This document shows positions 1 to 64,000 of a stretch of DNA of 64,000 nt, one piece after another. Made by a program: the position numbers and the translations under genes. The stretch is from positions 168,632-232,631 of the forward strand of contig JAHLKD010000087.1 of assembly GCA_025526935.1 (NCBI GenBank). Reading direction: 5' to 3'. This DNA comes from Cladochytrium replicatum (lineage: Eukaryota; Chytridiomycota; Chytridiomycetes; Cladochytriales; Cladochytriaceae). Every line of letters starts with the position of its first letter. Position 1 is the first letter of the stretch. Under the pieces are notes generated by a model. That model was not told the origin of the DNA and did no database searches. It saw only the letters and a list, made by a program, of their open reading frames with translations.

Positions 1-348
1 ATTATGGACTGGTGGAAGACCGTTGGAAGTGTGAACTTTCCAGCCCTAAGCCAGATGGCAATGGACAATTTAGGAATACCAGCAACAAGCGCTCCAGTCG
101 AACGAAAGTTTTCAGCCGGGGTTGATTTGGTACCTGCAACTCGCAACCGCCTTGCTCCAAGAACAATAAATGCGTTGATGTGCCGTCATGACTGGTTGCA
201 TCAATTGAGTGCTGAAGAACTGTTCAAAAATGATTCCCTAGTTTCAAAAAGTGATGTTAGTGAGGATTTTGTAAAGGTGCATAATTTTGGCGAGGATTTT
301 GATGTGGTATTAGAGTTGGAAGCAACTGATGATAACCCACTCTTTTAA
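1..348 (+). CDS. hAT transposase, C-terminal fragment (cut by window edge)
   Basis: This is the 3' end of a hAT-family transposase; the reading frame is open at base 1 and stops at 346-348. The residues around WWK, FPALS, IPATSAPVERKFSAG and NRLAP form the hATC dimerisation domain, which carries the last part of the RNase-H-like catalytic fold's helical insertion and mediates dimerisation. The usual FSAGG appears as FSAGV. The tail after the domain is acidic and short. The N-terminal BED finger and catalytic region lie outside the window, so intactness cannot be judged. The palindrome-repeat cluster starts just downstream, which may make it the subterminal region of this transposon. The first visible ATG at 4 is only internal. 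Confidence 0.82.
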   Translation: MMDWWKTVGSVNFPALSQMAMDNLGIPATSAPVERKFSAGVDLVPATRNRLAPRTINALMCRHDWLHQLSAEELFKNDSLVSKSDVSEDFVKVHNFGEDFDVVLELEATDDNPLF

Positions 349-369
349 ATATAAATTGTTGTTTAGACT

Positions 370-1090
370 GTCATCTGTTGAAGTACCGTCCAGGAGTTGA
401 GAAAGCGACCGCCTGGACAGAATCCTATTACAAGTAGTATTTGTAGAGAGGTTGGTTGTTCTTGATCGAGATCAGTGAAGTATCAGTGAAGTACCGTCAA
501 TGAGTTGAGAAAGTGTCCGGGTGGACAGAATCTTATTGCTAGTAACATTATTAGAGAGGTTAGCTGTACTTGATAGAGATCACTGAAGTACCGTCAATGA
601 GTTGAGAAAGTGTCCGGGTGGACAGAATCCTATTGCTAGTAACATTGATAGAGAGGTTAGTTGTATTGGGTAGAGATCACTGAAGTACCGTCAATGAGTT
701 GAGAAAGTGTCCGGGTGGACAGAATCCTATTGCTAGTAGTATTTGTAGAGATGTTAGCTGTACCTGATAGAGATTACTACCGTCAATGAGTTGAGAAAGT
801 GTCCGGGTGGACAGAAATCTGGGAGACTGAGTGTCACTGTGTCTGTCTGGGTAGAATAGGATTCTGTCCCCCCGGACACTTTCTCAACTCATTGACGGTA
901 CTTCAGTAATTTCTATCAGGTACAGCTAACCTCTCTATTAATGTTACTAGCAATAAGATTCTGTCCACCCGGACACTTTCTCAACTCATTGACGGTACTT
1001 CAGTGATCTCTATCAAGTACAGCTAACCTCTCTATCAATTTTACTAGCAATAAGATTCTGTCCACCCGGACAGAATCCTCTCTATCAATG
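370..1090. repeat. Inverted cluster of ~97-bp repeats carrying a hairpin 14-mer (cluster 1)
   Basis: Five forward units (14-mer at about 406 degenerate, then 514, 611, 708, 800) are followed by three reverse units (865, 962, 1059). The period is about 97 bp. The core TGTCCGGGTGGACA is a perfect 5-bp inverted repeat around GGGT. Each unit also contains GTACCGTCAATGAGTTGAGA and AGAGAGGTTAGCTGTACTTG. A non-repeated spacer at about 816-860 separates the two arms, so the block as a whole is a long imperfect palindrome. Spaced, oriented copies of a short palindrome are typical of subterminal transposase-binding sites of DNA transposons; that role is inference. Confidence 0.85.
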
Positions 1091-1239
1091 TTACTAGCCA
1101 GTTTCTTCCCTAGCTGCTTATTATTTTCAGATTGGGTAGAAAACTATAGTGTCAGGTAAGTATTATAGCATACATTCCTGTAACATTCCGGCTAAGAACA
1201 CCGGGCCAGTATCTTCCCACAACAAAGAGTACAAACACC

Positions 1240-2922
1240 ATGCCTCGAACTACAAAGAAGCGAGCGTTAAAACAATCCAGACCATCATCTGAAAGAGAAT
1301 CAAGTGCAGAACCTGTGACTGCACCTGAAACATCTCTGGCATCGGGTTCTGAAGTGGAAGAAGCAGAAGTTGGCCTTGATGTCAAATCGACAGATGTCAA
1401 ATCGACAGCTCCTTCAAAGAAACCGGCGCGACGTGGTACTAAAGGGGATGCTGACTATTTGCTCATCGACGGACTCTGTCCTGCTTCAGACATACGACTT
1501 TGGTATCGAAAATTCAAAGCGAGCGGCCACAGCTACGACTCGGAGGACTTCATCAGCAACTGTCAAACAAATCGTGATGAATGCGGCCCAAGATTTGTTC
1601 TTCAAGGGTTGATCGACCGACTTAACTCTGACAGCAAGCTAGTTCGTCAAGCCCTGAACGAAATTCACGATGAGTGCAGTGGACGAACGGAGTTCATAAC
1701 AGCAGCAAACGCCTATCGTATGGAGTGCTTGAAAAGCTCTTCCTTTCAGAAGGAAACAACATTTCTGGACTTTTACAGGCGGCAGGGACACAAGTACGGC
1801 ATTTACAGAGGAATGCCCGTCACTGCAAAGGTTGATGAGTTCCAAGCAACCATCAAACGAGCAGATGAGGACCGTGAAAGGACAAAACAGGTCCTCAAAC
1901 AGTCAGAACGACTGTTGAACATGACAAAAGATCTTGAAGAGACTGCAATGAACGAGAGAAGGACCCACATCGCAGCAGAAGTGCGAGAGAAGGCTCTCAT
2001 TGATGAATTGGGCAGGGCGGGTGCATTGATTCAGCACGGCGAGCACGAAGAGCTAGCAAGATTCAGGGAGATCACTGCTGCAATGGAAAGGGAGAAGCAG
2101 GCAACTTCCCAGGAGATTTCACAATGGAAATCACGTGTGACCGCCCTGGAGGGAGAGCTTGCTGCTCTGAAACGACAGGCTGGTCATTCAGAAGCTGCAG
2201 CACCTGCGGCGCCAACATCAACAGGCAGCCCAATAAGCATATCGTCGGCTATCAAGGGGATTGGTAGAATTCCAAAGGTACATCGAACCAGTTCTCCAAC
2301 GAGTTCCCTTGCATTGCTTAGCCTGCAGCAGCATCGTGGTACGGCTATCCTTTTGGTGAAAGAGGTCATCCAGGGTATCTGCTTCCAGATGCATAAGATC
2401 AATGAGGTTATTTATGACCTTAAATTGCTGTCTCTTCCACCATCAATCAAGTACGTCAATGTAAACTACGAAGTCCTCTCCCGAAATGAGTTTTTACGGC
2501 CCATATTTGTTGAATCAGACGACCGCTCAAGCCGAATATCAACTTCAAGTAGCAGTGCTCGGAGCAGCCTTACTCTTCTTAGGGTGCACATTTTGCTCGG
2601 AAACTGGATACGGCACAATAATTCGCTAAGTACGTCTGCCACTATCTATCGCATGTTCAGGGCATTAGTGGATGCTTATCCTTCTGAGTGGCTAAGGTTC
2701 TGGACGGCATACATCGGGCATCTTTCGTCCATAACGCTCCCTGAGGTGGATTGGAAACCTTGGAAGACAGGTTTAGCCAAGGATTTCATGCTTTCAAATG
2801 ACGACATTGATCGGTTCATCAGGACTGGGTTGGCTAAGGACATAACCAGTAGTGGATGGGACTCTGACGATATGAACCAGATACAGAAGCTGATTTGGGC
2901 TGTTCCACCTATCAACTTGTGA
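1240..2922 (+). CDS. Unrecognised 560-residue coiled-coil protein of a repeated element (copy 1, intact)
   Basis: I do not recognise this family. The protein begins MPRTTKKRALKQ, followed by a Ser/Glu-rich disordered stretch to about residue 75. A compact region follows at about 76-190 (DYLLIDGLCPASDIRLWY, then NSDSKLVRQALNEIHDEC). Residues about 195-320 are a strongly charged coiled coil (DEDRERTKQVLKQSERLL, then REITAAMEREKQATSQEI). A Ser/Pro linker leads to a helical C-terminal region from about 365 (KEVIQGICFQMHKINEVI) to 560. No transmembrane segment or catalytic motif is visible. A nearly identical but broken copy lies at 9008-10690 and degraded copies at 47.2-49.0 kb, so it is element-borne. 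It sits just downstream of a hairpin-repeat cluster. A DNA-binding accessory or structural protein of a transposon is possible but unproven. Confidence 0.7.
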   Translation: MPRTTKKRALKQSRPSSERESSAEPVTAPETSLASGSEVEEAEVGLDVKSTDVKSTAPSKKPARRGTKGDADYLLIDGLCPASDIRLWYRKFKASGHSYDSEDFISNCQTNRDECGPRFVLQGLIDRLNSDSKLVRQALNEIHDECSGRTEFITAANAYRMECLKSSSFQKETTFLDFYRRQGHKYGIYRGMPVTAKVDEFQATIKRADEDRERTKQVLKQSERLLNMTKDLEETAMNERRTHIAAEVREKALIDELGRAGALIQHGEHEELARFREITAAMEREKQATSQEISQWKSRVTALEGELAALKRQAGHSEAAAPAAPTSTGSPISISSAIKGIGRIPKVHRTSSPTSSLALLSLQQHRGTAILLVKEVIQGICFQMHKINEVIYDLKLLSLPPSIKYVNVNYEVLSRNEFLRPIFVESDDRSSRISTSSSSARSSLTLLRVHILLGNWIRHNNSLSTSATIYRMFRALVDAYPSEWLRFWTAYIGHLSSITLPEVDWKPWKTGLAKDFMLSNDDIDRFIRTGLAKDITSSGWDSDDMNQIQKLIWAVPPINL

Positions 2923-3049
2923 TTGTTCAGTGGAGTTTTGTTTCTTTTTACGATAGTGTTTCTAAAATACACACTGTCCACACAGACACAAGTGTTCATG
3001 TAAATATCCGTGGTCTAACTCAAAATTCAATCAATCCTCTCCTGGGCAG

Positions 3050-3225
3050 CAAAAACCCCGCGGGTCAGGGTCGGGTACGGGTTTCAACCACTTCGGGTCC
3101 GGGTATTCCCTTTGTACCCGTCAGTGACCCGGCGGGTCCCCAGACAAACACGACCCGACCCAAAGGGTTTGGTGCGGGTCGCCACTGAAACCCGGACCCG
3201 ACCCGGACCCGCCGAACCTTACTAG
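3050..3225. repeat. GGGTC-rich block with inverted ends (copy 1)
   Basis: This is a GC-rich block built from GGGTC/GACCC words. Its left part (about 3069-3087, GGGTCGGGTACGGGTTTCA) and right part (about 3186-3204) are inverted repeats with one mismatch. It follows the coiled-coil ORF in both tandem copies; a looser GGGTC-rich patch occurs at 57.0 kb. It could be the terminal region of the unit or a small non-autonomous hAT-like element. Confidence 0.65.
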
Positions 3226-3649
3226 TAACATTGATAGAGAGGTTAGCTGTACTTGATAGAGATCACTGAAGTACCGCCGTCAATGAGTTGAGAAAGTGTC
3301 CGGGTGGACAGAATCGTATTGCTAGTAACATTGATAGAGAGGTTAGTTGTATTGGGTAGAGATCACTGAAGTACCGCCGTCAATGAGTTGAGAAAGTGTC
3401 CGGGTGGACAGAAATCTGGGAGACTGAGTGTCACTGTGTCTGTCTGGGTAGAATAGGATTCTGTCCCCCCGGACACTTTCTCAACTCATTGACGGTACTT
3501 CAGTGATCTCTATCCAATACAGCTAACCTCTCTATCAATTTTACTAGCAATAAGATTCTGTCCACCCGGACAGAATCCTCTCTATCAATGTTAGTAGCCA
3601 TTTTCTTCCCTAGCTTATTATTATTTTCAGATCGGGTAGAAAACTATAG
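3226..3649. repeat. Palindrome-repeat cluster of the second tandem unit (cluster 2)
   Basis: This has the same architecture as cluster 1 but is shorter: two forward copies of TGTCCGGGTGGACA (3297, 3397), the same spacer, then two reverse copies (3462, 3559). It ends at the Copia insertion point; its continuation resumes at 8913. Bases 3636-3649 (AGAAAACTATAG) and 8913 onward (TATAGTGTCAGG) together reproduce the sequence found intact at about 1138-1160 upstream of the first coiled-coil ORF. Confidence 0.85.
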
Positions 3650-4089
3650 TGTTGAGTGTTGTTTCGTTCATAAAAGTTTTCCTTCTTTGTTGTTACTTTC
3701 AAAAAAGAAAAAGTTCGACTGAGGATAACAACAGGATTATTGTTGATCCTCAGAATCGAACTTGCGGCATGACGTTGAATGGCTTGTGGTTTAACCCACG
3801 ACGCTAGCTTTGTTGTTTTCCAAAACTTTTATTTTTGTTTCTATTTCGGCTTCATGTTCTTCGACGAAAACTTCAAAAGCCAGCGTTCCAGAAAATTCCG
3901 GATCACCAGCAAACTTGAAGGGGACTTACCAAAGGAGGAAGGAGAGCGCCGCTGCTGACGTGGCAAGGACAAATTAAGGGAGGCTTTGTTGGGAATGGGA
4001 GAACCTATAAAAGGTGTGAGTCTTAAGCTTCCAATATATTGAACAAGTACCTCTTATCTGATCTTACCTGCCTACGACAAAATTCTACA
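3650..4089 (+). repeat. 5' LTR of the Copia element
   Basis: Starts TGTTGAGTG and ends TTCTACA. A TATA box (TATAAAA, 4006-4012) lies about 80 bp before the LTR end and fits the Pol II promoter of the element. An internal inverted repeat around 3711-3761 (AGTTCGACTGAGGATAACAA and TTGTTGATCCTCAGAATCGA) could form a hairpin. Confidence 0.93.
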
Positions 4090-4097
4090 TGGTAGCA

Positions 4098-7000
4098 ATG
4101 GATTCTCGCTCTTCCCAACAACAACCGAAACCAACGGCGCTCATGACCCGCAAAGCTCAGGATGACAATCTCTTTGTCTTTGACGGAGAGAATTATCATA
4201 CCTGGCGACTCCGCATGGTGGCCTATCTCGAGGGCAAGGAGCTCTGGACAGTTGTCAACAAGGGACCAAATCCTGACCCACGACTGCGAACTGGTTTTGA
4301 CGAGACTAGCAATGCTGGCAAGGCCGAAATCGCCGCCCATGAAGAAAGTGTTCTGGATGATCGCAAGGCCTGATCCAAGATCATCGGGAAGCTCAGCAAC
4401 GTCGTACTTTCGCTTGTCACCAGCGCGAACACCGCAAAGGCGATGCTCGTAGCCCTCGATCAGATGTACCAGCGCCAGGCCAACGTCAACAGGATCACAC
4501 TCCGACGCGAGCTAATGGGGAAAAAGATGAGTACCGGGTCTGATCTTAAGACCCACATCTCGGAACTTGCCATGATTGTCCAGAGACTGACCGCTATTGG
4601 TGATTCCATTTCCCCAGACCAGCACATCATCTACCTGCTCAGCTCCCTCCCTCCGGAATTCGATACTGTGATTGCCACAATTGACGTTGAGGATGACACC
4701 CGCCGAAAGGACTACCAATATGTTGTCGGCCAACTTCTCGACGACGAAAGCAAACGACGAAGTCGCGAAAACAAGGAAGGTAACAGTCGAGATCAAGCTT
4801 ATCAGACCTCCGGCGGCAACCAACGACTTTGCTGGAACTGTAGCCAGCCAGGCCACTTCGCTGCCAACTGTCCTAACCAGACCTCGAGTTTGGGTGGTTC
4901 AAATCAAGGCTCTGGAAACGGACGAGGTGGTAGCGGAGGTCGAGGAGGTCGAGGTGGCGGACGAGGTACTGGAAGAGGCGGTCGAGGTCGAGGGAGCGGC
5001 GGTAGAGGACGCGGTCGAGGAAATGGAGGATCCAACCGCGGTGGCGGAAGAAGCGGTGGGCACGCAAACGAAGTAACGCTACCTGCGATTGCGTTCATGG
5101 CTTCGGAGAGATTCTCTGATCGATCTTCTAAGTGGTTCTTCGACACTGGGGCTTCGCACCACCTGTGCAACGATCAAAGGGCGTTCATCGAGTTGCGGAA
5201 GATTACTCCGATTGAGATTGACACCGCAAATGCTGGATCAGGACTCAAGGTTGTCGGGATCGGAAGAGTTCGATTGCTGGTATCAGTTGGAGGGCGGGAG
5301 AGGGAGGTGATCCTTAGTGAAGTGTACTTCGCTCCGAACCTGTCTGACAACTTGGTATCATGGAATCGACTCATAGAACACCGTCTCAAGCTCTACGGTG
5401 CTGGCAAGAAGATCCAGATCGGTCGCAACAATGAGATAGTCATGGAGTTCACACAAGATAAGACTTGCAACTTGTTTGCACTTGATCTGTCCCGATCGAT
5501 CGCCAGGGTGGCACGACGTAACGACGCAACAGCGGATCTCATCACTTGGCATAGAAGGTTCGGACATGCTGGATTCAATCGGATCGAGGAGGCCCAGAAG
5601 CTAGTTGAAGGAATGGAGATCGATGGAACTGAGAGGTTGGACCCTTGTCCGACCTGTGTGAAAGCTAAGTTGACCAGAACTAGCTTTCCACGGATCAAGG
5701 ACATTGACGTTAATTCCCATAGCACCCTCTACATCGATCTCCAAGGACCAATAAAGCCGCCCACCTACGGAGGTGCAATCTATGCCGCGGTCGCAGCACA
5801 CAGGAACTCTGGAGTCCTGGTTGTACGCCCCCTGAAAACCAAGGATCTGGCATTCGAGTTCAGTCAAGATGCCGTGCGAGAGATAGGACTCCTTACTGGC
5901 AAGGAGGTCCAAGTAGTTGTCACCGACAACGCAAAAGAGTTGATTTCACAAAAGTACGAGGCATGGGCACGGAAGCGCGGCATTCAACATCACACTACCA
6001 TGCCGTACACCCCGATGCAGAATGGACCTGTTGAGCGAGCAAATCGGACCCTCCAAAATCTTACACGAGCTATGTTAAATGAGGCAGGGGCAAACAGCAA
6101 GCTATGGGGCGAGGCGATGGTAACAGCATGTTACCTAAACAACCGGCTCCCGCGCAAGATCGGCAAGACGAGTATTACGCCATTGGAGGCCGCGACAGGC
6201 AGAAAACCAAACGTCAGCAAACTGCGGACCTGGGGATGCGTGGCATACGTGCACGATCCCCTCCCATCGGGCAAGCTAGCGGATCGAGCGATCCCAGGAA
6301 TCTTCGTTGGATACGAAGCATTCGGATTTCGTGTCTGGGACCCGAAAAGGAAAGTAATGATGAGAAGCAAGTCGGTGGTGTTTGATGAGAAGCATACCTG
6401 GAATGAGCGAGCCCTTACTGATGCCCTTGAACTGGTCTCTTTCGAAAACCTCCCCCAACACAGAGACTCGGCAAAACCGCTCAAACACACCGACTTGGCC
6501 AGCAACAACAGCAACAGCGATGACAGCAGCTATAGAGATAGCGACAGCGACGACAGTGAGGGGGAGGTCGAGACCAATTCAAGGGACAAGGACACGGAAT
6601 CGGAGGACGACGAAGTAGAGGTGCAAGATCCTGGGCTATTGAAGCAGAAACCCAGCACTAGTAAGATTCCTGTGCGCCGAGGAAGCCGAGAGAAAAGGCC
6701 AGTCGAACGGTATGGCTTTGAGAAGGTGAAACAAGTCGGATCGGCATGAGTAGCCTCGAAAAGGAAGGTGATCTTGCACACGGAACCAAGGACGTATGAG
6801 GAAGCCATGGCGAGCCTGGAGAAGGACGACTGGACGGCTGCCATGCAATAGGAGATCCTTGCGCATCGCGAGAACTCAACGTGGCGACTTGTACCGAGGC
6901 CTGCAGGGCGAAACATCATCAAGTCAGGCTGGGTATATCGCTACAAGACGAACGCCGAGGGGAAGATGGTTCGGCACAAGGCGCGGTTCATTGCGAAAGG

Positions 7001-8351
7001 ATATTCGCAACGCGAGGGAGAGGACTTTGATGAGACGTTTTCTCCGGTGGCTCGAAAACAAACTGTTCGAGTTGTGTTGGCGCTCGTGGTGCAGGAACGG
7101 ATGGTGATGCGCCAGTACGACATCAAAACAGCGTTCCTGAATGCGCGCATCATCGACCGCGAACTCTACTACGAGCAGCCAGAGGGATTCATTGAACCGG
7201 GCAAGGAAGATTGGGTCTGCTTAGCTATTCGTGCGCTTTATGGCCTCAAGCAGCCGCCTCGCGAGTGGAATAGTCTCTTCGACGATTTCCTAGTGACCGT
7301 CATCAAGCTGAAACGTTCCGATAGCGATGTCTGCCTCTACTACCGTCGAGAGGGATCGTCGCTCACGCTTGTCGTCATCTACGTGGACGATATTCTGGTG
7401 GCGTCGACCGATGAGGACGAGGTGAATCGAATCGAGGAGTTGATGAAGCGACGATTTGAGGTCAGCGAGGCAGGATCCCCAAAGTATTATCTCGGCTGGG
7501 AAATTGACTACGATAAGGACGGCGGCAAGCTCACCATCTCTCAAGCGCAGTACATCAGAATGTCGGCGAAGAAATGTAAGATCAGATTCGAGCGGAAAAC
7601 ACCAGTTGAAGCTGGCGTTACAATCTTCAAGGATATGGGAGAGGAGATCGAGGTCGAGCGAAATGAGATTAGCTATCGCACAATCGTCGGTCAGCTCCTA
7701 TACGCCGCGACGAGCACACGACCCGATATCTCGTTTGCCACTGGCACCGTTGCGCGTTATCAAAACGCACCTCAGTACACTCATTGGTGCGCGGCGGAAC
7801 GGGTGCTCGCCTACCTGCTGCACACTCCCTCAATTGGAATCCGCTATGGACGACGAGATCGCCTTGAGATTGTATGCTATGCGGACGCGGATCACGCCGG
7901 AGATCCTGACAACAAAAAGTCGACTACGGGATATGCTATCTTGATCAATGGGGGAGCTGTTGCCTGGGGGAGCAAGCTTCAAACATCAGCGGCGAGTTTG
8001 ACAGCAGAAGCGGAGTACGTTGCACTATCCACAGCTAGCGACGAACTCGTTTGGGTAAAGCACATGCTTGAAGAACTTGGATATTCCTTTGCTGCTCCGC
8101 CTGTAGTCCACTGCGACAATACCGCTGCAATTGCTGGTGCCCGCAATCCCGGATTCAAGTCCCGGCATATCGCTTTGCGATATCACATTGTGCGTGGCCG
8201 CATTCGATCTGGGGACATTGACGTGCAGTATATCCCCACAGAGGATCAGGTGGCAGACATCTTCACCAAGCGTCTCGCACGACGTCGACATGAGAAACTG
8301 ATGGGTCTACTTGGGATGGTAGATGCAATGAAAGAGATGAGAGAAAATTAG
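4098..8351 (+). pseudogene. Copia Gag-Pol polyprotein with three in-frame stops
   Basis: One frame runs from ATG 4098 (an in-frame ATG also straddles the LTR end at 4089) to the stop at 8351, interrupted by TGA 4371, TGA 6747 and TAG 6849. Visible parts in order: Gag with DGENYHTWRLRMVAYLEGKE; a CCHC knuckle CWNCSQPGHFAANC near 4830; an Arg/Gly-rich stretch at about 4915-5060; aspartic protease WFFDTGASHHLC near 5135; GAG-pre-integrase WHRRFGHAGF; integrase with YIDLQGP and VTDNAKEL; a hydrophilic acidic linker; reverse transcriptase with YVDD near 7381; and RNase H (YADADHAGD and TAEAEYVALS). No frameshift is needed. With stops in Gag and between integrase and RT, this copy should be unable to make a full polyprotein unless the stops are read through. 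Confidence 0.93.
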
Positions 8352-8472
8352 GTTTTGTTTCTCGAAGGACACACCAATTATGTTTGCATTCCTTCTGGCT
8401 TCTATGTTTGTTTTTCAATTGTTATTTCTTTTCAACTTTCAAAGGAAGAACTTTTGTTCAGAAACGGGGGAG

Positions 8473-8912
8473 TGTTGAGTGTTGTTTCGTTCATAAAAGT
8501 TTTCCTTCTTTGTTGTTACTTTCAAAAAAGAAAAAGTTCGACTGAGGATAACAACAGGATTATTGTTGATCCTCAGAATCGAACTTGCGGCATGACGTTG
8601 AATGGCTTGTGGTTTAACCCACGACGCTAGCTTTGTTGTTTTCCAAAACTTTTATTTTTGTTTCTATTTCGGCTTCATGTTCTTCGACGAAAACTTCAAA
8701 AGCCAGCGTTCCAGAAAATTCCGGATCACCAGCAAACTTGAAGGGGACTTACCAAAGGAGGAAGGAGAGCGCCGCTGCTGACGTGGCAAGGACAAATTAA
8801 GGGAGGCTTTGTTGGGAATGGGAGAACCTATAAAAGGTGTGAGTCTTAAGCTTCCAATATATTGAACAAGTACCTCTTATCTGATCTTACCTGCCTACGA
8901 CAAAATTCTACA
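8473..8912 (+). repeat. 3' LTR of the Copia element
   Basis: 440 bp, matching the 5' LTR base for base by reading. It is preceded by the polypurine tract GAAACGGGGGAG and followed directly by the TATAG target duplicate. Its TATA box is at 8829-8835. Confidence 0.93.
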
Positions 8913-9007
8913 TATAGTGTCAGGGAAGTATTTTAGCATACATTCCTGTAACATTCCGGCTAAGAACACCAGGCCCAACCCTTCCCACGACAAACAGTAC
9001 AAACACC

Positions 9008-10690
9008 ATCCCTCGAACTACAAAGAAGCGACCGTTGAAACAATCCAGACCATCATCTGAAAGAGAATCAAGTGCAGAACCTGTGACTGCACCTGAAACA
9101 TCTCTGGCATCGGGTTCTGAAGTGGAAGAAGCAGAAGTTGGCCTTGATGTCAAATCGACAGATGTCAAATCGACAGCTCCTTCAAAGAAACCGGCGCGAC
9201 GTGGTACTAAAGGGGATGCTGACTATTTGCTCATCGACGGACTCTGTCCTGCTTCAGACATACGACTTTGGTATCAAAAATTCAAAGCAAGTGGCCACAG
9301 CTACGACTCGGAGGACTTCATCAGCAACTGTCAAACAAATCGTGATGAATGCGGCCCAAGATTTGTTCTTCAAGGGTTGATCAACCGACTTAACTCTGAC
9401 AGCAAGCTAGTTCGTCAAGCCCTGAACGAAATTCACGATGAATGAAGTGGACGAACGGAGTTCATAACAGCAGCAAACGCCTATCGTATGGAGTGCTTGA
9501 AAAGCTCTTCCTTTCAGAAGGAAACAACATTTCTGGACTTTTACAGGCGGCAGGGACACAAGTATGGCATTTGCAGAGGAATGCCTGTCACTGCAAAGGT
9601 TGACGAGTTCCAAGCGACCATCAAACGAGCAGATGAGGACCGTGAAAGGACAAAACAGGTCCTCAAACAATCAGAACGACTGTTGAACATGACAAAAGAT
9701 CTTGAAGAGACTGCAATGAATGAGAGAAGGACCCGCATCGCAGCAGAAGTGCGAGAGAAGGCTCTCATTGATGAATTGGGCAGGGCGGGTGCATTGATTC
9801 AGCACGGCGAGCACGAAGAGCTAGCAAGATTCAGGGAGATCACTGCTGCAATGGAAAGGGAGAAGCAGGCAACTTCCCAGGAGATTTCACAATGGAAATC
9901 ACGTGTGACCGCCCTGGAGGGAGAGCTTGCTGCTCTGAAACGACAGGCTGGTCATTCAGAAGCTGCAGCACCTGCGGTGCCAACATCAACAGGCAGCCCA
10001 ATAAGCATATCGTCGGCTATCAAGGGGATTGGTAGAATTCCAAAAGTACATCGAACCAGTTCTCCAACGAGTTCCCTTGCATTGCTTAGCCTGCAGCAGC
10101 ACCGTCGTACGGCTATCCTTTTGGTGAAAGAGGTCATCCAGGGTATCTGCTTCCAGATGCATAAGATCAATGAGGTTATTTATGACCTTAAATTGCCGTC
10201 TCTTCCACCATCAATCAAGTACGTCAATGTAAACTACGAAGTCCTCTCCCAAAATGAGTTTTTACGGCCCATATTTGTTGAATCAGATGATCGCTCAAGC
10301 CGAATATCAACTTCAAGTAGCAGTGCTCGGAGCAGCCTTACTCTTCTTAGGGTGCACATTTTGCTCGGAAACTGGATACGGCACAATAATTTGCTAAGTA
10401 CGTCTGCCACTATCTATCGCATGTTCAGGGCATTAGTGGATGCTTATCCTTCTGAGTGGCTAAGGTTCTGGACGGCATACATCGGGCATCTTTCGTCCAT
10501 AACGCTCCCTGAGGTGGATTGGAAACCTTGGAAGACAGGTTTAGCCAAGGATTTCATGCTTTCAAATGACGACATTGATCGGTTCATCAGGACTGGGTTG
10601 GCGAAGGACGTAACCAGTGGTGGATGGGACTCTGACGATATGAACCAGATACAGAAGCTGATTTGGGCTGTTCCACCTATCAACTTGTGA
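9008..10690 (+). pseudogene. Second copy of the 560-residue coiled-coil ORF, broken
   Basis: This copy is nearly identical along its whole length to 1240-2922. The start codon is ATC (9008-9010) where copy 1 has ATG, and a TGA at 9443-9445 replaces a Cys codon. The rest is open in frame to the shared stop at 10688-10690, and an internal ATG at 9488 leaves a 400-residue C-terminal ORF containing the whole coiled coil. The few substitutions imply recent duplication. The upstream part was separated from its repeat cluster by the Copia insertion. Confidence 0.9.
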
Positions 10691-10819
10691 TTGTTCAGTG
10701 GAGTTTTGTTTCTTTTTACGATAGTGTTTCTAAAATACACACTGTCCACACAGACACAAAGTGTTCATGTAAATATCCGTGGTCTAACTCAAAGTTCAAT
10801 CAATCCTCTCCTGGGCAGC

Positions 10820-10990
10820 AAAACCCAGCGGGTCAGGGTCGGGTACGGGTTTCAACCACTTCGGGTCCGGGTATTCCCTTTGTACCCATCAGTGACCCAG
10901 CGGGTCCCCAGACAAACACGACCCGACCCAAAGGGTTTGGTGCGGGTCGCCACTGAAACCCGGACCCGACCCGGACCCTCCGAACCTTAA
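10820..10990. repeat. GGGTC-rich block with inverted ends (copy 2)
   Basis: Matches the block at 3050-3225 closely and occupies the same position after the ORF. After it the sequence passes straight into LINE sequence at about 10991, whereas after copy 1 it passes into repeat cluster 2. Confidence 0.65.
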
Positions 10991-12235
10991 CTGCAGACTT
11001 TCAATTTTCACATGACATTAGAAATATTAGTTCTATTGGGCGTAACATTGCAGAGTTCCTTCAACTTTGCCTTTGGATTTTCAGATTTGCTTGCTTGGCT
11101 TGTTACTCATCATGTTGATTTGTTAGGTTTAAGAGAAACTCATCACTTAACTTTAGACAGTGTTTCTTCAGCGTATTTGTTGTTTGATTCTCGTCCTCTC
11201 CACCAGACAATCCTTTGGCATCTGGAGTTGTTCTTATTTACCCTCATCATTGCAGTGCTCATCAATTTAGGTTGATTACATCAGTTCCTTCTGGGTTTGG
11301 TTTGTGGTTTAGGTTTCGTCAGGTTGTGATTGGTGGCTTTTATTTTCCCCACGTTGGACTGCAGAAGATTGTTTGGGTGCATTATCTGATTTTCCTCAAT
11401 TTGTTCATGGTCAAACCCTGAATGTCAAGCCTTCATTTCGTTATTTGGGTTGCTTTTCGGAGATACTGGATTTGATGTTTCACTGACTGTTTCCCATCGA
11501 CTTGCTAAAGCGCATGCAGCTTCTTTACTTTGCTTTCTTTTTCAAGATGTTTCGTTCTCATTCTTGGGTTGTGGTTCGTCATTTGTTTCTGTCTTTTATT
11601 CGACCTACGCTTGAATTTGGTTAATATGTTATTCTTCCCTCTGTTGCTGTTTGCAAACCAGTCAGACTTTTATTCACCAAAGTTTGTGCCGATTTCTTCA
11701 CCAATTAGCTTCATCTGCCTGTGGTGCTATAGCTGCTAGCTTTGCTCCCCTTGCATCTGCCCACCCTCATGCAATAGCAATTACTCCTCCATGCTTCCCT
11801 ATTTTGTCAATCTTGAGGCTTCTGCAGTATCGTCTTTGACGTTTGTTTTATCACCCCCGCAAGCAGTGTTGTCGCTGCCGTGCTGCAGCTCTCTCTAGAT
11901 CTCATGTTTCAGAATGTTTACGTCTTGATCTATTGTTGCCTATTCCTATTTGCAGCTTCCGCTTGATGTTGCAATTGATAGCCTTTGTCCACTTTGCATT
12001 GTCAACCCACAAATCTTGCACGGTGGTAACTCGTTTTTTCGCTGTCTTCACAAGATTTGGCTTCACTGTATCAGTCTGCCATTAGAAATTTCTCATCTCC
12101 CTTTTGGCCCTGCATTTGTGGATCTTTAACGTTTTCTTTTTTCATTATTTATTACTCACCTTTTTTGGCACCTTGTGTGCTATATAAATAAATATTGTAA
12201 AAATATAATAAATAAAATACCTTGTTTATTATATT
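10991..12235 (+). mobile_element. Internally deleted LINE (non-LTR retrotransposon) copy
   Basis: This is a plus-strand relic of the LINE family seen at 57.8-64 kb. It starts in the last part of ORF1 (FSHDIRNISSIGRN), enters the AP endonuclease start (DLLAWLVTHHVDLLGLRETH), and reaches GALSDFPQF near 11380. It then jumps to the post-RT region (VKPSFRYLGCF, then VVVRHLFLSFIRPTLEFG), so the reverse-transcriptase core is missing. Near 11865 it has the C-terminal Cys/His motif CCRCRAAALSRSHVSEC. It ends with the family's 3' UTR and an A-rich tail. Many stops and frameshifts make it non-functional. Confidence 0.85.
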
Positions 12236-13439
12236 TCCTATTTTAGACAAACGTTTGTTTAAGGGGAAAGTGATGGAAACTTGATGGAATGTGCAGGATT
12301 TTACGTTGGGGAATATTCTAGCTCGGAGCTTCATTCCGCTCAATATACTTGAAGATCTTCCACCCCACAAGTTTGTCAGATAGAAGGACTGTGGGCTTGT
12401 TCATGAGCCATTCAGAGTGAATGGGCATAGAGTGGTGGTAGTGTGTCTCAACTAGGTCAAGCTTCCAAATTTATAACTCGTGCATTATAAGAACACCTGA
12501 CAAACATGATGTGAAACCCCTTCCAATTAGCACTTTTTGGAACAAAATATCCTCTCTATTGCTTCAAGAAAGTTAGACTCACTGACTTGTGATCCAAATT
12601 ATCAGTGTGCCTTAAGCATGTTTTGTTCCAGCCAGTTGCCCACTTTGAAAACTTTACTGCTTGTATCTAGAAAGTTACAGTTCACTGCCAATAGTTACCA
12701 GAAGTGAATGATAAAATCGCTCATCACCACTGACATCTTTGGCAGGGTAGTCCACGTTCCCTCCAGCTCTGTCTTCATCGTTATTGTTGCTGTACATCAG
12801 CACAATCCTGCTTCTATTTAAATCCAATAAAGGTCGCGTACATTCAGCTTTCGTGGCTGCCCAACAACCAGTTTCACCTTCAGGTTTGGCTGTGTTGTTT
12901 TGTTGAATTTTAAGTTTTCTTCATAAAAGTTTTGCTTAGGAGAAAAGAACTTGCAGTGCAAAAGATATTACTGACTGTGAGTTTAACGGAACGTGATGAA
13001 AACTTGATGGAATGAGCAGGATTTTATGTTGGGGAAAGTTCTAGCACTTTGGATTGATTTAAAAGCGGAGCGCATGCCGCTCAATACACTTGAAGATCTT
13101 CCGCTCAATCCTCCATTCTCCAAAACCCAACATGTTTGAACCAACGGCCATTTGCAGTAATATTATTAAAAAAGAGTTGTGCAAAATTGTTCTGATATGT
13201 TTTGGAAGGTGCAACAGGCAAACTTACGACTGAAAAGTGCAGTGATCACGCGAGATCTCAAACATATTACAGTGGAATATCCTCAATTTCTGCTTCGGAT
13301 ACTCTCTTCTTTAGTAAATCATGATCACGGTCCAAGTTCGCATTTCATCTTTGTCTCCCAGCATGACTTTTCATATCTCCCTAGCCCAGGCTCTAATAAT
13401 TGACAGTCAAAATCGACACAGATTCCAAGTACCACGACT
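12236..13439. other. Gene-free stretch with a degenerate direct-repeat pair
   Basis: No coding region is supported. Two related blocks of about 90-110 bp lie at 12270-12361 and 12993-13102 in the same orientation. They share ACTTGATGGAATG, GCAGGATTTTA, GTTGGGGAA and CACTTGAAGATCTTCC-like words; each ends on the perfect palindrome GAAGATCTTC (12351-12360, 13092-13101). They might be decayed terminal repeats of an unknown insertion. Confidence 0.6.
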
Positions 13440-14940
13440 TTGGCTTTGATGGAGCAGCCAATTCAAGACCTGCGTCGCTCTCAGTCACAGCAAGCTGGAC
13501 AGTTCGAGGAGATTGAAGTCCAGCAAGCAGAAGAATGCGATCCCGAGATAGAACCGTTTCTTCAGACCGATCCGTTTTTTGGGCTTCGCTCACTGGATGT
13601 GTCCGAACGGCATGCTAAATTTGGTTACAATGGTACTCGTACTGAAGTCGAGTGCACCGCAACGGTGAAGCAAGTCGTGAGATTGACGCAAGTGACTTGG
13701 TTGTCGGTGACACCATTGTGCTCAGGTAAATGATCCTCCTGCCTGAGCAAATGATTTAGATTATTCATAGGCTTGTAAACTTTGTACCCGCTGATGCACG
13801 ACTGCTCGGTTTCACTGCGATTGCTCGCCGTGGGAGCATGATCCGTGAAAAAGCGGACGGCGTGAACGATGCACCGGCGTTAAAGAAAGCAGATTTTGGG
13901 ATTGCTGTAGCTGTGAGTAAAGATTTTGTGCATTTTGAGGTCTTTTTCATTTCCCAAACGCTCAGGGAGCAACTGATGCTGCCCGGTCTGCAGCAGACCG
14001 TCCTGATGTCGCGGGCATCGGACGGGATCCGAACCTCCCGCCAGATCTTCCAGGTGAAAGAAAGATAAAGAAGTCAAAACACCAGCATGTTGAATTGATT
14101 TAGCAGCGAATGCGATCTTACTCTCTGCGCGGAATTGCGAGCACCTTCCTCATCTTCTTCATTTCGATCGTGGTATGGAGCTTCTCCCTCCCAGACATTC
14201 TCATTACACTTCTAGCCGTTCTTAACGATGCAGCAACACTGGTCATCTCAGTGGATACGGCAATTGTATCCCCAAGGCCCGACAAGTGGCGATTTGGACA
14301 GGTAATGCAACAAACCATCGCTGGAGCGTCTAATGTTCGAATTCATTTCTAGCTCGTGATGCTCTCCTGTATTCTAGGTGCTCTCCTGGCATGCTTGTCT
14401 TTCGCTCAGTTCTTGGTTGCACGCATTTCAATTCTCCACACCACGCATCCAGTCCATAATGTACCTGCAAATAAGCTCGTCTCCGCACTTTGTGATCTTC
14501 TCGACTCGCGTTCCATTCACTAGGTTCTGGAAGAGCCTACCGTCATTGCTGTTTACCTTCGTGATCGTTGCTACACAAATAGAAGCATTGATGATCGCGA
14601 TGTTTGGTGCGGAAGCCTTTGGAGCAGCGTCGGTGTAAGCCGAATCTCGAGCCACAGCCTGAAGACTAAACATTTTGCAATCAGCGGATGGGGTTGGGGT
14701 TTCGCAGCGCTCGCCATTTCAGGAGTGACATTCATGTTGCTTGATGCAGTGAAAGTTTGGGTTGTGAGGATGTGGTCGTTCGAACTAACGGCAAAACTGT
14801 GGACGACGCCTGCAAGATGTAGGTTGCTAGCTCCCCGAAAAGAGCTCCTGAAGACTCGACAGCTTGTACGAAGCTGGCGATCCGCAGCGCTGGCCGTCAT
14901 CTTTGTGGAGGAGTTGCGTCGGAGAACTCGAAAGCAATGA
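13440..14940 (+). pseudogene. P3A-type plasma-membrane H+-ATPase, gutted copy
   Basis: Pieces of a fungal PMA-type proton pump appear in correct order. The N-terminal region reads TDPFFGLRSLDVSERHAKFG. After a frameshift the actuator-domain piece EIDASDLVVGDTIVL ends at a splice donor near 13725, followed by NFVPADARLLGF. The P-domain hinge DGVNDAPALKKADFGIAVA comes almost immediately (13856-13911). Next are DGIRTSRQIFQ, SYSLRGIASTFLIFF, LAVLNDAATLVISVD and a C-terminal membrane region to the TGA at 14940. The stretch that should hold the TGES loop, the phosphorylated DKTGT motif and the nucleotide-binding domain is absent. Apparent introns (for example near 13912-13966, 14055-14103, 14301-14351) are retained, so it decayed as a genomic copy rather than a retrocopy. 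It cannot pump. Confidence 0.85.
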
Positions 14941-15029
14941 AAAGCAATTACTCCAAATTGATGAAACCTAATACATTCAACTCGACAGAAAACACAATTC
15001 TCAAAAAATAATTAAACAAGCCTTGACCT

Positions 15030-15520
15030 TCTGAAACAGAGTACCTTTAAGGAATATAGCAGGTTTCACCATTTGGGAAAGCAAATTTCGTTACGACCCT
15101 CTTACCACCATCGCCATCCCGACGACTAGGAGTGCCCTGCCATATCCACCGAGTTTGTGGGATCCAAGCGAAATGGGACGGACGCACCACGGTATGTACA
15201 ACTTTTCCGCTTCGGAGGGCGTGCATGATCAGTCTGTGGTGTAGTAAAGAGATGATTCGCGCATGTTGCAAAACAAAAGCTCTTGACGCACTTACGCTCC
15301 ATCAACTGTTTGCAGTGGAATACATTTCCAACATCATGAGGCTCTCGAAGCGCATCCCGATGTATGATAATCCGCTGGAACATACACTTTTTGCCTTCTC
15401 GAGAGCGAGCCCGAAAGCAAAGAGCAACGCCAACTGCCGCAGAAGAGGTCCACGGTCATGCTTAAACAAAGCAGGGGCTTCACGTACAGTGGCTTTCGCT
15501 GTGAACTTGATATGAGGGTC
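15030..15520 (-). pseudogene. Decayed relic of a YeeE/YedE-family transporter N-terminus
   Basis: The minus strand at about 15340-15440 can be read, with frame changes, as FAFGLALEKAK followed by IGMRFESLMMLEMYSTAN. This parallels FAFGFALEKAK and DQMRFKSFIMVEMFLTAT of the intact transporter at 16015-17401. A second piece near 15170-15230 (HALRSGKVV, then VVRP) matches that gene's exon 2 start (HLLRSAKIVDVAIRP). It lies on the same strand, directly downstream of the intact gene, and only the first third is recognisable. It looks like an old tandem duplicate that has decayed. Confidence 0.7.
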
Positions 15521-15546
15521 GAGAAGAAAGCACCGCGGACTTAGTT

Positions 15547-15604
15547 TCTCATTTATCCAACCTCTTAATCAATTGTCTCATTTATCCAGCCTCTTAATCA
15601 ATGG
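15547..15604. repeat. Tandem 29-bp duplication
   Basis: Two adjacent 29-bp units (15547-15575 and 15576-15604), TCTCATTTATCCAACCTCTT..., differ at two positions. The rest of 15521-16014 shows nothing recognisable apart from A/T runs; it is the 3' flank of the transporter gene. Confidence 0.85.
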
Positions 15605-16014
15605 CATGGTGGGTCCGTCCGTGACACTGGCCCAATACTTTAGACCATGATGGAAGATCGCACTTGACCCTGCCATAATTAATAGGACTGAGAACGCAGA
15701 CACTAAAACATTTTCATTGTTTGAAGAGCAAGATGGGTGTTCGAACTTTGGATAACAATGGTTTCGATCGCAATCTTAAAGGCAAAATGACATCACTTAA
15801 TCCGAAATTTGGCGAGCGCCCCACTTTGTTTTGGTCTTTGTTGACGCTATATTGCTAAAAAAAAGAAACACGGTGTTTTTGTTTTTTTAACATTCATAGT
15901 AACACCTTGTTCTTTGAGAGCATACTCAGAGGAAGTGTGTCAATTATCTTCCCAAAATAATGTGGTGTTTTAGTATAAGTAGCGACAAATTCCAACAAGA
16001 AAAAAGAAAGCATT

Positions 16015-17401
16015 TCAGTAGATGATGTTCGCGGCCCCTATGGCGCCAGCAAACATGGCCGCGACCGTGATCGCGCTCGCCGTCGACAGCGACGCGACCC
16101 CGCTGATCCCATGGCCGCTCGTACAGCCCTCCGCAACCCTCGCGCCAAAAAGCAACAGCACTCCCCCGACGAACGCCCTCACCGCGTCGTCGCCGAGCAC
16201 GCGGCTCCTCGGCGCGGTCGCGAGGTGGGCGGCGTCCAGCGCGCCGCCGAGGAGCGCCGAAGCGTACGCGCCCGCGACGACGCCGGCGGAGTTGAGGAGC
16301 TTGGTCGTGGCGTCGTGCCAGTCCGAGTTTGTTGTGAGGGTCGGGACGTTGGCGCAGGCCGAGGCGCGGACGCGCCAGCTCGGGTCGAGGTGTTTGAGGA
16401 GGGTGCTTGCGAGGACTGCGTAGGAGGTGGATGCGCCGAGGGGGGTCGAGAGGAGGAGGAGGGACATGGATTGCGCCAGGGTGACTGCGAGACCGCCTAC
16501 GATCGGGTGCCACGCGAACGCGCTCAGGTCGGCCCGCGTAGCAGAGGGGTGGTCCAGAAAGATGGTCGGTACTGTGACGTTGTTGGGGCTTGTGGAGAGG
16601 CGGGCGGTGTATGCGCGCTGGAGCTGTGCGGGCCAAGATGCTGTTTTTGCGGCGATGGCGACGGCGGCGGCGAGGGTCGAGGCGAACGCGAGGACGAAGA
16701 ACGAGGTGGTGGTGGTGCTGTCGTTGGTGAGGCCGAGGGATTTTGGGAGGGATGAGGTGGGTGATTTTTTGCCGTAGTCTGGGAGCTTGCGTGCGAGAAA
16801 GTCATTGAGGTACGGCCAGATCAGGCTGCCGCAGAAAGCCCCGCTGAGGACAAAGCTTGAGTAGCGGACGCCGGTCGCCGCTTGGACCAGGACTGTGCCC
16901 GGGCATGCCCCTTACATAAAGTGTGTTGTTAGTTTTATTGAGAAAATGCAGTATTTTTCCATAGGTTTAATGTTTTTCTACCTGCAATTCCCATTCCAAC
17001 TCCCAGCACCAAACCCCCAAGAGCGTTCCTGCCGTATCCACGGAGGTACCCCAGTCCAAGCGAGATCGGCGGGCGGATCGCGACGTCTACAATCTTTGCG
17101 CTCCGAAGCAAGTGAATCACAACTCTAGTTAAAAAAAAAAGCCATGTCCATAGTTGTTCTGTCATGACAAGCCAGGTTTACGAAGCAACCGTGAACAAAC
17201 TCACGCTCCGCCTAATGTTGCAGTGAGGAACATTTCCACCATGATGAAGCTCTTGAAGCGCATCTGGTCGATGATCACGCTCGGGAGGTACACTTTGGCC
17301 TTCTCGAGTGCGAACCCGAAGGCGAACCCGACGGCGGCGGAGGATGACCAGGCTCGCAGGCGGTTGACTGGAAGAGGAAGGGTGTTCGTTGTTGCCGACA
17401 T
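16015..17401 (-). CDS. YeeE/YedE-family (sulfur/thiosulfate-type) membrane transporter
   Basis: Three exons: 17205-17401, 16982-17124 and 16015-16910. The 80- and 71-nt introns have GT...AG ends, and splicing keeps the frame for 411 residues. The family imports thiosulfate or related sulfur species through conserved Cys residues in an inward-folded membrane bundle (known for bacterial TsuA); the exact substrate here is not established. Seen in the sequence: repeated small-residue hydrophobic segments, the first-half signature GACPGT (about 114-119) and the second-half signature GCTSGHGISG (about 375-384), giving the internal two-fold repeat with both key Cys residues. The protein ends in a hydrophobic segment, GAIGAANIIY. 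The ATG at 17401 is the first before FAFGFALEK. GC content is high compared with the flanks. A decayed paralogue lies downstream at 15.0-15.5 kb. Confidence 0.88.
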
Positions 17402-17922
17402 GATTATGACGCAGATCAGGGCGAGTTTTCGACGCTGTGATTCTTATAGTTGAAAAATTAGTAAAATGCAAAAACACGGGTGGGAATGTGATATTTTGGG
17501 TTGTGCCTCAGGATTTGTAATCACCAACCTGGGGCAAGGAACATATTGGGAGGCAGTTTTTAATATTGTGACAGTGCGAGAATGCATTGGAAACGCACTG
17601 CATCTTGAGCGTCAAAGCGTTGGTAGCAACAGTTACTTGAGCGGGTGTTGAGCGGTTGTTTGAACCAAATTTTGACATTGCAGTGTGGGGTAGGATTACA
17701 AATCCAAAGCTACGTGTGGTTTGAGATAAGAATTTCACGGAGGGTATTTTATTTGAGCATCATGCACGCAACTTTCCGCAAGTGGGACGATCCCTACGAT
17801 TGTTTTGATCCTACACCACATATCGTGCCGCCGCAATATCGTCAGCAAAATCCATACATATAAACTTTCTCAGATCAGATGTCGTTTCTCGCACTCCAAA
17901 CACTGTAATCACCATAGTCCCA
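17402..17922. other. Intergenic stretch between the transporter and LSM4
   Basis: About 520 bp without a supported gene or repeat. It should contain the promoter of the minus-strand transporter (just right of 17401) and the 3' UTR of LSM4 (left of 17923). No TATA box was identified with confidence. Confidence 0.5.
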
Positions 17923-18380
17923 CTACCTTCCTCCACGACCCCTCCCGCGATCCTGCCCACCACCACCGCGTCCCCCGCCCCTATAATTCCCAGGTCCGCC
18001 GCCACGTCCCCTGTTCCCACCACTACCCTGTCCTCCTCTTCCTCCACCACCGCCCTGTCTGTTATGATACTGATCTTCTCTGACAGTGTCGACGACCGCG
18101 TCTGGTATACGGAGGTACTTGATCGTAGCGCCGCGGATGTAGACTTCAGGCAGTTTCCAGAAACGTTCTCCGTCTGGGGCTGTGACGATGACGCCTTTGA
18201 GGTTGATGTTCATCCAGTTGTCGCAGTTGACCAGGTGGCCGTTGTATGTTTCTCCTAAGCGAGTCATAAGCAATTCCCATTGAATCAGATTCAACTTGGA
18301 GTTCTAGTTTGCATACCCGTCTTGAGTTCGAGCAGCACTGGCTGTCCCTGGGCAGCGTTGAGCAGCGAGAGCGGGAGCAT
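17923..18380 (-). CDS. LSM4: U6 snRNA-associated Sm-like protein LSm4
   Basis: Two exons, 18317-18380 and 17923-18254, with a 62-nt intron (18255-18316); 131 residues, the usual length. LSm4 is a ring subunit of LSm1-7 (cytoplasmic mRNA decapping and decay) and LSm2-8 (U6 snRNA binding in the nucleus). The protein begins [20 protein letters not shown]. The Sm1 motif runs through [18 protein letters not shown] and the Sm2 motif is [13 protein letters not shown], both typical. The C-terminus is an RGG/Gly-rich tail, as in other LSm4 proteins, where it promotes P-body assembly. The exon junction falls in the K-T-G/E-T-Y turn. It is divergent from RPA43 with a 58-bp gap. Confidence 0.96.
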
Positions 18381-18438
18381 TTTTGGGAGGTGAGGGTTGT
18401 GGCTTGACAATTGAAAACACGAATTTTTTGAATGGGAG
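18381..18438. promoter_or_regulatory. Compact divergent promoter between LSM4 and RPA43
   Basis: Only 58 bp separate the two start codons, so both 5' UTRs and core promoters must overlap here or extend into the neighbouring gene. Co-regulation of an mRNA-decay/splicing factor with an RNA polymerase I subunit is plausible, but this is inferred from spacing. No TATA box is evident. Confidence 0.6.
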
Positions 18439-19668
18439 ATGGCTAACAGGGCAATGGCAACCCGAAACAGCTCGCACTTCAGAAACATTGCGGGAAGACT
18501 GTACGTGCACCTGCCACCGCGCTTTGCAAGTGCTCCCATGGAGGGCGTGCATCTATATCTGAGCAGGTTTCTCATGAGGTATGAATAACTCACCTATCTT
18601 AAGTGTTCCTTTGTCATCGTTTACCGGTTTCAGATACGTGCCGGAAGTGGACAGCATCGTGCTGGCGTACTCGAACGTCGAACCGGAAGAAACGTCCGCG
18701 CGAATCATGTTCGATTCGCCCTTCTTGCATTTCTACGTCCGCGCCGTGTTCACCGTGTTCCGTCCCTCCATTGGCTCTCTGCTACGTAAATGAAATTCTG
18801 GATACGGCTTTTTTTATAGTTTGAGCGCTGATCTTGTGGTCTTTAACAGTGGGCGTGGTGAACAAGGTTTCGCCAGATCATGTTGGTCTGCTCGTCCACG
18901 GCGTGTTCAACGCTTCGATACCAGCGAATCAGTTGCGTCCGGACGAGTTTCGATGGGACGACGAGGAAGGGTGTTGGAAGGAGACGTCGGTTCACGGTGG
19001 GGAGCTGAAGATTGATACCGGAAGCGTGGTTCGGTTCAGCGTCGCAGAGTATGAAAGTTGGAGACTGAGGATTCCCATGAGCAGGTTTCTTACTCTTGTG
19101 CAGCCTGATTAGAGCGAACGACATGTTGACCGTTTCGGGGACGTTGATGAAGGAGAACACGGGAGTGGTCGATGTCGGGACGGCATTGCCTCCAATAGAA
19201 AAGCTTCCGGCTATCGAGACACAAGGAGGTGACAAAATAGAAGTGGACGGACAGTCACCCCAAACGGAGCAAGGCGAGGACGAGTGGACGGCGATCAAGA
19301 AGCCGTCCACGAGCGAAGCAAAGACGCCCATGAAAACCGAAAACAGTTATGCAGCAGAGACGGAAACACCATCGAGATCGAAGAAGCGTAAGGAGCGAGA
19401 TGACGATGTTGATGGAACAGAAGCAGAAACACCGACGAGATCCAAAAAGAGAAAGCAAAAGGAAGGGGAAGTGAAAACGACACCGTCTGATGCAAAGCGA
19501 TCGAAAGTGAAGGAGGAAGAGGTTGTTCCGACCGCCAAAGTCGAGGACGAAGAAAAGCGGGGCACGACGAAGAAGAAGAAGGGCGGACGACAAGGAGAGG
19601 ATGTTGAAGGTAGTAAGGGAGTAGTCGTTGACAAGAAAAAGAAGAGCAGCACGTCTAGAGACAAGTGA
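18439..19668 (+). CDS. RPA43: RNA polymerase I subunit RPA43 (Rpb7-like stalk)
   Basis: Four exons: 18439-18578, 18634-18785, 18850-19048 and 19104-19668. Introns are 55, 64 and 55 nt with GT...AG ends, and splicing gives a continuous 351-residue frame. RPA43 with RPA14 forms the Pol I stalk and contacts Rrn3 for rDNA initiation. The Rpb7-N part contains LYVHLPPRFASAPMEGVH and YVPEVDSIVLAYSNV. The OB part contains GVVNKVSPDHVGLLVHGVFN and NASIPANQL, then, after the last splice, LIRANDMLTVSGTLM. The last 170 or so residues are a Lys/Glu-rich disordered tail with two near-repeats (EAETPTRSKKRK, ETETPSRSKKRK type), likely nucleolar targeting. The in-frame ATG at 18454 is an alternative start. 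The N-terminus is short compared with yeast. Confidence 0.9.
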
Positions 19669-19741
19669 AATACGAGTAGCGCTGCAACAACGCAATACAA
19701 TGCAATACAATGCAGTAGTCCTAGTTACGGCCATCACCATA

Positions 19742-19800
19742 ATTAACCATTATTATCACCATTACCATGACCATTATTATTATTATTATTACTATTATTT
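19742..19800. repeat. ATT/ATC-type microsatellite
   Basis: A run of ATT, ATC and ACT trinucleotides, including about seven tandem TTA units, lies between RPA43 and the next gene. Pyrimidine-rich sequence follows, up to CTCTCTCCCTCAG directly before the next ATG, which resembles a splice acceptor, so a 5' UTR intron for the next gene is possible. Confidence 0.8.
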
Positions 19801-19982
19801 TCTGCAGTGGCTGTGTTGTGCTGGCCCTACCGTCCCCACCCTGACTGACTCTCTGACCCTCCCCCCCCAACAACGACGCGTCTCTTTCTTTCGTTGGGTG
19901 ACCCCGCACCCCGTACCCCGTAACCCACTCTCTCTCCTCTACGTGTCAACTCGCTAACTTTGTCTTAATCTCTCTCCCTCAG

Positions 19983-22523
19983 ATGTCGGAACCTCCCTCC
20001 CCTACTCACACAGATTCGGCCTCCGCCGCTGGTTCGGCGCCACATGTCGACCCCGTCAAACTCGCCTGCATATGCACTTTCAAGCTCAACAACGAAAAGT
20101 CCGAGCCGACTTTCGATCTCCGCCGTCTCGTCCTCGTCCAGAATCTTCTGCAATCCATCTACACCGCGTGGGCTGCTGTCTTGGACAACCCCCACGAGCT
20201 CGAACTCGTCCAGCGCGCCGTCGAGAGCGGGTATCTGTGGACAATAGAGAACGGTGGCTCCTTTAGCGACGATCCGCTCGCCGCTGAGGCTCAAGAGGTC
20301 GCACCGGGCCATGACATCCGCGGGTACCAGACCTACACTGAGGAGCTGTCGCCCGAAGACGAGATGGCGCTTTTGGAAGAAGACCCTGCGTTCCAGCCCA
20401 TGCGACCCCAGAGAAGACACGCGCTGCAGTACGACTCGCTGCCGCACGAGGACTCGGGACGGTTCAACAGCTCTCTGGTTCGGGATGACGAGGACGAAGA
20501 AGACGTTGAGGATGAGCAGGAGGCTGTTCTTGCTGTCGATGTACATGAGGACGACAACGACGATCTTATTTCGTACACGGGAGCTGAACCTGTCGGCACG
20601 CTGGCGTCCGACGGCTCAGACAACATCCTGCTTTCGTCGCCCACCGTGCAAGATGAAGTGATTGAAGAGGTCGTTGCGGATAACAAGAAGGCTCGCAAGT
20701 CGGAGGAAGACAGCAATACACGGGACAGCGGATATTCTTCCGGAGAAGACGAAGAAGGCTCACCATCTTCCTCAAAGAAGTCTCCCGCCGATGTCAAAGG
20801 ATCCTCTGCTCAATCCCAAACTGTTCCAATACCACCACCCGCCCCTGCAGCTCAACCTGTCGCAGCACCACCTGTTCCCGTACCTGAGAAGGAGCCATCC
20901 GTCGTCTCGGCAACAACATCCACTGCACCACCACCAAAACCGACTGCTTCAGAAACATCTTCCTCACAACCTCCTCGAGTTGAACATCGCCCACCTTCAC
21001 CCTCCCGAACTATGCGTATGGCCCTCAAGTCTGTCTTTGGCGGGCAGTCAAGTTCATCGTCATCGTCGCAAGCCGACGCAAGTCCACCTACTCCGACTCC
21101 ACGTTTGCTCTTTTCGTCACGAAAGCCAAACCCGCCAAAACAGCAATCGCAACAAGTATCACCCGTGTCGCCCACTTCGCCTCAACAACGGAGCTGGCGC
21201 GACAAGGACACTCTCCCACCAATACCGGCCGATTCACAAGCGCTGCCAGAAAGTCCACCACGCCCACGCACTTCCCCCATTCTCGCCCCTGCACGCAAAA
21301 GCTCCCTGGAGAACTTGAAGCGACAGCGGCTCCTCCAGCAGCAGCAGCAACATCAACAACCACAGGAGCAGAGCCTGTTGGACATGCTTCCAGCCCACCA
21401 GCCCGCTTCGTTGGATCCGGACTCTCTCCTTCTGGAGGTTCTTGCTGCAGCCTCAGATTCGTCAATCCTCGCCTCGCTCATGCCCTCGCCAAGCGGCTCT
21501 CCTATCCCGTCTGAAGCACCTACGCCTGAACCCGAACTCACGACAGAGTCCGCACCACCGACACCGTCCCCCACTCCTTCCACCATGTCTGCACCCCCTC
21601 CCCCCACAGAGGACGACGCTGTGACAGGTGTATCTGCGTACGAAGACGACGGCCGGTCGAGTCCGCTCGGGAGACGCAAGCGCGGTGCGTTCCTGCAGAA
21701 GCGACCGTCGTTTGACCGGCTCAAGGGATGGCTACCCTCGCTCTTCTCCGGCGGCGGAAACGCAAAGGAGGATCCTGTGGAGCCTCAACCTCAGCAAGCT
21801 AGCCCGCCCAGACGGACGCCGAGCAAGCCGGAGAAGGAGTCGAGCCCGCCCCGTCTGAGCATGTTTGGAATGTACAAGCCCAAGTCGCCCAGCCCCCCAC
21901 GGAGCGCCAACAACTCCACCGGCCCGCAGCCGACAACAGCCCCCACCGCCGCAGCGACACACTCCCAGTTCACTAAGGTCAAAAGCTCCGCTTCGCTGTC
22001 GGGTCGGTACTCACCCGAGCCCATGGAGTCAGTTCTCATCCCCTCGTCGATCGCGCGCGACCCGCCCCCGAAACCCTTCGCTCCAGCCCCACCGCCGCCC
22101 ACGGCCACCTCCGCGCAGGGCCCCCCTCACACACGCACCCTGCCCCGTCGGCGTTCCTCGCTCTCACGCCCCGCGCCGTGGTCTCTCGATCCCTTTGAAA
22201 ACACCGCTTATATGCCCGCCGTGCCCGCGGACCTCATCGCGCGGCGGCGTTCGAACGTGCCGAGCTCAGTCGGGTTCTTTGAGGACGTGATGGACGCGAT
22301 CGACGGCGGCGGGAGCAGTGGAGATGAGTTTAGCAGCAGCAGGCCGACGAGCATGTGTAGCACGACACTGTCGGCGCTGGATTTCCTGAGGGCGCAGGGG
22401 GGACGGCCGTATGTGGTTCGGATGGACGATGGAGGGAGCGTTGTAAGCGATGAGGGGAGGAAGATGCCGATTACGGGCGGGGAGCTGAAGATGTTGTGGG
22501 GGAGCGCGCTGTTTGAGGATTGA
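19983..22523 (+). CDS. Large Pro/Ser-rich disordered protein, unknown function
   Basis: A single open frame of 846 residues; I do not recognise the family. The first 130 or so residues look folded (LRRLVLVQNLLQSIYTAWAA, then ELELVQRAVESGYLW) and are followed by acidic stretches (DDEDEEDVEDEQEAVLAVD). The middle is low-complexity Pro/Ser/Thr-rich with a short Gln tract (QQQQQHQQPQEQ). Short conserved-looking modules appear near the C-terminus (RRKRGAFLQKRPSFDRLKGW, then SSVGFFEDVMDAIDGG, then GGELKMLWGSALFED). Many S/T-P and R-x-x-S sites suggest a phosphoregulated scaffold; this is inference. The ATG follows a pyrimidine tract ending CAG. High GC and an uninterrupted frame support a real gene. 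Confidence 0.75.
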   Translation: MSEPPSPTHTDSASAAGSAPHVDPVKLACICTFKLNNEKSEPTFDLRRLVLVQNLLQSIYTAWAAVLDNPHELELVQRAVESGYLWTIENGGSFSDDPLAAEAQEVAPGHDIRGYQTYTEELSPEDEMALLEEDPAFQPMRPQRRHALQYDSLPHEDSGRFNSSLVRDDEDEEDVEDEQEAVLAVDVHEDDNDDLISYTGAEPVGTLASDGSDNILLSSPTVQDEVIEEVVADNKKARKSEEDSNTRDSGYSSGEDEEGSPSSSKKSPADVKGSSAQSQTVPIPPPAPAAQPVAAPPVPVPEKEPSVVSATTSTAPPPKPTASETSSSQPPRVEHRPPSPSRTMRMALKSVFGGQSSSSSSSQADASPPTPTPRLLFSSRKPNPPKQQSQQVSPVSPTSPQQRSWRDKDTLPPIPADSQALPESPPRPRTSPILAPARKSSLENLKRQRLLQQQQQHQQPQEQSLLDMLPAHQPASLDPDSLLLEVLAAASDSSILASLMPSPSGSPIPSEAPTPEPELTTESAPPTPSPTPSTMSAPPPPTEDDAVTGVSAYEDDGRSSPLGRRKRGAFLQKRPSFDRLKGWLPSLFSGGGNAKEDPVEPQPQQASPPRRTPSKPEKESSPPRLSMFGMYKPKSPSPPRSANNSTGPQPTTAPTAAATHSQFTKVKSSASLSGRYSPEPMESVLIPSSIARDPPPKPFAPAPPPPTATSAQGPPHTRTLPRRRSSLSRPAPWSLDPFENTAYMPAVPADLIARRRSNVPSSVGFFEDVMDAIDGGGSSGDEFSSSRPTSMCSTTLSALDFLRAQGGRPYVVRMDDGGSVVSDEGRKMPITGGELKMLWGSALFED

Positions 22524-24839
22524 TTGTTTAGAAGGATGGAACATTTTCTTTGTTTTTGATTTGGACGAGTGAAACTTCGCCCCCGTTTTTCATTTGTTTT
22601 CTTTTTATTTCCTTTTGGACGTTGTGGTTTTGCTGTTGTCTGTGTGTTGCTGTGTGTTGGGAAGAGGTCATATCCAGTTTCTTTGGGTGCGTTTTTGAAG
22701 TGTGGATATTTCCATTTTCGAATGCCCATGATTCGTGTGTTGGTCGTGTGGGGGTTGCTTTTGTTGGCTTTTGGATTCTTGAGATCCTCACACTTTTTTT
22801 TCAAATTTTCCCTCCCTGTTCCGATCGCCCGTTTCGTTATAGATTTTGTTTCTCCTTTTCGTTTTATCACATGATGGGGTATTTCTGTGTGGTGGTTTTT
22901 CAAGGATGGCTGGAAGGGCTTTGTAGTTGAATTTGGTTTTGGTTGTTTTGTTGGTGTGAGGCCTTACATAATTCGATATAGGTTTTTTTTAGTTGCATAT
23001 TCTTTGGCTGGTCGAAAAGTGTGAGTTCTTTCATTTGCAAAAGTCGGTTTTGTTGACATTTGGTGACTCTGGTGTTTTCCAGTAGGAGTTGGGTCGAACG
23101 CATCGAGAAACTTGGAATCTGGGTCCCCCTGTGTTCTTCTGTTCGATTTCTATACGGGTTTTGATGCACCCCCGGTATTGTTTTGTGGAAGGGGCCCCGG
23201 AGGTTCGATGGCGTGCGTGGGGAGTCTTGTGAGTGTTGCTTGTTCTTTTTTTGACAAAAAAGTGTGAAATATGAAACAGTCCCTCTTTGTGAACGTTCCT
23301 TTTTTTGTTCTCTGTTCTGGCTTTAGAGAGTGCAATGGGAGTGTTTGGGACTCTCATCCTCTTGTCGTCTTTTTCTTCTTTTACGGACGCAGAAACCACA
23401 AAAGTAGCGAGAGAGCAACCCGAAATATTTCTTGACTCGTTGGAGTTGGGTTGGTTTTTGTGTTTACCCCTCACCTTTATGTTTCAGAATGGACAGGGTT
23501 TGCTTTTTTTTGTTTCACTCTTGATTGGGGTTTGTTCCAGTTTTTTTTCTTAGAGTGTTTTTTTTTTATTCATTGGTGACCCCATATCGCAAAAAACTGG
23601 GAGGAAAGTGGAAACATGTTTTCCAAATCTGTGTGTGGATGTTTTGTCTCTCCAAGAACAGTTTTGTTCCTCCTTTTTTTTTTGTTCTGCGTTTTCCAAC
23701 TCCTTGCATTTCGTTTTTTTTGACGTTTTTTCCACAACACATTCACACCCACACCACCCCGCACCTGTTGGAAAAAAAAAAGTTTGCAAAATACACCATG
23801 GTTTGCTTTTCTGTTTCTTTCCCGAAGACAAAGAAAACCGGATCCTTGAGCACGACATTCGTTATGTTTTGTGGTTTTTTTCTTTCAGGCAAGCCCGGGT
23901 TTTTAGCGCTTGGCAGTTGGTTGTTTTGATCTTTACCCCGGGGGAGATTCCTCACACTTACTCGACAAAAAGACGAACCTTTTGCTTCTTTTTTTTCACA
24001 TTCAAAAAAAAAAGCATGTTCCAATTCCTAGCGGAATCCCGTTTCTTTTTTTAACAAAACCACTGATATTTTTACTCTTTTACTGGGCAGTGAATGAAAA
24101 ACGCAAGGACCGTTACAAAAAACCCCTGTTCTAACTTTTTTATGATTCCTCATATTAAGAAAACCTCTTACACCGAGAAAAAACAAAAGCTTCTTTCTTT
24201 TTCTTCAGCTCTGATATCTTATTTTCGTTTTTCGGTAGGTTGGTTTTCCGGGCATGTCAGGTGGTGGTTGTTTTGGTTGCGGTCCATTTTTTTAGAACGA
24301 GGGGAAAAATGGGAGAACTCATTTTCCGCTGAATTTTGTTTTTGCTTCGCATTTCCTTTTCAAAGTTTTCAGTTTTTTTGTCCTTTCTTTTCTGAATTTA
24401 AAAATGGATGTGCATCGTAGGGTCGTGAAAGCCACCATCATAGTGGTTGGTTTGTGAGTTACGTCGTGCGTGGTGTTTGTCTAGTTTTGTAAAGTTGAAC
24501 AAAGAGACCTCGCTGTGCCAGACACACCAAGGTCCCTCACACTTGCTTACGTGATTGAATGAAGAAATGTGCGAGGGTTTTGTACTCCCAAGTTCAAATT
24601 ATACGTGATCCGCAGAAACAAAGCTCGGTGGCCAAAATCGTTTCAGCTACTGGGTCACCGAATACTGTATTGAAAACAATGCTTCACGCAGCAAATCAGA
24701 TTCTTCGAGGCCCTCCTATTCCCGCTTCCACGCTCCACGCATCCCATTTTGAGCAATCACTTTTTGACTCTTGCGGTATATGTATGTGACTTTGTCGGCA
24801 TCGAATGAGCCTGAAGGACATCATCACGTCTGGACTCGA
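22524..24839. other. Long T-rich (T/G-biased) gene-free tract
   Basis: From about 22540 to 24420 the plus strand is markedly T-rich with many T runs of 6-10 and few A runs, except local A runs near 23770 and 24000. Open frames here are low-complexity Phe/Leu/Lys shadows, with nothing like a conserved protein. It starts as the 3' UTR of the preceding gene. From 24420 to 24839 the composition becomes normal and no feature is seen. Confidence 0.6.
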
Positions 24840-25420
24840 GCAAGCACCAATCAAAAACGGCGACCACCAAAAGCAAGCTCTAAGGAAACGGCTGTGATGC
24901 TTTGTTTTCTTCCTTTCCGGGTCTTTCTCTCCTTCTGTACCTTCCACCGCAATCTTCTGTACTGGTGCATTATGCGTATTTCTTCGCACACCCTGCCTTT
25001 CCTTGTTTGCGTTCTATGGGATTCTTTTCGCTTTCCTTATTTGTTGTCTTCTTCCCGATCTTGGGTTGGAGGCTCCTCGATCTATACTCATCTCTATCCA
25101 TCCTAAAAATAATAAACGCCTTCATTCCAATACACCACGACTGCAAGGCAGCACCTGTGCAGAAATAGACAAGATTCTTAGTGGTCGCATCGCTTTGTAC
25201 CTCTCCAGTGAAGCAAGGGACTCGACCATTGGAGGCATCGAATCGGTAGCTGCTCTAAACTTCCAACAATCGAGACGGATCTCAACACAGTGGGCCCACA
25301 CAACTCCTTGTGTCGTCGGCTACAGGACCTGGCATCGTGGTCTGCGTACGGCTCTAGATGGGCGATTCAATATCTAGTTCGTGTATCCCAAGAGCTGCGA
25401 TCACACACAAGGGGGTCGAG
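24840..25420 (+). repeat. Dispersed repeat A (left copy)
   Basis: About 580 bp that reappears in the same orientation at about 56128-56720, diverged but colinear. Shared words include TTTGTTTTCTTCCTT, TTTTCACTTTCCTTATTTG-like, GGCAATACCTGTGCA-like, GTACCTCTCCAGTGAAGCA and CCCAAGAGCTGCGATC. A pyrimidine-rich first half is followed by a second half with coding-like texture (YLSSEA). It could be a gene fragment with its promoter or an unknown element. Confidence 0.75.
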
Positions 25421-26981
25421 ACCGTCACTGACTTTGTCGTCGTGCAGGTCTTGAACGCTTTTTGCAGTGTTCGGATCTGTGGTGAACGGTTTTCGGCGTT
25501 AGAGTGTTACGTGATGTTCTTGCTGCGGCCATGGTAGAAGTAAGTGCTGGGGCCAGGAACCCGCAACGTTTTTATCTACAGACTCGGAATGAAACTAATA
25601 TCAGCCGGAGATGGTAGACGGCGAGAAGAGAGCTGGTTGGGGTTCCTGACATTTTTGGGTCTGGGACATTTATTGGCTGTGATAAGCTTCGCTTGACCAA
25701 ATACATGATAAAGATTCATGAAATCTGTATTCTAAAAATGTCGAAAATTCACACAATTTATGGAACGATCACAATCGGGATCACTTTCGAGCCACTGTCG
25801 TGTGCACCACCTCTGTAGTGATCGTCGAAGCGACTGGTATAATGGTTGTAGTGGTCGTTTTCGATGCGGTCGCAGTGCTCGTGGTCGTCGTAGCCTTTGC
25901 GACGCGCGTTGTGGTCGTGGTGGTTGCGGTCGAGGAAGCCGATGTTGTGGTCACTTTGGCCATGTTTTGTGGGTTTGATTCGGCAAGTCGGGTGCGATCG
26001 AGCTTTCGGATCGTTCTGCACTTTGTGGTATGTAAGAGCGCCTGTTGGTTTCCGAATCACGATTTGAGCTGTTCGCAGGTTTTTATAACAAATAAATGCG
26101 AAAATTTTTGCATCGAGACATGGAGAAATGGCTGCTTTTGACAGTTTTGGACGTTCATATGGATTCACCAAAAGCATCGGTCCTTCACAGATAGTGATGA
26201 CTAGTCGCTCAATGGAAGCACAGGTTGTCTGGAGAAGGTACAGGCTTGAGCGGTTCTTCGTCTGATGCGATTTGGAGTTCAGCCATTTTGTGCCACACAA
26301 ACGATGATATTTTACGACGAACAATCAAGTATACGTTGCCGCTTTGTGGATCAGTGTCAACCACATTCATCTTGTTGTCTTAGCAAATAGATAGTTCAAC
26401 CCGGGACTGAGAATGATTACAAAACACATTTACAAAGTGATCTAGTGCACTTTCGTTTTTCTCAACGCTCTGCTCATATTCCCTCCGTGTAAATGGCATT
26501 TGGAGTCTTCGCTCTCGTTGATTGTAACGACCTCGCACGACTTTTCGCTTTCGCAAGCGCTGCGGCAACACTGGCAATCGAAATTCCAACATAGTGCTTG
26601 AGCAGCGTCACGTTTGCTTCCCAGCAGCCCGCATGGCGCTTCAAACATATGTGCACTGAAGTCTGTTTTATAGCAGACGCCGCCGGAGACTTTAGTCTGA
26701 GTGCCCGTGCTTTGCGGACGTAGGTGATGAGCGTCTACTCCATTCCATATTGAGCATCATTGAAAAAGAACCAAAGTGTAACAACATTCCCATATTTGGG
26801 GGCTACTACGATTCCGGGGAATCCTGGTTTCCATCCAAAGACATCGTACTGCTTTGCGCGTACGCGGTAAAGTCGAATGTTTGCCGCCAAAGTGAGTCGA
26901 ACAACATTGATTGCCCACTGTTGACGCCAACGTACAAAGTCCTTTTGTGCGACTTTGGGATAACTGTTTGATATCAAATTT
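25421..26981. other. Gene-poor stretch with a Thr-rich low-complexity ORF
   Basis: The only notable item is a minus-strand frame at 25781-25963 encoding 60 residues that are mostly Thr, Ala and Val from ACC/ACG repeats. It has no signal peptide and is probably low-complexity DNA. Minus-strand frames at 26380-26656 and 26735-26980 give plausible-looking peptides but no recognised motif. Nothing else is supported. Confidence 0.4.
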
Positions 26982-27491
26982 TCAACCAGAGTACCCTTCC
27001 AAGAATAACAACGTCCCGCTCGCACAAAGCAAAAACACAAGCACCCACCACCTCGAGTCCGCCATATGTCAATTTTCGAGCGTCGTGATGATCTCCTCCT
27101 GTGCCGCGAGGTGCTGCGAAAGCTGCGTCTGTAAAGTAGATATCTCCGCCAACGATTGCGCGGCGTTCCTAGAAACACAAAAGCGATTGCGTGAGCAATA
27201 AAGCCGAAACGATTTCAAAGGTTCTTTTGTCTACTTGACTTGGTGCAGATCAGATTCCAGGGACGCCAACAGCTCCGCGTTCTCGCTTTAAGGGGCCATC
27301 AGCTGCGACGGCGACAGCTGCTCTTCAAAAGCGGCACTATTTTCTTCTTCCCCTCTTCCCTCGCAAATCCTCCTGTCCCCGCCGACAGCTCCTTTGATCC
27401 TAGAAAAGTGCTCAGCCTCTAGAAAGTGTCTAGCCATGGCATACTTCCAAATTTGGACATTGTGATTCTCATCAGTCTCAAGCGTACGCAC
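26982..27491 (-). pseudogene. Syntaxin-18/Ufe1-like t-SNARE, C-terminal relic
   Basis: On the minus strand a piece with FEEQLSPSQLMA and ENAELLASLESDLHQVK (about 27235-27340) is followed, across a gap ending in a splice-acceptor-like TTTCTAG, by NAAQSLAEISTLQTQLSQHL and EEIITTLEN (about 27075-27175). A membrane anchor, WWVLVFLLCASGTLLFLEGY, ends at 26982. This is the order of the SNARE coiled coil and tail anchor of ER syntaxin 18/Ufe1, a t-SNARE for Golgi-to-ER retrograde vesicles. The gene is broken: a TAA at 27288-27290, a TGA after LEN, and about 20 residues of the second half of the SNARE motif are missing. The N-terminal Habc part was not found. Confidence 0.65.
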
Positions 27492-27530
27492 ACCTCTGTA
27501 GCTGAGATCAACTTTGCTTTTTGCCAGGTT

Positions 27531-28768
27531 ATGGAATCACTTCAGAAACTCACGGTTCCGGCGCTAAAGGACCTGTGCCGCTCTCACGGCCTCACCGTCG
27601 GCGGCAACAAGGCTGCCCTCATCGAGCGTCTGGTGTCCAAAAACGTGCGAGCTCCACAGCAAGCGAGCGCAACCCACTCTCTGCCAGCCAACAGCTCCAA
27701 TCCGTCGAGCAAGAGGAAGAACGAAAAGATTGGGGCTGGCGATGATCAGTCGAATGTGAAAAGGCAGCGAAAATCTTCGAAGACAGTCCCGCCAGAGAGC
27801 ACCGGTCCCGTCGTTGATCGTCCGAGCCTGACTGCTGTCCAATCACCGTCCGCGAATATCGGCGAAAACCTGAATCCAATCACCACTGATCAACCAAAAG
27901 TAAGCCGCATCTTCGAGTGCGCTGAGGTTTTATTCACTCTTCTGTTTGATTGTCACAGGTAGCTATTTCAAGTCACAAAAATACAGCTCATTTACCGACC
28001 AGCGACCGGACCAGTTCCAATGCCATTGCTGCTCTAGTCACTGTTGAGGTGCCGGATCAGAGTCGGGGTAGAGCTGATCAACCAATCCCCCGGGGCTTAA
28101 CTCCAATCACCAATCGCAAAGAAGCAATGCCAAAGGACCCACGCCGGCGCAAGTTGCACGTCAGTCTTCCTTCTGCAGACCAAACTATTCCAAAACTAGC
28201 TCACCAAACTCATAACTTACCTGTTGCCCAGCCAGAGACAACTTCCATTCAGTCAGTTGCCAGCCCAGTCAATCGCAAAACAACACCGAATATTCATGGC
28301 AAGGAAACTAGTACCAGGACTGCGAAGAAGACGATCGCTTTCAAGACATCCCAAAAACCTCTGATCCCGCTTGTGAACTGTGTTCCAGCAGGCACAGCGC
28401 ATTCACAAACAGTACGGGCCCTCGGTCGAGTGGTTCCTTCAAAAAGCACACCTGTCGTTGCTCGTCGCAGAAAACCTTTGTTCCCATCACAGAATCTCGC
28501 AACGAGCAACCAATCACGTCGTTCGCAGGAGGAACCAACACCTGAGTCAGGGCCAATCGATTTACTTGCAGTGATAAGAGCCAATGAAGAAAGCACGTTT
28601 GAGCTTCCTTTATGCTGTAAAATTTCGGCTATCGATGGGGGAAAGGGATTGGTGGGCGTGATCGCAACACTCTGCTCATTCGACGAGGAACTTTCTCTCA
28701 GGGTCCTTGGAAAATGGGAACAATTGAACAAACTTTGCCGGCTTCAAGGTTCGATGCCAACATTTTAG
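27531..28768 (+). CDS. SAP-domain protein (putative DNA-binding)
   Basis: Two exons, 27531-27899 and 27959-28768, with a 59-nt phase-0 intron (GTAAGC...CACAG). The N-terminus is a SAP domain (about 3-37: LQKLTVPALKDLCRSHGL, then GGNKAALIERLVSK), a helix-extension-helix that binds AT-rich or scaffold DNA. A basic stretch KRQRKS follows. The middle (about 130-320) is disordered and rich in Ser, Pro, Thr and basic residues. A short folded-looking end contains LLAVIRANEESTFELPLCCK and SFDEELSLRVLGKWEQLN. A nuclear chromatin or repair role is likely from the domain alone. The ATG is the first before the SAP domain. The 3' end is uncertain: further splicing after 28750 into 28828-29280 is possible. 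Confidence 0.65.
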
Positions 28769-29924
28769 TTTACACAATGTGTCTCCTGACAAAGTTTCTC
28801 ATACCTAGCTCAATCTCTCTGGATTAGATGGCTGCAAAGGTGAGCATTTTCCTGGGGAAACTTTCAGATTTGACGAATTTGAATGAACCAGCAATTACCC
28901 CGGCTCCAGAACCCAGCGTTTCCTGTCCTCAACTCACAACAACACCATTGAGATCCTCAAACGGTACTCACGCTTCCGACGCGAAGAGAATGTTTCAGCG
29001 CTCTCCTCCGTTTCCAATGGCATCCTCCCAGTCCTGTTCTCTCGATTCTCTCTCTCTTCCGAGACTGCCACAGCACTGTACCTCATCCCAATTCAAATAT
29101 ACAAGAGCCCTAGCCATCCGCGGCAACTCGATACCGCTCGTCGTTTCGTCACGACCAGGATGCTACGGTTCATGTATGAGTACGAGGCATTCGAGACGTC
29201 CTCGATGACGGTTGGGTTCGAAATCACATCGCGAACGATCGGCGCTGCGACGCCGGCCATGGAATCATGCGAGATCATCAACGATTCGTTTGGGTAATTG
29301 AATGAAGACAGGGTTACGTTTCTCGTGATAGTTGATGGAGTTCTTTTTTAAAAAGGATGGTGCGAACGGTGGGTGGTACGACACACCTTGTGATGTGCGA
29401 AACAGGGCAGATCTTTGGTACTTGTTCGACGGGAACCGAAGCGACCGACGAATGGATATTAAGTCGCATCCCGAGAGCGGACACCCGGAAACGATCGAGC
29501 AAACAAAGGGATCCTGCCGACTGTGTCCCTGCGCTGAGATACGTGTGGCCGCGACCGATGGAAGAACATGACTACACGAGGAACATTCGTTCGTCGCTTG
29601 TCCCAACCAGTGGTTCACGTCCAAGCGGCACCACGATCGCGGATAACCTTGGGGTTGCCGCAAGGTACGTCCTCGCATCCTCAGAAACGGATCTCAATGA
29701 AGCAAAACACCAGTGCACACCGTGCACAATGAGGCATTTCGCAGGAGCTGCAGTGTGTAGAGTTTCACCGTTTTCCTCGAATCGCCATCTTTCTTATATC
29801 GAAACCATGGCATCAGGGACATTTATTGTGGTGGCCGATGTGGGAGTGGTGGTTGGATCAGACGAGGAAACATTCTTGACGTTGTGATGATAATTTTGTT
29901 TTGCGCAAAGGAAATAAGACTCTC
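28769..29924. other. Uncertain stretch after the SAP gene
   Basis: Plus-strand frames (28828-29208; about 28935-29290 in another frame with ENVSALSSVSNGILPVLFSR; and 29357-29887) have coding-like texture, but I recognise no domain and see no clear splice plan. They may be further exons of the SAP gene or a decayed gene. Confidence 0.35.
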
Positions 29925-31579
29925 GGATAAAAGTAATAATGGTAATAATAATCATGGCAATTGCCCAATGGAGGACATGAGGGAAGTACTGAATGACAAA
30001 AAAAGTGAACCACCCGCAACACAGCATGTTAACACCACTACCGCAAACGACAACATATTACCCGAAATGGAATACATACTGTACAAGGTTGGAAGAGAAA
30101 ATGTGACGCAACACGCTGCTCAACGCTCACACACGAAACATCGAGGGCTTCATAGTCTGCAGGGAGGTCGCAAGCTGATTGAACAGGTCTGAAAGTTGGA
30201 CTTCCTGAGTCGCATGGTAGAATTTGGCACATTGATCGGCGGATGCGCACGGGTGTTACTGCTTCATTGGGTCAGCCATGTTCCGAACGACGTGAGAAGA
30301 CAAGCGACCAATCAAATTGGCATGGAAGTGAGTAGCAATTCTAAATGAAGGACGTGAGTCACATGAGCTGGGACCAGTAGCCGGAAAGACCCACCCTTTC
30401 GTTGTGGAGCTTCGACCGAGAATAGAGAGCTGGGTTGAAGGGAGGCGATCTTCACCGTCCGAAAGAAATATCAGAACAGGACAACTTTGAAATTCGCTGT
30501 TAGTTCACATGGCGCCAAATTTACGAAAAGATCACAATTACCGGCAGCCGTCCCAGTTCCGAAGCATGACATCGTGTGCGGTCTGAATCGCGTTTGCAAT
30601 GCCTGTTCCGCCTTCGGCTCGATACTGTAACATTAACGGGAGAAGCTGCGACGGATCAGTGACACTACTACTATTTTTGAAAACAACTTGCGAACTGTCC
30701 TTGAAAAGTACAAGAGACACTTTCTCTGTGGGGAGCATACTAGGAACGAACGGCAGCAGATCCAGCGCGAGCGTGACGAGCTTGAATAAACCGTTCAAAT
30801 GATGCACCGAGGCGATTTCGGTGAGCACGCGAAATCGGTGCAGAGACAGGTGTCCCCTGAGGAACCATGTCAGCCTCACGCATTGATCCCGATGCATCAA
30901 TGACACATACAATATGAAATGCCATCGCCAGTAAGCACGATTCGTGCATGAGAAGTGGTGTCCGTCAGATGACAAATAGTCAACACGGTTTGGAGGGGGA
31001 GCTCGATGATCCAAGCGTTTATGGAACAAAGGTTGCGTGCAGAAAGAGCGAGTTCCTCCATGAGTCTGATGATCGTCGCCGGGACATTCGGCATCATACA
31101 ACGTAAACTCTTGCTGGTCACTTTGCGAGTACGGATCCTCAAATCCACTCTTCGCCGTATTCGGCTTGGGTGATGTAATCTTTCGGCTTGTTGGGCTTCG
31201 GGCATGATCTTCCGGTTAATATGGAGACAGCCTCCTGTTCGCAAAAATGCATAGCATCTACATTGATAGAGTAGTCGATGTGACGGTGCAGTCCTTGATC
31301 GTTGCAAAACATGTGACAGAGGTATGGCCTCGCAGAATCACCAGCACTGAACTTAAAGCCAGCAATCTCAAAGTCATCGTTCTCACACGAAAATTTGGCG
31401 TTGAGCGCATTTCCATGAGACACCATGTGGAGCTGCTGACGATGATTTGCTGGATGGGTGCAGTAGTATCCACAGTAAGGACATTGAGCCTTACAATAGT
31501 GGAAAACATCCTGTTGTGTACTATGAACGTGAGATCCTTGGTGTGCAAATTGGTTCGCAGGAATCATCCGAGCGCACAT
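29925..31579 (-). pseudogene. VWA-domain protein gene, decayed (left copy B)
   Basis: Minus-strand pieces follow one order across frameshifts. A Cys/His-rich region (CPYCGYYCTHPANHRQQLHM, then GDSARPYLCHMFCNDQGLHR) leads into FEDPYSQSDQQEF, YDAECPGDDH and YLSSDGHHFSC. A von Willebrand A domain follows, with the MIDAS start VCVIDASGSM, the segment VSLVLFKDSSQVVF and the motif GGTGIANAIQTAHDVM, then ILIFLSDGED beyond it. The arrangement matches the large VWA proteins of fungi with a DGHHFSC segment just before VWA. At least three frame changes (near 31138, about 30945 and about 30800) and stops show it is broken. The segment 29925-30550 recurs inverted at 49285-49940. Confidence 0.75.
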
Positions 31580-31580
31580 A

Positions 31581-34140
31581 CTATTGCAGTTTCACAATGT
31601 GATGATCATTATCAGCAACACTGATTGGTTCGGCCACGTCGTTATTCTGCCCAACTCTCACAGAGTCAGCAATTTGTATTACTTCCATATCGACGGGTAC
31701 TGAATATTCCAGTGATTGCGATTGTGACCTCATCTCACTTGCAACAAAGTTATCATTTGAGTCTGAGGTTGTGGGATCAATGTCGCTGTCAGTAGCCTTT
31801 GCAAGAGCAAGCGGAGTTGTAGGTTCAGTGTCGACGTCAGCAGATCGGTCATTGGCCTTGCTGACCGCCGTTTCAACTCCACCCCCTTCAGCTTCCGTGC
31901 TCACTTCCAGGCGTTTCATTTTGTCTTCGATCTAGCCATTTTCATCCGCATCGTCTCTATCCACTGATTCTTTACGCTTGAGGTTATACGTACGTCCACT
32001 TTCTGGACTGTCCCAGTTAGCTTTGACCGCTACGCGGTAGGTTATCTTATAAAATAATTAGCTAACGCTCGACTACCGTTCGTGGCTTCATTACAGAAAT
32101 TTTCTTAAAAATATGATTGTTAACATGGATGTAAATTTTGCCAGAAATGAAACCTTACGTGTATTTTTGTTCGATAAGAAGGTCGAATATTCGGCCACCA
32201 AAGTCAAGCTTATTTGGTTAGCTCTCATTTTACCAATCCGAGATGTTTTTCAATTCTGCTTTCTCCCAATCATTAACTGCCTTTTCTTCCATTGGTCGAA
32301 AAAACTTTTGTCCTGCGGCAATATTTCATCCACGAACTGGCGAACGATTTGGAGCCAACATGAGGGCCAACCTGCAACCCACAGACCTCATTGCTAAATT
32401 TTCCCGAACAAATTTCCCTACATCTTCCATTGGTTTTGGTAAACACTGGCACAACCATGTGGCGGGTATTATGCTCGAATGTGAGAAACGCCTGGTGAGT
32501 TGAGCTTTGAATTGCTTGTGGAGCAATATAAATAACATCAGCTAGAAGAGGAGAACGATCGCGCTGCGATGGAGCAAGACGAGGGGACCGAGCGACTCCA
32601 CGAAGCGTTCCGTGATGGAGCTGATTCTGGAATGGTAGGAATCGCATTTGACAACACTGGTGGCCAAGGAATCAACGGCGAAGAGTTAAACTCAACGGAT
32701 GCATTACGGCAGCACGCATCTCGTCAGCACTGGCACGTTCCTGGTCTTTACCACCTTGTCGAAATCTACAAGGAACGCACAGCCAATGGGCTAGGTAACA
32801 ATGAGTGTAAATTTTCTTTTTTTTAAAAATGACGCTGAAGAATTGATTTCGCAGGTGAAAAGTTCATGGTTGTCCCGGAGGACTTTGGTCAGATTTGCAA
32901 CGAGATTGCCAAGGACTCCGAGCCATCGTTCACAAAGATCTATTATGCAAAGTTGGATGGCTTTCCCGTAAAGACTATCGGTGTCTATGGAAGCCGGGCC
33001 ATGATAGCGAAGCTTCTTTTTCAGATCGGCGCTGTGGAGGAACAAATGTAAGTGGAGGTTGTAGTTGCGGTGTGCATTTCTCATCAATTTCCAAAGTAAT
33101 AGATCGCTGATGCTAGACACAATGCTTTCAAGACTTTACTTTCATCGTCTGAGGAAATATCATTCTGTTGATTCCGATCGTGTTTCTCGTTATCCACCTC
33201 CCTGAAGAATCCGCGTTCTCCAATATAGCAGAAACCGATACTCGTCGCAACATGATGAACTTACAGCGATACCTTTTCAAATTGACGGAGGAGCAGATCT
33301 GCCTCTTATCATCTGATGATCTCGATAAGTTTAATTGGGACATGCATATTCGGACCAGCCAGGCTGGTTCTGATCACATCGATGACGAAGAGGAGGATTC
33401 TGCGATCGATGGATGACTATTTCTTTGAATATGCGGTGCAGAAGGTGCAACAAGAGGATTTCCAGATCTTCCCGGGATATAGGGTTAATCTCGAGAAACC
33501 ATTACTAGGCAAAACATTGATTCTCTGCCTTCTTCGCAGCTCGTTGATGAAAGATTGATACACAGTGATCATGCTCCATCGCAGCGTGATCGTTCTCATC
33601 TTGCTCCATCACAGCGGGATCGTTCTGATCTTGCTCCATAGTCAACACAGGTTGTGCGACGGAGCTGGCTCCTTCATTGTCCGTGTCAACCTACACATGC
33701 GTTTCGGCCTGCACAGAATTTTCGTTGCTGTCACGCAATTCCATCATATTGGGCTGATTCTCAGAAATCAGGATTCCGGACTGATCGATACCACAGTCTG
33801 ACTGAGACTCGATCCGCGACATTTGGTTGTGATACGGGCGTTGAGCTCGCTCGTTGATCTTCCGAAGATCCAGAGCCGCAGCTTTTGACATCCCAATTGT
33901 CGTCAGCGTCAGGTCCCACAACAATTGGTTGTAAACATTCAGTGGATTTGTCTTGATCTCATGCAAACCGCCACCTACCAAACTCGTTCTCCGTATCCTC
34001 TGATTCCTCCATGTCCAACTAGTCTCTGGTAACTCGATTCTGTGGCATTGTGTGGGTTTGCCCCGCCATCCAGATAGTTTGTGCAGCTAGTCCGTGTGGC
34101 TTCGGTGGCGGATGCTGGCTGGTCAATCACACCCCTCTGG
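31581..34140 (-). repeat. Duplicated segment C, left copy (middle part flipped)
   Basis: Homologous to 43080-45600. Part P3 (31581-32560, for example MKRLEVSTEAEGGGVE and SSTHQAFLTFEH) and part P1 (about 33572-34010, for example MVGGGLHEIKTNPLN) are on the minus strand. Part P2 (about 32556-33572, for example SRQHWHVPGLYHLVEIYKER, EKFMVVPEDFGQIC, LFKLTEEQICLLSSDDLDKF) is on the plus strand. In the right copy P1-P2-P3 are colinear on plus. Coding texture with intron-like gaps (near 32798-32853 and 33047-33095) suggests a decayed multi-exon gene; I do not recognise its domains. Confidence 0.8.
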
Positions 34141-34609
34141 ACTGCTTCCTTCTTAAGTCTGAGAGAGAATGAAATTTCGTTTCATTTATATAATGTTTAA
34201 TGTGCATATTGGAACAATTCGAATAATTACAATAACGTGTTGCTCTACTACCTTCTGCTCTGCTGTTCGCTCGGGGAGTATTTACAGTATTTGTGCTTCA
34301 CGTTAATTAATCGAATATTATTATTCCCCAACGCCACACTCTCTCTTATTTTGGGATCATCACCGTTTCGGTTCGTTTCTAAAATTGTATTTTATTTCAT
34401 TACTCGGAGGTGGTGAGCTGAACACCTCTGCTGGGATGCGACGTTAACCCATTCTGAAATACTCTCTTTTCTTAGATTGTGGTCTACTGTCCCTGTGATT
34501 CTTGTTGTATCCGTGTCTCTAGGTGTGTTGGCGTCCAGTCCGAACCCGTTCCCCCTTACTCACTATAGCTGCCTCTTCAATCCACCCGCGCTTTGCGCAA
34601 TTTCTCAGC
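34141..34609. other. 5' region of the septin gene
   Basis: A/T-rich to about 34400, then pyrimidine-rich up to the septin ATG. No gene or repeat recognised. It should hold the septin promoter. Confidence 0.5.
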
Positions 34610-35832
34610 ATGCCTGCAAAGAAAACTGCCCGCGGTCGTCGTGCCGCTGGAACCCCCTTCAACCTCCTCGTGACGGGCCACAGCGGAACGGGAAAGTCGG
34701 CTTTCCTCAAAACTCTCTACGAGACCCTTGACGTCCAGAAGCTCGTCTGGCCAACGTCGGACACCCCCGCTGACGACTCCGCCTCGCCCTTCCCGCCCGC
34801 AGACATCGCCGCTCCGACCCCGTGCACCGCAAAATTCGAGTTTGACGACGACTCCACCGGCGAACGCATCGTCCTCCGCCTCATCGACTCTCCCGGCCTC
34901 CCCATCCCCGTCAACGTGCACAAGGCCCCCGCCGACAGGGATTACTCGCATCTCGCCAACGCCTGGTCCGACGAGATTATTCGCTACCTCGAGTCCCAGT
35001 TCGAGGCGACCCTGCTCGAGGAGTCCAAGGTCAAACGTAACCCGAAGAGCCCCGATTATCAGACCCACGCCTGCTTGTACCTCCTCGACCCGCAGATCTG
35101 CTACGCAAACCGCGGCCTCACCCCCGTCGACAGGCTCACCCTGAAGAGGCTCTGCACCCGCGTCAATGTGTTCCCGTGCTTGTCGAAAGCCGACCTCCTC
35201 ACCACTCGCCAGATAAAGGACTTGAGGAAATGGATTATGGACGACATCTCCCAGAACGACATCCGTAAGCATTCGAAATTTTTTCCGAATTTAATTGGCA
35301 AGAGCGCTCACTTCCTTTTTTTTTGGCAGCGATTTACAAGTTTGTGGAAGACCCAGATGTCGATTACGACGACGAAACCAAAGCCCTGAACGCCGAGCTC
35401 CGCTCCCTCCTCCCCTTCGCCATCATCAACTCTGAAGAATCCCCAGACGGCGCCGTCCTCTCCTCCCCGACCGCCGACAACGGCGAAGCCGTCGCCGAGC
35501 CAGCCGAGTCCACGAAACCCAAGTTCCTCGGACGGGAGTACACCTGGGGCGTGGTGGAGGTGACCAACCCTCTTCACTGTGACTTTATTGCGCTCAAGCA
35601 GACGTTGTTCGGGACGCACATTGACGAGCTCCGGATCGTGACGCGCGAGGCGCTGTACGAGCAGTGGCGGACGGAGAAGCTGCTCGAGGTGCGGGGGAGC
35701 ATTGTCGGCAGGGCGAGCGTCGCGGGATCGGCGCACAATACGCTCGAGCACGCGACGATTCGGAGTCAGAAGATTGCGGCGGCGGCGGGTGTGAAGAGCG
35801 GGTCGGGCACGCCGGTGCCTGTTGAAGAGTAA
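34610..35832 (+). CDS. Divergent septin GTPase
   Basis: Two exons, 34610-35264 and 35330-35832, with a 65-nt intron; 385 residues. Septins polymerise into GTP-bound filaments at the cell cortex and division or rhizoid necks. G1 is GHSGTGKS (23-30), G3 is DSPG (93-96, usually DTPG) and G4 is SKAD (192-195, usually AKAD). The core HACLYLLDPQ and DRLTLKRLCTRVNVFPCLSK is characteristic. The septin unique element is in exon 2: PFAII, then GREYTWGVVEVTNPLHCDF and TREALYEQWR. It has no basic N-terminal stretch before G1 beyond KKTARGRRA, and the C-terminus is a short Ala/Gly tail without a coiled coil. The altered G motifs and missing coiled coil mark it as an atypical septin. The start at 34610 is chosen because it lies just before the domain; the frame is open upstream. 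Confidence 0.88.
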
Positions 35833-37464
35833 AACTTTGTGCGACTTGCGCTATTGTCCAATCGGTTTTGGTGATTATGATTTTCTCTTTGAAAAGGGTT
35901 TTGTTTGATTGGTTAGACCAGCCGGCGCGTTGGATCTGCGAGGTTTGTCTTTTTGGTGATTGGTGTGAAGCACGGCGGATTTTTGTTTTTACGGTTAATG
36001 CTCCTTTCTCGTTTTCCTGTACGAAACGCTTTCACACTCTCCATTTTCCTCACACAATGTAATGCACTCGTTATTTTTTACATCACGAATGCTTCTGTTG
36101 TTAACTTCAGATATTCGCATTGGGATTTCTATTCTAGTGCGACTTTCCGGACTTTAGAGTATCTTTTCAATCTAGATGTTTCTCAAATCACCTTCTGGCA
36201 CACTCCTACCTCTGGCTTGTAATCTCTTACCAATCACGGCCTCTTTTTCACTTCCGCTGTTGGTTTTGGTAGTGGTTAACATAAAAAAACTTGAAGAATT
36301 ACCAAAACTCTCATGCACAGCGAACCAACCTCATCATCGACGACCGATCTGCGCATTATTCGACAATCATTCATGGTTCTCGGCTGCCCAAGTCCAGTCG
36401 ATTGAAATCTTTCCCTGTCGCACATTATTGCCTCTAACCAGAAGTCTGATCTGACACTCCGGCAATGCTGCCCCGTCCGGTTGGGAGACGTGGGAAGGCT
36501 TTATGCAACGTAAGGGATCTTCTCACACATCTTTCACGCAGCTAAGAATCGACGGGTGAAGCCTCTCGAGGATTCCCGATCTGATCCAATCTTGCTTTTT
36601 AACCCTGTCATGTTGATCGCCTGTCGTTCAACTTTGCCGTGTCATCCCCGCTTTCCGATTCTCAACATCTGCAAGCGGAACCTATTGGGGTGAGCGTGAG
36701 TCATATGAATGATGGCTTCTTTCTTTCATACATTCTTGGATTCACCATCACGATAAATAGTCTGAAAAGATCGCCGCTTCTCTGCCTGAGATCCGTGACT
36801 ATTCCACCCGGCGAACAATGACTGGATGGTTGCTGAGCCAAAGAGAGAGGTCTCAAGTCTCTTTGAGCTTATTCGCTGTGAAAAATCCAGCACGCGACCT
36901 CGCAAATATATGGTCTTTTCGGGACTCAAGGACTTCTCCGATTTTCGCTCAAGTCTTTCCCTTACCGCAATGCGCAGCGCTTTATCTCCTAGTGGCATTG
37001 ATGCATCACGGTATAAGCAAAGGTATATTGTCATATTTCAAAAATAATGGGTTCACCGTTTTTACCACATGCCGTTAACGATCCGGGCACAGCTGAATAA
37101 AAATTCTGTTCTTCTCATCATTCGCACATCGCAGCAAGGACGATCTCTCTACAAGCAGAAGGAGCTAGGTCTATCATACCATCGCATCAATCCTCTCCTT
37201 CATCGCTCGCTGTGATCCCCGTCTTCCGCATCTCACACGGCTCGCAGTATTCCCCACCCCAGCCTTCTCTCTACAGCCTCTCCCCGGGCGCTGCCTTACT
37301 TCTTTGCCGAGCACGGGGAGCTCGCAAAATGGAGACATGCGGCCAGCACTATTGGATTCACAGGGAAATTGACGGATGGTGTAGGTTTTTCATTTGTTCA
37401 CTTCTGATTCCCAGCGCAAACATTACTCAGCATCGCACAACCTCCGAAAGGATGGTCAAAATGA
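35833..37464. other. Intergenic stretch after the septin
   Basis: Begins with the T-rich 3' UTR of the septin gene. Short open frames show no recognisable protein, repeat or RNA gene. Confidence 0.5.
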
Positions 37465-38210
37465 CGCGAGATTTCTTGGAGAACCCGGACGACTGCCAGT
37501 GTCGTACAACTGAAGTTCAATTCGATTCGACACCGGGAGGAAGATGACCAGAACACCATTGCCTACCTTCGAGGTCAGCTGTCGGATACGGAATTTGAGA
37601 AAAGAGCTCTTCAGACTCTCACTCTGCAACAGCAAAACGACCTCGTCCAGCTGCACACCCAATACCAAGCGCACGCTACCGACCTTCTCACAGAAGCGTA
37701 TAATAGACAACGAGCTACATCACCAATTTTCAATAGTGAAAAAACAGGATTATGGGGAAGAATGTCCTTTGGTCCGCTTTTATTGCATCGTTGGCACAAA
37801 AACAAAACTGTCTGTGTTCGTTTGCACATTTTAATCTAAGCTGACCGGAAAAGAGCGAATTCTCCAAACAGGCTTCGCGAAACAAACAGAGAACTGGTGG
37901 ACTCAATTTCCTGCCCGCAGTCCCGCGAACATGATCGTCTCCTTTCGACAAAAAAGTCTGCCATCCTGTGATAAATGGGAAGAAAGGTGCCATTTTGATA
38001 ACGAAGGACTGGGTCAAAACCGTATCCAGTATTGAACACCAGGTGCTGGTACTTCTAGAGGAACAGAACGAAATAAATTCCAAAATTTCTGTCGAAAAGT
38101 TGAGCCCCAAAATTTTGACTCGTCAACCGAAAGGCAACAGGCTTTGTGTGGCAGCATCATCATCGGAAGAGACTGAAGAGACGACAAGAAGCTGTTGTTG
38201 CTGCTGACGC
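37465..38210 (+). CDS. Possible coiled-coil exon(s), unrecognised
   Basis: An open stretch at 37465-37840 (frame of base 37501) encodes a charged helical segment, for example TIAYLRGQLSDTEFEKRALQ and TLQQQNDLVQLHTQYQAHAT, with heptad texture and no ATG near its start. A second frame at about 37968-38207 gives another Glu-rich helix (HQVLVLLEEQNEINSKI). They could be exons of a coiled-coil gene or its remains. No function can be named. Confidence 0.35.
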
Positions 38211-38311
38211 AGTGCTCTGAGTAGGTATTCTTATCAACCAAAACGACAGAAGCGTTTTATCTTGCATGACCTGACCACTTGGAATAGCTTATCAAAGGCG
38301 AGGAGCGCCCA

Positions 38312-40402
38312 ATGACATTTCCACTTCCACTGCTCACCGGCCCTGGAATGGCCATCATTCCCGCAAAAGTGTTGCTGTCGCGCTCGTCACGGAACGCCTC
38401 CGCTTCTGCATGTCCTGACCATTCCACAACCTCAGACATCGATTTGCCGCTCCCGAAAACCAGGAGAGAGGAACAGTCGCATGCTCTACATGTTTCTACA
38501 TGGCCCCAAAATTCCATATACCACCTCAACGAAAGAGCGGGGACGTCGTCAGATGAGGAGACATCACACACGTCTTTGAACGGCAGACGAATGCCAGTTG
38601 AAATATTGACCCTCGTCATCGAACATTTGCAATCGCTCGACCACGTAGCAAAGTGCATGCGAGTGTGCAAATTGTGGCACGAGGTCTCTTTGGAATGCCT
38701 ATGGCGAAAACCCAGCATAAATATCGTGTGGAACGGACTAATCGGAGAGGCTGCCGAGCTTGCCGCAGAAGAGCTCGGCCAACTCGCAGCAGCCCCATCT
38801 CCTTTCGCCGGGATTCTGAGTTCCGCCAATAGTAGCGACGCAGAGTCAATTCGGAGCGGTCGGTCGATGTGCATGTCTGTGGATCTGGGCACTGCTGTAC
38901 TGGAATATCTTTCACCTTACGCAAGAGTCGCGGGGAGCCATGTTCGCTCCCTAAATCTCGATTCTCTGTGTCTGTACAACCGCCCGAAAGATCAGGTCTA
39001 CCGATGTGCACTCGCCGGTCTTGCAGCTGTGTGCACAAATCTTCAAGACCTAGAGATCGACTCTCGCTTCACCAAGCACAAAGAACATGTCGGCGATGAC
39101 ATTCTTCTCCGTTTCAGATTAGAGAATTTACGCTCGCTGAGAATAGAGAGTGCTTCCATCACGGATGCTGTGCTGGATCGATTGGGCGCTGTGGACAATG
39201 GGAAATTGCAGTCACTCTCCTTTGCATACTGCAGAAACCTTACAGTAGAGGGCTTACTCGGCGTCCTTACACGGTGCTCGTCGATCCAAAACCTGAACTT
39301 ATTGGAACCAGCACTGGTATCCTCCAAATGGGTGTGCTTCGTGGCGGGAAGATATTCCACCTTGCGAGAACTCAGACTACTCGGCTTTCTCTGCGCAGAT
39401 GATTTGCCAGACGACTTCCTGGAATTCCCTCCGGCCGCATTTTCTTCTCTCAAAGTCTTTGAAATGAAGCAACCGATCTATAGCGTCCCACCCCCGGGCA
39501 CCGGCATCGGGTCACCCCCGAACTCCCCTTCTTCGCCCATCGCCAGATCCCGCCAAACAGACCCCAGCATCATAGCCTCGATCCTCTCCCCGGCGAGTTC
39601 CCGCACACTCACCCAAGTCCACCTCTTCGGCCCCTTTGTAACCGACGACCTCGTCGACCACATAGTATCCATCCACGGCGCACTCTCAGGCGGCTCCCTC
39701 CAAGTCCTCAAGCTCGGCCAATGCCGTCTCTCACCCTACGCCCTCCACTCTGTCACACGCCATTGTTCCAAACTCACCGAATTCGAGCTCCGCGCCGTGT
39801 GTCTCGTCCGCACCTCACCGCACGTCGGACGAAGCAGGTTGGGCGGCATCTCGAGGCGCGACGAGGGCTACGGTGGCTGCGAGATAGTCGACGATGCCTG
39901 GCTGAACGCATTTGCATCTCGCAACGCCGGCACGATCCAAAACCTGTTCATCAAGCTCCGGGTCCCGAGATCCACGGGCGAGGAATCCGAGTGCCCGCTC
40001 GTGAGTATCACCGAGGCCGGTCTGGCGCATCTGATGCGAAAGGCGGGTCGGACGTTGGTCAAACTGTCGTTGATCTATGACCATGCGAGGTTTGACCTCG
40101 ACAGGGTCGGCGAAGTGCTTGGAGACTGCTGCGATGGGCCGAGGTTTGAAAAACTGCGCGAGTTTGGGATTCACGGGATCGTTGAGCCGAATGAGGACAG
40201 GAAGGTGTTGAGGTTCATCGAGCGGTATTGTTGTGCGCTGGAGGTGTTTGATTGCGACGTGTCGAGAGTTGCGCACAGGGTCCAAGCGATGCTGGTGAGG
40301 AGGAAGAGACTGATGATGGAGAACGGGTTTGACAACGACGATTTGCAACGAAGTAGTCGAAAGGGCTCCCCGGAGCAAACAGGTGGGACTATTGCTGCTT
40401 AG
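38312..40402 (+). CDS. F-box / leucine-rich-repeat protein
   Basis: A single open frame of 696 residues. The F-box lies at about 93-135 (RMPVEILTLVIEHLQSLDHV, then MRVCKLWHEVSLECLW). It binds Skp1 in SCF ubiquitin ligases. Downstream are irregular leucine-rich repeats from about 210 (HVRSLNLDSLCL, LQDLEIDSRF, NLRSLRIESASITDAVLDRL, LQSLSFAYCRNLTVEGLLGV, SIQNLNLL), presumably the substrate-recognition face. A Pro/Ser-rich insertion at about 390-420 interrupts them. The C-terminus is basic. The N-terminal 90 residues look disordered; an internal ATG at 38348 or the one at the F-box (38591) could also be the start. The substrate is unknown. Confidence 0.82.
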   Translation: MTFPLPLLTGPGMAIIPAKVLLSRSSRNASASACPDHSTTSDIDLPLPKTRREEQSHALHVSTWPQNSIYHLNERAGTSSDEETSHTSLNGRRMPVEILTLVIEHLQSLDHVAKCMRVCKLWHEVSLECLWRKPSINIVWNGLIGEAAELAAEELGQLAAAPSPFAGILSSANSSDAESIRSGRSMCMSVDLGTAVLEYLSPYARVAGSHVRSLNLDSLCLYNRPKDQVYRCALAGLAAVCTNLQDLEIDSRFTKHKEHVGDDILLRFRLENLRSLRIESASITDAVLDRLGAVDNGKLQSLSFAYCRNLTVEGLLGVLTRCSSIQNLNLLEPALVSSKWVCFVAGRYSTLRELRLLGFLCADDLPDDFLEFPPAAFSSLKVFEMKQPIYSVPPPGTGIGSPPNSPSSPIARSRQTDPSIIASILSPASSRTLTQVHLFGPFVTDDLVDHIVSIHGALSGGSLQVLKLGQCRLSPYALHSVTRHCSKLTEFELRAVCLVRTSPHVGRSRLGGISRRDEGYGGCEIVDDAWLNAFASRNAGTIQNLFIKLRVPRSTGEESECPLVSITEAGLAHLMRKAGRTLVKLSLIYDHARFDLDRVGEVLGDCCDGPRFEKLREFGIHGIVEPNEDRKVLRFIERYCCALEVFDCDVSRVAHRVQAMLVRRKRLMMENGFDNDDLQRSSRKGSPEQTGGTIAA

Positions 40403-41426
40403 ACCATTTGCGAATATTGCCTTCTTCTGTCGATTTGCTTACATTTTTTCCGTTTTTGTGCTTCTGCACGTTTTGCATTTGACTCTGCTTTTCTTGTATC
40501 CCGGGTGGATCTACGTTTCTCCCGATGCTCATTGTTTACTATTGTTCTATTCTTTTTTTTTTGCTCATTTTCCGTATTTGTTGAACTGCTTTTACTATGT
40601 GTAACCACCTTATAGATCTCAAAACGATTGTTTTCCTTGACTGGTTGTGAAACTGCTTGTTGCAACAGCTGTCCGAACATTCAAACAAAAACTTCAACGT
40701 TAAACCTTCCTACAGAGCAAACCATGTTTTTCTTTGCGTTTCTTTGGGATCAGACAAAAAGAGCAAAAGCCATAAGAGGCGTTCATAACAGAGTGTTTGT
40801 CTCCCACAACATCCATGTATTAAAAAGTAGGGCTCGAAGAAGGGAAATGGGGATCAGAAAATGCGAAGGTAATGGCCAGAAAAACAAAATATAATCCCGC
40901 ACTTTTTTGGGAACATCATCGAAAACTTTAAAAGAGAAAGAAAACGAGAAGGGTTCAATCAGGATGGAGAAAACAAACGTTTCTGTTTTTTCTTGTTTTG
41001 TGATTGTAGCTTTTATTGTACTAGAACAACACCATTGATGGGTGGCTTTGACATTAAAACATGTGATTGATGGAACTGTGGGCTATATGATCAGATGCCT
41101 ATCAGAATGGTGATCTGGTCTTTAGAAATAGACCAGTCATATAGGATAGTTGCATGGTGCGTAAGATGTATTTCTTTGCTGTGTTTCTCATAAGAATCTA
41201 AATATCAATTGTGAATTGGATTCGAAACAATGAGATGAACGAAATTACGTTATTTGCTTAACTAAAGATGTTCATTACGCAGCATCGCAAGATCAAGTCG
41301 AGGGCAGCATTTATGGTGAACCTACCATACATACTGCTCATATTTGTGTCTCCGCGTTTGGATTCTTCCATTTATGACATCATTAATTACTATAAATTAA
41401 TCAAATTTTCAATCCACTGTCGAAGA
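40403..41426. other. Intergenic stretch between the F-box gene and GST
   Basis: T-rich 3' UTR to about 40620, then A/T-rich DNA. No gene or repeat recognised. The GST promoter should lie before 41427. Confidence 0.5.
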
Positions 41427-41956
41427 ATGGCTCCTCTTGTAAGACCACTGATGATCATGATGATGATGATGGTGATGATGATGACATTCCATTGCTTAAC
41501 AGACCTTCTACGACAATGCCCTGGCATACAACACCGCTCGTGTGCGCATCGTCCTGCTGGAAAAGAACCTGCCGTACCACCCCATCAACCTGAACCTCAT
41601 GAACGGCCAGTCTCTCTCGCCAGAGTACGCCAAAGTGAACCCGAACCTCTGGGCACCCACGCTTATCACTCCAGACGGGAAAACCTTGACCGACTCTGTG
41701 TCGTGCTCGCGCTACGTTGACACCGCGGACGGAAAGCCGCTTGGTTCTGCTGACGGCGTTGAAGCTGCAAAGGTCGACGAGTGGGTTGACAGGATTGCCC
41801 AGTGGGACGGGAACTTGTTCATGCGTGCCCAAGGTTCTCCAACCGTGTTGAAGGTTTTGGCGCAGGCGAACGAATTCAAGATCAAGTTCTCTGCTGCTCG
41901 TGCCAAGGAGGTGTGTTTATAAGTAAAACTCATGAACCGCTCCTGCGGTCTGTGTG

Positions 41957-42039
<83 letters not shown>

Positions 42040-42490
42040 CATACTTGTTGTCTTGTCCATTTAGCTGATCAGCTTTTTGATATTTTAGCACCCACACCTC
42101 AAGGAGGTCTATGAGCGAAAGATCGAAGCTCTTACCACCGAAGGCAAACCCTCCGAAGCCGACATCCAGGCAAACTACGACAACCTCTCCGACCTCTTGA
42201 CGAAAGCGGAATCCGCCCTCGCCTCTTCGCCTTACTTGGCCGGGCCAGCATACTCCCTCGCCGACGCGCACTTCACAGTTGTCATCTGGCGCGTGCACGC
42301 AACCAGTGCAGCTGCAGCTGCAAAGTTCCTTGACAGCGCAAAGTACCCCAAGGTGACTGAGTACTACGAGAAGGTGAAGGCCAGGCCCAGCTTTGCCAAG
42401 ACCTTCGCTGGACCGGGAATCTCTGGCTTGTTTGGAATGATTGGAAATTTGGCCAAGATGCAGTACGCATCGCTCACCGGATCTTACTAA
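41427..42490 (+). CDS. Glutathione S-transferase
   Basis: Three exons: 41427-41438 (12 nt, only MAPL), 41503-41910 and 42089-42490; 273 residues. The introns are 64 and 178 nt. The thioredoxin-like N-terminal domain starts TFYDNALAYNTARVRIVLLE and contains the expected cis-Pro region NPNLWAPTLITPDGKTLTDS. The all-helical C-terminal domain contains YLAGPAYSLADAHFTVVIWR, the conserved N-capping/SLAD region of GSTs, and ends near TGSY. It conjugates glutathione to electrophiles; the class is not assigned, but it resembles the bacterial-type/GDAP1-like branch. Intron 1 holds a GAT/ATG repeat and intron 2 a long GT repeat, so splicing may vary. Confidence 0.85.
41959..42036. repeat. (GT)n microsatellite inside GST intron 2
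   Basis: About 39 uninterrupted GT dinucleotides fill nearly half of a 178-nt intron, close after the splice donor (GTGTGT at 41911). Confidence 0.97.
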
Positions 42491-42639
42491 GAATGATTGA
42501 TGTGAAGATGATCTGACTTTACTCAGTTGCGTTGATTGGCTAGTCCAGAGAATTGTTCCCTCTGTGCTTCCTGAATGAATATCATTTTAATTTAGTTCGA
42601 AAAATTTCTACATGTCCAAACAAGACGAGTAAGCCAAAC

Positions 42640-42890
42640 CCGAGATCCATCCCAGGCTCAATTTCTGATCCCACTATGGGGGCCACCGGTGCGTCGCAAT
42701 GGCCAGGTCTCTGTAAAACAGGCACCCAGCAGAGCCCGATCGACGTTGTCAGCAAGCCCCGCTTCGACTCTGTCGCCTTGTAATTGATCAGGAGCAACGC
42801 TCGGAACAAAGTATCCGGAGCGAGCGACACCAGATTCAACCCAACCTGCAAACCAAAGAATGCCCACAAGTTAGGAACGAAAACATTAAA
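42640..42890 (+). pseudogene. Alpha-carbonic anhydrase N-terminal relic
   Basis: The plus strand reads GASQWPGLCKTGTQQSPIDV (about 42690-42750). This is the hallmark start of alpha carbonic anhydrases (W...P..C.TG..QSPI.I/V), followed by KPRFDSVAL and an immediate TAA. After the stop the frame continues with NPTCKPKNAHKLGT. The zinc-binding HxH region and the rest of the enzyme were not found. It is a fragment of a CO2-hydration enzyme gene. Confidence 0.6.
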
Positions 42891-43079
42891 CAGACAGCAA
42901 GGCTGTCATCAACGAGGAGATGCGTTTAACATTTGACGATCGCTGAACGAAATTTTTGCAAATCACACCATTTTTTGTTCCTAAACGCATTGAACCACAG
43001 GTGTCAGCCAGCATCCGCCACCGTCGCCACACGAACTATCTGCGCAAACTATCTGGAGAGGAACAAACTCACACTGCCA

Positions 43080-45600
43080 CAGAATTGAGTTTACTAGTTT
43101 GACATGGAGGAATCAGAGCAAACTCACAATGAGCTTGGTAGGTGGTGGTTTTCATGGAATCAAGAAAACTCAACTGAATGTTCACAACCAGTTGTTTATC
43201 CGACCTGAGGCTGACGACCATTGGGATGTCAAAAGCTGCGGCTCTGGATCTTCGGAAGATCAGCGAGCGAGCTCAACGCCTGTATCCCAACCAAGCATCG
43301 TGGCATCGGGTATAGCGCCAGAGGAGGAGAATCGAGTCGAGGAGCTCGTTTCGAGGGATGTCAACGTTGCTACTGTGACTGGGATCGATAGCGTCTCAGT
43401 CGGACCGTGGTATCGATCAGTCCGGAATCCTGATTTCTGAGAATCAGCCCAATATGATGGATCTGCGTGGCAGCAATGAAAATTCTGTGCAGGCAGAAAC
43501 GCCGGAGGAGGTTGACACAGACAATAGCCAGCTCCGTCGCACAACCTATGGTGACTATGGAGCAAGATGAGAACGATCCCGCTGCGATGGAGCAAGATGA
43601 GAACGATCACGCTGCGATCGAGCAAGTGGAGAACGATCGAGCTGCGATGGAGCAAGATGAGGACGGACCGAACGACTCCACGAAGCGTTCCTTGATGGAG
43701 CCGATCCTTGAGGATGCCGATGACATTTATAGATGACCTTGGAGCCCGAATCGATATCGATATGGTGATGAGGACTTTCACAGACGGCGATTGGTGGAAT
43801 GGTAGGGATCGCATCGGTACAACGGATGCACTCCGCCAGCGCTCGTCTCGTCAGCACTGGCACGTTCCTGGTCTTTATCACAGTGTCAAAATCTACAAGG
43901 AACGCACACCTAATGGGCTAGCTAACAATGATTGTCATCTTCTTTTCTTTTTACAATGACATGAAGAATTGATTTCCCAGTTGAGAAGTTCATGGTTGTC
44001 CCGGAGGACTTTTGTTCAGGTTTGCAACGAGATTGCCAAGGACTCAGCACTATCATTCAGAAAGATCGATTACACAAAGTTGGATGGCTTTCCTGTAAAA
44101 GACTATCAGGGTCTATATAAGCCGAGCAATGATAGCTCAGCTTATTTTTCAGATCGGCGCAGCGGAGGAACAAATGTAAGTGGAAGTTGTGGTTGCAGTG
44201 TGGATTTCATATCACTTTCCAAAGTGCCGAAAAGATTGCTGATGCTAGAGACAATGCTTTCAAGGCGGGGCTTTACTTCATTGTCTAAGGAAACATCATT
44301 CTGTTGATTCTGCAATCGTGTTTCTCATTATCCACCTCCCTGAAGAATCTGCATTCTCCAATATAGCACAAACCAGTATTGTCGCAACATGGTGAACTTA
44401 CAGCGGCACCTTTTCAAATTGACTGAGGAGCAGATCTGCCTCTTCTCATCTGAGGATCTCGATAAGTTTAATTGGGACATGCGTATTTGGACCAGTCAGG
44501 CTGGTGCTGATCACATCGATGACAAGGAGGAGGATACTACGATTGACGACTGCTTCTTTGAATACGCGGTGCAGATGGTGCAACAAATGCAAGAGGATTT
44601 CAAGACCTTGACGGGATAGGGTAAATCACACGAGAAATCATTACTAGGCAAAATATTGATTTTGTGCCTTCTTCACAGCTTGTTGATGAAAGATTGAGAC
44701 ACACTGATCATCTAGCAGATGATACGTATATTGGTCCACAAGCAGTTCAAAGCTCAACTCACCAGGCGTTTCTCACTTTTGAGCATATTCCCCGCTGCAT
44801 GGTTGAGCCAGTGCATACTAAAACCTTCCATTCAATGGAAGATGCGGGGAAATTTGTTCGGAGGAAATTGAGCAATGAGCATATTAGGTGGCAGGTTGGC
44901 TCTCAAGTTGGCTCCAAATCGGTTTGCCAGATTGTGGATGAAGTATTGCTGCAGGGCAAAAGTGTTCTCAACCAACGGAACCAGGAAGAAAACACAGTTA
45001 ATGATTGGGAAAACGTAGAATTGAAAAAATATCCCGTATCGGCAAAACGCGAGCGAACCAAATTTGCTTGACTGTTGTGGCTGAATATTCGATCTTCTTA
45101 TCGAACAAAAATACCTGTAAGGTTTCTTTTTGACAAAATTTACATCAATAATAATTATCGTATTTTCAGGAATTTTTCAATGGCTATGAAACCCCTTCCT
45201 GAAAACAACTGGGACATTCCAGAAAGTGGACAAATGTATAAACTCAATCATAGGGAATCAGTGGATAGAGACAATTCGGATGAATATGGCCAGATGGAAG
45301 ACAAAATGAAACGCCTGGAAGTGAACACAGAAGCTGAAGGGGGTGGAGTTGAAAAGGTGGACAGCAAGGCCAATGACGGATCTGCTGACATCGACACTGA
45401 ACCTACAACTCCGCTTGCTCTTGCAAAGCTACTGACATCGGCAGAAATAAAAATTGCAGACTCTGTGAGAGTTGGGCAGAAAAACCACCCACTGTGGCCG
45501 AACCAAGCAGTGTTGCTGATAATGATAATCACATTGACAATAACGCATTGAGCCTCGGTTCGATCACTGAAGTTATGGAATCGCTGGGTGATCTCTGTTT
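43080..45600 (+). repeat. Duplicated segment C, right copy (colinear)
   Basis: Holds P1 (43099-43560), P2 (43560-44700) and P3 (44700-45600) in order on the plus strand. P1/P2 meet at a tandem 36-bp repeat (43555-43670) encoding variants of AAMEQDENDH. P2 has SRQHWHVPGLYHSVKIYKER, EKFMVVPEDF and LFKLTEEQICLFSSEDLDKF. P3 has SSTHQAFLTFEHIPR and MKRLEVNTEAEGGGVE. Frames are broken in several places (for example after EKFMVVPEDF). The homologous copy is at 31581-34140 and lies inverted, apart from P2. Confidence 0.8.
43555..43670 (+). repeat. Tandem 36-bp coding repeat
   Basis: About three units of GATGGAGCAAGATGAGAACG-type sequence, each encoding AAMEQDENDP, AAMEQDENDH or AAIEQVENDR-like 12-residue repeats. 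Shortened pieces of it lie at both edges of the flipped middle part in the left copy (32556-32600 and 33576-33650). Confidence 0.85.
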
Positions 45601-47110
45601 GTCTTGTCTATTGTTACTTCGAGACATTGAAACTAAAGTTTGACATTTGAACATCTGTGCTGAAGCTTGCCTGAAACCTTCAAATTGTTGTGCAAGTTGT
45701 CGCATTCAATCCCAAAAATAGGGCAACAGAAGAGTCATCTGGAACCCAGTCATGGTTAAAAAATCTACCAATCGGGCATTGACAACACTGACCAGACGTT
45801 GGATTATGAGACCAGATTGATGAGCTCAATCAACGACATGTTGGAAGATCAGGAACTGGATAACCTACTTGAAAAGCATCTAAGTTGGCTCTTGGACTCC
45901 AGCAAGGATGAGAGCACATGGACGAGGCCTCAACAGAAACTCAAAAAATTGTTACTAGAACGCAGGTCTTTAACTCAAAATTTGTGTAAGTCAGAGGACA
46001 GGAAGACCTTTGAGAGCTTGCCTCAAGTGGAAGGAGATAGGATTGCAGTTACAAAGGGTTTGGCCGGCTACAAGATGGAAGTGGTAGGGAGCTGCGTGAA
46101 AATTACTTGCAGACAGGAGCCAGAAAGTGCAAATGTGCCTGGAACAAAGAATTAGCCAAAAAACAGAGCTGGCGGAAGAGATGGGCTTCATCAGTGCGGT
46201 TCGGCAAAATCAGAAAAAGTAACAAGGTCTCAAAGTTTCACCCTGATAGAATATAAATGTTGGTGTGGCAAAAAGATTTATGCAGAATTCTCACCTCTAC
46301 AAGATGCTTATCGATTCGGGGCAAACTGAACGCCAAAGGCATGTATTCAGGAACAACGAGCCAAAGACCCATGTGCACGTTCACAGTGCTATGTGCACCA
46401 GGAAAGAGTTGCAAATTTATGAGCGAAACATGTGTGAGCGGCACATTCCTAAACAGTCGCTGCTTGAAAACACAAACTCATTTACCATTGAAGCAACAAG
46501 ATCAATATGGAATGAGAATCATATTGACTATTTTTACTAAGCTGATTAGAATTCAAATCTGCAGGCGAGCTTATGGCCTGAGGCTCAATTTGTATCTGGT
46601 GCTTGTGCAGGATGGACTGACAACAAAAGCTTGCCTGGAAAAGCTCCGTAGAAAATCAGTCTATTATATCAAGAAGTTCAGTGTCATCAGGAGAATACCA
46701 AACAAAATGTACTTCGTTGGTTTCGACTTGTCAAAGGCGTTATTGTGTGTTTGCATTTTGTCAGGAGACAAACCCAAGGCCAATGATATCAGTTAAAGGA
46801 TAATTTTTTCAACTAAACTACATTAGATGAGCATTTACCGATTCAATCAAGATGCCAGTGATTTGCGGCCGCAACAATAGCTTGACATTTGACCTTGTTA
46901 TGATGCCAAAACTCCCCAGGATCATCGACATGAACTTCATCAAAGGAACTGACGATATTTCCTTTGTTGAATCACCCGGACATACTTGTTACTACAGCCT
47001 TCTCACTGCACAATTCAGACCTGTGGTAACTCACTTTCCATCAAACATAAGCATGTGTCATTTTGCGGTCGGTCAGAAGGCCATCTGTGAAGATGTTCAT
47101 CAACTCTAGT
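45601..47110. other. Decayed coding-like stretch, unrecognised
   Basis: Plus-strand frames at 45799-46155 (Leu/Lys-rich, LEKHLSWLLDSSKDES), 46265-46540, about 46550-46796 and 46852-47109 look like fragments of one or more genes, but no motif is recognised. By position it may be the central part of the same large gene as segment C and the VWA relic, missing from the left copy. Confidence 0.35.
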
Positions 47111-47179
47111 GGAATATTTTGTTCGAGAGAATCATATCCACAGAGAAGTCAGTGGTACTCTTAGCAGTGTAATCGTCTG

Positions 47180-48034
47180 TGCCAACACTGAACACAAAGC
47201 TGATAAAACACCATGGGGAGTCAGGACTTAGTATGTAGTCAACTGCTTGAAAAGTTATTTTTTTCAGAAGGAAACAACATTCTTGGACTTTTACAGGTGG
47301 CAGGGACACAAGTAAGGTATTTACAGAAGAATGCCAGTGACTGCAAGGTTGGCAAGTTTCCAGAGACGATCAAACAAGCCAATGAGGACCACGAAGGACG
47401 AAACAGGCTCTCAAACTGTCAGAACAACTTTTGACAATGACAAAATATTTTGATGAGACTGCAAAGAATGAGAGAAGGACCCGAATCGCACCAGAATGTG
47501 AAAGAAGGCACCCATTGATCAGTTGGGGCCGGTGCATTGATTCAGCACAGTGAGCAGGAAGAGCTTGCAAGATTCCAAGATTGTTACTGCAATGGAAAGA
47601 GGGAAGAAGGCTGCGTGCGAGGAGATTGGCATATGGAAAGCACGTGCAACTGCCGTGGAAGAAGAGCTTGCCATTCTGAACAGCACCAACATGAACAGGC
47701 AGCCCAAGAACCATCTTGTCAGCTATTAACGCAATTGGCTGAATTCCCAAGGTTGATGCAACCAGTTCTCTTGCATTGGTAAGCCTGCAGCAGCCCCGAA
47801 GTACGGCTATCCTTTTGGTGAGGGAGGTCGTCTAGGGAATCTGCTTCCGGATGCATAAGATCAATGAAGTAATACATGATCTCAAATTGCCATCGTTACC
47901 ACCATCGATCAAGTTGGTCAATGTCAACAACAAAAAACTCTCGAAAAATGAGTTCCTACCACCCATCTTCGTTGAATCTGCCAACCGCAACAAGCCAAAC
48001 ATCTAGTAGTAGTGCTCAGAGCGATCTCACTCTT
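47180..48034 (+). pseudogene. Degraded plus-strand copy of the coiled-coil element ORF
   Basis: Homologous to the middle and end of the 560-residue ORF, with many frameshifts. Pieces correspond to SFQKETTFLDFYRRQGHK (here read in another frame near 47255-47310), the coiled coil near 47540-47680, STAILLV at about 47800, the LPSLPPSIKLVNVN stretch at about 47890 and FLPPIFVES at about 47955, then SSSAQSDLTLL. It ends at about 48034 against an inverted copy. Confidence 0.8.
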
Positions 48035-49270
48035 CTTGCAATCTCCTCGGACGCCACATTCTTCTCCCTTTCCATTGCAGCAGTAATCTCCCTGAATCTT
48101 GCAAGCTCTTCGTGCTCGCCATGCTGAATCAATGCGCCGGCCCTGCCCCACTGATCAATGAGTGCCTTCTCTCGCATTTCTACTGTGATTCAGGTCCTTC
48201 TCTCACTCTTTGCTGTCTCTTCTCAATTATTTGTCATGTTTACGAGTTGTTCTGGTGTTTGAGGACCTGTTTGTCCTTTCACAGTTCTCATTGGCTCGTT
48301 GATAGTCGTCAACCTTTGCAGTGACAGGCATTCCTCTGTAAATGACTTGTGTCCCTGCCACCTGTAAAAGTCCAGAAATGTTGTTTCCTTCTGAAAAGAA
48401 GAACTTCCAAGCACTCCATACAGTCTGTTGTCCCTTGCGCATGGTGTCCAACAGTCCAAGGGACCTGGCAATACTTCCAGGGCGGTTTTTCAGATGCCAG
48501 AGAAAGTTTTTGTTGATCCTGTCTTGTCGACTTTCTGGCTCCACCTGCATTTCGAAACCAAACAGGTTCTCAGTCCATTATCAACCTTATAGTTAATCCT
48601 TCCACTCTTCTATCAACATCTGTGTCTGATGAAAGCATTGATAGTTGAACCGATTCAGCTACTGGCTCCAGTTACACTGAAGAGTCAGCAAACCGAACTT
48701 CGGCAGGAGGCTCTGTTGCATGCTGAGAAGCCATGCCCAACTCACTTGGGGCATTGGAAGACGATGTGGAGTCAGGCTCTCGAGCACTGTTGTCGCCACT
48801 TTGCTCTGATATACGTCTGCATTTGTTATGCACTCTGTTTCCCTCGTCGGACGCCTCTGAAATTTGTGGGGCTGGCAGACTTCGCTTCCGTGTGTCAAAG
48901 GGTTGACTGTCCACAAGTCTTTGGCTTGTGTCGGAGGCTGCCATACGCTTTGGTTTAACAAAAAGGCTTTTGTCATTGTGTGGCTGGAATGTTATGGACT
49001 TGAATGTCCGGGTGGACAGAAAGCACAGCTCTCGATGTCTGTTGTGGCGAAAATTGTTTGTTAGCTTCTTGGAAAGTGTCCAGGTGAACAGAAAGTACAG
49101 CTCTCGAGGTCTGTTGCGGTGGAAATTGTTCATTACACATCTTATATTGGTTCTTCTTGGAAAGCGTCCAGCCGGGCAGAAAATACATGGTTGTGATAGA
49201 AATTGTTTGATACAAAACTTATATGGCATCTTTGTGGAAAGTGTCTGTGTGGACAGAAAGTACAAAGCTT
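48035..49270 (-). pseudogene. Degraded minus-strand copy of the coiled-coil element with its hairpin cluster
   Basis: Read on the minus strand from 49270 it keeps the unit's order: four hairpin motifs (14-mers at 49242, 49165, 49078 and 49005), then an N-terminal ORF region from about 48966 (MAASDTSQRLVDSQPFD, Ser/Glu-rich like the intact protein's start), the RGMPVTAKVD region near 48320, and the coiled coil ending at about 48035. The N-terminal part differs clearly from that of copies 1 and 2, so this is an older or different subfamily. It abuts the plus-strand copy head-on, making an inverted pair. Confidence 0.75.
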
Positions 49271-49284
49271 TGTTTTAGCTTCCT

Positions 49285-49940
49285 TCGGAACTGGGATGAC
49301 AGCCGGTAATTGTGATCTTTTCGTAAATTTGGCGCCATGTGAACTAACAGCGAATTTTAAAGTTGTCCTGTTGTGATATTTCTTTCGGACGGTGAAGATC
49401 GCCTCCCTTAGACCCAGCTCTCTATGCTTGGTCGACGCTCCACAACAAAAGGGTCGGTCTTTCTGGCTACTGGTCCCAGTTCATGTGACTCATGGACTTC
49501 ATTCAGAATTGCTACTCACTTCCATGCCAATTTGATTGGTCGCTTGTCTTCTCACGTCGTTCAGAACATGGCTGACCCAATGAAGCAGTAACACCCTTGC
49601 GCATCCGCCGATCAATTTGCCAAATTCTACCATGCGACTCAGGATGTCCAACTTTCAGACCTGTTGAATCAGCTTGCGACCTCCCTGTCCCTGCAGACTA
49701 CGAAGCCCTTGATGTTTTGTGTGTGAGTGTTGAGCAGGGCGTCGCGTCTCCATTTTACTTCCAACCATGTATAATATGTACACCATTTGGGTATGTTGTA
49801 GTTTGTGGTAGTGGTGTAATATGCTGTGCCGCAATTGGTTCAAGTTGTTTTGTCATTGAGTGGTTTGCTAGCGTACTCCATTGGGCATTTGCCATGATTA
49901 CTATTATTACTGTTACAGTATTACTATTGGATGTGGTTTT
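49285..49940 (+). pseudogene. VWA-domain gene, 3' part only (right copy B')
   Basis: Matches 29925-30550 in inverted orientation with little divergence. It starts exactly at the end of the hairpin cluster with the codons for RNWD, continues through the region that follows the VWA start (LIFLSDGED equivalent disrupted) and the post-VWA segment (FYHATQDVQLSDLLNQLATS), and ends in A/T-rich sequence. The VWA domain proper and everything upstream are missing, apparently displaced by the coiled-coil element. Confidence 0.75.
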
Positions 49941-51018
49941 CTAAACATATCTGCAACCATAGCTGTTTTGGAGACCTGCTTTGTTTGAACTAATTTCTTT
50001 TCAATACATTGAGTAACAAACTTTTCTCGCATACACAAGTGTTTGGTACGTCGATTATTGGTCATATCATTCGTGATCGCCTCAGTGGACTTGTCGTCCT
50101 GGCACATAAGTTGAGTTCTTTTCGTGCATGGAGGACTGTCACATTATGTAATGTCTAGTTACGTCTGGACCCCTCCCCTGGCCTCTCTGCTGAGCTTCTG
50201 GACTTGATGGCACCTCTACTTGTCACGCATGCGCTTATCGTTTTGACGATGAAGAGGGATCCAATGCTTGACTCTCCAATCAGCGGCTCAAACTACACAA
50301 TGTGTTCTGGTGTTACCTTCAACATCTGCTTACTACCAAGGAAGACTGCCGTGACGTTGTGCTGCAGAACATCCCTCAGAACAAGCGGCAAAGATCTGGT
50401 GCACCGGCGCCGACATGACGGAATTCTACTGGTCGGAGACGCTACCGGCTTTTTAGGGAGACCGAGTGTTAGCATTTTGGTCTGCCCGATTGATACAGTG
50501 ATGAATAGTTTTTTAAATGGTTTGTCTGACGCTGACACCAGTCTCCGCGAACTCATCGACGCAGTGCCTGCAGTCAATCGCACCGGCACCAATGCTACTG
50601 TAGAAAAAGCAACGAATACATCAGTCATGCATTCACCACGGATACCGTTTACGTCGGTGTGATCACCTCATTGACAATAAGGTTCACACTTTCAACTTTG
50701 GTGGACGCGGTTGATGCAGCGGCTAGCCCTCCATGATCTTGTGTGGTCTTTCATAATCGTGCATTCATTCGCTGTTGATTCTCCATGTCAAAGCCACGGC
50801 TCAACTCAACGTGCTCCATGTCGGCGTGCTGGCCGAGCAGCCTGAGCACATGCAAGATGTCCATTCAACGACGGCCGTTCACAGTCCACACCAGCACACT
50901 CACACAGCTCTCCCGCATAAGCACAGCGACCCCCCGCCATCCTCTGCCCCCCCTTCGCTGTTTCGCGTGGGAATGTCCCTCCCGTTGTGGCTTGGATAGA
51001 CCCCGGTGGATTTCTACG
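49941..51018. other. Stretch upstream of glutaminyl-tRNA synthetase
   Basis: A plus-strand frame at 50204-50662 (152 codons, containing HDGILLVGDATGFLGRPS) has no clear family and no visible splice partners. The last 200 bp before 51019 are C/T-rich and should be the GlnRS promoter. Nothing else is supported. Confidence 0.4.
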
Positions 51019-53588
51019 ATGAGCGACATCGAGACGTTGTTTGCCGGACTGGGGCTGTCGGCCCAGAAGGCAGCAGAGACCGCGTCAAATAAGAAGCTGT
51101 CTGCAAACTTGCAGAAGGTGCTCGACGAGGTATGCATAACTATCAAACTGTCATTCCGATTGTTCGTTATTGACCGATCTGTTGGCCAGGCGGGCGTAAC
51201 GTCGGCTGTCGATAAGAGCATCGGAATGCTCTACTACGACCTCGCTTCGATCGTCACCCCGGCAGCACTGGACCACCTCGCATTCATTGCTCACGCAATC
51301 CGCGATGGGAAGCTCAAGTCAAAGGACCAGCTCACGGCCGCGATCAAGTTTGCCGCTGATGTGCCCAAAGGTGCTTCTATTGCTGAAAAGGATTTCAATG
51401 AGGCTTGTGGTGTGGGTAAGGAAGCGAGCTTTTTATTAACAGGAATACGGTCGGATAGGGACTGACGGGATTTCTATTCAAGGCGTGGAAGTGACGCCGG
51501 AGCAGATTAAAGCCGAAATCACCAAGATCTTGGACTCGCGTGCAAGGGACCTGGAGGAGAAGCGGTACGGGGTTGTGAGTCAGCTCTTGGGTGTTGCACG
51601 CCAGGAACTTCGATGGGCGAACGGAGTGCTCGTCAAGGAGGAGCTTGACAAGCAGGTTTTGGCTCGTATTGGCCCAAAAGACGAACGTGACGACCCAAAA
51701 GCAAAGGTAGCAAACTTAACGATAAAGGACAGAATTCCGAAATCTGACTTCTGTATTTTTCGAGCAGAAGAAGAGGGAACAGGAAGCCAAAGCTGCTGCT
51801 AAGCCTGAGGAGAAGAAGGCAAAAGCAGCATCGGCAGCCGAAAGCACATCAGCAAAGATCTCTGAAGCCGGAAACAGCTTCGGGTTTGTTTTTGAGGGGG
51901 AGCTGGCAAAGCTTCATAAACCAGGCGGGAACAAGCAGACCAAGGAGGAGCTCATGGTCGAGCACCTGAAGCGAACAAGTGGAAAAGTGGTCACTCGATT
52001 CCCTCCTGAACCAAACGGATTCCTGCACATTGGACACGCAAAAGCCATCAACGTCAACTTTGGTTATGCAAAGGCCCACGGTGGCATCACGTACCTCCGA
52101 TACGACGATACGAACCCGGAGGCGGAGGAGAAGAAATACTTTGACTCCATCCTCGAGATGGTGCGCTGGCTCGGCTTTGAGCCGTACGCTGTCACGTATT
52201 CGTCCGACCACTTCCAGAGGTTGTTCGATCTCGCCGTGGATCTCATCAAGAGAGACAAGGCGTACGTGTGCCACTGTACACCAGAGCAGATCTACGAAGA
52301 CCGCGGCGGAAAGGAGAAAGGGCCACGAAAGGAGTGCGCGCACCGCAATCGACCTGTCTCCGAGTCGCTGGAGGAGTTCCGGAAGATGAAGGAAGGGCAG
52401 TACGGCGAAGGCGAGGCGATCTTGCGGATGAAGATGAACATGCAGGATGGAAACCCCCAGTTCTGGGATCTGGTCGCGTACCGTGTGATGTACACCCCAC
52501 ACTACCGCACAGGCGACGAGTGGTGCATTTACCCTACGTACGACTACACCCACTGTCTGTGCGACTCGTTCGAGGACATCACGCACTCGCTTTGCACGAC
52601 CGAGTTCCAGCAAAGCCGGGCATCATACTACTGGCTAGTGGACGCTCTTGAGATCTACAAGCCCGTTCAGTGGGAGTACGGTCGCCTGAACGTGACGCAT
52701 TCGATCATGTCGAAGCGACGACTGGCCATGCTGGTCAAGGACGGGCATGTGAAAGGCTGGGACGATCCGAGGATGTTTACGCTCGTCGGTGTACGACGAC
52801 GGGGGTTCACGCCGGAAGCCATCAACGCTTTCGTTCGGGATCTCGGCGTAACGAAAGCGGACTCTGTGATCCCAGTCGAGCGGCTCGAGAACTACGTCCG
52901 GGACCATCTGAACGAGGTTGCGCCGCGGCTGATGGTCGTGCTCGATCCGCTGAAGGTGACGCTGACCAACATGGGCGAGAACGAGGTGCAAGAACTCACG
53001 GTGTCCAACAAGCCCCGTGACGAAGCGATGGGATCGCACACAGTTCCGTTCACGAGGACGGTGTACATCGACGCCAGCGATTTCAAGGAGGTCGACGACG
53101 ACCCGAACTTTTACCGCCTGGCTGTCGGAAAGACGGTGGGTCTTCTCAATGTTCCGCACCCAATCCGAGCCACTGGCGTGGTCAAGGACGCGTCCGGGAA
53201 GGTCGTGGAGGTGGTTGCGTCGGTGGACAAGGACGCAAAGAAGCCAAAGACGTACATCCACTGGGTGGCGGAGTCCAAGAAGCACAACTCGCCCGTAAAA
53301 GTTGAAGTGAGGAAGTACTCAAACCTGTTCTACCATGAGGATCCGTATGACGAGAAGGTGGTCCCTAGGGGGTGGATCACGGACGTGAACCCGAACTCGT
53401 TGGAGGTCGTGACTGCATTCGCGGAGGTGGGAGTCAAGCCTGCAAAGGTGGAGGACAAGTTCCAGTTTGTGAGGGTGGGGTACTTTTGCGTTGATCCGGA
53501 CTCTGATGTTGCAGCAGGAAAGTACGTGTTTAATTCCACCGTTGGGCTGAAGGAGGACACTAGCAAGAAACAGGCGGATCAGAAGTGA
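51019..53588 (+). CDS. GLN4: Glutaminyl-tRNA synthetase, cytosolic
   Basis: Four exons: 51019-51129, 51190-51415, 51483-51706 and 51768-53588. Introns are 60, 67 and 61 nt; 793 residues, close to yeast Gln4. The enzyme charges tRNA-Gln with glutamine using ATP. Exons 1-3 encode the eukaryote-specific N-terminal domain (ETLFAGLGLSAQKAAET, then ITPAALDHLAFIAHAIRDGK-type), joined by a Lys/Ala-rich linker to the class I core. The first signature, PPEPNGFLHIGHAK, has HIGH at about 274-277. The second signature is SIMSKRR at about 499-505 (KMSKS equivalent). YDDTNPEAEE and GDEWCIYPTYDYTHCLCD are typical. The C-terminal anticodon-binding beta-barrels are complete. The gene appears intact. Confidence 0.96.
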
Positions 53589-54027
53589 GGTTCTTGCACA
53601 CAAACCGAAGTGGTTTATCAACAATGCCAACCAGTACTTAATGAATGCTGCCGCTGTATTTCCCTGTCCATCACGTCACGTCTGGCCCACCCTGTGCGCA
53701 TTAATGCATCGATGCGACTAACTTAATTGGCTGACAACACTCCGTTTCGTTACGATTCTCCTCTGGTTTCTCCCGCCCTCTCGACGCTTCAACTGCCCGT
53801 GTCGTCGCCGTCCCCGGCTATTTTCATTTTCCCGTTTCCCGCCCCACGCGACAAAAACTCGCCCTCACAGAAACGCAATTGAGACGGAGAACCCTCCTGG
53901 CTCTCAATGTAAGACCACTGCGTCTTGTCTACTGTACGGCAGTGTACCGATATTGAACCACGCCGTTGTTCTATTATTAGTTTCAGAACAAGGTCGTTCC
54001 GCTTCAGACTCGAACCGTACAACCAGA
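53589..54027. promoter_or_regulatory. GlnRS terminator / mitoferrin promoter interval
   Basis: 439 bp between two same-strand genes. It contains C/T-rich sequence before 53890; no TATA box or repeat was noticed. Confidence 0.45.
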
Positions 54028-55339
54028 ATGTCGGATACAGAGATCGTTTCGGTCGAAGATCCAGAATACGAGTCGCTCCCTGATGCCTCCGTAACAATGC
54101 AGATGGTCGCTGGTGCCTGTGCAGGGATTACGGAGCACACATTCATGTACCCCATCGACGCTATCAAGGTAAACAACTGTACCCCGCTCCTTTTAGTCTG
54201 CGCGCGCTCAGTTTGGGGACCAGCGCGGCTAAAGATACGTGCTGTAGATCGAAGGGACGTCCGAACCTGTATCTGACCGTTCTCTATATTTCTCCTCTTT
54301 TTCCAGACCCGTATGCAGGTCTTTACATCAAATCCTCAGGCGATCTACTCCAGTATGGGCGCCGCTTTGAAACGCATCTCAACAACCGAAGGCGTGCTCA
54401 CACTCTACCGCGGAGTTACAAGTGTGATGGTCGGAGCCGGTCCCGCACACGCACTCTACTTTAGCACGTACGAGCAATGTAAAAAGGTTTTCGGCGCAAA
54501 TGGAGAGGGGCACCATCCCATTGCTTCGGGTATGTTAAAAGGCTGAACTTTCTTTGTGATTTACTAATTATCATTATTTTTTAGCGGCTGCTGGAGCCTG
54601 TGCAACCATTGCTAGTGACGGTCTTATGAACCCCTTCGATGGTGAGCAATAAACTCCGGCTGTTCAAAAAGATGTGAGCTGACAGATTTTATTCTTTAGT
54701 CGTCAAGCAACGAATGCAAGTCCACGGCTCAACCTATCGCTCCATGATCGACTGCTTTAAATCCGTTGTGCGGACCGAAGGCGTCGGCGCCTTGTACATC
54801 TCATACCCAACCACCCTGACCATGACGATTCCCTTCCAATCGATCCACTTTGCGTCCTACGAGTACTTCCGTAAGACCCTGAACCCATCGGGGCAGTACG
54901 CCCCATGGACGCACATCACGGCCGGTGGGCTTGCAGGTGCTTTGGCAGCGGCCGCGACGACGCCGCTCGATGTCGCAAAGACTTTGCTTCAGACAAGGGG
55001 GACGAGCACAGACCCGGTGATTAGGAACGCGAGGGGAATGCTGGATGCGATAGGGATCATCTGGAAGCGTCAGGGGATCAACGGGTTCTTCAGAGGACTT
55101 CAACCGAGAATATTCAGTCACATGCCGGCGACCGCGATCTGCTGGACCACGGTGAGTTTACGAAGGCAGTGGGGTGTGAGATATCTGATGAAGAATATTC
55201 CATTCCGCAGTACGAGTTCTTGAAGCACCTTATGCAGGTGCAGTCTTATCTGGTCACGAAGCGGGCGAATGTCGCGGCTGCAAAATCGGCGACTTCAAGC
55301 CCATTATCTTCGTCTACCACCACCCCACCGACGCGATGA
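54028..55339 (+). CDS. Mitoferrin (mitochondrial iron transporter, MRS3/4 type)
   Basis: Five exons: 54028-54168, 54307-54529, 54585-54641, 54700-55151 and 55211-55339; 333 residues. It belongs to the SLC25 mitochondrial carrier family. The three carrier signatures are present: PIDAIKTR (spanning the first splice), PFDVVKQR (spanning the third) and PLDVAKT, each starting a homologous repeat. [16 protein letters not shown] and [20 protein letters not shown] are typical of mitoferrins, which carry iron across the inner membrane for heme and Fe-S cluster synthesis. Other mitoferrin-like residues include [14 protein letters not shown]. The C-terminus is extended by a Ser/Thr/Pro tail. Every intron joins the frame exactly. 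Confidence 0.93.
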
Positions 55340-56127
55340 TTCCACGCTTGACCCATTCACAAGAGGAGAGCTTATTTTTGCTTCAAGTCCAAATTCGGGA
55401 CACTTGCTAGCTCTGTAGTGGTCCTTCACGACTTACTGTGCGTTTTATTTCTGTTTAGGGAACGAAAGTGCGATGCTTTCATGGAGGTGCTTATCACGCA
55501 CACTAACAACACCTTTTCATCTTCCGGCTGTCTACTCTTGTACTTCCGACTCCTGTTGTTCTATCTTTTACATTGTGTTGTTCTGTTTTTCTTTCTTAGC
55601 TCTAAACAAGTAGCTAGTTTCTTGGACCAGTCGCAAACTGAAATACGTTGGTGTTTGGCTGCGGGTCGCTGGTATGGAAGTTGTAGCCAGAGTTCCCGGA
55701 TACATTAAGGGTCGGTAAGCTTGATCCAACACAGTCGACGGAGCGTTGATGCTTGTCGTTCAGCATATTCTCGCCGATTTTGAAATCTTCGAAACAAGGT
55801 CATTGATCCTTGCAGAATAGCAAACCTCCCAGATCAATATCTCGAACTCTGAAAAATCTTGAATTCTCGAACCTATCTGATATCATGGCCACCGATCCGC
55901 ACAATTCCGAAAGGAACACCGATGCTTCTCATCGACTTTGATACCATTGAAACTAATGCTTACCAATGAGTAGCAACTTCAGAACAAACTCATGCTGCAA
56001 CTCAACAACGTACGGATCAATCAATCGCCCGCATCAATTCGACTTTGCAAGTTGTGCAAACTGCCTTGAAACTTGTTCTGCTCTGAACGTAGTGATGTCT
56101 GAGCCATAAGGCATCACGTGGACTTGC
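55340..56127. other. 3' flank of the mitoferrin gene
   Basis: T-rich 3' UTR to about 55620, then unremarkable DNA. No gene or repeat recognised. Confidence 0.5.
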
Positions 56128-56720
56128 GCAACCAATCAAGAACGACGGTCGCCGACGGCTTACGGAGAAAGCATCCAGTTAAATGGTAGCAATGTTTCAA
56201 CTTTGTTTTCTTCCTTCAAGGGTCTTTCTTCTTTCTAAGTTGCTTATCCAGTTTTCTGTACTGGAGTATTGTTTGTATTTCCTCGCAGCTTTCTTTTCTT
56301 GTGCATGTTCTATACGATTCTTTTCACTTTCCTTATTTGTCGTTTTCTTATTGACCTTGTATAAGGGTCGGTGGCTCCCCGATCTATTGAATCTTCTACC
56401 TTCTTCCTCTCTTTCCTCTATTTTCCAATACATCTCAACTTCAAGGCAATACCTGTGCAAGAATAGACAAAGGTCTTAGCGATCGTATCACTTCGTACCT
56501 CTCCAGTGAAGCAGAGGACTTTGCCATTTGAGGCATCAAATTGTTGCTGCTGTTAATCCACAACAACCGAAACAGATTTCAACAAACAGTGGCCCAACTC
56601 ATCTGTCGGCAGCTACAGGAACTGGCATCGTGGTCAGCGAATGGCTCTAAACAGGCTATTTGATAACTTAATAGTCTATCCCAAGAGCTGCGATCCCATA
56701 TTGGGGGGCTCAGCTGGGAA
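56128..56720 (+). repeat. Dispersed repeat A (right copy)
   Basis: Colinear with 24840-25420 in the same orientation. Several indels and a substitution load of perhaps a fifth to a quarter make it old. It begins after GCAACCAATCAAGAACG and ends near CCCAAGAGCTGCGATCCC. Confidence 0.75.
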
Positions 56721-56989
56721 TACCAGCTGTAGCATCCAGATCTGTTGTTTTGCAGTATCGGTCGGCGACAAATCAACATCCTACCCAGGAGCACCGGACA
56801 CAGTACCTGGTCAATCACCCTCTCTCAAGCACGGCTAGTGGCGGTGGCAGACAACCCTGGGTAATAAGATGTACGATGACGATGGTGTATTATCCTGTGG
56901 CAGTACTTGATGACAAGGAAATCATGTGCTAGTGTGGATGGAGAGTGTGCACTAGGCAAGCAGATTGGTCACCATAGTGTGATCACTAA

Positions 56990-57300
56990 GGATCAGCGGG
57001 TTTCGGGTCTTCCGGGTTGGGTTCAGGTCCATTGAATAAATGCACCTGATCTGATAGGCGGGATTTCAGGTAAGTTTTTTGGGTCGGATCTGGGTCAGGG
57101 ATCGGGTCCAGAAGCAAAACCCTTATCAGATTGAGCATTAGACCCATGTAAAACCCGATCTCATAAGAAGGTAGAAGAAAGCCATTTGGATTTTCTGTCC
57201 ACGCGAACGCTTTCCAAGATGACAATCAAGGTTTTGTAACAAACTTTTTCTATCCACAACAGACCTTGAGAGCCGCACTTTCAGTCCACACGGACACTTT
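56990..57300. repeat. Relic of a GGGTC block plus two hairpin motifs
   Basis: 56994-57118 is rich in GGGTC/GGGTT words like the blocks at 3.1 and 10.9 kb. At 57196 and 57283 are minus-oriented variants of the hairpin 14-mer (TGTCCACGCGAACG, AGTCCACACGGACA), each followed by CTTTCCAAG as in the 49-kb cluster. No coiled-coil ORF is recognisable next to it. Confidence 0.6.
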
Positions 57301-57784
57301 CCAAGAAGAGACAACTGAGATTGTGTTTAACCTTCTTCTAGGTCAAGTTAAAACCCAAAACAGACAGGGTCAGGATCAGATCTGCTCAAGGCCACTAATT
57401 TCATGTACCTCACATCAACGCCACAGGTGTGCTTGTCAGCTTAACGTCGTTGGACAATTTGGGAACCTTAATCTTCCAAATCACTTTGGGAATCATCTTC
57501 ACTTTATTCTTGTACGTGTTGTACAGAGAGTGGTACAAAAGTGTCATCATTCATGTTTGACGAATGGTTAAAGTCGTTGGTGGTACCGTGCTCGCCATCA
57601 ACATTTGAGTCATGTTGGGCCATAGGAGTAACATGCATTTGTGAGATATCCATTTGATGATAAAATCGTTGATTGGGATCCAACTCCTCAGATGAGGTGC
57701 TAGCGCTATCATCAGAATCTGAGTCTGTAGTATTGTCATTATCGCTATTCATATCAGGTAACTTCGAAATATCAAAATTTTGAC
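57301..57784. other. Short stretch with an acidic ORF
   Basis: A minus-strand frame at 57504-57752 encodes 82 residues, beginning with a Ser/Asp-rich run (MNSDNDNTTDSDSDDSAS). It may be an exon or an element-borne ORF; it is not recognised. Confidence 0.3.
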
Positions 57785-59462
57785 CTGAGGAATAGGATAG
57801 TGTTTAGTGAAGTCATTTAAAGTTTGCGATGTTGCAGCACACTTTGAAGGTGAAAACACAAAATGAGAAGCTAAAGCAAAATCTTAACAAATTTTCAATG
57901 CACGTTGGGCCTGCTCAGGGGTGGCAGAAAACAAAGCTATGTCATCAGCAAAAACAATGAATTGAAAACAGGAGTGTAATAAGAAAACCTAGCAAGATGA
58001 GAGGATTCACGACGAAGGAGCTGTGCTAAAGCATTGATGAAAACTGAGTACAAGAACGGAGACAAAACAAAACCTTGAAAAGACCTCGTGGAAGCGAAAA
58101 CAAATCAGAAGAACGATTCTCTATAACAACCTGAGAAGAACAACGATCAAACATACTCATCAAAACAGAGATCAAACGGTTTGGAATTCTGGGAAATTGA
58201 CGAAGACGTTCCCACAAAAGAGGCTTATGCACAGTATCATACGCTGCTTTAATATCTAAGAAAGTAACACAATAAGGCAGAGCAGTGCGGGAAGCTCGTC
58301 GAAGGGTAGCATCTAATGCAAAAACACACTCAACACCTGAACGATTGGCCTGGAAACCAGCTTGGGCGGGATCAAGTTTACCAACATGAGCTACAAGCAT
58401 AGGAAGCAGGGTACGCTCAAAGATTTTTCTATCAACATTGGTTAAAGTAATGGGGCGGTACTGACTAATATCACCAATGGAACCCTTATTCTTCCAAACA
58501 GGTAACAACAAGCCAGCATTCCAGGCAGAGGGCGACAAACCTGAACGGAAAGTAGCCTTTGAAAGTTGAGCAAAAAGGATAGCAACATCAGAAGCTAACG
58601 GCTTAAATAACTCAGCTGGAATATGGTTTGGGCCAGGAGCAGAGTTATTTGGGGAAGAACGAATAGCACAAACAAACCCACTAACACTAACTGACACAGA
58701 ATCATTCAGCGCATGTAGACAAACGTGTTCTGCACTGGCATAGGAATAATAGTCACGGAATGCTGAACGAGCCTTACTACGCAACAAAGCAATCTCAGGG
58801 GGCAGAGGAGTGGTCGCTGGTGCTCTACGACGAGGTGTTGGGGGTCCCAATGTCAGAACTGCTGCTGCCTCAACAACATCAACTATAATTTGAAATGCGG
58901 AATCAATTGCTCCCTGGGCCACTGCACGAGAAAGAGAAGTCCCCACAGGGACCTGAAGTGGTTCCAATGCTGCTGTTAGCGCCTCTGATGTTGGAGGAAG
59001 CAGAATCTTAGCAGTTTCTCTGTGCGACTTACGAACAACTTCATTCTTTAACAATTGGAGATTCCAAGAAGGTAGAGGAGGAGGCACAGTGGCCTGAGGA
59101 TCTGGGCCAGCTAAAGAAAATGAACAGGTCACTGCAAAATGGTCTGAAGGATGGGGAGCCATAGACTGGGGTTGATCATGCACTAAATAAGAGGAAGCTG
59201 TCACATAAGTAGAAGCAAAAAACAAATCAATAATTGAACTCCCTAAGTGGGAACAAAAAGTTGGGTGACGAGCTGAAGAAGAAGCTGGGACAACCAATGA
59301 AAGTGAGTAGGCTGTAAAAAAAGGAAGAAGTGCTCTGGCACGGGCATTAGTAACATGATCACCAGTGCTCTGAGTTCTAAAATTGAAGTCACCCATCAAA
59401 ACTACTGGTGTATCCAAATTCGAAATAAATTGAGGAAAATCAGATAATGCACCCAAACAGTC
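57785..59462 (-). pseudogene. LINE ORF2: partial endonuclease and reverse transcriptase
   Basis: The frame 58026-59456 holds the second half of the AP endonuclease (VVLMGDFNFR, then SSIIDLFFAS and HPSDHFAVTC). It continues with reverse transcriptase motifs: KNKGSIGDISQYRPITLTNV, RKIFERTLLP, QAGFQANRSGVECVF and FLDIKAAYDTVHKPLLW. A frame change near 58080 is needed to reach the FADD box. The first 100 or so residues of the endonuclease (the DLLAWLVTHHVDLLGLRETH region kept at 11.07 kb) are missing, as are the thumb and C-terminal Cys/His motif. Confidence 0.88.
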
Positions 59463-60832
59463 TTAGTCAAAGTCTGCAGCAGGAAGATTAGAACGAAGAT
59501 AATGAAAAACTGCAGGATCATGAGTAATTCGCAAGAGGTGAGCAAATCTTTTGTGAACAGCCTTTGCTACAGCAACTTGACGTTGCTCAAGTGATTGAAC
59601 AGACCCAGAACGAAGCTGCCCAGGGTCAAAAAGATCAACGGGGACCTCATCACCTGGAAAAATGTCCTTGCGGAGCTTGTCAGCACAGTCAGAAGTACAA
59701 ATAAACTCAGCAGTGTTACGCCCAATAAAACTAATATGGCGAATGTCATGGGAAATTGAGGGTTTCCAGAAATTCGATTAATCAGAGTGCGGAGCTGATT
59801 AAGTGGCTGACGACTAATTTCCTTAAACCTCACAGTAGCAATACCAGCAGCATGATCACGAACAGGCTGAGGAGGGTTGATCAAAATTGGTGACTCAGCC
59901 GGGTAATCAATCATCAATCTGGGTGGCCGTAGTGATCTGCAAGATAGGGGGTCCACTCCAGCAACCACTGAGCGGTAAAGGGCGGGTTGAGCATCTGCTT
60001 CGGCAGCTTCAATACGAACAATAGCATTTGATGCACGAGAGGCAAATTTTGCAGTGCTGAAAGGCCCAGGATTGCGAGTAGCAGGGGCAGGTGGCGCTCG
60101 GCTAGCACTCGCAACTTGAGCATAGGAAGGCACGGCAGAGACAGCAGCAGGAGGGCAGCTGATAGTTTCAACCAACGGAACTACAGCAATAGTCAATGCA
60201 GCAAAGAAGGCAGCCTCAGTTTCTGGTTCCAATACTGGGAGAAATTGCATTGCACGAGTGAAAGCAGACATCACTAATGGATGAGATCCAGAAGTTTGAG
60301 CAGGGGCTAGCATATGCAGAGCATCCAAGAATCGGTCACGAGGAGTGGGCAAGGGAGAGGTAGCATGATCAGCTGCAGAGGCATTCCTCTCGACCCTGGC
60401 ACGAGAGGCAGGTCGGCGAGTCGGGGGTGATTTTGAGGCTCGACGTTTCCCTTTGGGATCAGCATCAGCAATGGTAAGTGACATTTCGACTGTATCATTC
60501 ATGTGAACATCAACGACACTTGCGGGGGATCTTCCTCTAATTCGAGGCGGTTCTGAAGTGGATGACGCTTGGTCACGTGATCGGCGGTCACGTGATTCGC
60601 GAGGAGAATTCACTTCATCTGCCCACAGAAAATTTTCTCCATCAAAGTTGCTGGGCTGAGAGTCAGGAATGTTTTCCTGAGGGGCGAGAGGGTGGGACAC
60701 AGAGGGAGCACGGGAGCGAGCACGGCCAGAAGCGATGAAAATTTTTGAGGGGGGTGCGGCGGGCGGCGCGGCGGGCGGCGCGGCATTCGGCGCGTCAGGC
60801 GGCTGCGCAGGCGGAGCGCTGGGAGGCGGCAT
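59463..60832 (-). pseudogene. LINE ORF1 (Gag-like) with one frameshift
   Basis: Starts MPPPSAPPAQPPDAPNA at 60832; Pro/Ala-rich and then charged, with a folded C-terminal half (DRFLDALHMLAP, PSYAQVASASRAP, SNAIVRIEAAEADAQP). After GNPQF at about 59760 the frame shifts: another frame continues with SHDIRHISFIGRN, DKLRKDIFPGDEVPVDLFDP and HKRFAHLLRITHDPAVFHYL to a stop at 59463-59465. Comparison with the copy at 11.0 kb (CAATTTTCACATGAC there, CAATTTCCCATGAC here) points to a one-base deletion. The CCHC knuckles common in LINE ORF1 were not seen. Confidence 0.75.
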
Positions 60833-60837
<5 letters not shown>

Positions 60838-60912
<75 letters not shown>

Positions 60913-60929
60913 GAGAGACAGAGAGAGAG
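60838..60929. repeat. (GA)n microsatellite in the LINE leader
   Basis: About 90 bp of GA repeats with a few GACA interruptions, directly upstream of the LINE ORF1 start. On the minus strand it is open and would encode (Ser-Leu)n if translation began further upstream. Confidence 0.97.
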
Positions 60930-61229
60930 TTTTTTTTTTTTTTGAATGTTATAACATGTATTGACAATGCTTAATCAGTACATGTCACCCACGTGTACTT
61001 CAACCAAGATTTGGAATCTTCAGTACTTGGGGAGCCGTGCGAGCCGTAGGAAAGAGGAGCGAAGGCAATGGCGAATCGAAGGAGGTGTGGCGCGGTACTT
61101 GCACGTGACACGATATTGCGAGAGATATATTTCGTAGGAAATTCGAATCCAGTCCCCTATAGGATTCGAACCGCGGAGTTTAGCTTCGAAAAGTCGCATT
61201 CGTACTGACTGAGCCACTATGAGGTCTTT
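60930..61229 (-). mobile_element. tRNA-derived SINE-like element with poly(A) tail
   Basis: On the minus strand the unit begins near 61229 with a Pol III box A-like TGGCTCAGTCAGT (61204-61216) and a box B GGTTCGAATCC (61162-61172) at tRNA-like spacing. A body of about 200 bp follows, ending in TACATGTTATAACATTC and a poly(A) (T14 at 60930-60943 on plus). The tRNA stems are imperfect, so it is not a functional tRNA. Its tail resembles that of the neighbouring unit at 61265-61374. Confidence 0.7.
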
Positions 61230-61235
61230 TTTTTT

Positions 61236-61374
61236 GGCTACGAGAATTGAACTCGTGGCCTCTTGTTTTTTTTTTTTTTGAACTTCATAATATGTATTTA
61301 TTGTCCAACCAATACATATCACCCGCTGGTGCAAAATCCAAATACAAGTGTAAAAATACACGTAAATTGGCAGC
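61236..61374 (-). mobile_element. Second SINE-like tail and tRNA T-arm fragment
   Basis: 61265-61374 on the minus strand ends GGGTGATATGTATTGGTT... TTATGAAGTTC plus poly(A), the same 3' consensus as the SINE at 60930-61229. Next to it (61240-61256) is a perfect tRNA-like T-arm (ACGAG stem, TTCAATT loop) followed by A9, probably the 3' end of another tRNA-derived insertion. Confidence 0.55.
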
Positions 61375-64000
61375 TTTTTTTTTTTTTTTTTTTTAACAAT
61401 ATTATTATTTATTTTGCACATACAGTGCATAACAAAAAACAACACCCAAAGTGCCTTACAAGATGGTCATGGACCAGCACATAGGGAAGCGCGCGCAGCA
61501 TAAGGAAAAGCAACAAAGCAAAACAGAGAATGTAAACTCAAACCTGTGGCAACCCGTCAGATACTGCTAAGGTGCCAAAAAACAGGTGAGTAATAAATAA
61601 TGAGAAAAGAAAACGTTAAAGATCCACAAATGCAGGGCCAAAGAGGGAGTCTGGAGGGGAAACTTCTAATGGCAGACCCATACAGTGAAGCCAAATCTTA
61701 TGGAGACAACGAAAAACTAGATACCACGGTGCAAGATTCGCTGCGTTGACAATGCGAAGTGGACGAAGGCTATCAATTGCAACGTCAAGCGGAAGTTGTA
61801 AAACAGGAACAGGAACAGGAGGCAACAATAGGTCAAGACGCAAACATTCTGAAACATGAGATCTAGAGAGAGTTGCAGTGCGGCAGTGACAACACTGCTT
61901 GCGGGGGTGATAAAACAAACGTCCAAGGCGATACTGCAGAAGCCTCAAGATTGACGAAATAGGGAAGCATGGAGGAGCAATTGCTAGCGCATGAGGGTGT
62001 GCAGATGCAAGGGGAGCAAAGCTAGCAGCTATAGAACCATAGGCAGATGAGGCTACTTGGTGAAAGTGATTTGCGATAACATCAGAAGGTTTGGGAACTA
62101 CAACATTTGCAGCCGGGAAGAGGAAGTGATTGTTGAAAGGGACAGGAGAACAACGAAAGTGCTTTCCCTGGTGAAGAAAGAATGACAACATAGAGTGAAC
62201 CATATCAGGGGCATCATCATCCAGCCAACGTTGAAACATCTGAAACTGCAGATATTGAAGCCGAAACTGAAGGTCAGGAAACTTAAAAAACAGTAAAACC
62301 CCAGCAATTGAAGTGGAAAATGAAAGGCGAAGAAATCGACACAAACATTGGTGAATAAAAGTCCGAACTGGTTTGCAAACAGCAACAGAGGGAAGAATAA
62401 AATATAAACCAAATTCAAGCGTAGGTCGAATAAAAGACAAAAACAAATGACGAACCACAACCAGAGAATGAGAACCAAACATCCTTGAAAAAGAAAGCAA
62501 AGCAAAAGAAGCTGCGCGCGCTTTGGCAAGTCGATGGGAAATAGTCAGTGAAACATCAAAATCCAGTATCTCCAAAAAAGCAACCCAGATAACGAAATGA
62601 AGGCTTGACAGGCAGAGGTTGACCATGAAGAAGCAAAGGCGAATGAGCAGGAATAGGAATTTTTGTGAGAATCACAGACTTCAAAGGAGCAAAAGAAAAA
62701 CCACGAGCTTGGGCAAACTGGTCACAAACAGAGAGAAGAACCTGCATAGCATCCAAAGTAATTGCAAACAAGGCCAAATCATCTGCAAATAAAAAGAATT
62801 ATATCGTGGTTTGGCAGGATGAAAGAGTGTTATAGGTGGGGCAAATGGTCGGAGGAGCCCAGGTAGAGGATCAAGAAAAGTGATATAGAGAAGTGGACTG
62901 AGAACAGAACCTGAAACAAACTCTAAACAAAATCAAAAGCATCTGAAAAAACAATTTGCAACAACCACTCTGGAAGAACAAAAATCAAACAGAGACTTCA
63001 AAACAAAAACAAATGGCAACGGTACTCCCCTAGAAAGAAGCTCAGCCCAAAGAATTGCACGATTTTGGCGTTGTTCATAAGACTGCTTGAATATCTAAAA
63101 AACCAGCAACCCAAGGAACCTTGGCATTAGACGCACGGGAGATACATGCCTGAAGACCAAAAACAAACACATTCCATTCCCAGAGCGGTGTGACTGAACA
63201 TCCCGCTTGGGCAGCATCAAGTGGGCGTTGAGACGTGATAGCAGAATAAAGATGTGGCAACAAAGCTCGCTCAAAAATTTTTCGGGCAACACACGAAAGA
63301 GTAATGGGGCGATAATTAGTAATATCACCAAGCGTACCACGTTGCTTCCAAACTGGGTGCAAAAGCCCAAGATTCCATGAAGTGGGTGTAAGACTACTGC
63401 GAAAAATGGACTGAGAAAGTTGCAAGAACAATGGAGCAAGAATAGCTGAAATTGGGCGATAAAGTTCTGCAGGCAGACGATCATGACCCGGGGCAGACTC
63501 CAAAGGGCAGTCCCTAATAGCTAGAACAAAAGCTTCAACATCCAATGGCAGCTGAAAATCACACAGAACAATTGAAGGTGAAACTGGGTCAGCAGCTTGA
63601 GCATTGTAGACACTAGCAAAATGATCAGAATATTTGGCTAAAGACTGAGGATCAAAATCTAAACCATTAGCTGAAGTACGAAAGTTAGCGCAGCGCCGAG
63701 CATGAGACACATGTTTCAGAAGAGAAGGCACTGATGAAGAACTAGGGTCATCAAAAAAATTTGCTTTTGTCTTACGCCTGTGTGATCTCAGAGCTGATTT
63801 GAATGCTTTGTGACTATCACGTTGGCGAGTTCTTAGAAAAGGAAGAAGAGGGTCAGAAGAATTGTGGTGAAAGAGGGAATAATAGTCACGGAATGCTGAA
63901 CGAGCCTTACTACGCAACAAAGCAATCTCAGGGGGCAAAGGAGTGGTCGCTGGTGCTCTACGACGGGTGTTGGTGGTCCCAATGTCAGAACTGCTGGCCT
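61375..64000 (-). mobile_element. Second LINE copy, minus strand, with complete 3' end (5' part beyond window)
   Basis: Reverse transcriptase is in frame 63075-63938 (KQRGTLGDITNYRPITLSCV, RKIFERALLP, FLDIQA). A frameshifted core follows, with LFADDLALFAITLDAMQVLL near 62740-62780. The frame 61616-62626 then covers the C-terminal region to the stop at 61616-61618, with VVVRHLFLSFIRPTLEFG and a Cys/His motif CCHCRTATLSRSHVSEC (C-x2-C-x8-H-x3-C counting from the first Cys). The 3' UTR ends at a poly(A) of about 20 (T run 61375-61394). Stops and frameshifts near 63070 and 62630-62560 make it inactive. It keeps about 100 residues of EN-RT linker that the 57.8-60.9 kb copy lacks. Confidence 0.88.

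Follow-up and report, generated by a model that had tools for sequence, protein, structure and literature searches.

The probable right half of a two-gene hAT transposon with an intergenic array of inverted half-sites in Cladochytrium replicatum

Two head-to-tail units near the start of a 64,000-nt stretch of Cladochytrium replicatum DNA (the window) raise the question of what kind of mobile element combines an array of short repeated sites with a gene for a coiled-coil protein. A first-pass annotation had taken them for tandem copies of a candidate element not described before. Our preferred reading, to which we assign a probability of roughly 0.7, is that the element is a hAT transposon with two genes, of which the window holds the right half; a dimeric protein of the element itself is predicted to bind the sites. 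The element would run from a hAT transposase gene through an intergenic site array and a coiled-coil protein gene to a GGGTC-rich subterminal block and a TAAGG-type right terminus (Table 1).

Table 1. Positions of the features discussed, in coordinates of the window.
Feature	Position	Strand	Details
hAT transposase gene, 3' end	1..348	+	115 codons, stop TAA 346-348; remainder left of window
Array, unit 1	379..1101	.	~97-bp repeats; first part +, second part inverted; most carry the 22-bp site
Second gene, unit 1	1240..2922	+	560 aa, open reading frame; coding constraint
Isolated variant site TGTCCACACAGACA	2975..2988	-	between ORF and right end, without GAAAG flank; unit 2 copy 10743-10756
GGGTC block and right terminus, unit 1	3056..3221	+	ends CCCGCCGAACCTTA
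CTAGTAAC, array sequence, candidate 8-bp target duplication	3222..3229	.	directly after unit 1 end; fits nTnnnnAn; one side visible
Remaining array, unit 2	3222..3649	.	14-mer starts 3297, 3397, 3462, 3559
Copia LTR retrotransposon inside unit 2	3650..8912	+	LTRs ~3650-4089, 8473-8912; flanked by TATAG
Second gene, unit 2, broken	9008..10690	+	start ATG -> ATC; reading frame stopped by TGA at codon 146
GGGTC block and right terminus, unit 2	10823..10989	+	then LINE-related sequence (BLAST from 11001)
Third locus, decayed second-gene fragments	47244..48421	.	48037-48421 minus, 47244-48037 plus; opposite orientations
Third locus, four sites	49005..49282	-	14-mer starts 49005, 49077, 49165, 49242; single orientation
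Fourth locus	56987..57340	-	two sites; GGGTC block, degenerate; right terminus (probable) ends CCCGCTGATCCTTA, then GTGATCAC

Both units (n = 2) follow the order repeat array, 560-codon ORF and GGGTC block, and they are 97.8% identical over 2,078 bp (1145-3221 versus 8913-10989), with 95.5% identity between their array stretches (952-1152 versus 3452-3652). The earlier description of two near-identical head-to-tail units with a common three-part order is thereby borne out, but it had missed that the array of unit 2 is shorter than that of unit 1, beginning at the 3221/3222 boundary, and that unit 2 contains a Copia retrotransposon. The LTR pair of this retrotransposon is 100% identical, Pfam detects gag, integrase and RT domains in it, and its target-site duplication, read from the sequence, is TATAG. 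Similarity between the units stops after the same CCTTA in both, at 3221 and at 10989, and the arrangement is best explained as a false tandem, with unit 2 as the older copy and unit 1 as a later insertion in its array. A segmental tandem duplication would also fit the head-to-tail order and the 97.8% identity; it is unlikely, as the junction coincides with the base at which the right-side similarity of unit 2 to unit 1 stops, and a CCGCCG variant present in both forward repeats of unit 2 is absent from the repeats of unit 1. The hAT domain described below, the common right boundary and the comparison of flanks led us to reject an undescribed tandem element in favour of the right half of a hAT element with a nested insertion.

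The family assignment comes from sequence at the left edge of the window. The product of positions 1-348 contains the C-terminal dimerisation domain of the hAT superfamily (PF05699, Dimer_Tnp_hAT, residues 1-66, Pfam E 1.4e-17) and matches the Hermes transposase (E 3.8e-08); this dimerisation region is the only part inside the window, while an RNase H-like DDE catalytic domain and a BED zinc finger would lie to its left. The first-pass annotation had begun the element at 361, overlooking the transposase C-terminus that adjoins it. Between the hAT stop codon and the first repeat of the array lie ~30 bp, in which a separate hAT end would hardly fit and no recognisable terminus was seen. We infer that the transposase end, array, second gene and right terminus form one element, with the union of transposase and second gene resting on one junction; the hAT portion is seen once within the 64,000-nt window, which shows no full-length copy.

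At the other side, the element most likely has its right end in the GGGTC block, given the common CCTTA boundary of both units and a similar, diverged block at 56987. Read outward, the first 17 bases of this end match with 0 and 1 mismatches at units 1 and 2, and none of the shuffles contained such a match. The LINE-related sequence beyond unit 2 can be followed in a weaker gapped alignment back to ~10990. At 56987, the 17-base terminus matches with 4 mismatches, which is not significant alone, since shuffles average 1.6 such matches, and a better match at 56362 (3 mismatches) lacks the GGGTC continuation; the GGGTC block at the former position aligns to that of unit 1 with a score of 60, where 300 base shuffles reached at most 35, and it is probably the same kind of end. 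The window holds two right ends that are nearly identical, and a third, diverged one that is a candidate; no left end was found within its 64,000 nt, and a search for one at the fourth locus gave none either. The TIR consensus YARNG for hAT elements is given no weight here, as the one paper found to use it applies it to P elements. Directly after the ends, 8 bases fit the Hermes target-site consensus nTnnnnAn (PMC2803484) in two of three cases (CTAGTAAC and GTGATCAC); the remaining flank fits only when moved by one base, and at each end one side is visible.

The second gene is under coding constraint, as indicated by an excess of synonymous changes between its copies (15 of 29 between copy 1 and copy 2; neutral mean 8.9, P 0.014) together with a codon-position bias against the two third-locus fragments (54/47/93 differences at positions 1/2/3). 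Its 560-aa product has a Ser/Glu-rich N-terminus, a helical region, coiled-coil-like long helices at residues 195-316 and a helical C-terminus. Profile and structure searches, which the first-pass annotation had suggested, yielded no Pfam family at cut-off and eight matches among solved structures, all with E 0.75 or worse and taken as chance, in agreement with its view of a protein without recognisable family. AlphaFold models predicted from the single sequence were of low confidence, with a mean pLDDT of 45.8 over the full length and of 56.8 over a 132-residue N-terminal part. Pattern stretches for the protein, 3 in viral contigs and 31 in prokaryote genome contigs, yielded no confirmed relative, and neither did the 5 for the hAT end in viral contigs; exact matches to the site and to the terminus numbered 0 in viral contigs. 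As these collections are viral or prokaryotic, absence from them says little.

Within the arrays, the recurrent feature is a short site. Matches to the TGTCCGGGTGGACA-type 14-mer with up to 3 mismatches number 21 in the window, compared with a mean of 5.1 and a largest value of 11 in 100 shuffles, and two of the 21, at 11756 and 46390, fall elsewhere than in the element loci. In unit 1 the 14-mers start at 406 (degenerate), 514, 611, 708, 800, 865, 962 and 1059, and the array contains a long inverted repeat (514-731 with 855-1072, 94% complementary). Its constant part is a 22-bp site, GAAAG-TGTCC-N4-GGACA-GAA, built of inverted half-sites (columns -5 to 16). Over this core, unit 1 is 83% identical to the third locus and 86% to the fourth, whereas the flanks are 21-25% identical, as expected by chance; the third and fourth loci resemble each other more closely (43-44% identity in the flanks, 76-80% by BLAST) and are nearer relatives, so the conservation of the site covers two lineages, not three. 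A structural hairpin as the conserved feature was rejected, since the 5-bp stem is its only common part, the conserved GAAAG and GAA flanks are non-complementary and the third locus shows no excess folding. Searches for structured-RNA families and tRNAs gave 0 matches.

At the third locus, the sites are followed on the same strand by a second-gene fragment, as in the units, and the array abuts an unrelated repeat at 49283. The hairpin motifs reported there earlier are present, and so are diverged ORF fragments; the N-terminal Ser/Glu region was only an impression, as BLAST gave no match between the Ser/Glu-rich stretch and the N-terminus of the 560-aa ORF. Units and third locus together support the proposed recurrent linkage of array and ORF in a mobile element. 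The fourth locus was correctly described as having the DNA motifs only, with its two sites and degenerate GGGTC block and no ORF match to the second gene, and this array without ORF, at 57.0-57.3 kb, is an occurrence that the first-pass annotation had itself named as refuting its reading. A derivative with an internal deletion would account for it as well.

A dimeric element-encoded protein may bind the TGTCC-N4-GGACA sites, with the second-gene product somewhat more likely as the binder than the transposase, and the bound sites could control expression or silencing of the element, in the manner of VANC in VANDAL, or assist transposition. TnpA has a comparable role in Spm, and the comparison with it is reasonable as an analogy, with the hAT transposase as the rival binder. 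That the transposase itself recognises the sites as Hermes does its subterminal repeats, the second gene being a passenger or serving another role, is a tentative alternative that we hold at somewhat less than even odds. Hermes BED domains bind subterminal repeats, one quasi-palindrome among them, according to PMC10368747, and PMC8097297 gives motif matches for hAT-encoded DNA-binding domains in subterminal regions; at the fourth locus, moreover, sites stand beside a probable terminus without the second gene. Against this, the array lies ~2 kb from the right end and beside the second gene (in unit 1, and in unit 2 once Copia is subtracted), and the third locus combines sites and second-gene fragments with no transposase remnant detected.

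That same locus, where tblastn found no hAT remnant beside the array, and the single occurrence of the hAT portion would also suit a separate element, made of array, second gene and GGGTC end, lying beside a broken hAT element; we regard this as quite unlikely in view of the short gap after the hAT stop codon, which lacks a recognisable terminus, and of the flanks at the GGGTC ends, two of three of which fit the hAT (Hermes) consensus. Very unlikely, in our judgement, is a function of the array as a long inverted repeat, with a transcript folded into long double-stranded RNA that would supply RNA interference or terminate transcription between the genes. Positions 361-1140 do fold strongly (MFE -470.3 kcal/mol, z -31.6 versus 20 shuffles), but the third-locus array, with its four sites in one orientation, folds no better than shuffles (z 0.22) and the fourth only modestly (z -3.43), and it is the 22-bp core that is conserved and not the long pairing, in a comparison limited by loci that are decayed or partial.

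A two-gene hAT element with protein-bound sites, our preferred reading, resembles Hermes and Ac in its C-terminal dimerisation domain and, at two of three ends, in an 8-bp flank that fits the Hermes consensus, and differs from them in its second, constrained gene and its multi-site intergenic array. hAT elements are usually pictured as single-gene; we know of none with such a second gene, and none appeared among the papers listed in the literature searches, as judged from titles or the beginnings of abstracts. Spm/En of maize, a CACTA element, has in TnpA an accessory DNA-binding protein with repeated subterminal sites. A predicted accessory DNA-binding protein and repeated sites would be shared with that system, but the right ends here read TAAGG and not CACTA, and the sites lie mainly between genes, whereas those of Spm/En lie near both ends. 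VANDAL elements of Arabidopsis belong to the Mutator superfamily. According to PMC5735166 and PMC10398659, they likewise combine an extra element gene with rapidly diverging non-coding repeats around a short motif; for VANC21 this motif is a 9-mer, YAGTATTAY, whose copies all point the same way (PMC5735166); the element here differs in being hAT and in having inverted half-sites. A VANC-related protein in a Mutator-type element was not found, the 560-aa protein being without a Pfam family at cut-off and the adjoining transposase end being hAT.

It is possible, if somewhat unlikely, that a hAT lineage independently evolved a sequence-specific accessory protein together with an inverted-half-site array, with an anti-silencing or activating role like that of VANC or TnpA. 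The 22-bp site and the second-gene protein make the idea of an accessory system directly testable. The locus may be a new case of a transposon that brings its own helper protein and, if true, a hAT element that pairs a constrained second gene with a dedicated site array would extend accessory, possibly anti-silencing, systems to a third superfamily.

Judged by its transposase end, the element is a hAT transposon: the reading frame that opens the window encodes the C-terminus of a hAT transposase (PF05699, E 1.4e-17; Hermes transposase, E 3.8e-08) and ends in a stop codon some 30 bp upstream of the first, degenerate array repeat. The window's content is eukaryotic, with a recognised glutaminyl-tRNA synthetase, septin, F-box protein and mitochondrial carrier. 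The first-pass annotation had described two near-identical units, each comprising a repeat array, a 560-codon ORF (the second gene) and a GGGTC block, and self-comparison of the window bore this out (97.8% identity over 2,078 bp; 95.5% between array parts). Unit 2 additionally carries, between array and second gene, a Copia LTR retrotransposon. It is apparently recent, with an LTR pair of 100% identity, and has domains for gag, integrase and reverse transcriptase. The Copia coding frame is broken between an ORF ending at 6749 and one starting at 6966. Directly before the second gene's start codon the units differ at 10 of 93 aligned positions, and across the ORF at 29 of 1,680.

Features of the window and their positions
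Feature	Position	Remark
hAT transposase end	1-348	
First, degenerate array repeat	379	
Near-identical parts of units	1145-3221; 8913-10989	
Array parts	952-1152; 3452-3652	
Stretch before second gene	1147-1239; 8914-9007	
GGGTC blocks	3056-3221; 10823-10989	identical ending sequence; units diverge beyond
Copia element	3650-8912	in unit 2
TATAG duplication	3645-3649; 8913-8917	flanks Copia element; read from sequence
LINE copies	10990-12174; ~57860-64000	several; endonuclease/reverse transcriptase
Duplicated stretch	29943-30564; 49283-49906	88% identical; adjoins VWA-like ORF
Rearranged duplication	31595-34121; 43005-45536	large; pieces in both orientations, main pieces 78-90% identical; 30-bp tandem repeats in both copies
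Third locus	47244-49282	
Fourth locus	56987-57340	
Stretch with acidic, Ser-rich frame	57340-57830	minus strand; 0.5 kb

The first 17 bases of the outward-read terminus, used as a scan query, matched the ends of units 1 and 2 with 0 and 1 mismatches, whereas 100 block shuffles yielded no match with at most one mismatch. The candidate end of the fourth locus, at 56987, has 4 mismatches, a level at which shuffles average 1.6 matches, so that this match is not significant alone; matches with 5 mismatches at 36543 and 60434 are at chance level. Support for an end at 56987 comes instead from the longer block alignment with unit 1, which scores 60 (300 base shuffles: mean 22.9, maximum 35) with both blocks cut at the presumed end and the shared GGGTC bias incompletely corrected by simple shuffles. 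On the plus strand at 56362, a 17-base stretch with 3 mismatches to the terminus lacks the GGGTC continuation; it lies within a repeat that recurs at 24900-25405. Beyond the right side of unit 2, LINE-related sequence is found by BLAST from 11001. A gapped alignment traces it, weakly, back to about 10990 and, by chance, a few bases into the element; this flank thus agrees with an end at 10989 without pinning down the exact base. One LINE copy, visible only on the right side, apparently hosts unit 2.

Unit 1 ends at the last base of the terminus. Immediately beyond it come eight bases, CTAGTAAC, of the array repeat that goes on as unit 2. According to PMC2803484, Hermes insertions follow the target consensus nTnnnnAn, which is fitted by CTAGTAAC and by the fourth-locus flank, GTGATCAC; the unit 2 flank, ACTGCAGA, does not fit, and CTGCAGAC, shifted by one base, does. 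A CCGCCG variant occurs in both forward repeats of unit 2 and in none of unit 1's. Since the terminus abuts array, two of the three flanks fit the consensus and this variant marks unit 2, we favour a nested origin, in which one copy inserted into another copy's array, over tandem duplication; the left junction of such an insertion would lie outside the window.

The 14-mer of the array (TGTCC-N4-GGACA) is indeed enriched, with 21 matches in the window, two of them outside the element loci, where 100 shuffles gave 5.1 on average and 11 at most. When up to 2 mismatches were allowed in a looser scan for half-sites, 46 matches emerged; 50 shuffles averaged 23 and peaked at 36, and many matches outside the element are therefore chance. 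The 12 perfect half-site pairs are confined to unit 1 (seven, beside one degenerate 14-mer), unit 2 (four) and the third locus (one), and each unit has one isolated variant site between ORF and right end. Site-centred windows from unit 1 (7 sites), the third locus (4) and the fourth (2), counts that leave out the degenerate site at 406, the four sites of unit 2 and the two isolated sites, share a conserved 22-bp core (columns -5 to 16), GAAAG-TGTCC-N4-GGACA-GAA. Core identity is 0.83 for unit 1/third, 0.86 for unit 1/fourth and 0.77 for third/fourth, against left/right flank identities of 0.22/0.25, 0.23/0.21 and 0.44/0.43; the last values make the third and fourth loci closer kin, and thus the footprint rests on two lineages. 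The half-sites are inverted, whereas GAAAG and GAA on their outer sides lack complementarity; the core thus resembles a putative dimer-binding site more than a folded hairpin. Taken as a whole, the unit 1 array forms a long inverted repeat whose folding is extreme (z -31.6, 20 shuffles); the third-locus array does not keep this excess (z 0.22), and the fourth shows a modest one (z -3.43).

At the third locus, on the strand of the sites and about 580 bp beyond them, a fragment begins that matches residues 163-295 of the protein. The linkage of sites with the second gene, as seen for this part beyond the N-terminus, thus predates the two units. The Ser/Glu-rich stretch that lies between sites and fragment, and that had been noted in the earlier proposal, shows no similarity by BLAST to the N-terminal part of the 560-residue protein. 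No hAT remnant was detected beside this array; an unrelated repeat, the second copy of the 88% identical duplicated stretch, starts instead at 49283 and abuts the array. The fourth locus keeps the DNA motifs only, as had been noticed: sites are there and the second gene is absent. Between its sites and a broken LINE lies the stretch with the acidic, Ser-rich frame, which may hold the element's missing part.

The 560-residue protein remains without a recognised family: nothing in Pfam matches it at cut-off, and solved structures offer no credible relative. Models built from the sequence by itself are of low quality (mean pLDDT 45.8 and 56.8), and the part modelled best, a predicted pair of long helices (residues 195-316), is in line with the suggested coiled coil. 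The second gene is under coding constraint: between copy 1 and a decayed copy 2 the signal is modest, with 15 of 29 changes synonymous against a neutral expectation of 8.9 (P 0.014; transition-weighted model, 20,000 simulations). Differences from the third-locus fragments fall on codon positions 1/2/3 as 16/9/23 and 38/38/70, counts that are not independent since the fragments overlap in the gene.

Binding of the array sites by the second-gene protein has, in our estimate, a probability of roughly 0.45. Its main rival, binding by the hAT transposase itself, is possible at somewhat longer odds: the BED domains of Hermes bind subterminal repeats, a quasi-palindrome among them (PMC10368747), and for DNA-binding proteins derived from hAT elements there are motif matches within subterminal regions (PMC8097297). 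In the Arabidopsis VANDAL elements, which likewise combine an extra gene with non-coding motif repeats, the repeats differ strongly between related elements (PMC5735166, PMC10398659). Counting against a two-gene hAT element are the third locus, with no hAT remnant detected at its array, the fourth, which has no second gene, and a hAT-to-array junction seen once; moreover, the window shows neither a left end nor a catalytic domain, and no target duplication on both sides.

Judged by title or start of abstract, none of the literature matches listed reports a hAT element with such a second gene, which is weak evidence of absence because Repbase and most subscription papers fall outside that scope. 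New here would be a second gene with its own site array in a hAT element. Most likely, this element has two products, a transposase and an accessory protein with a coiled coil, the latter of which would bind the intergenic sites as a dimer.
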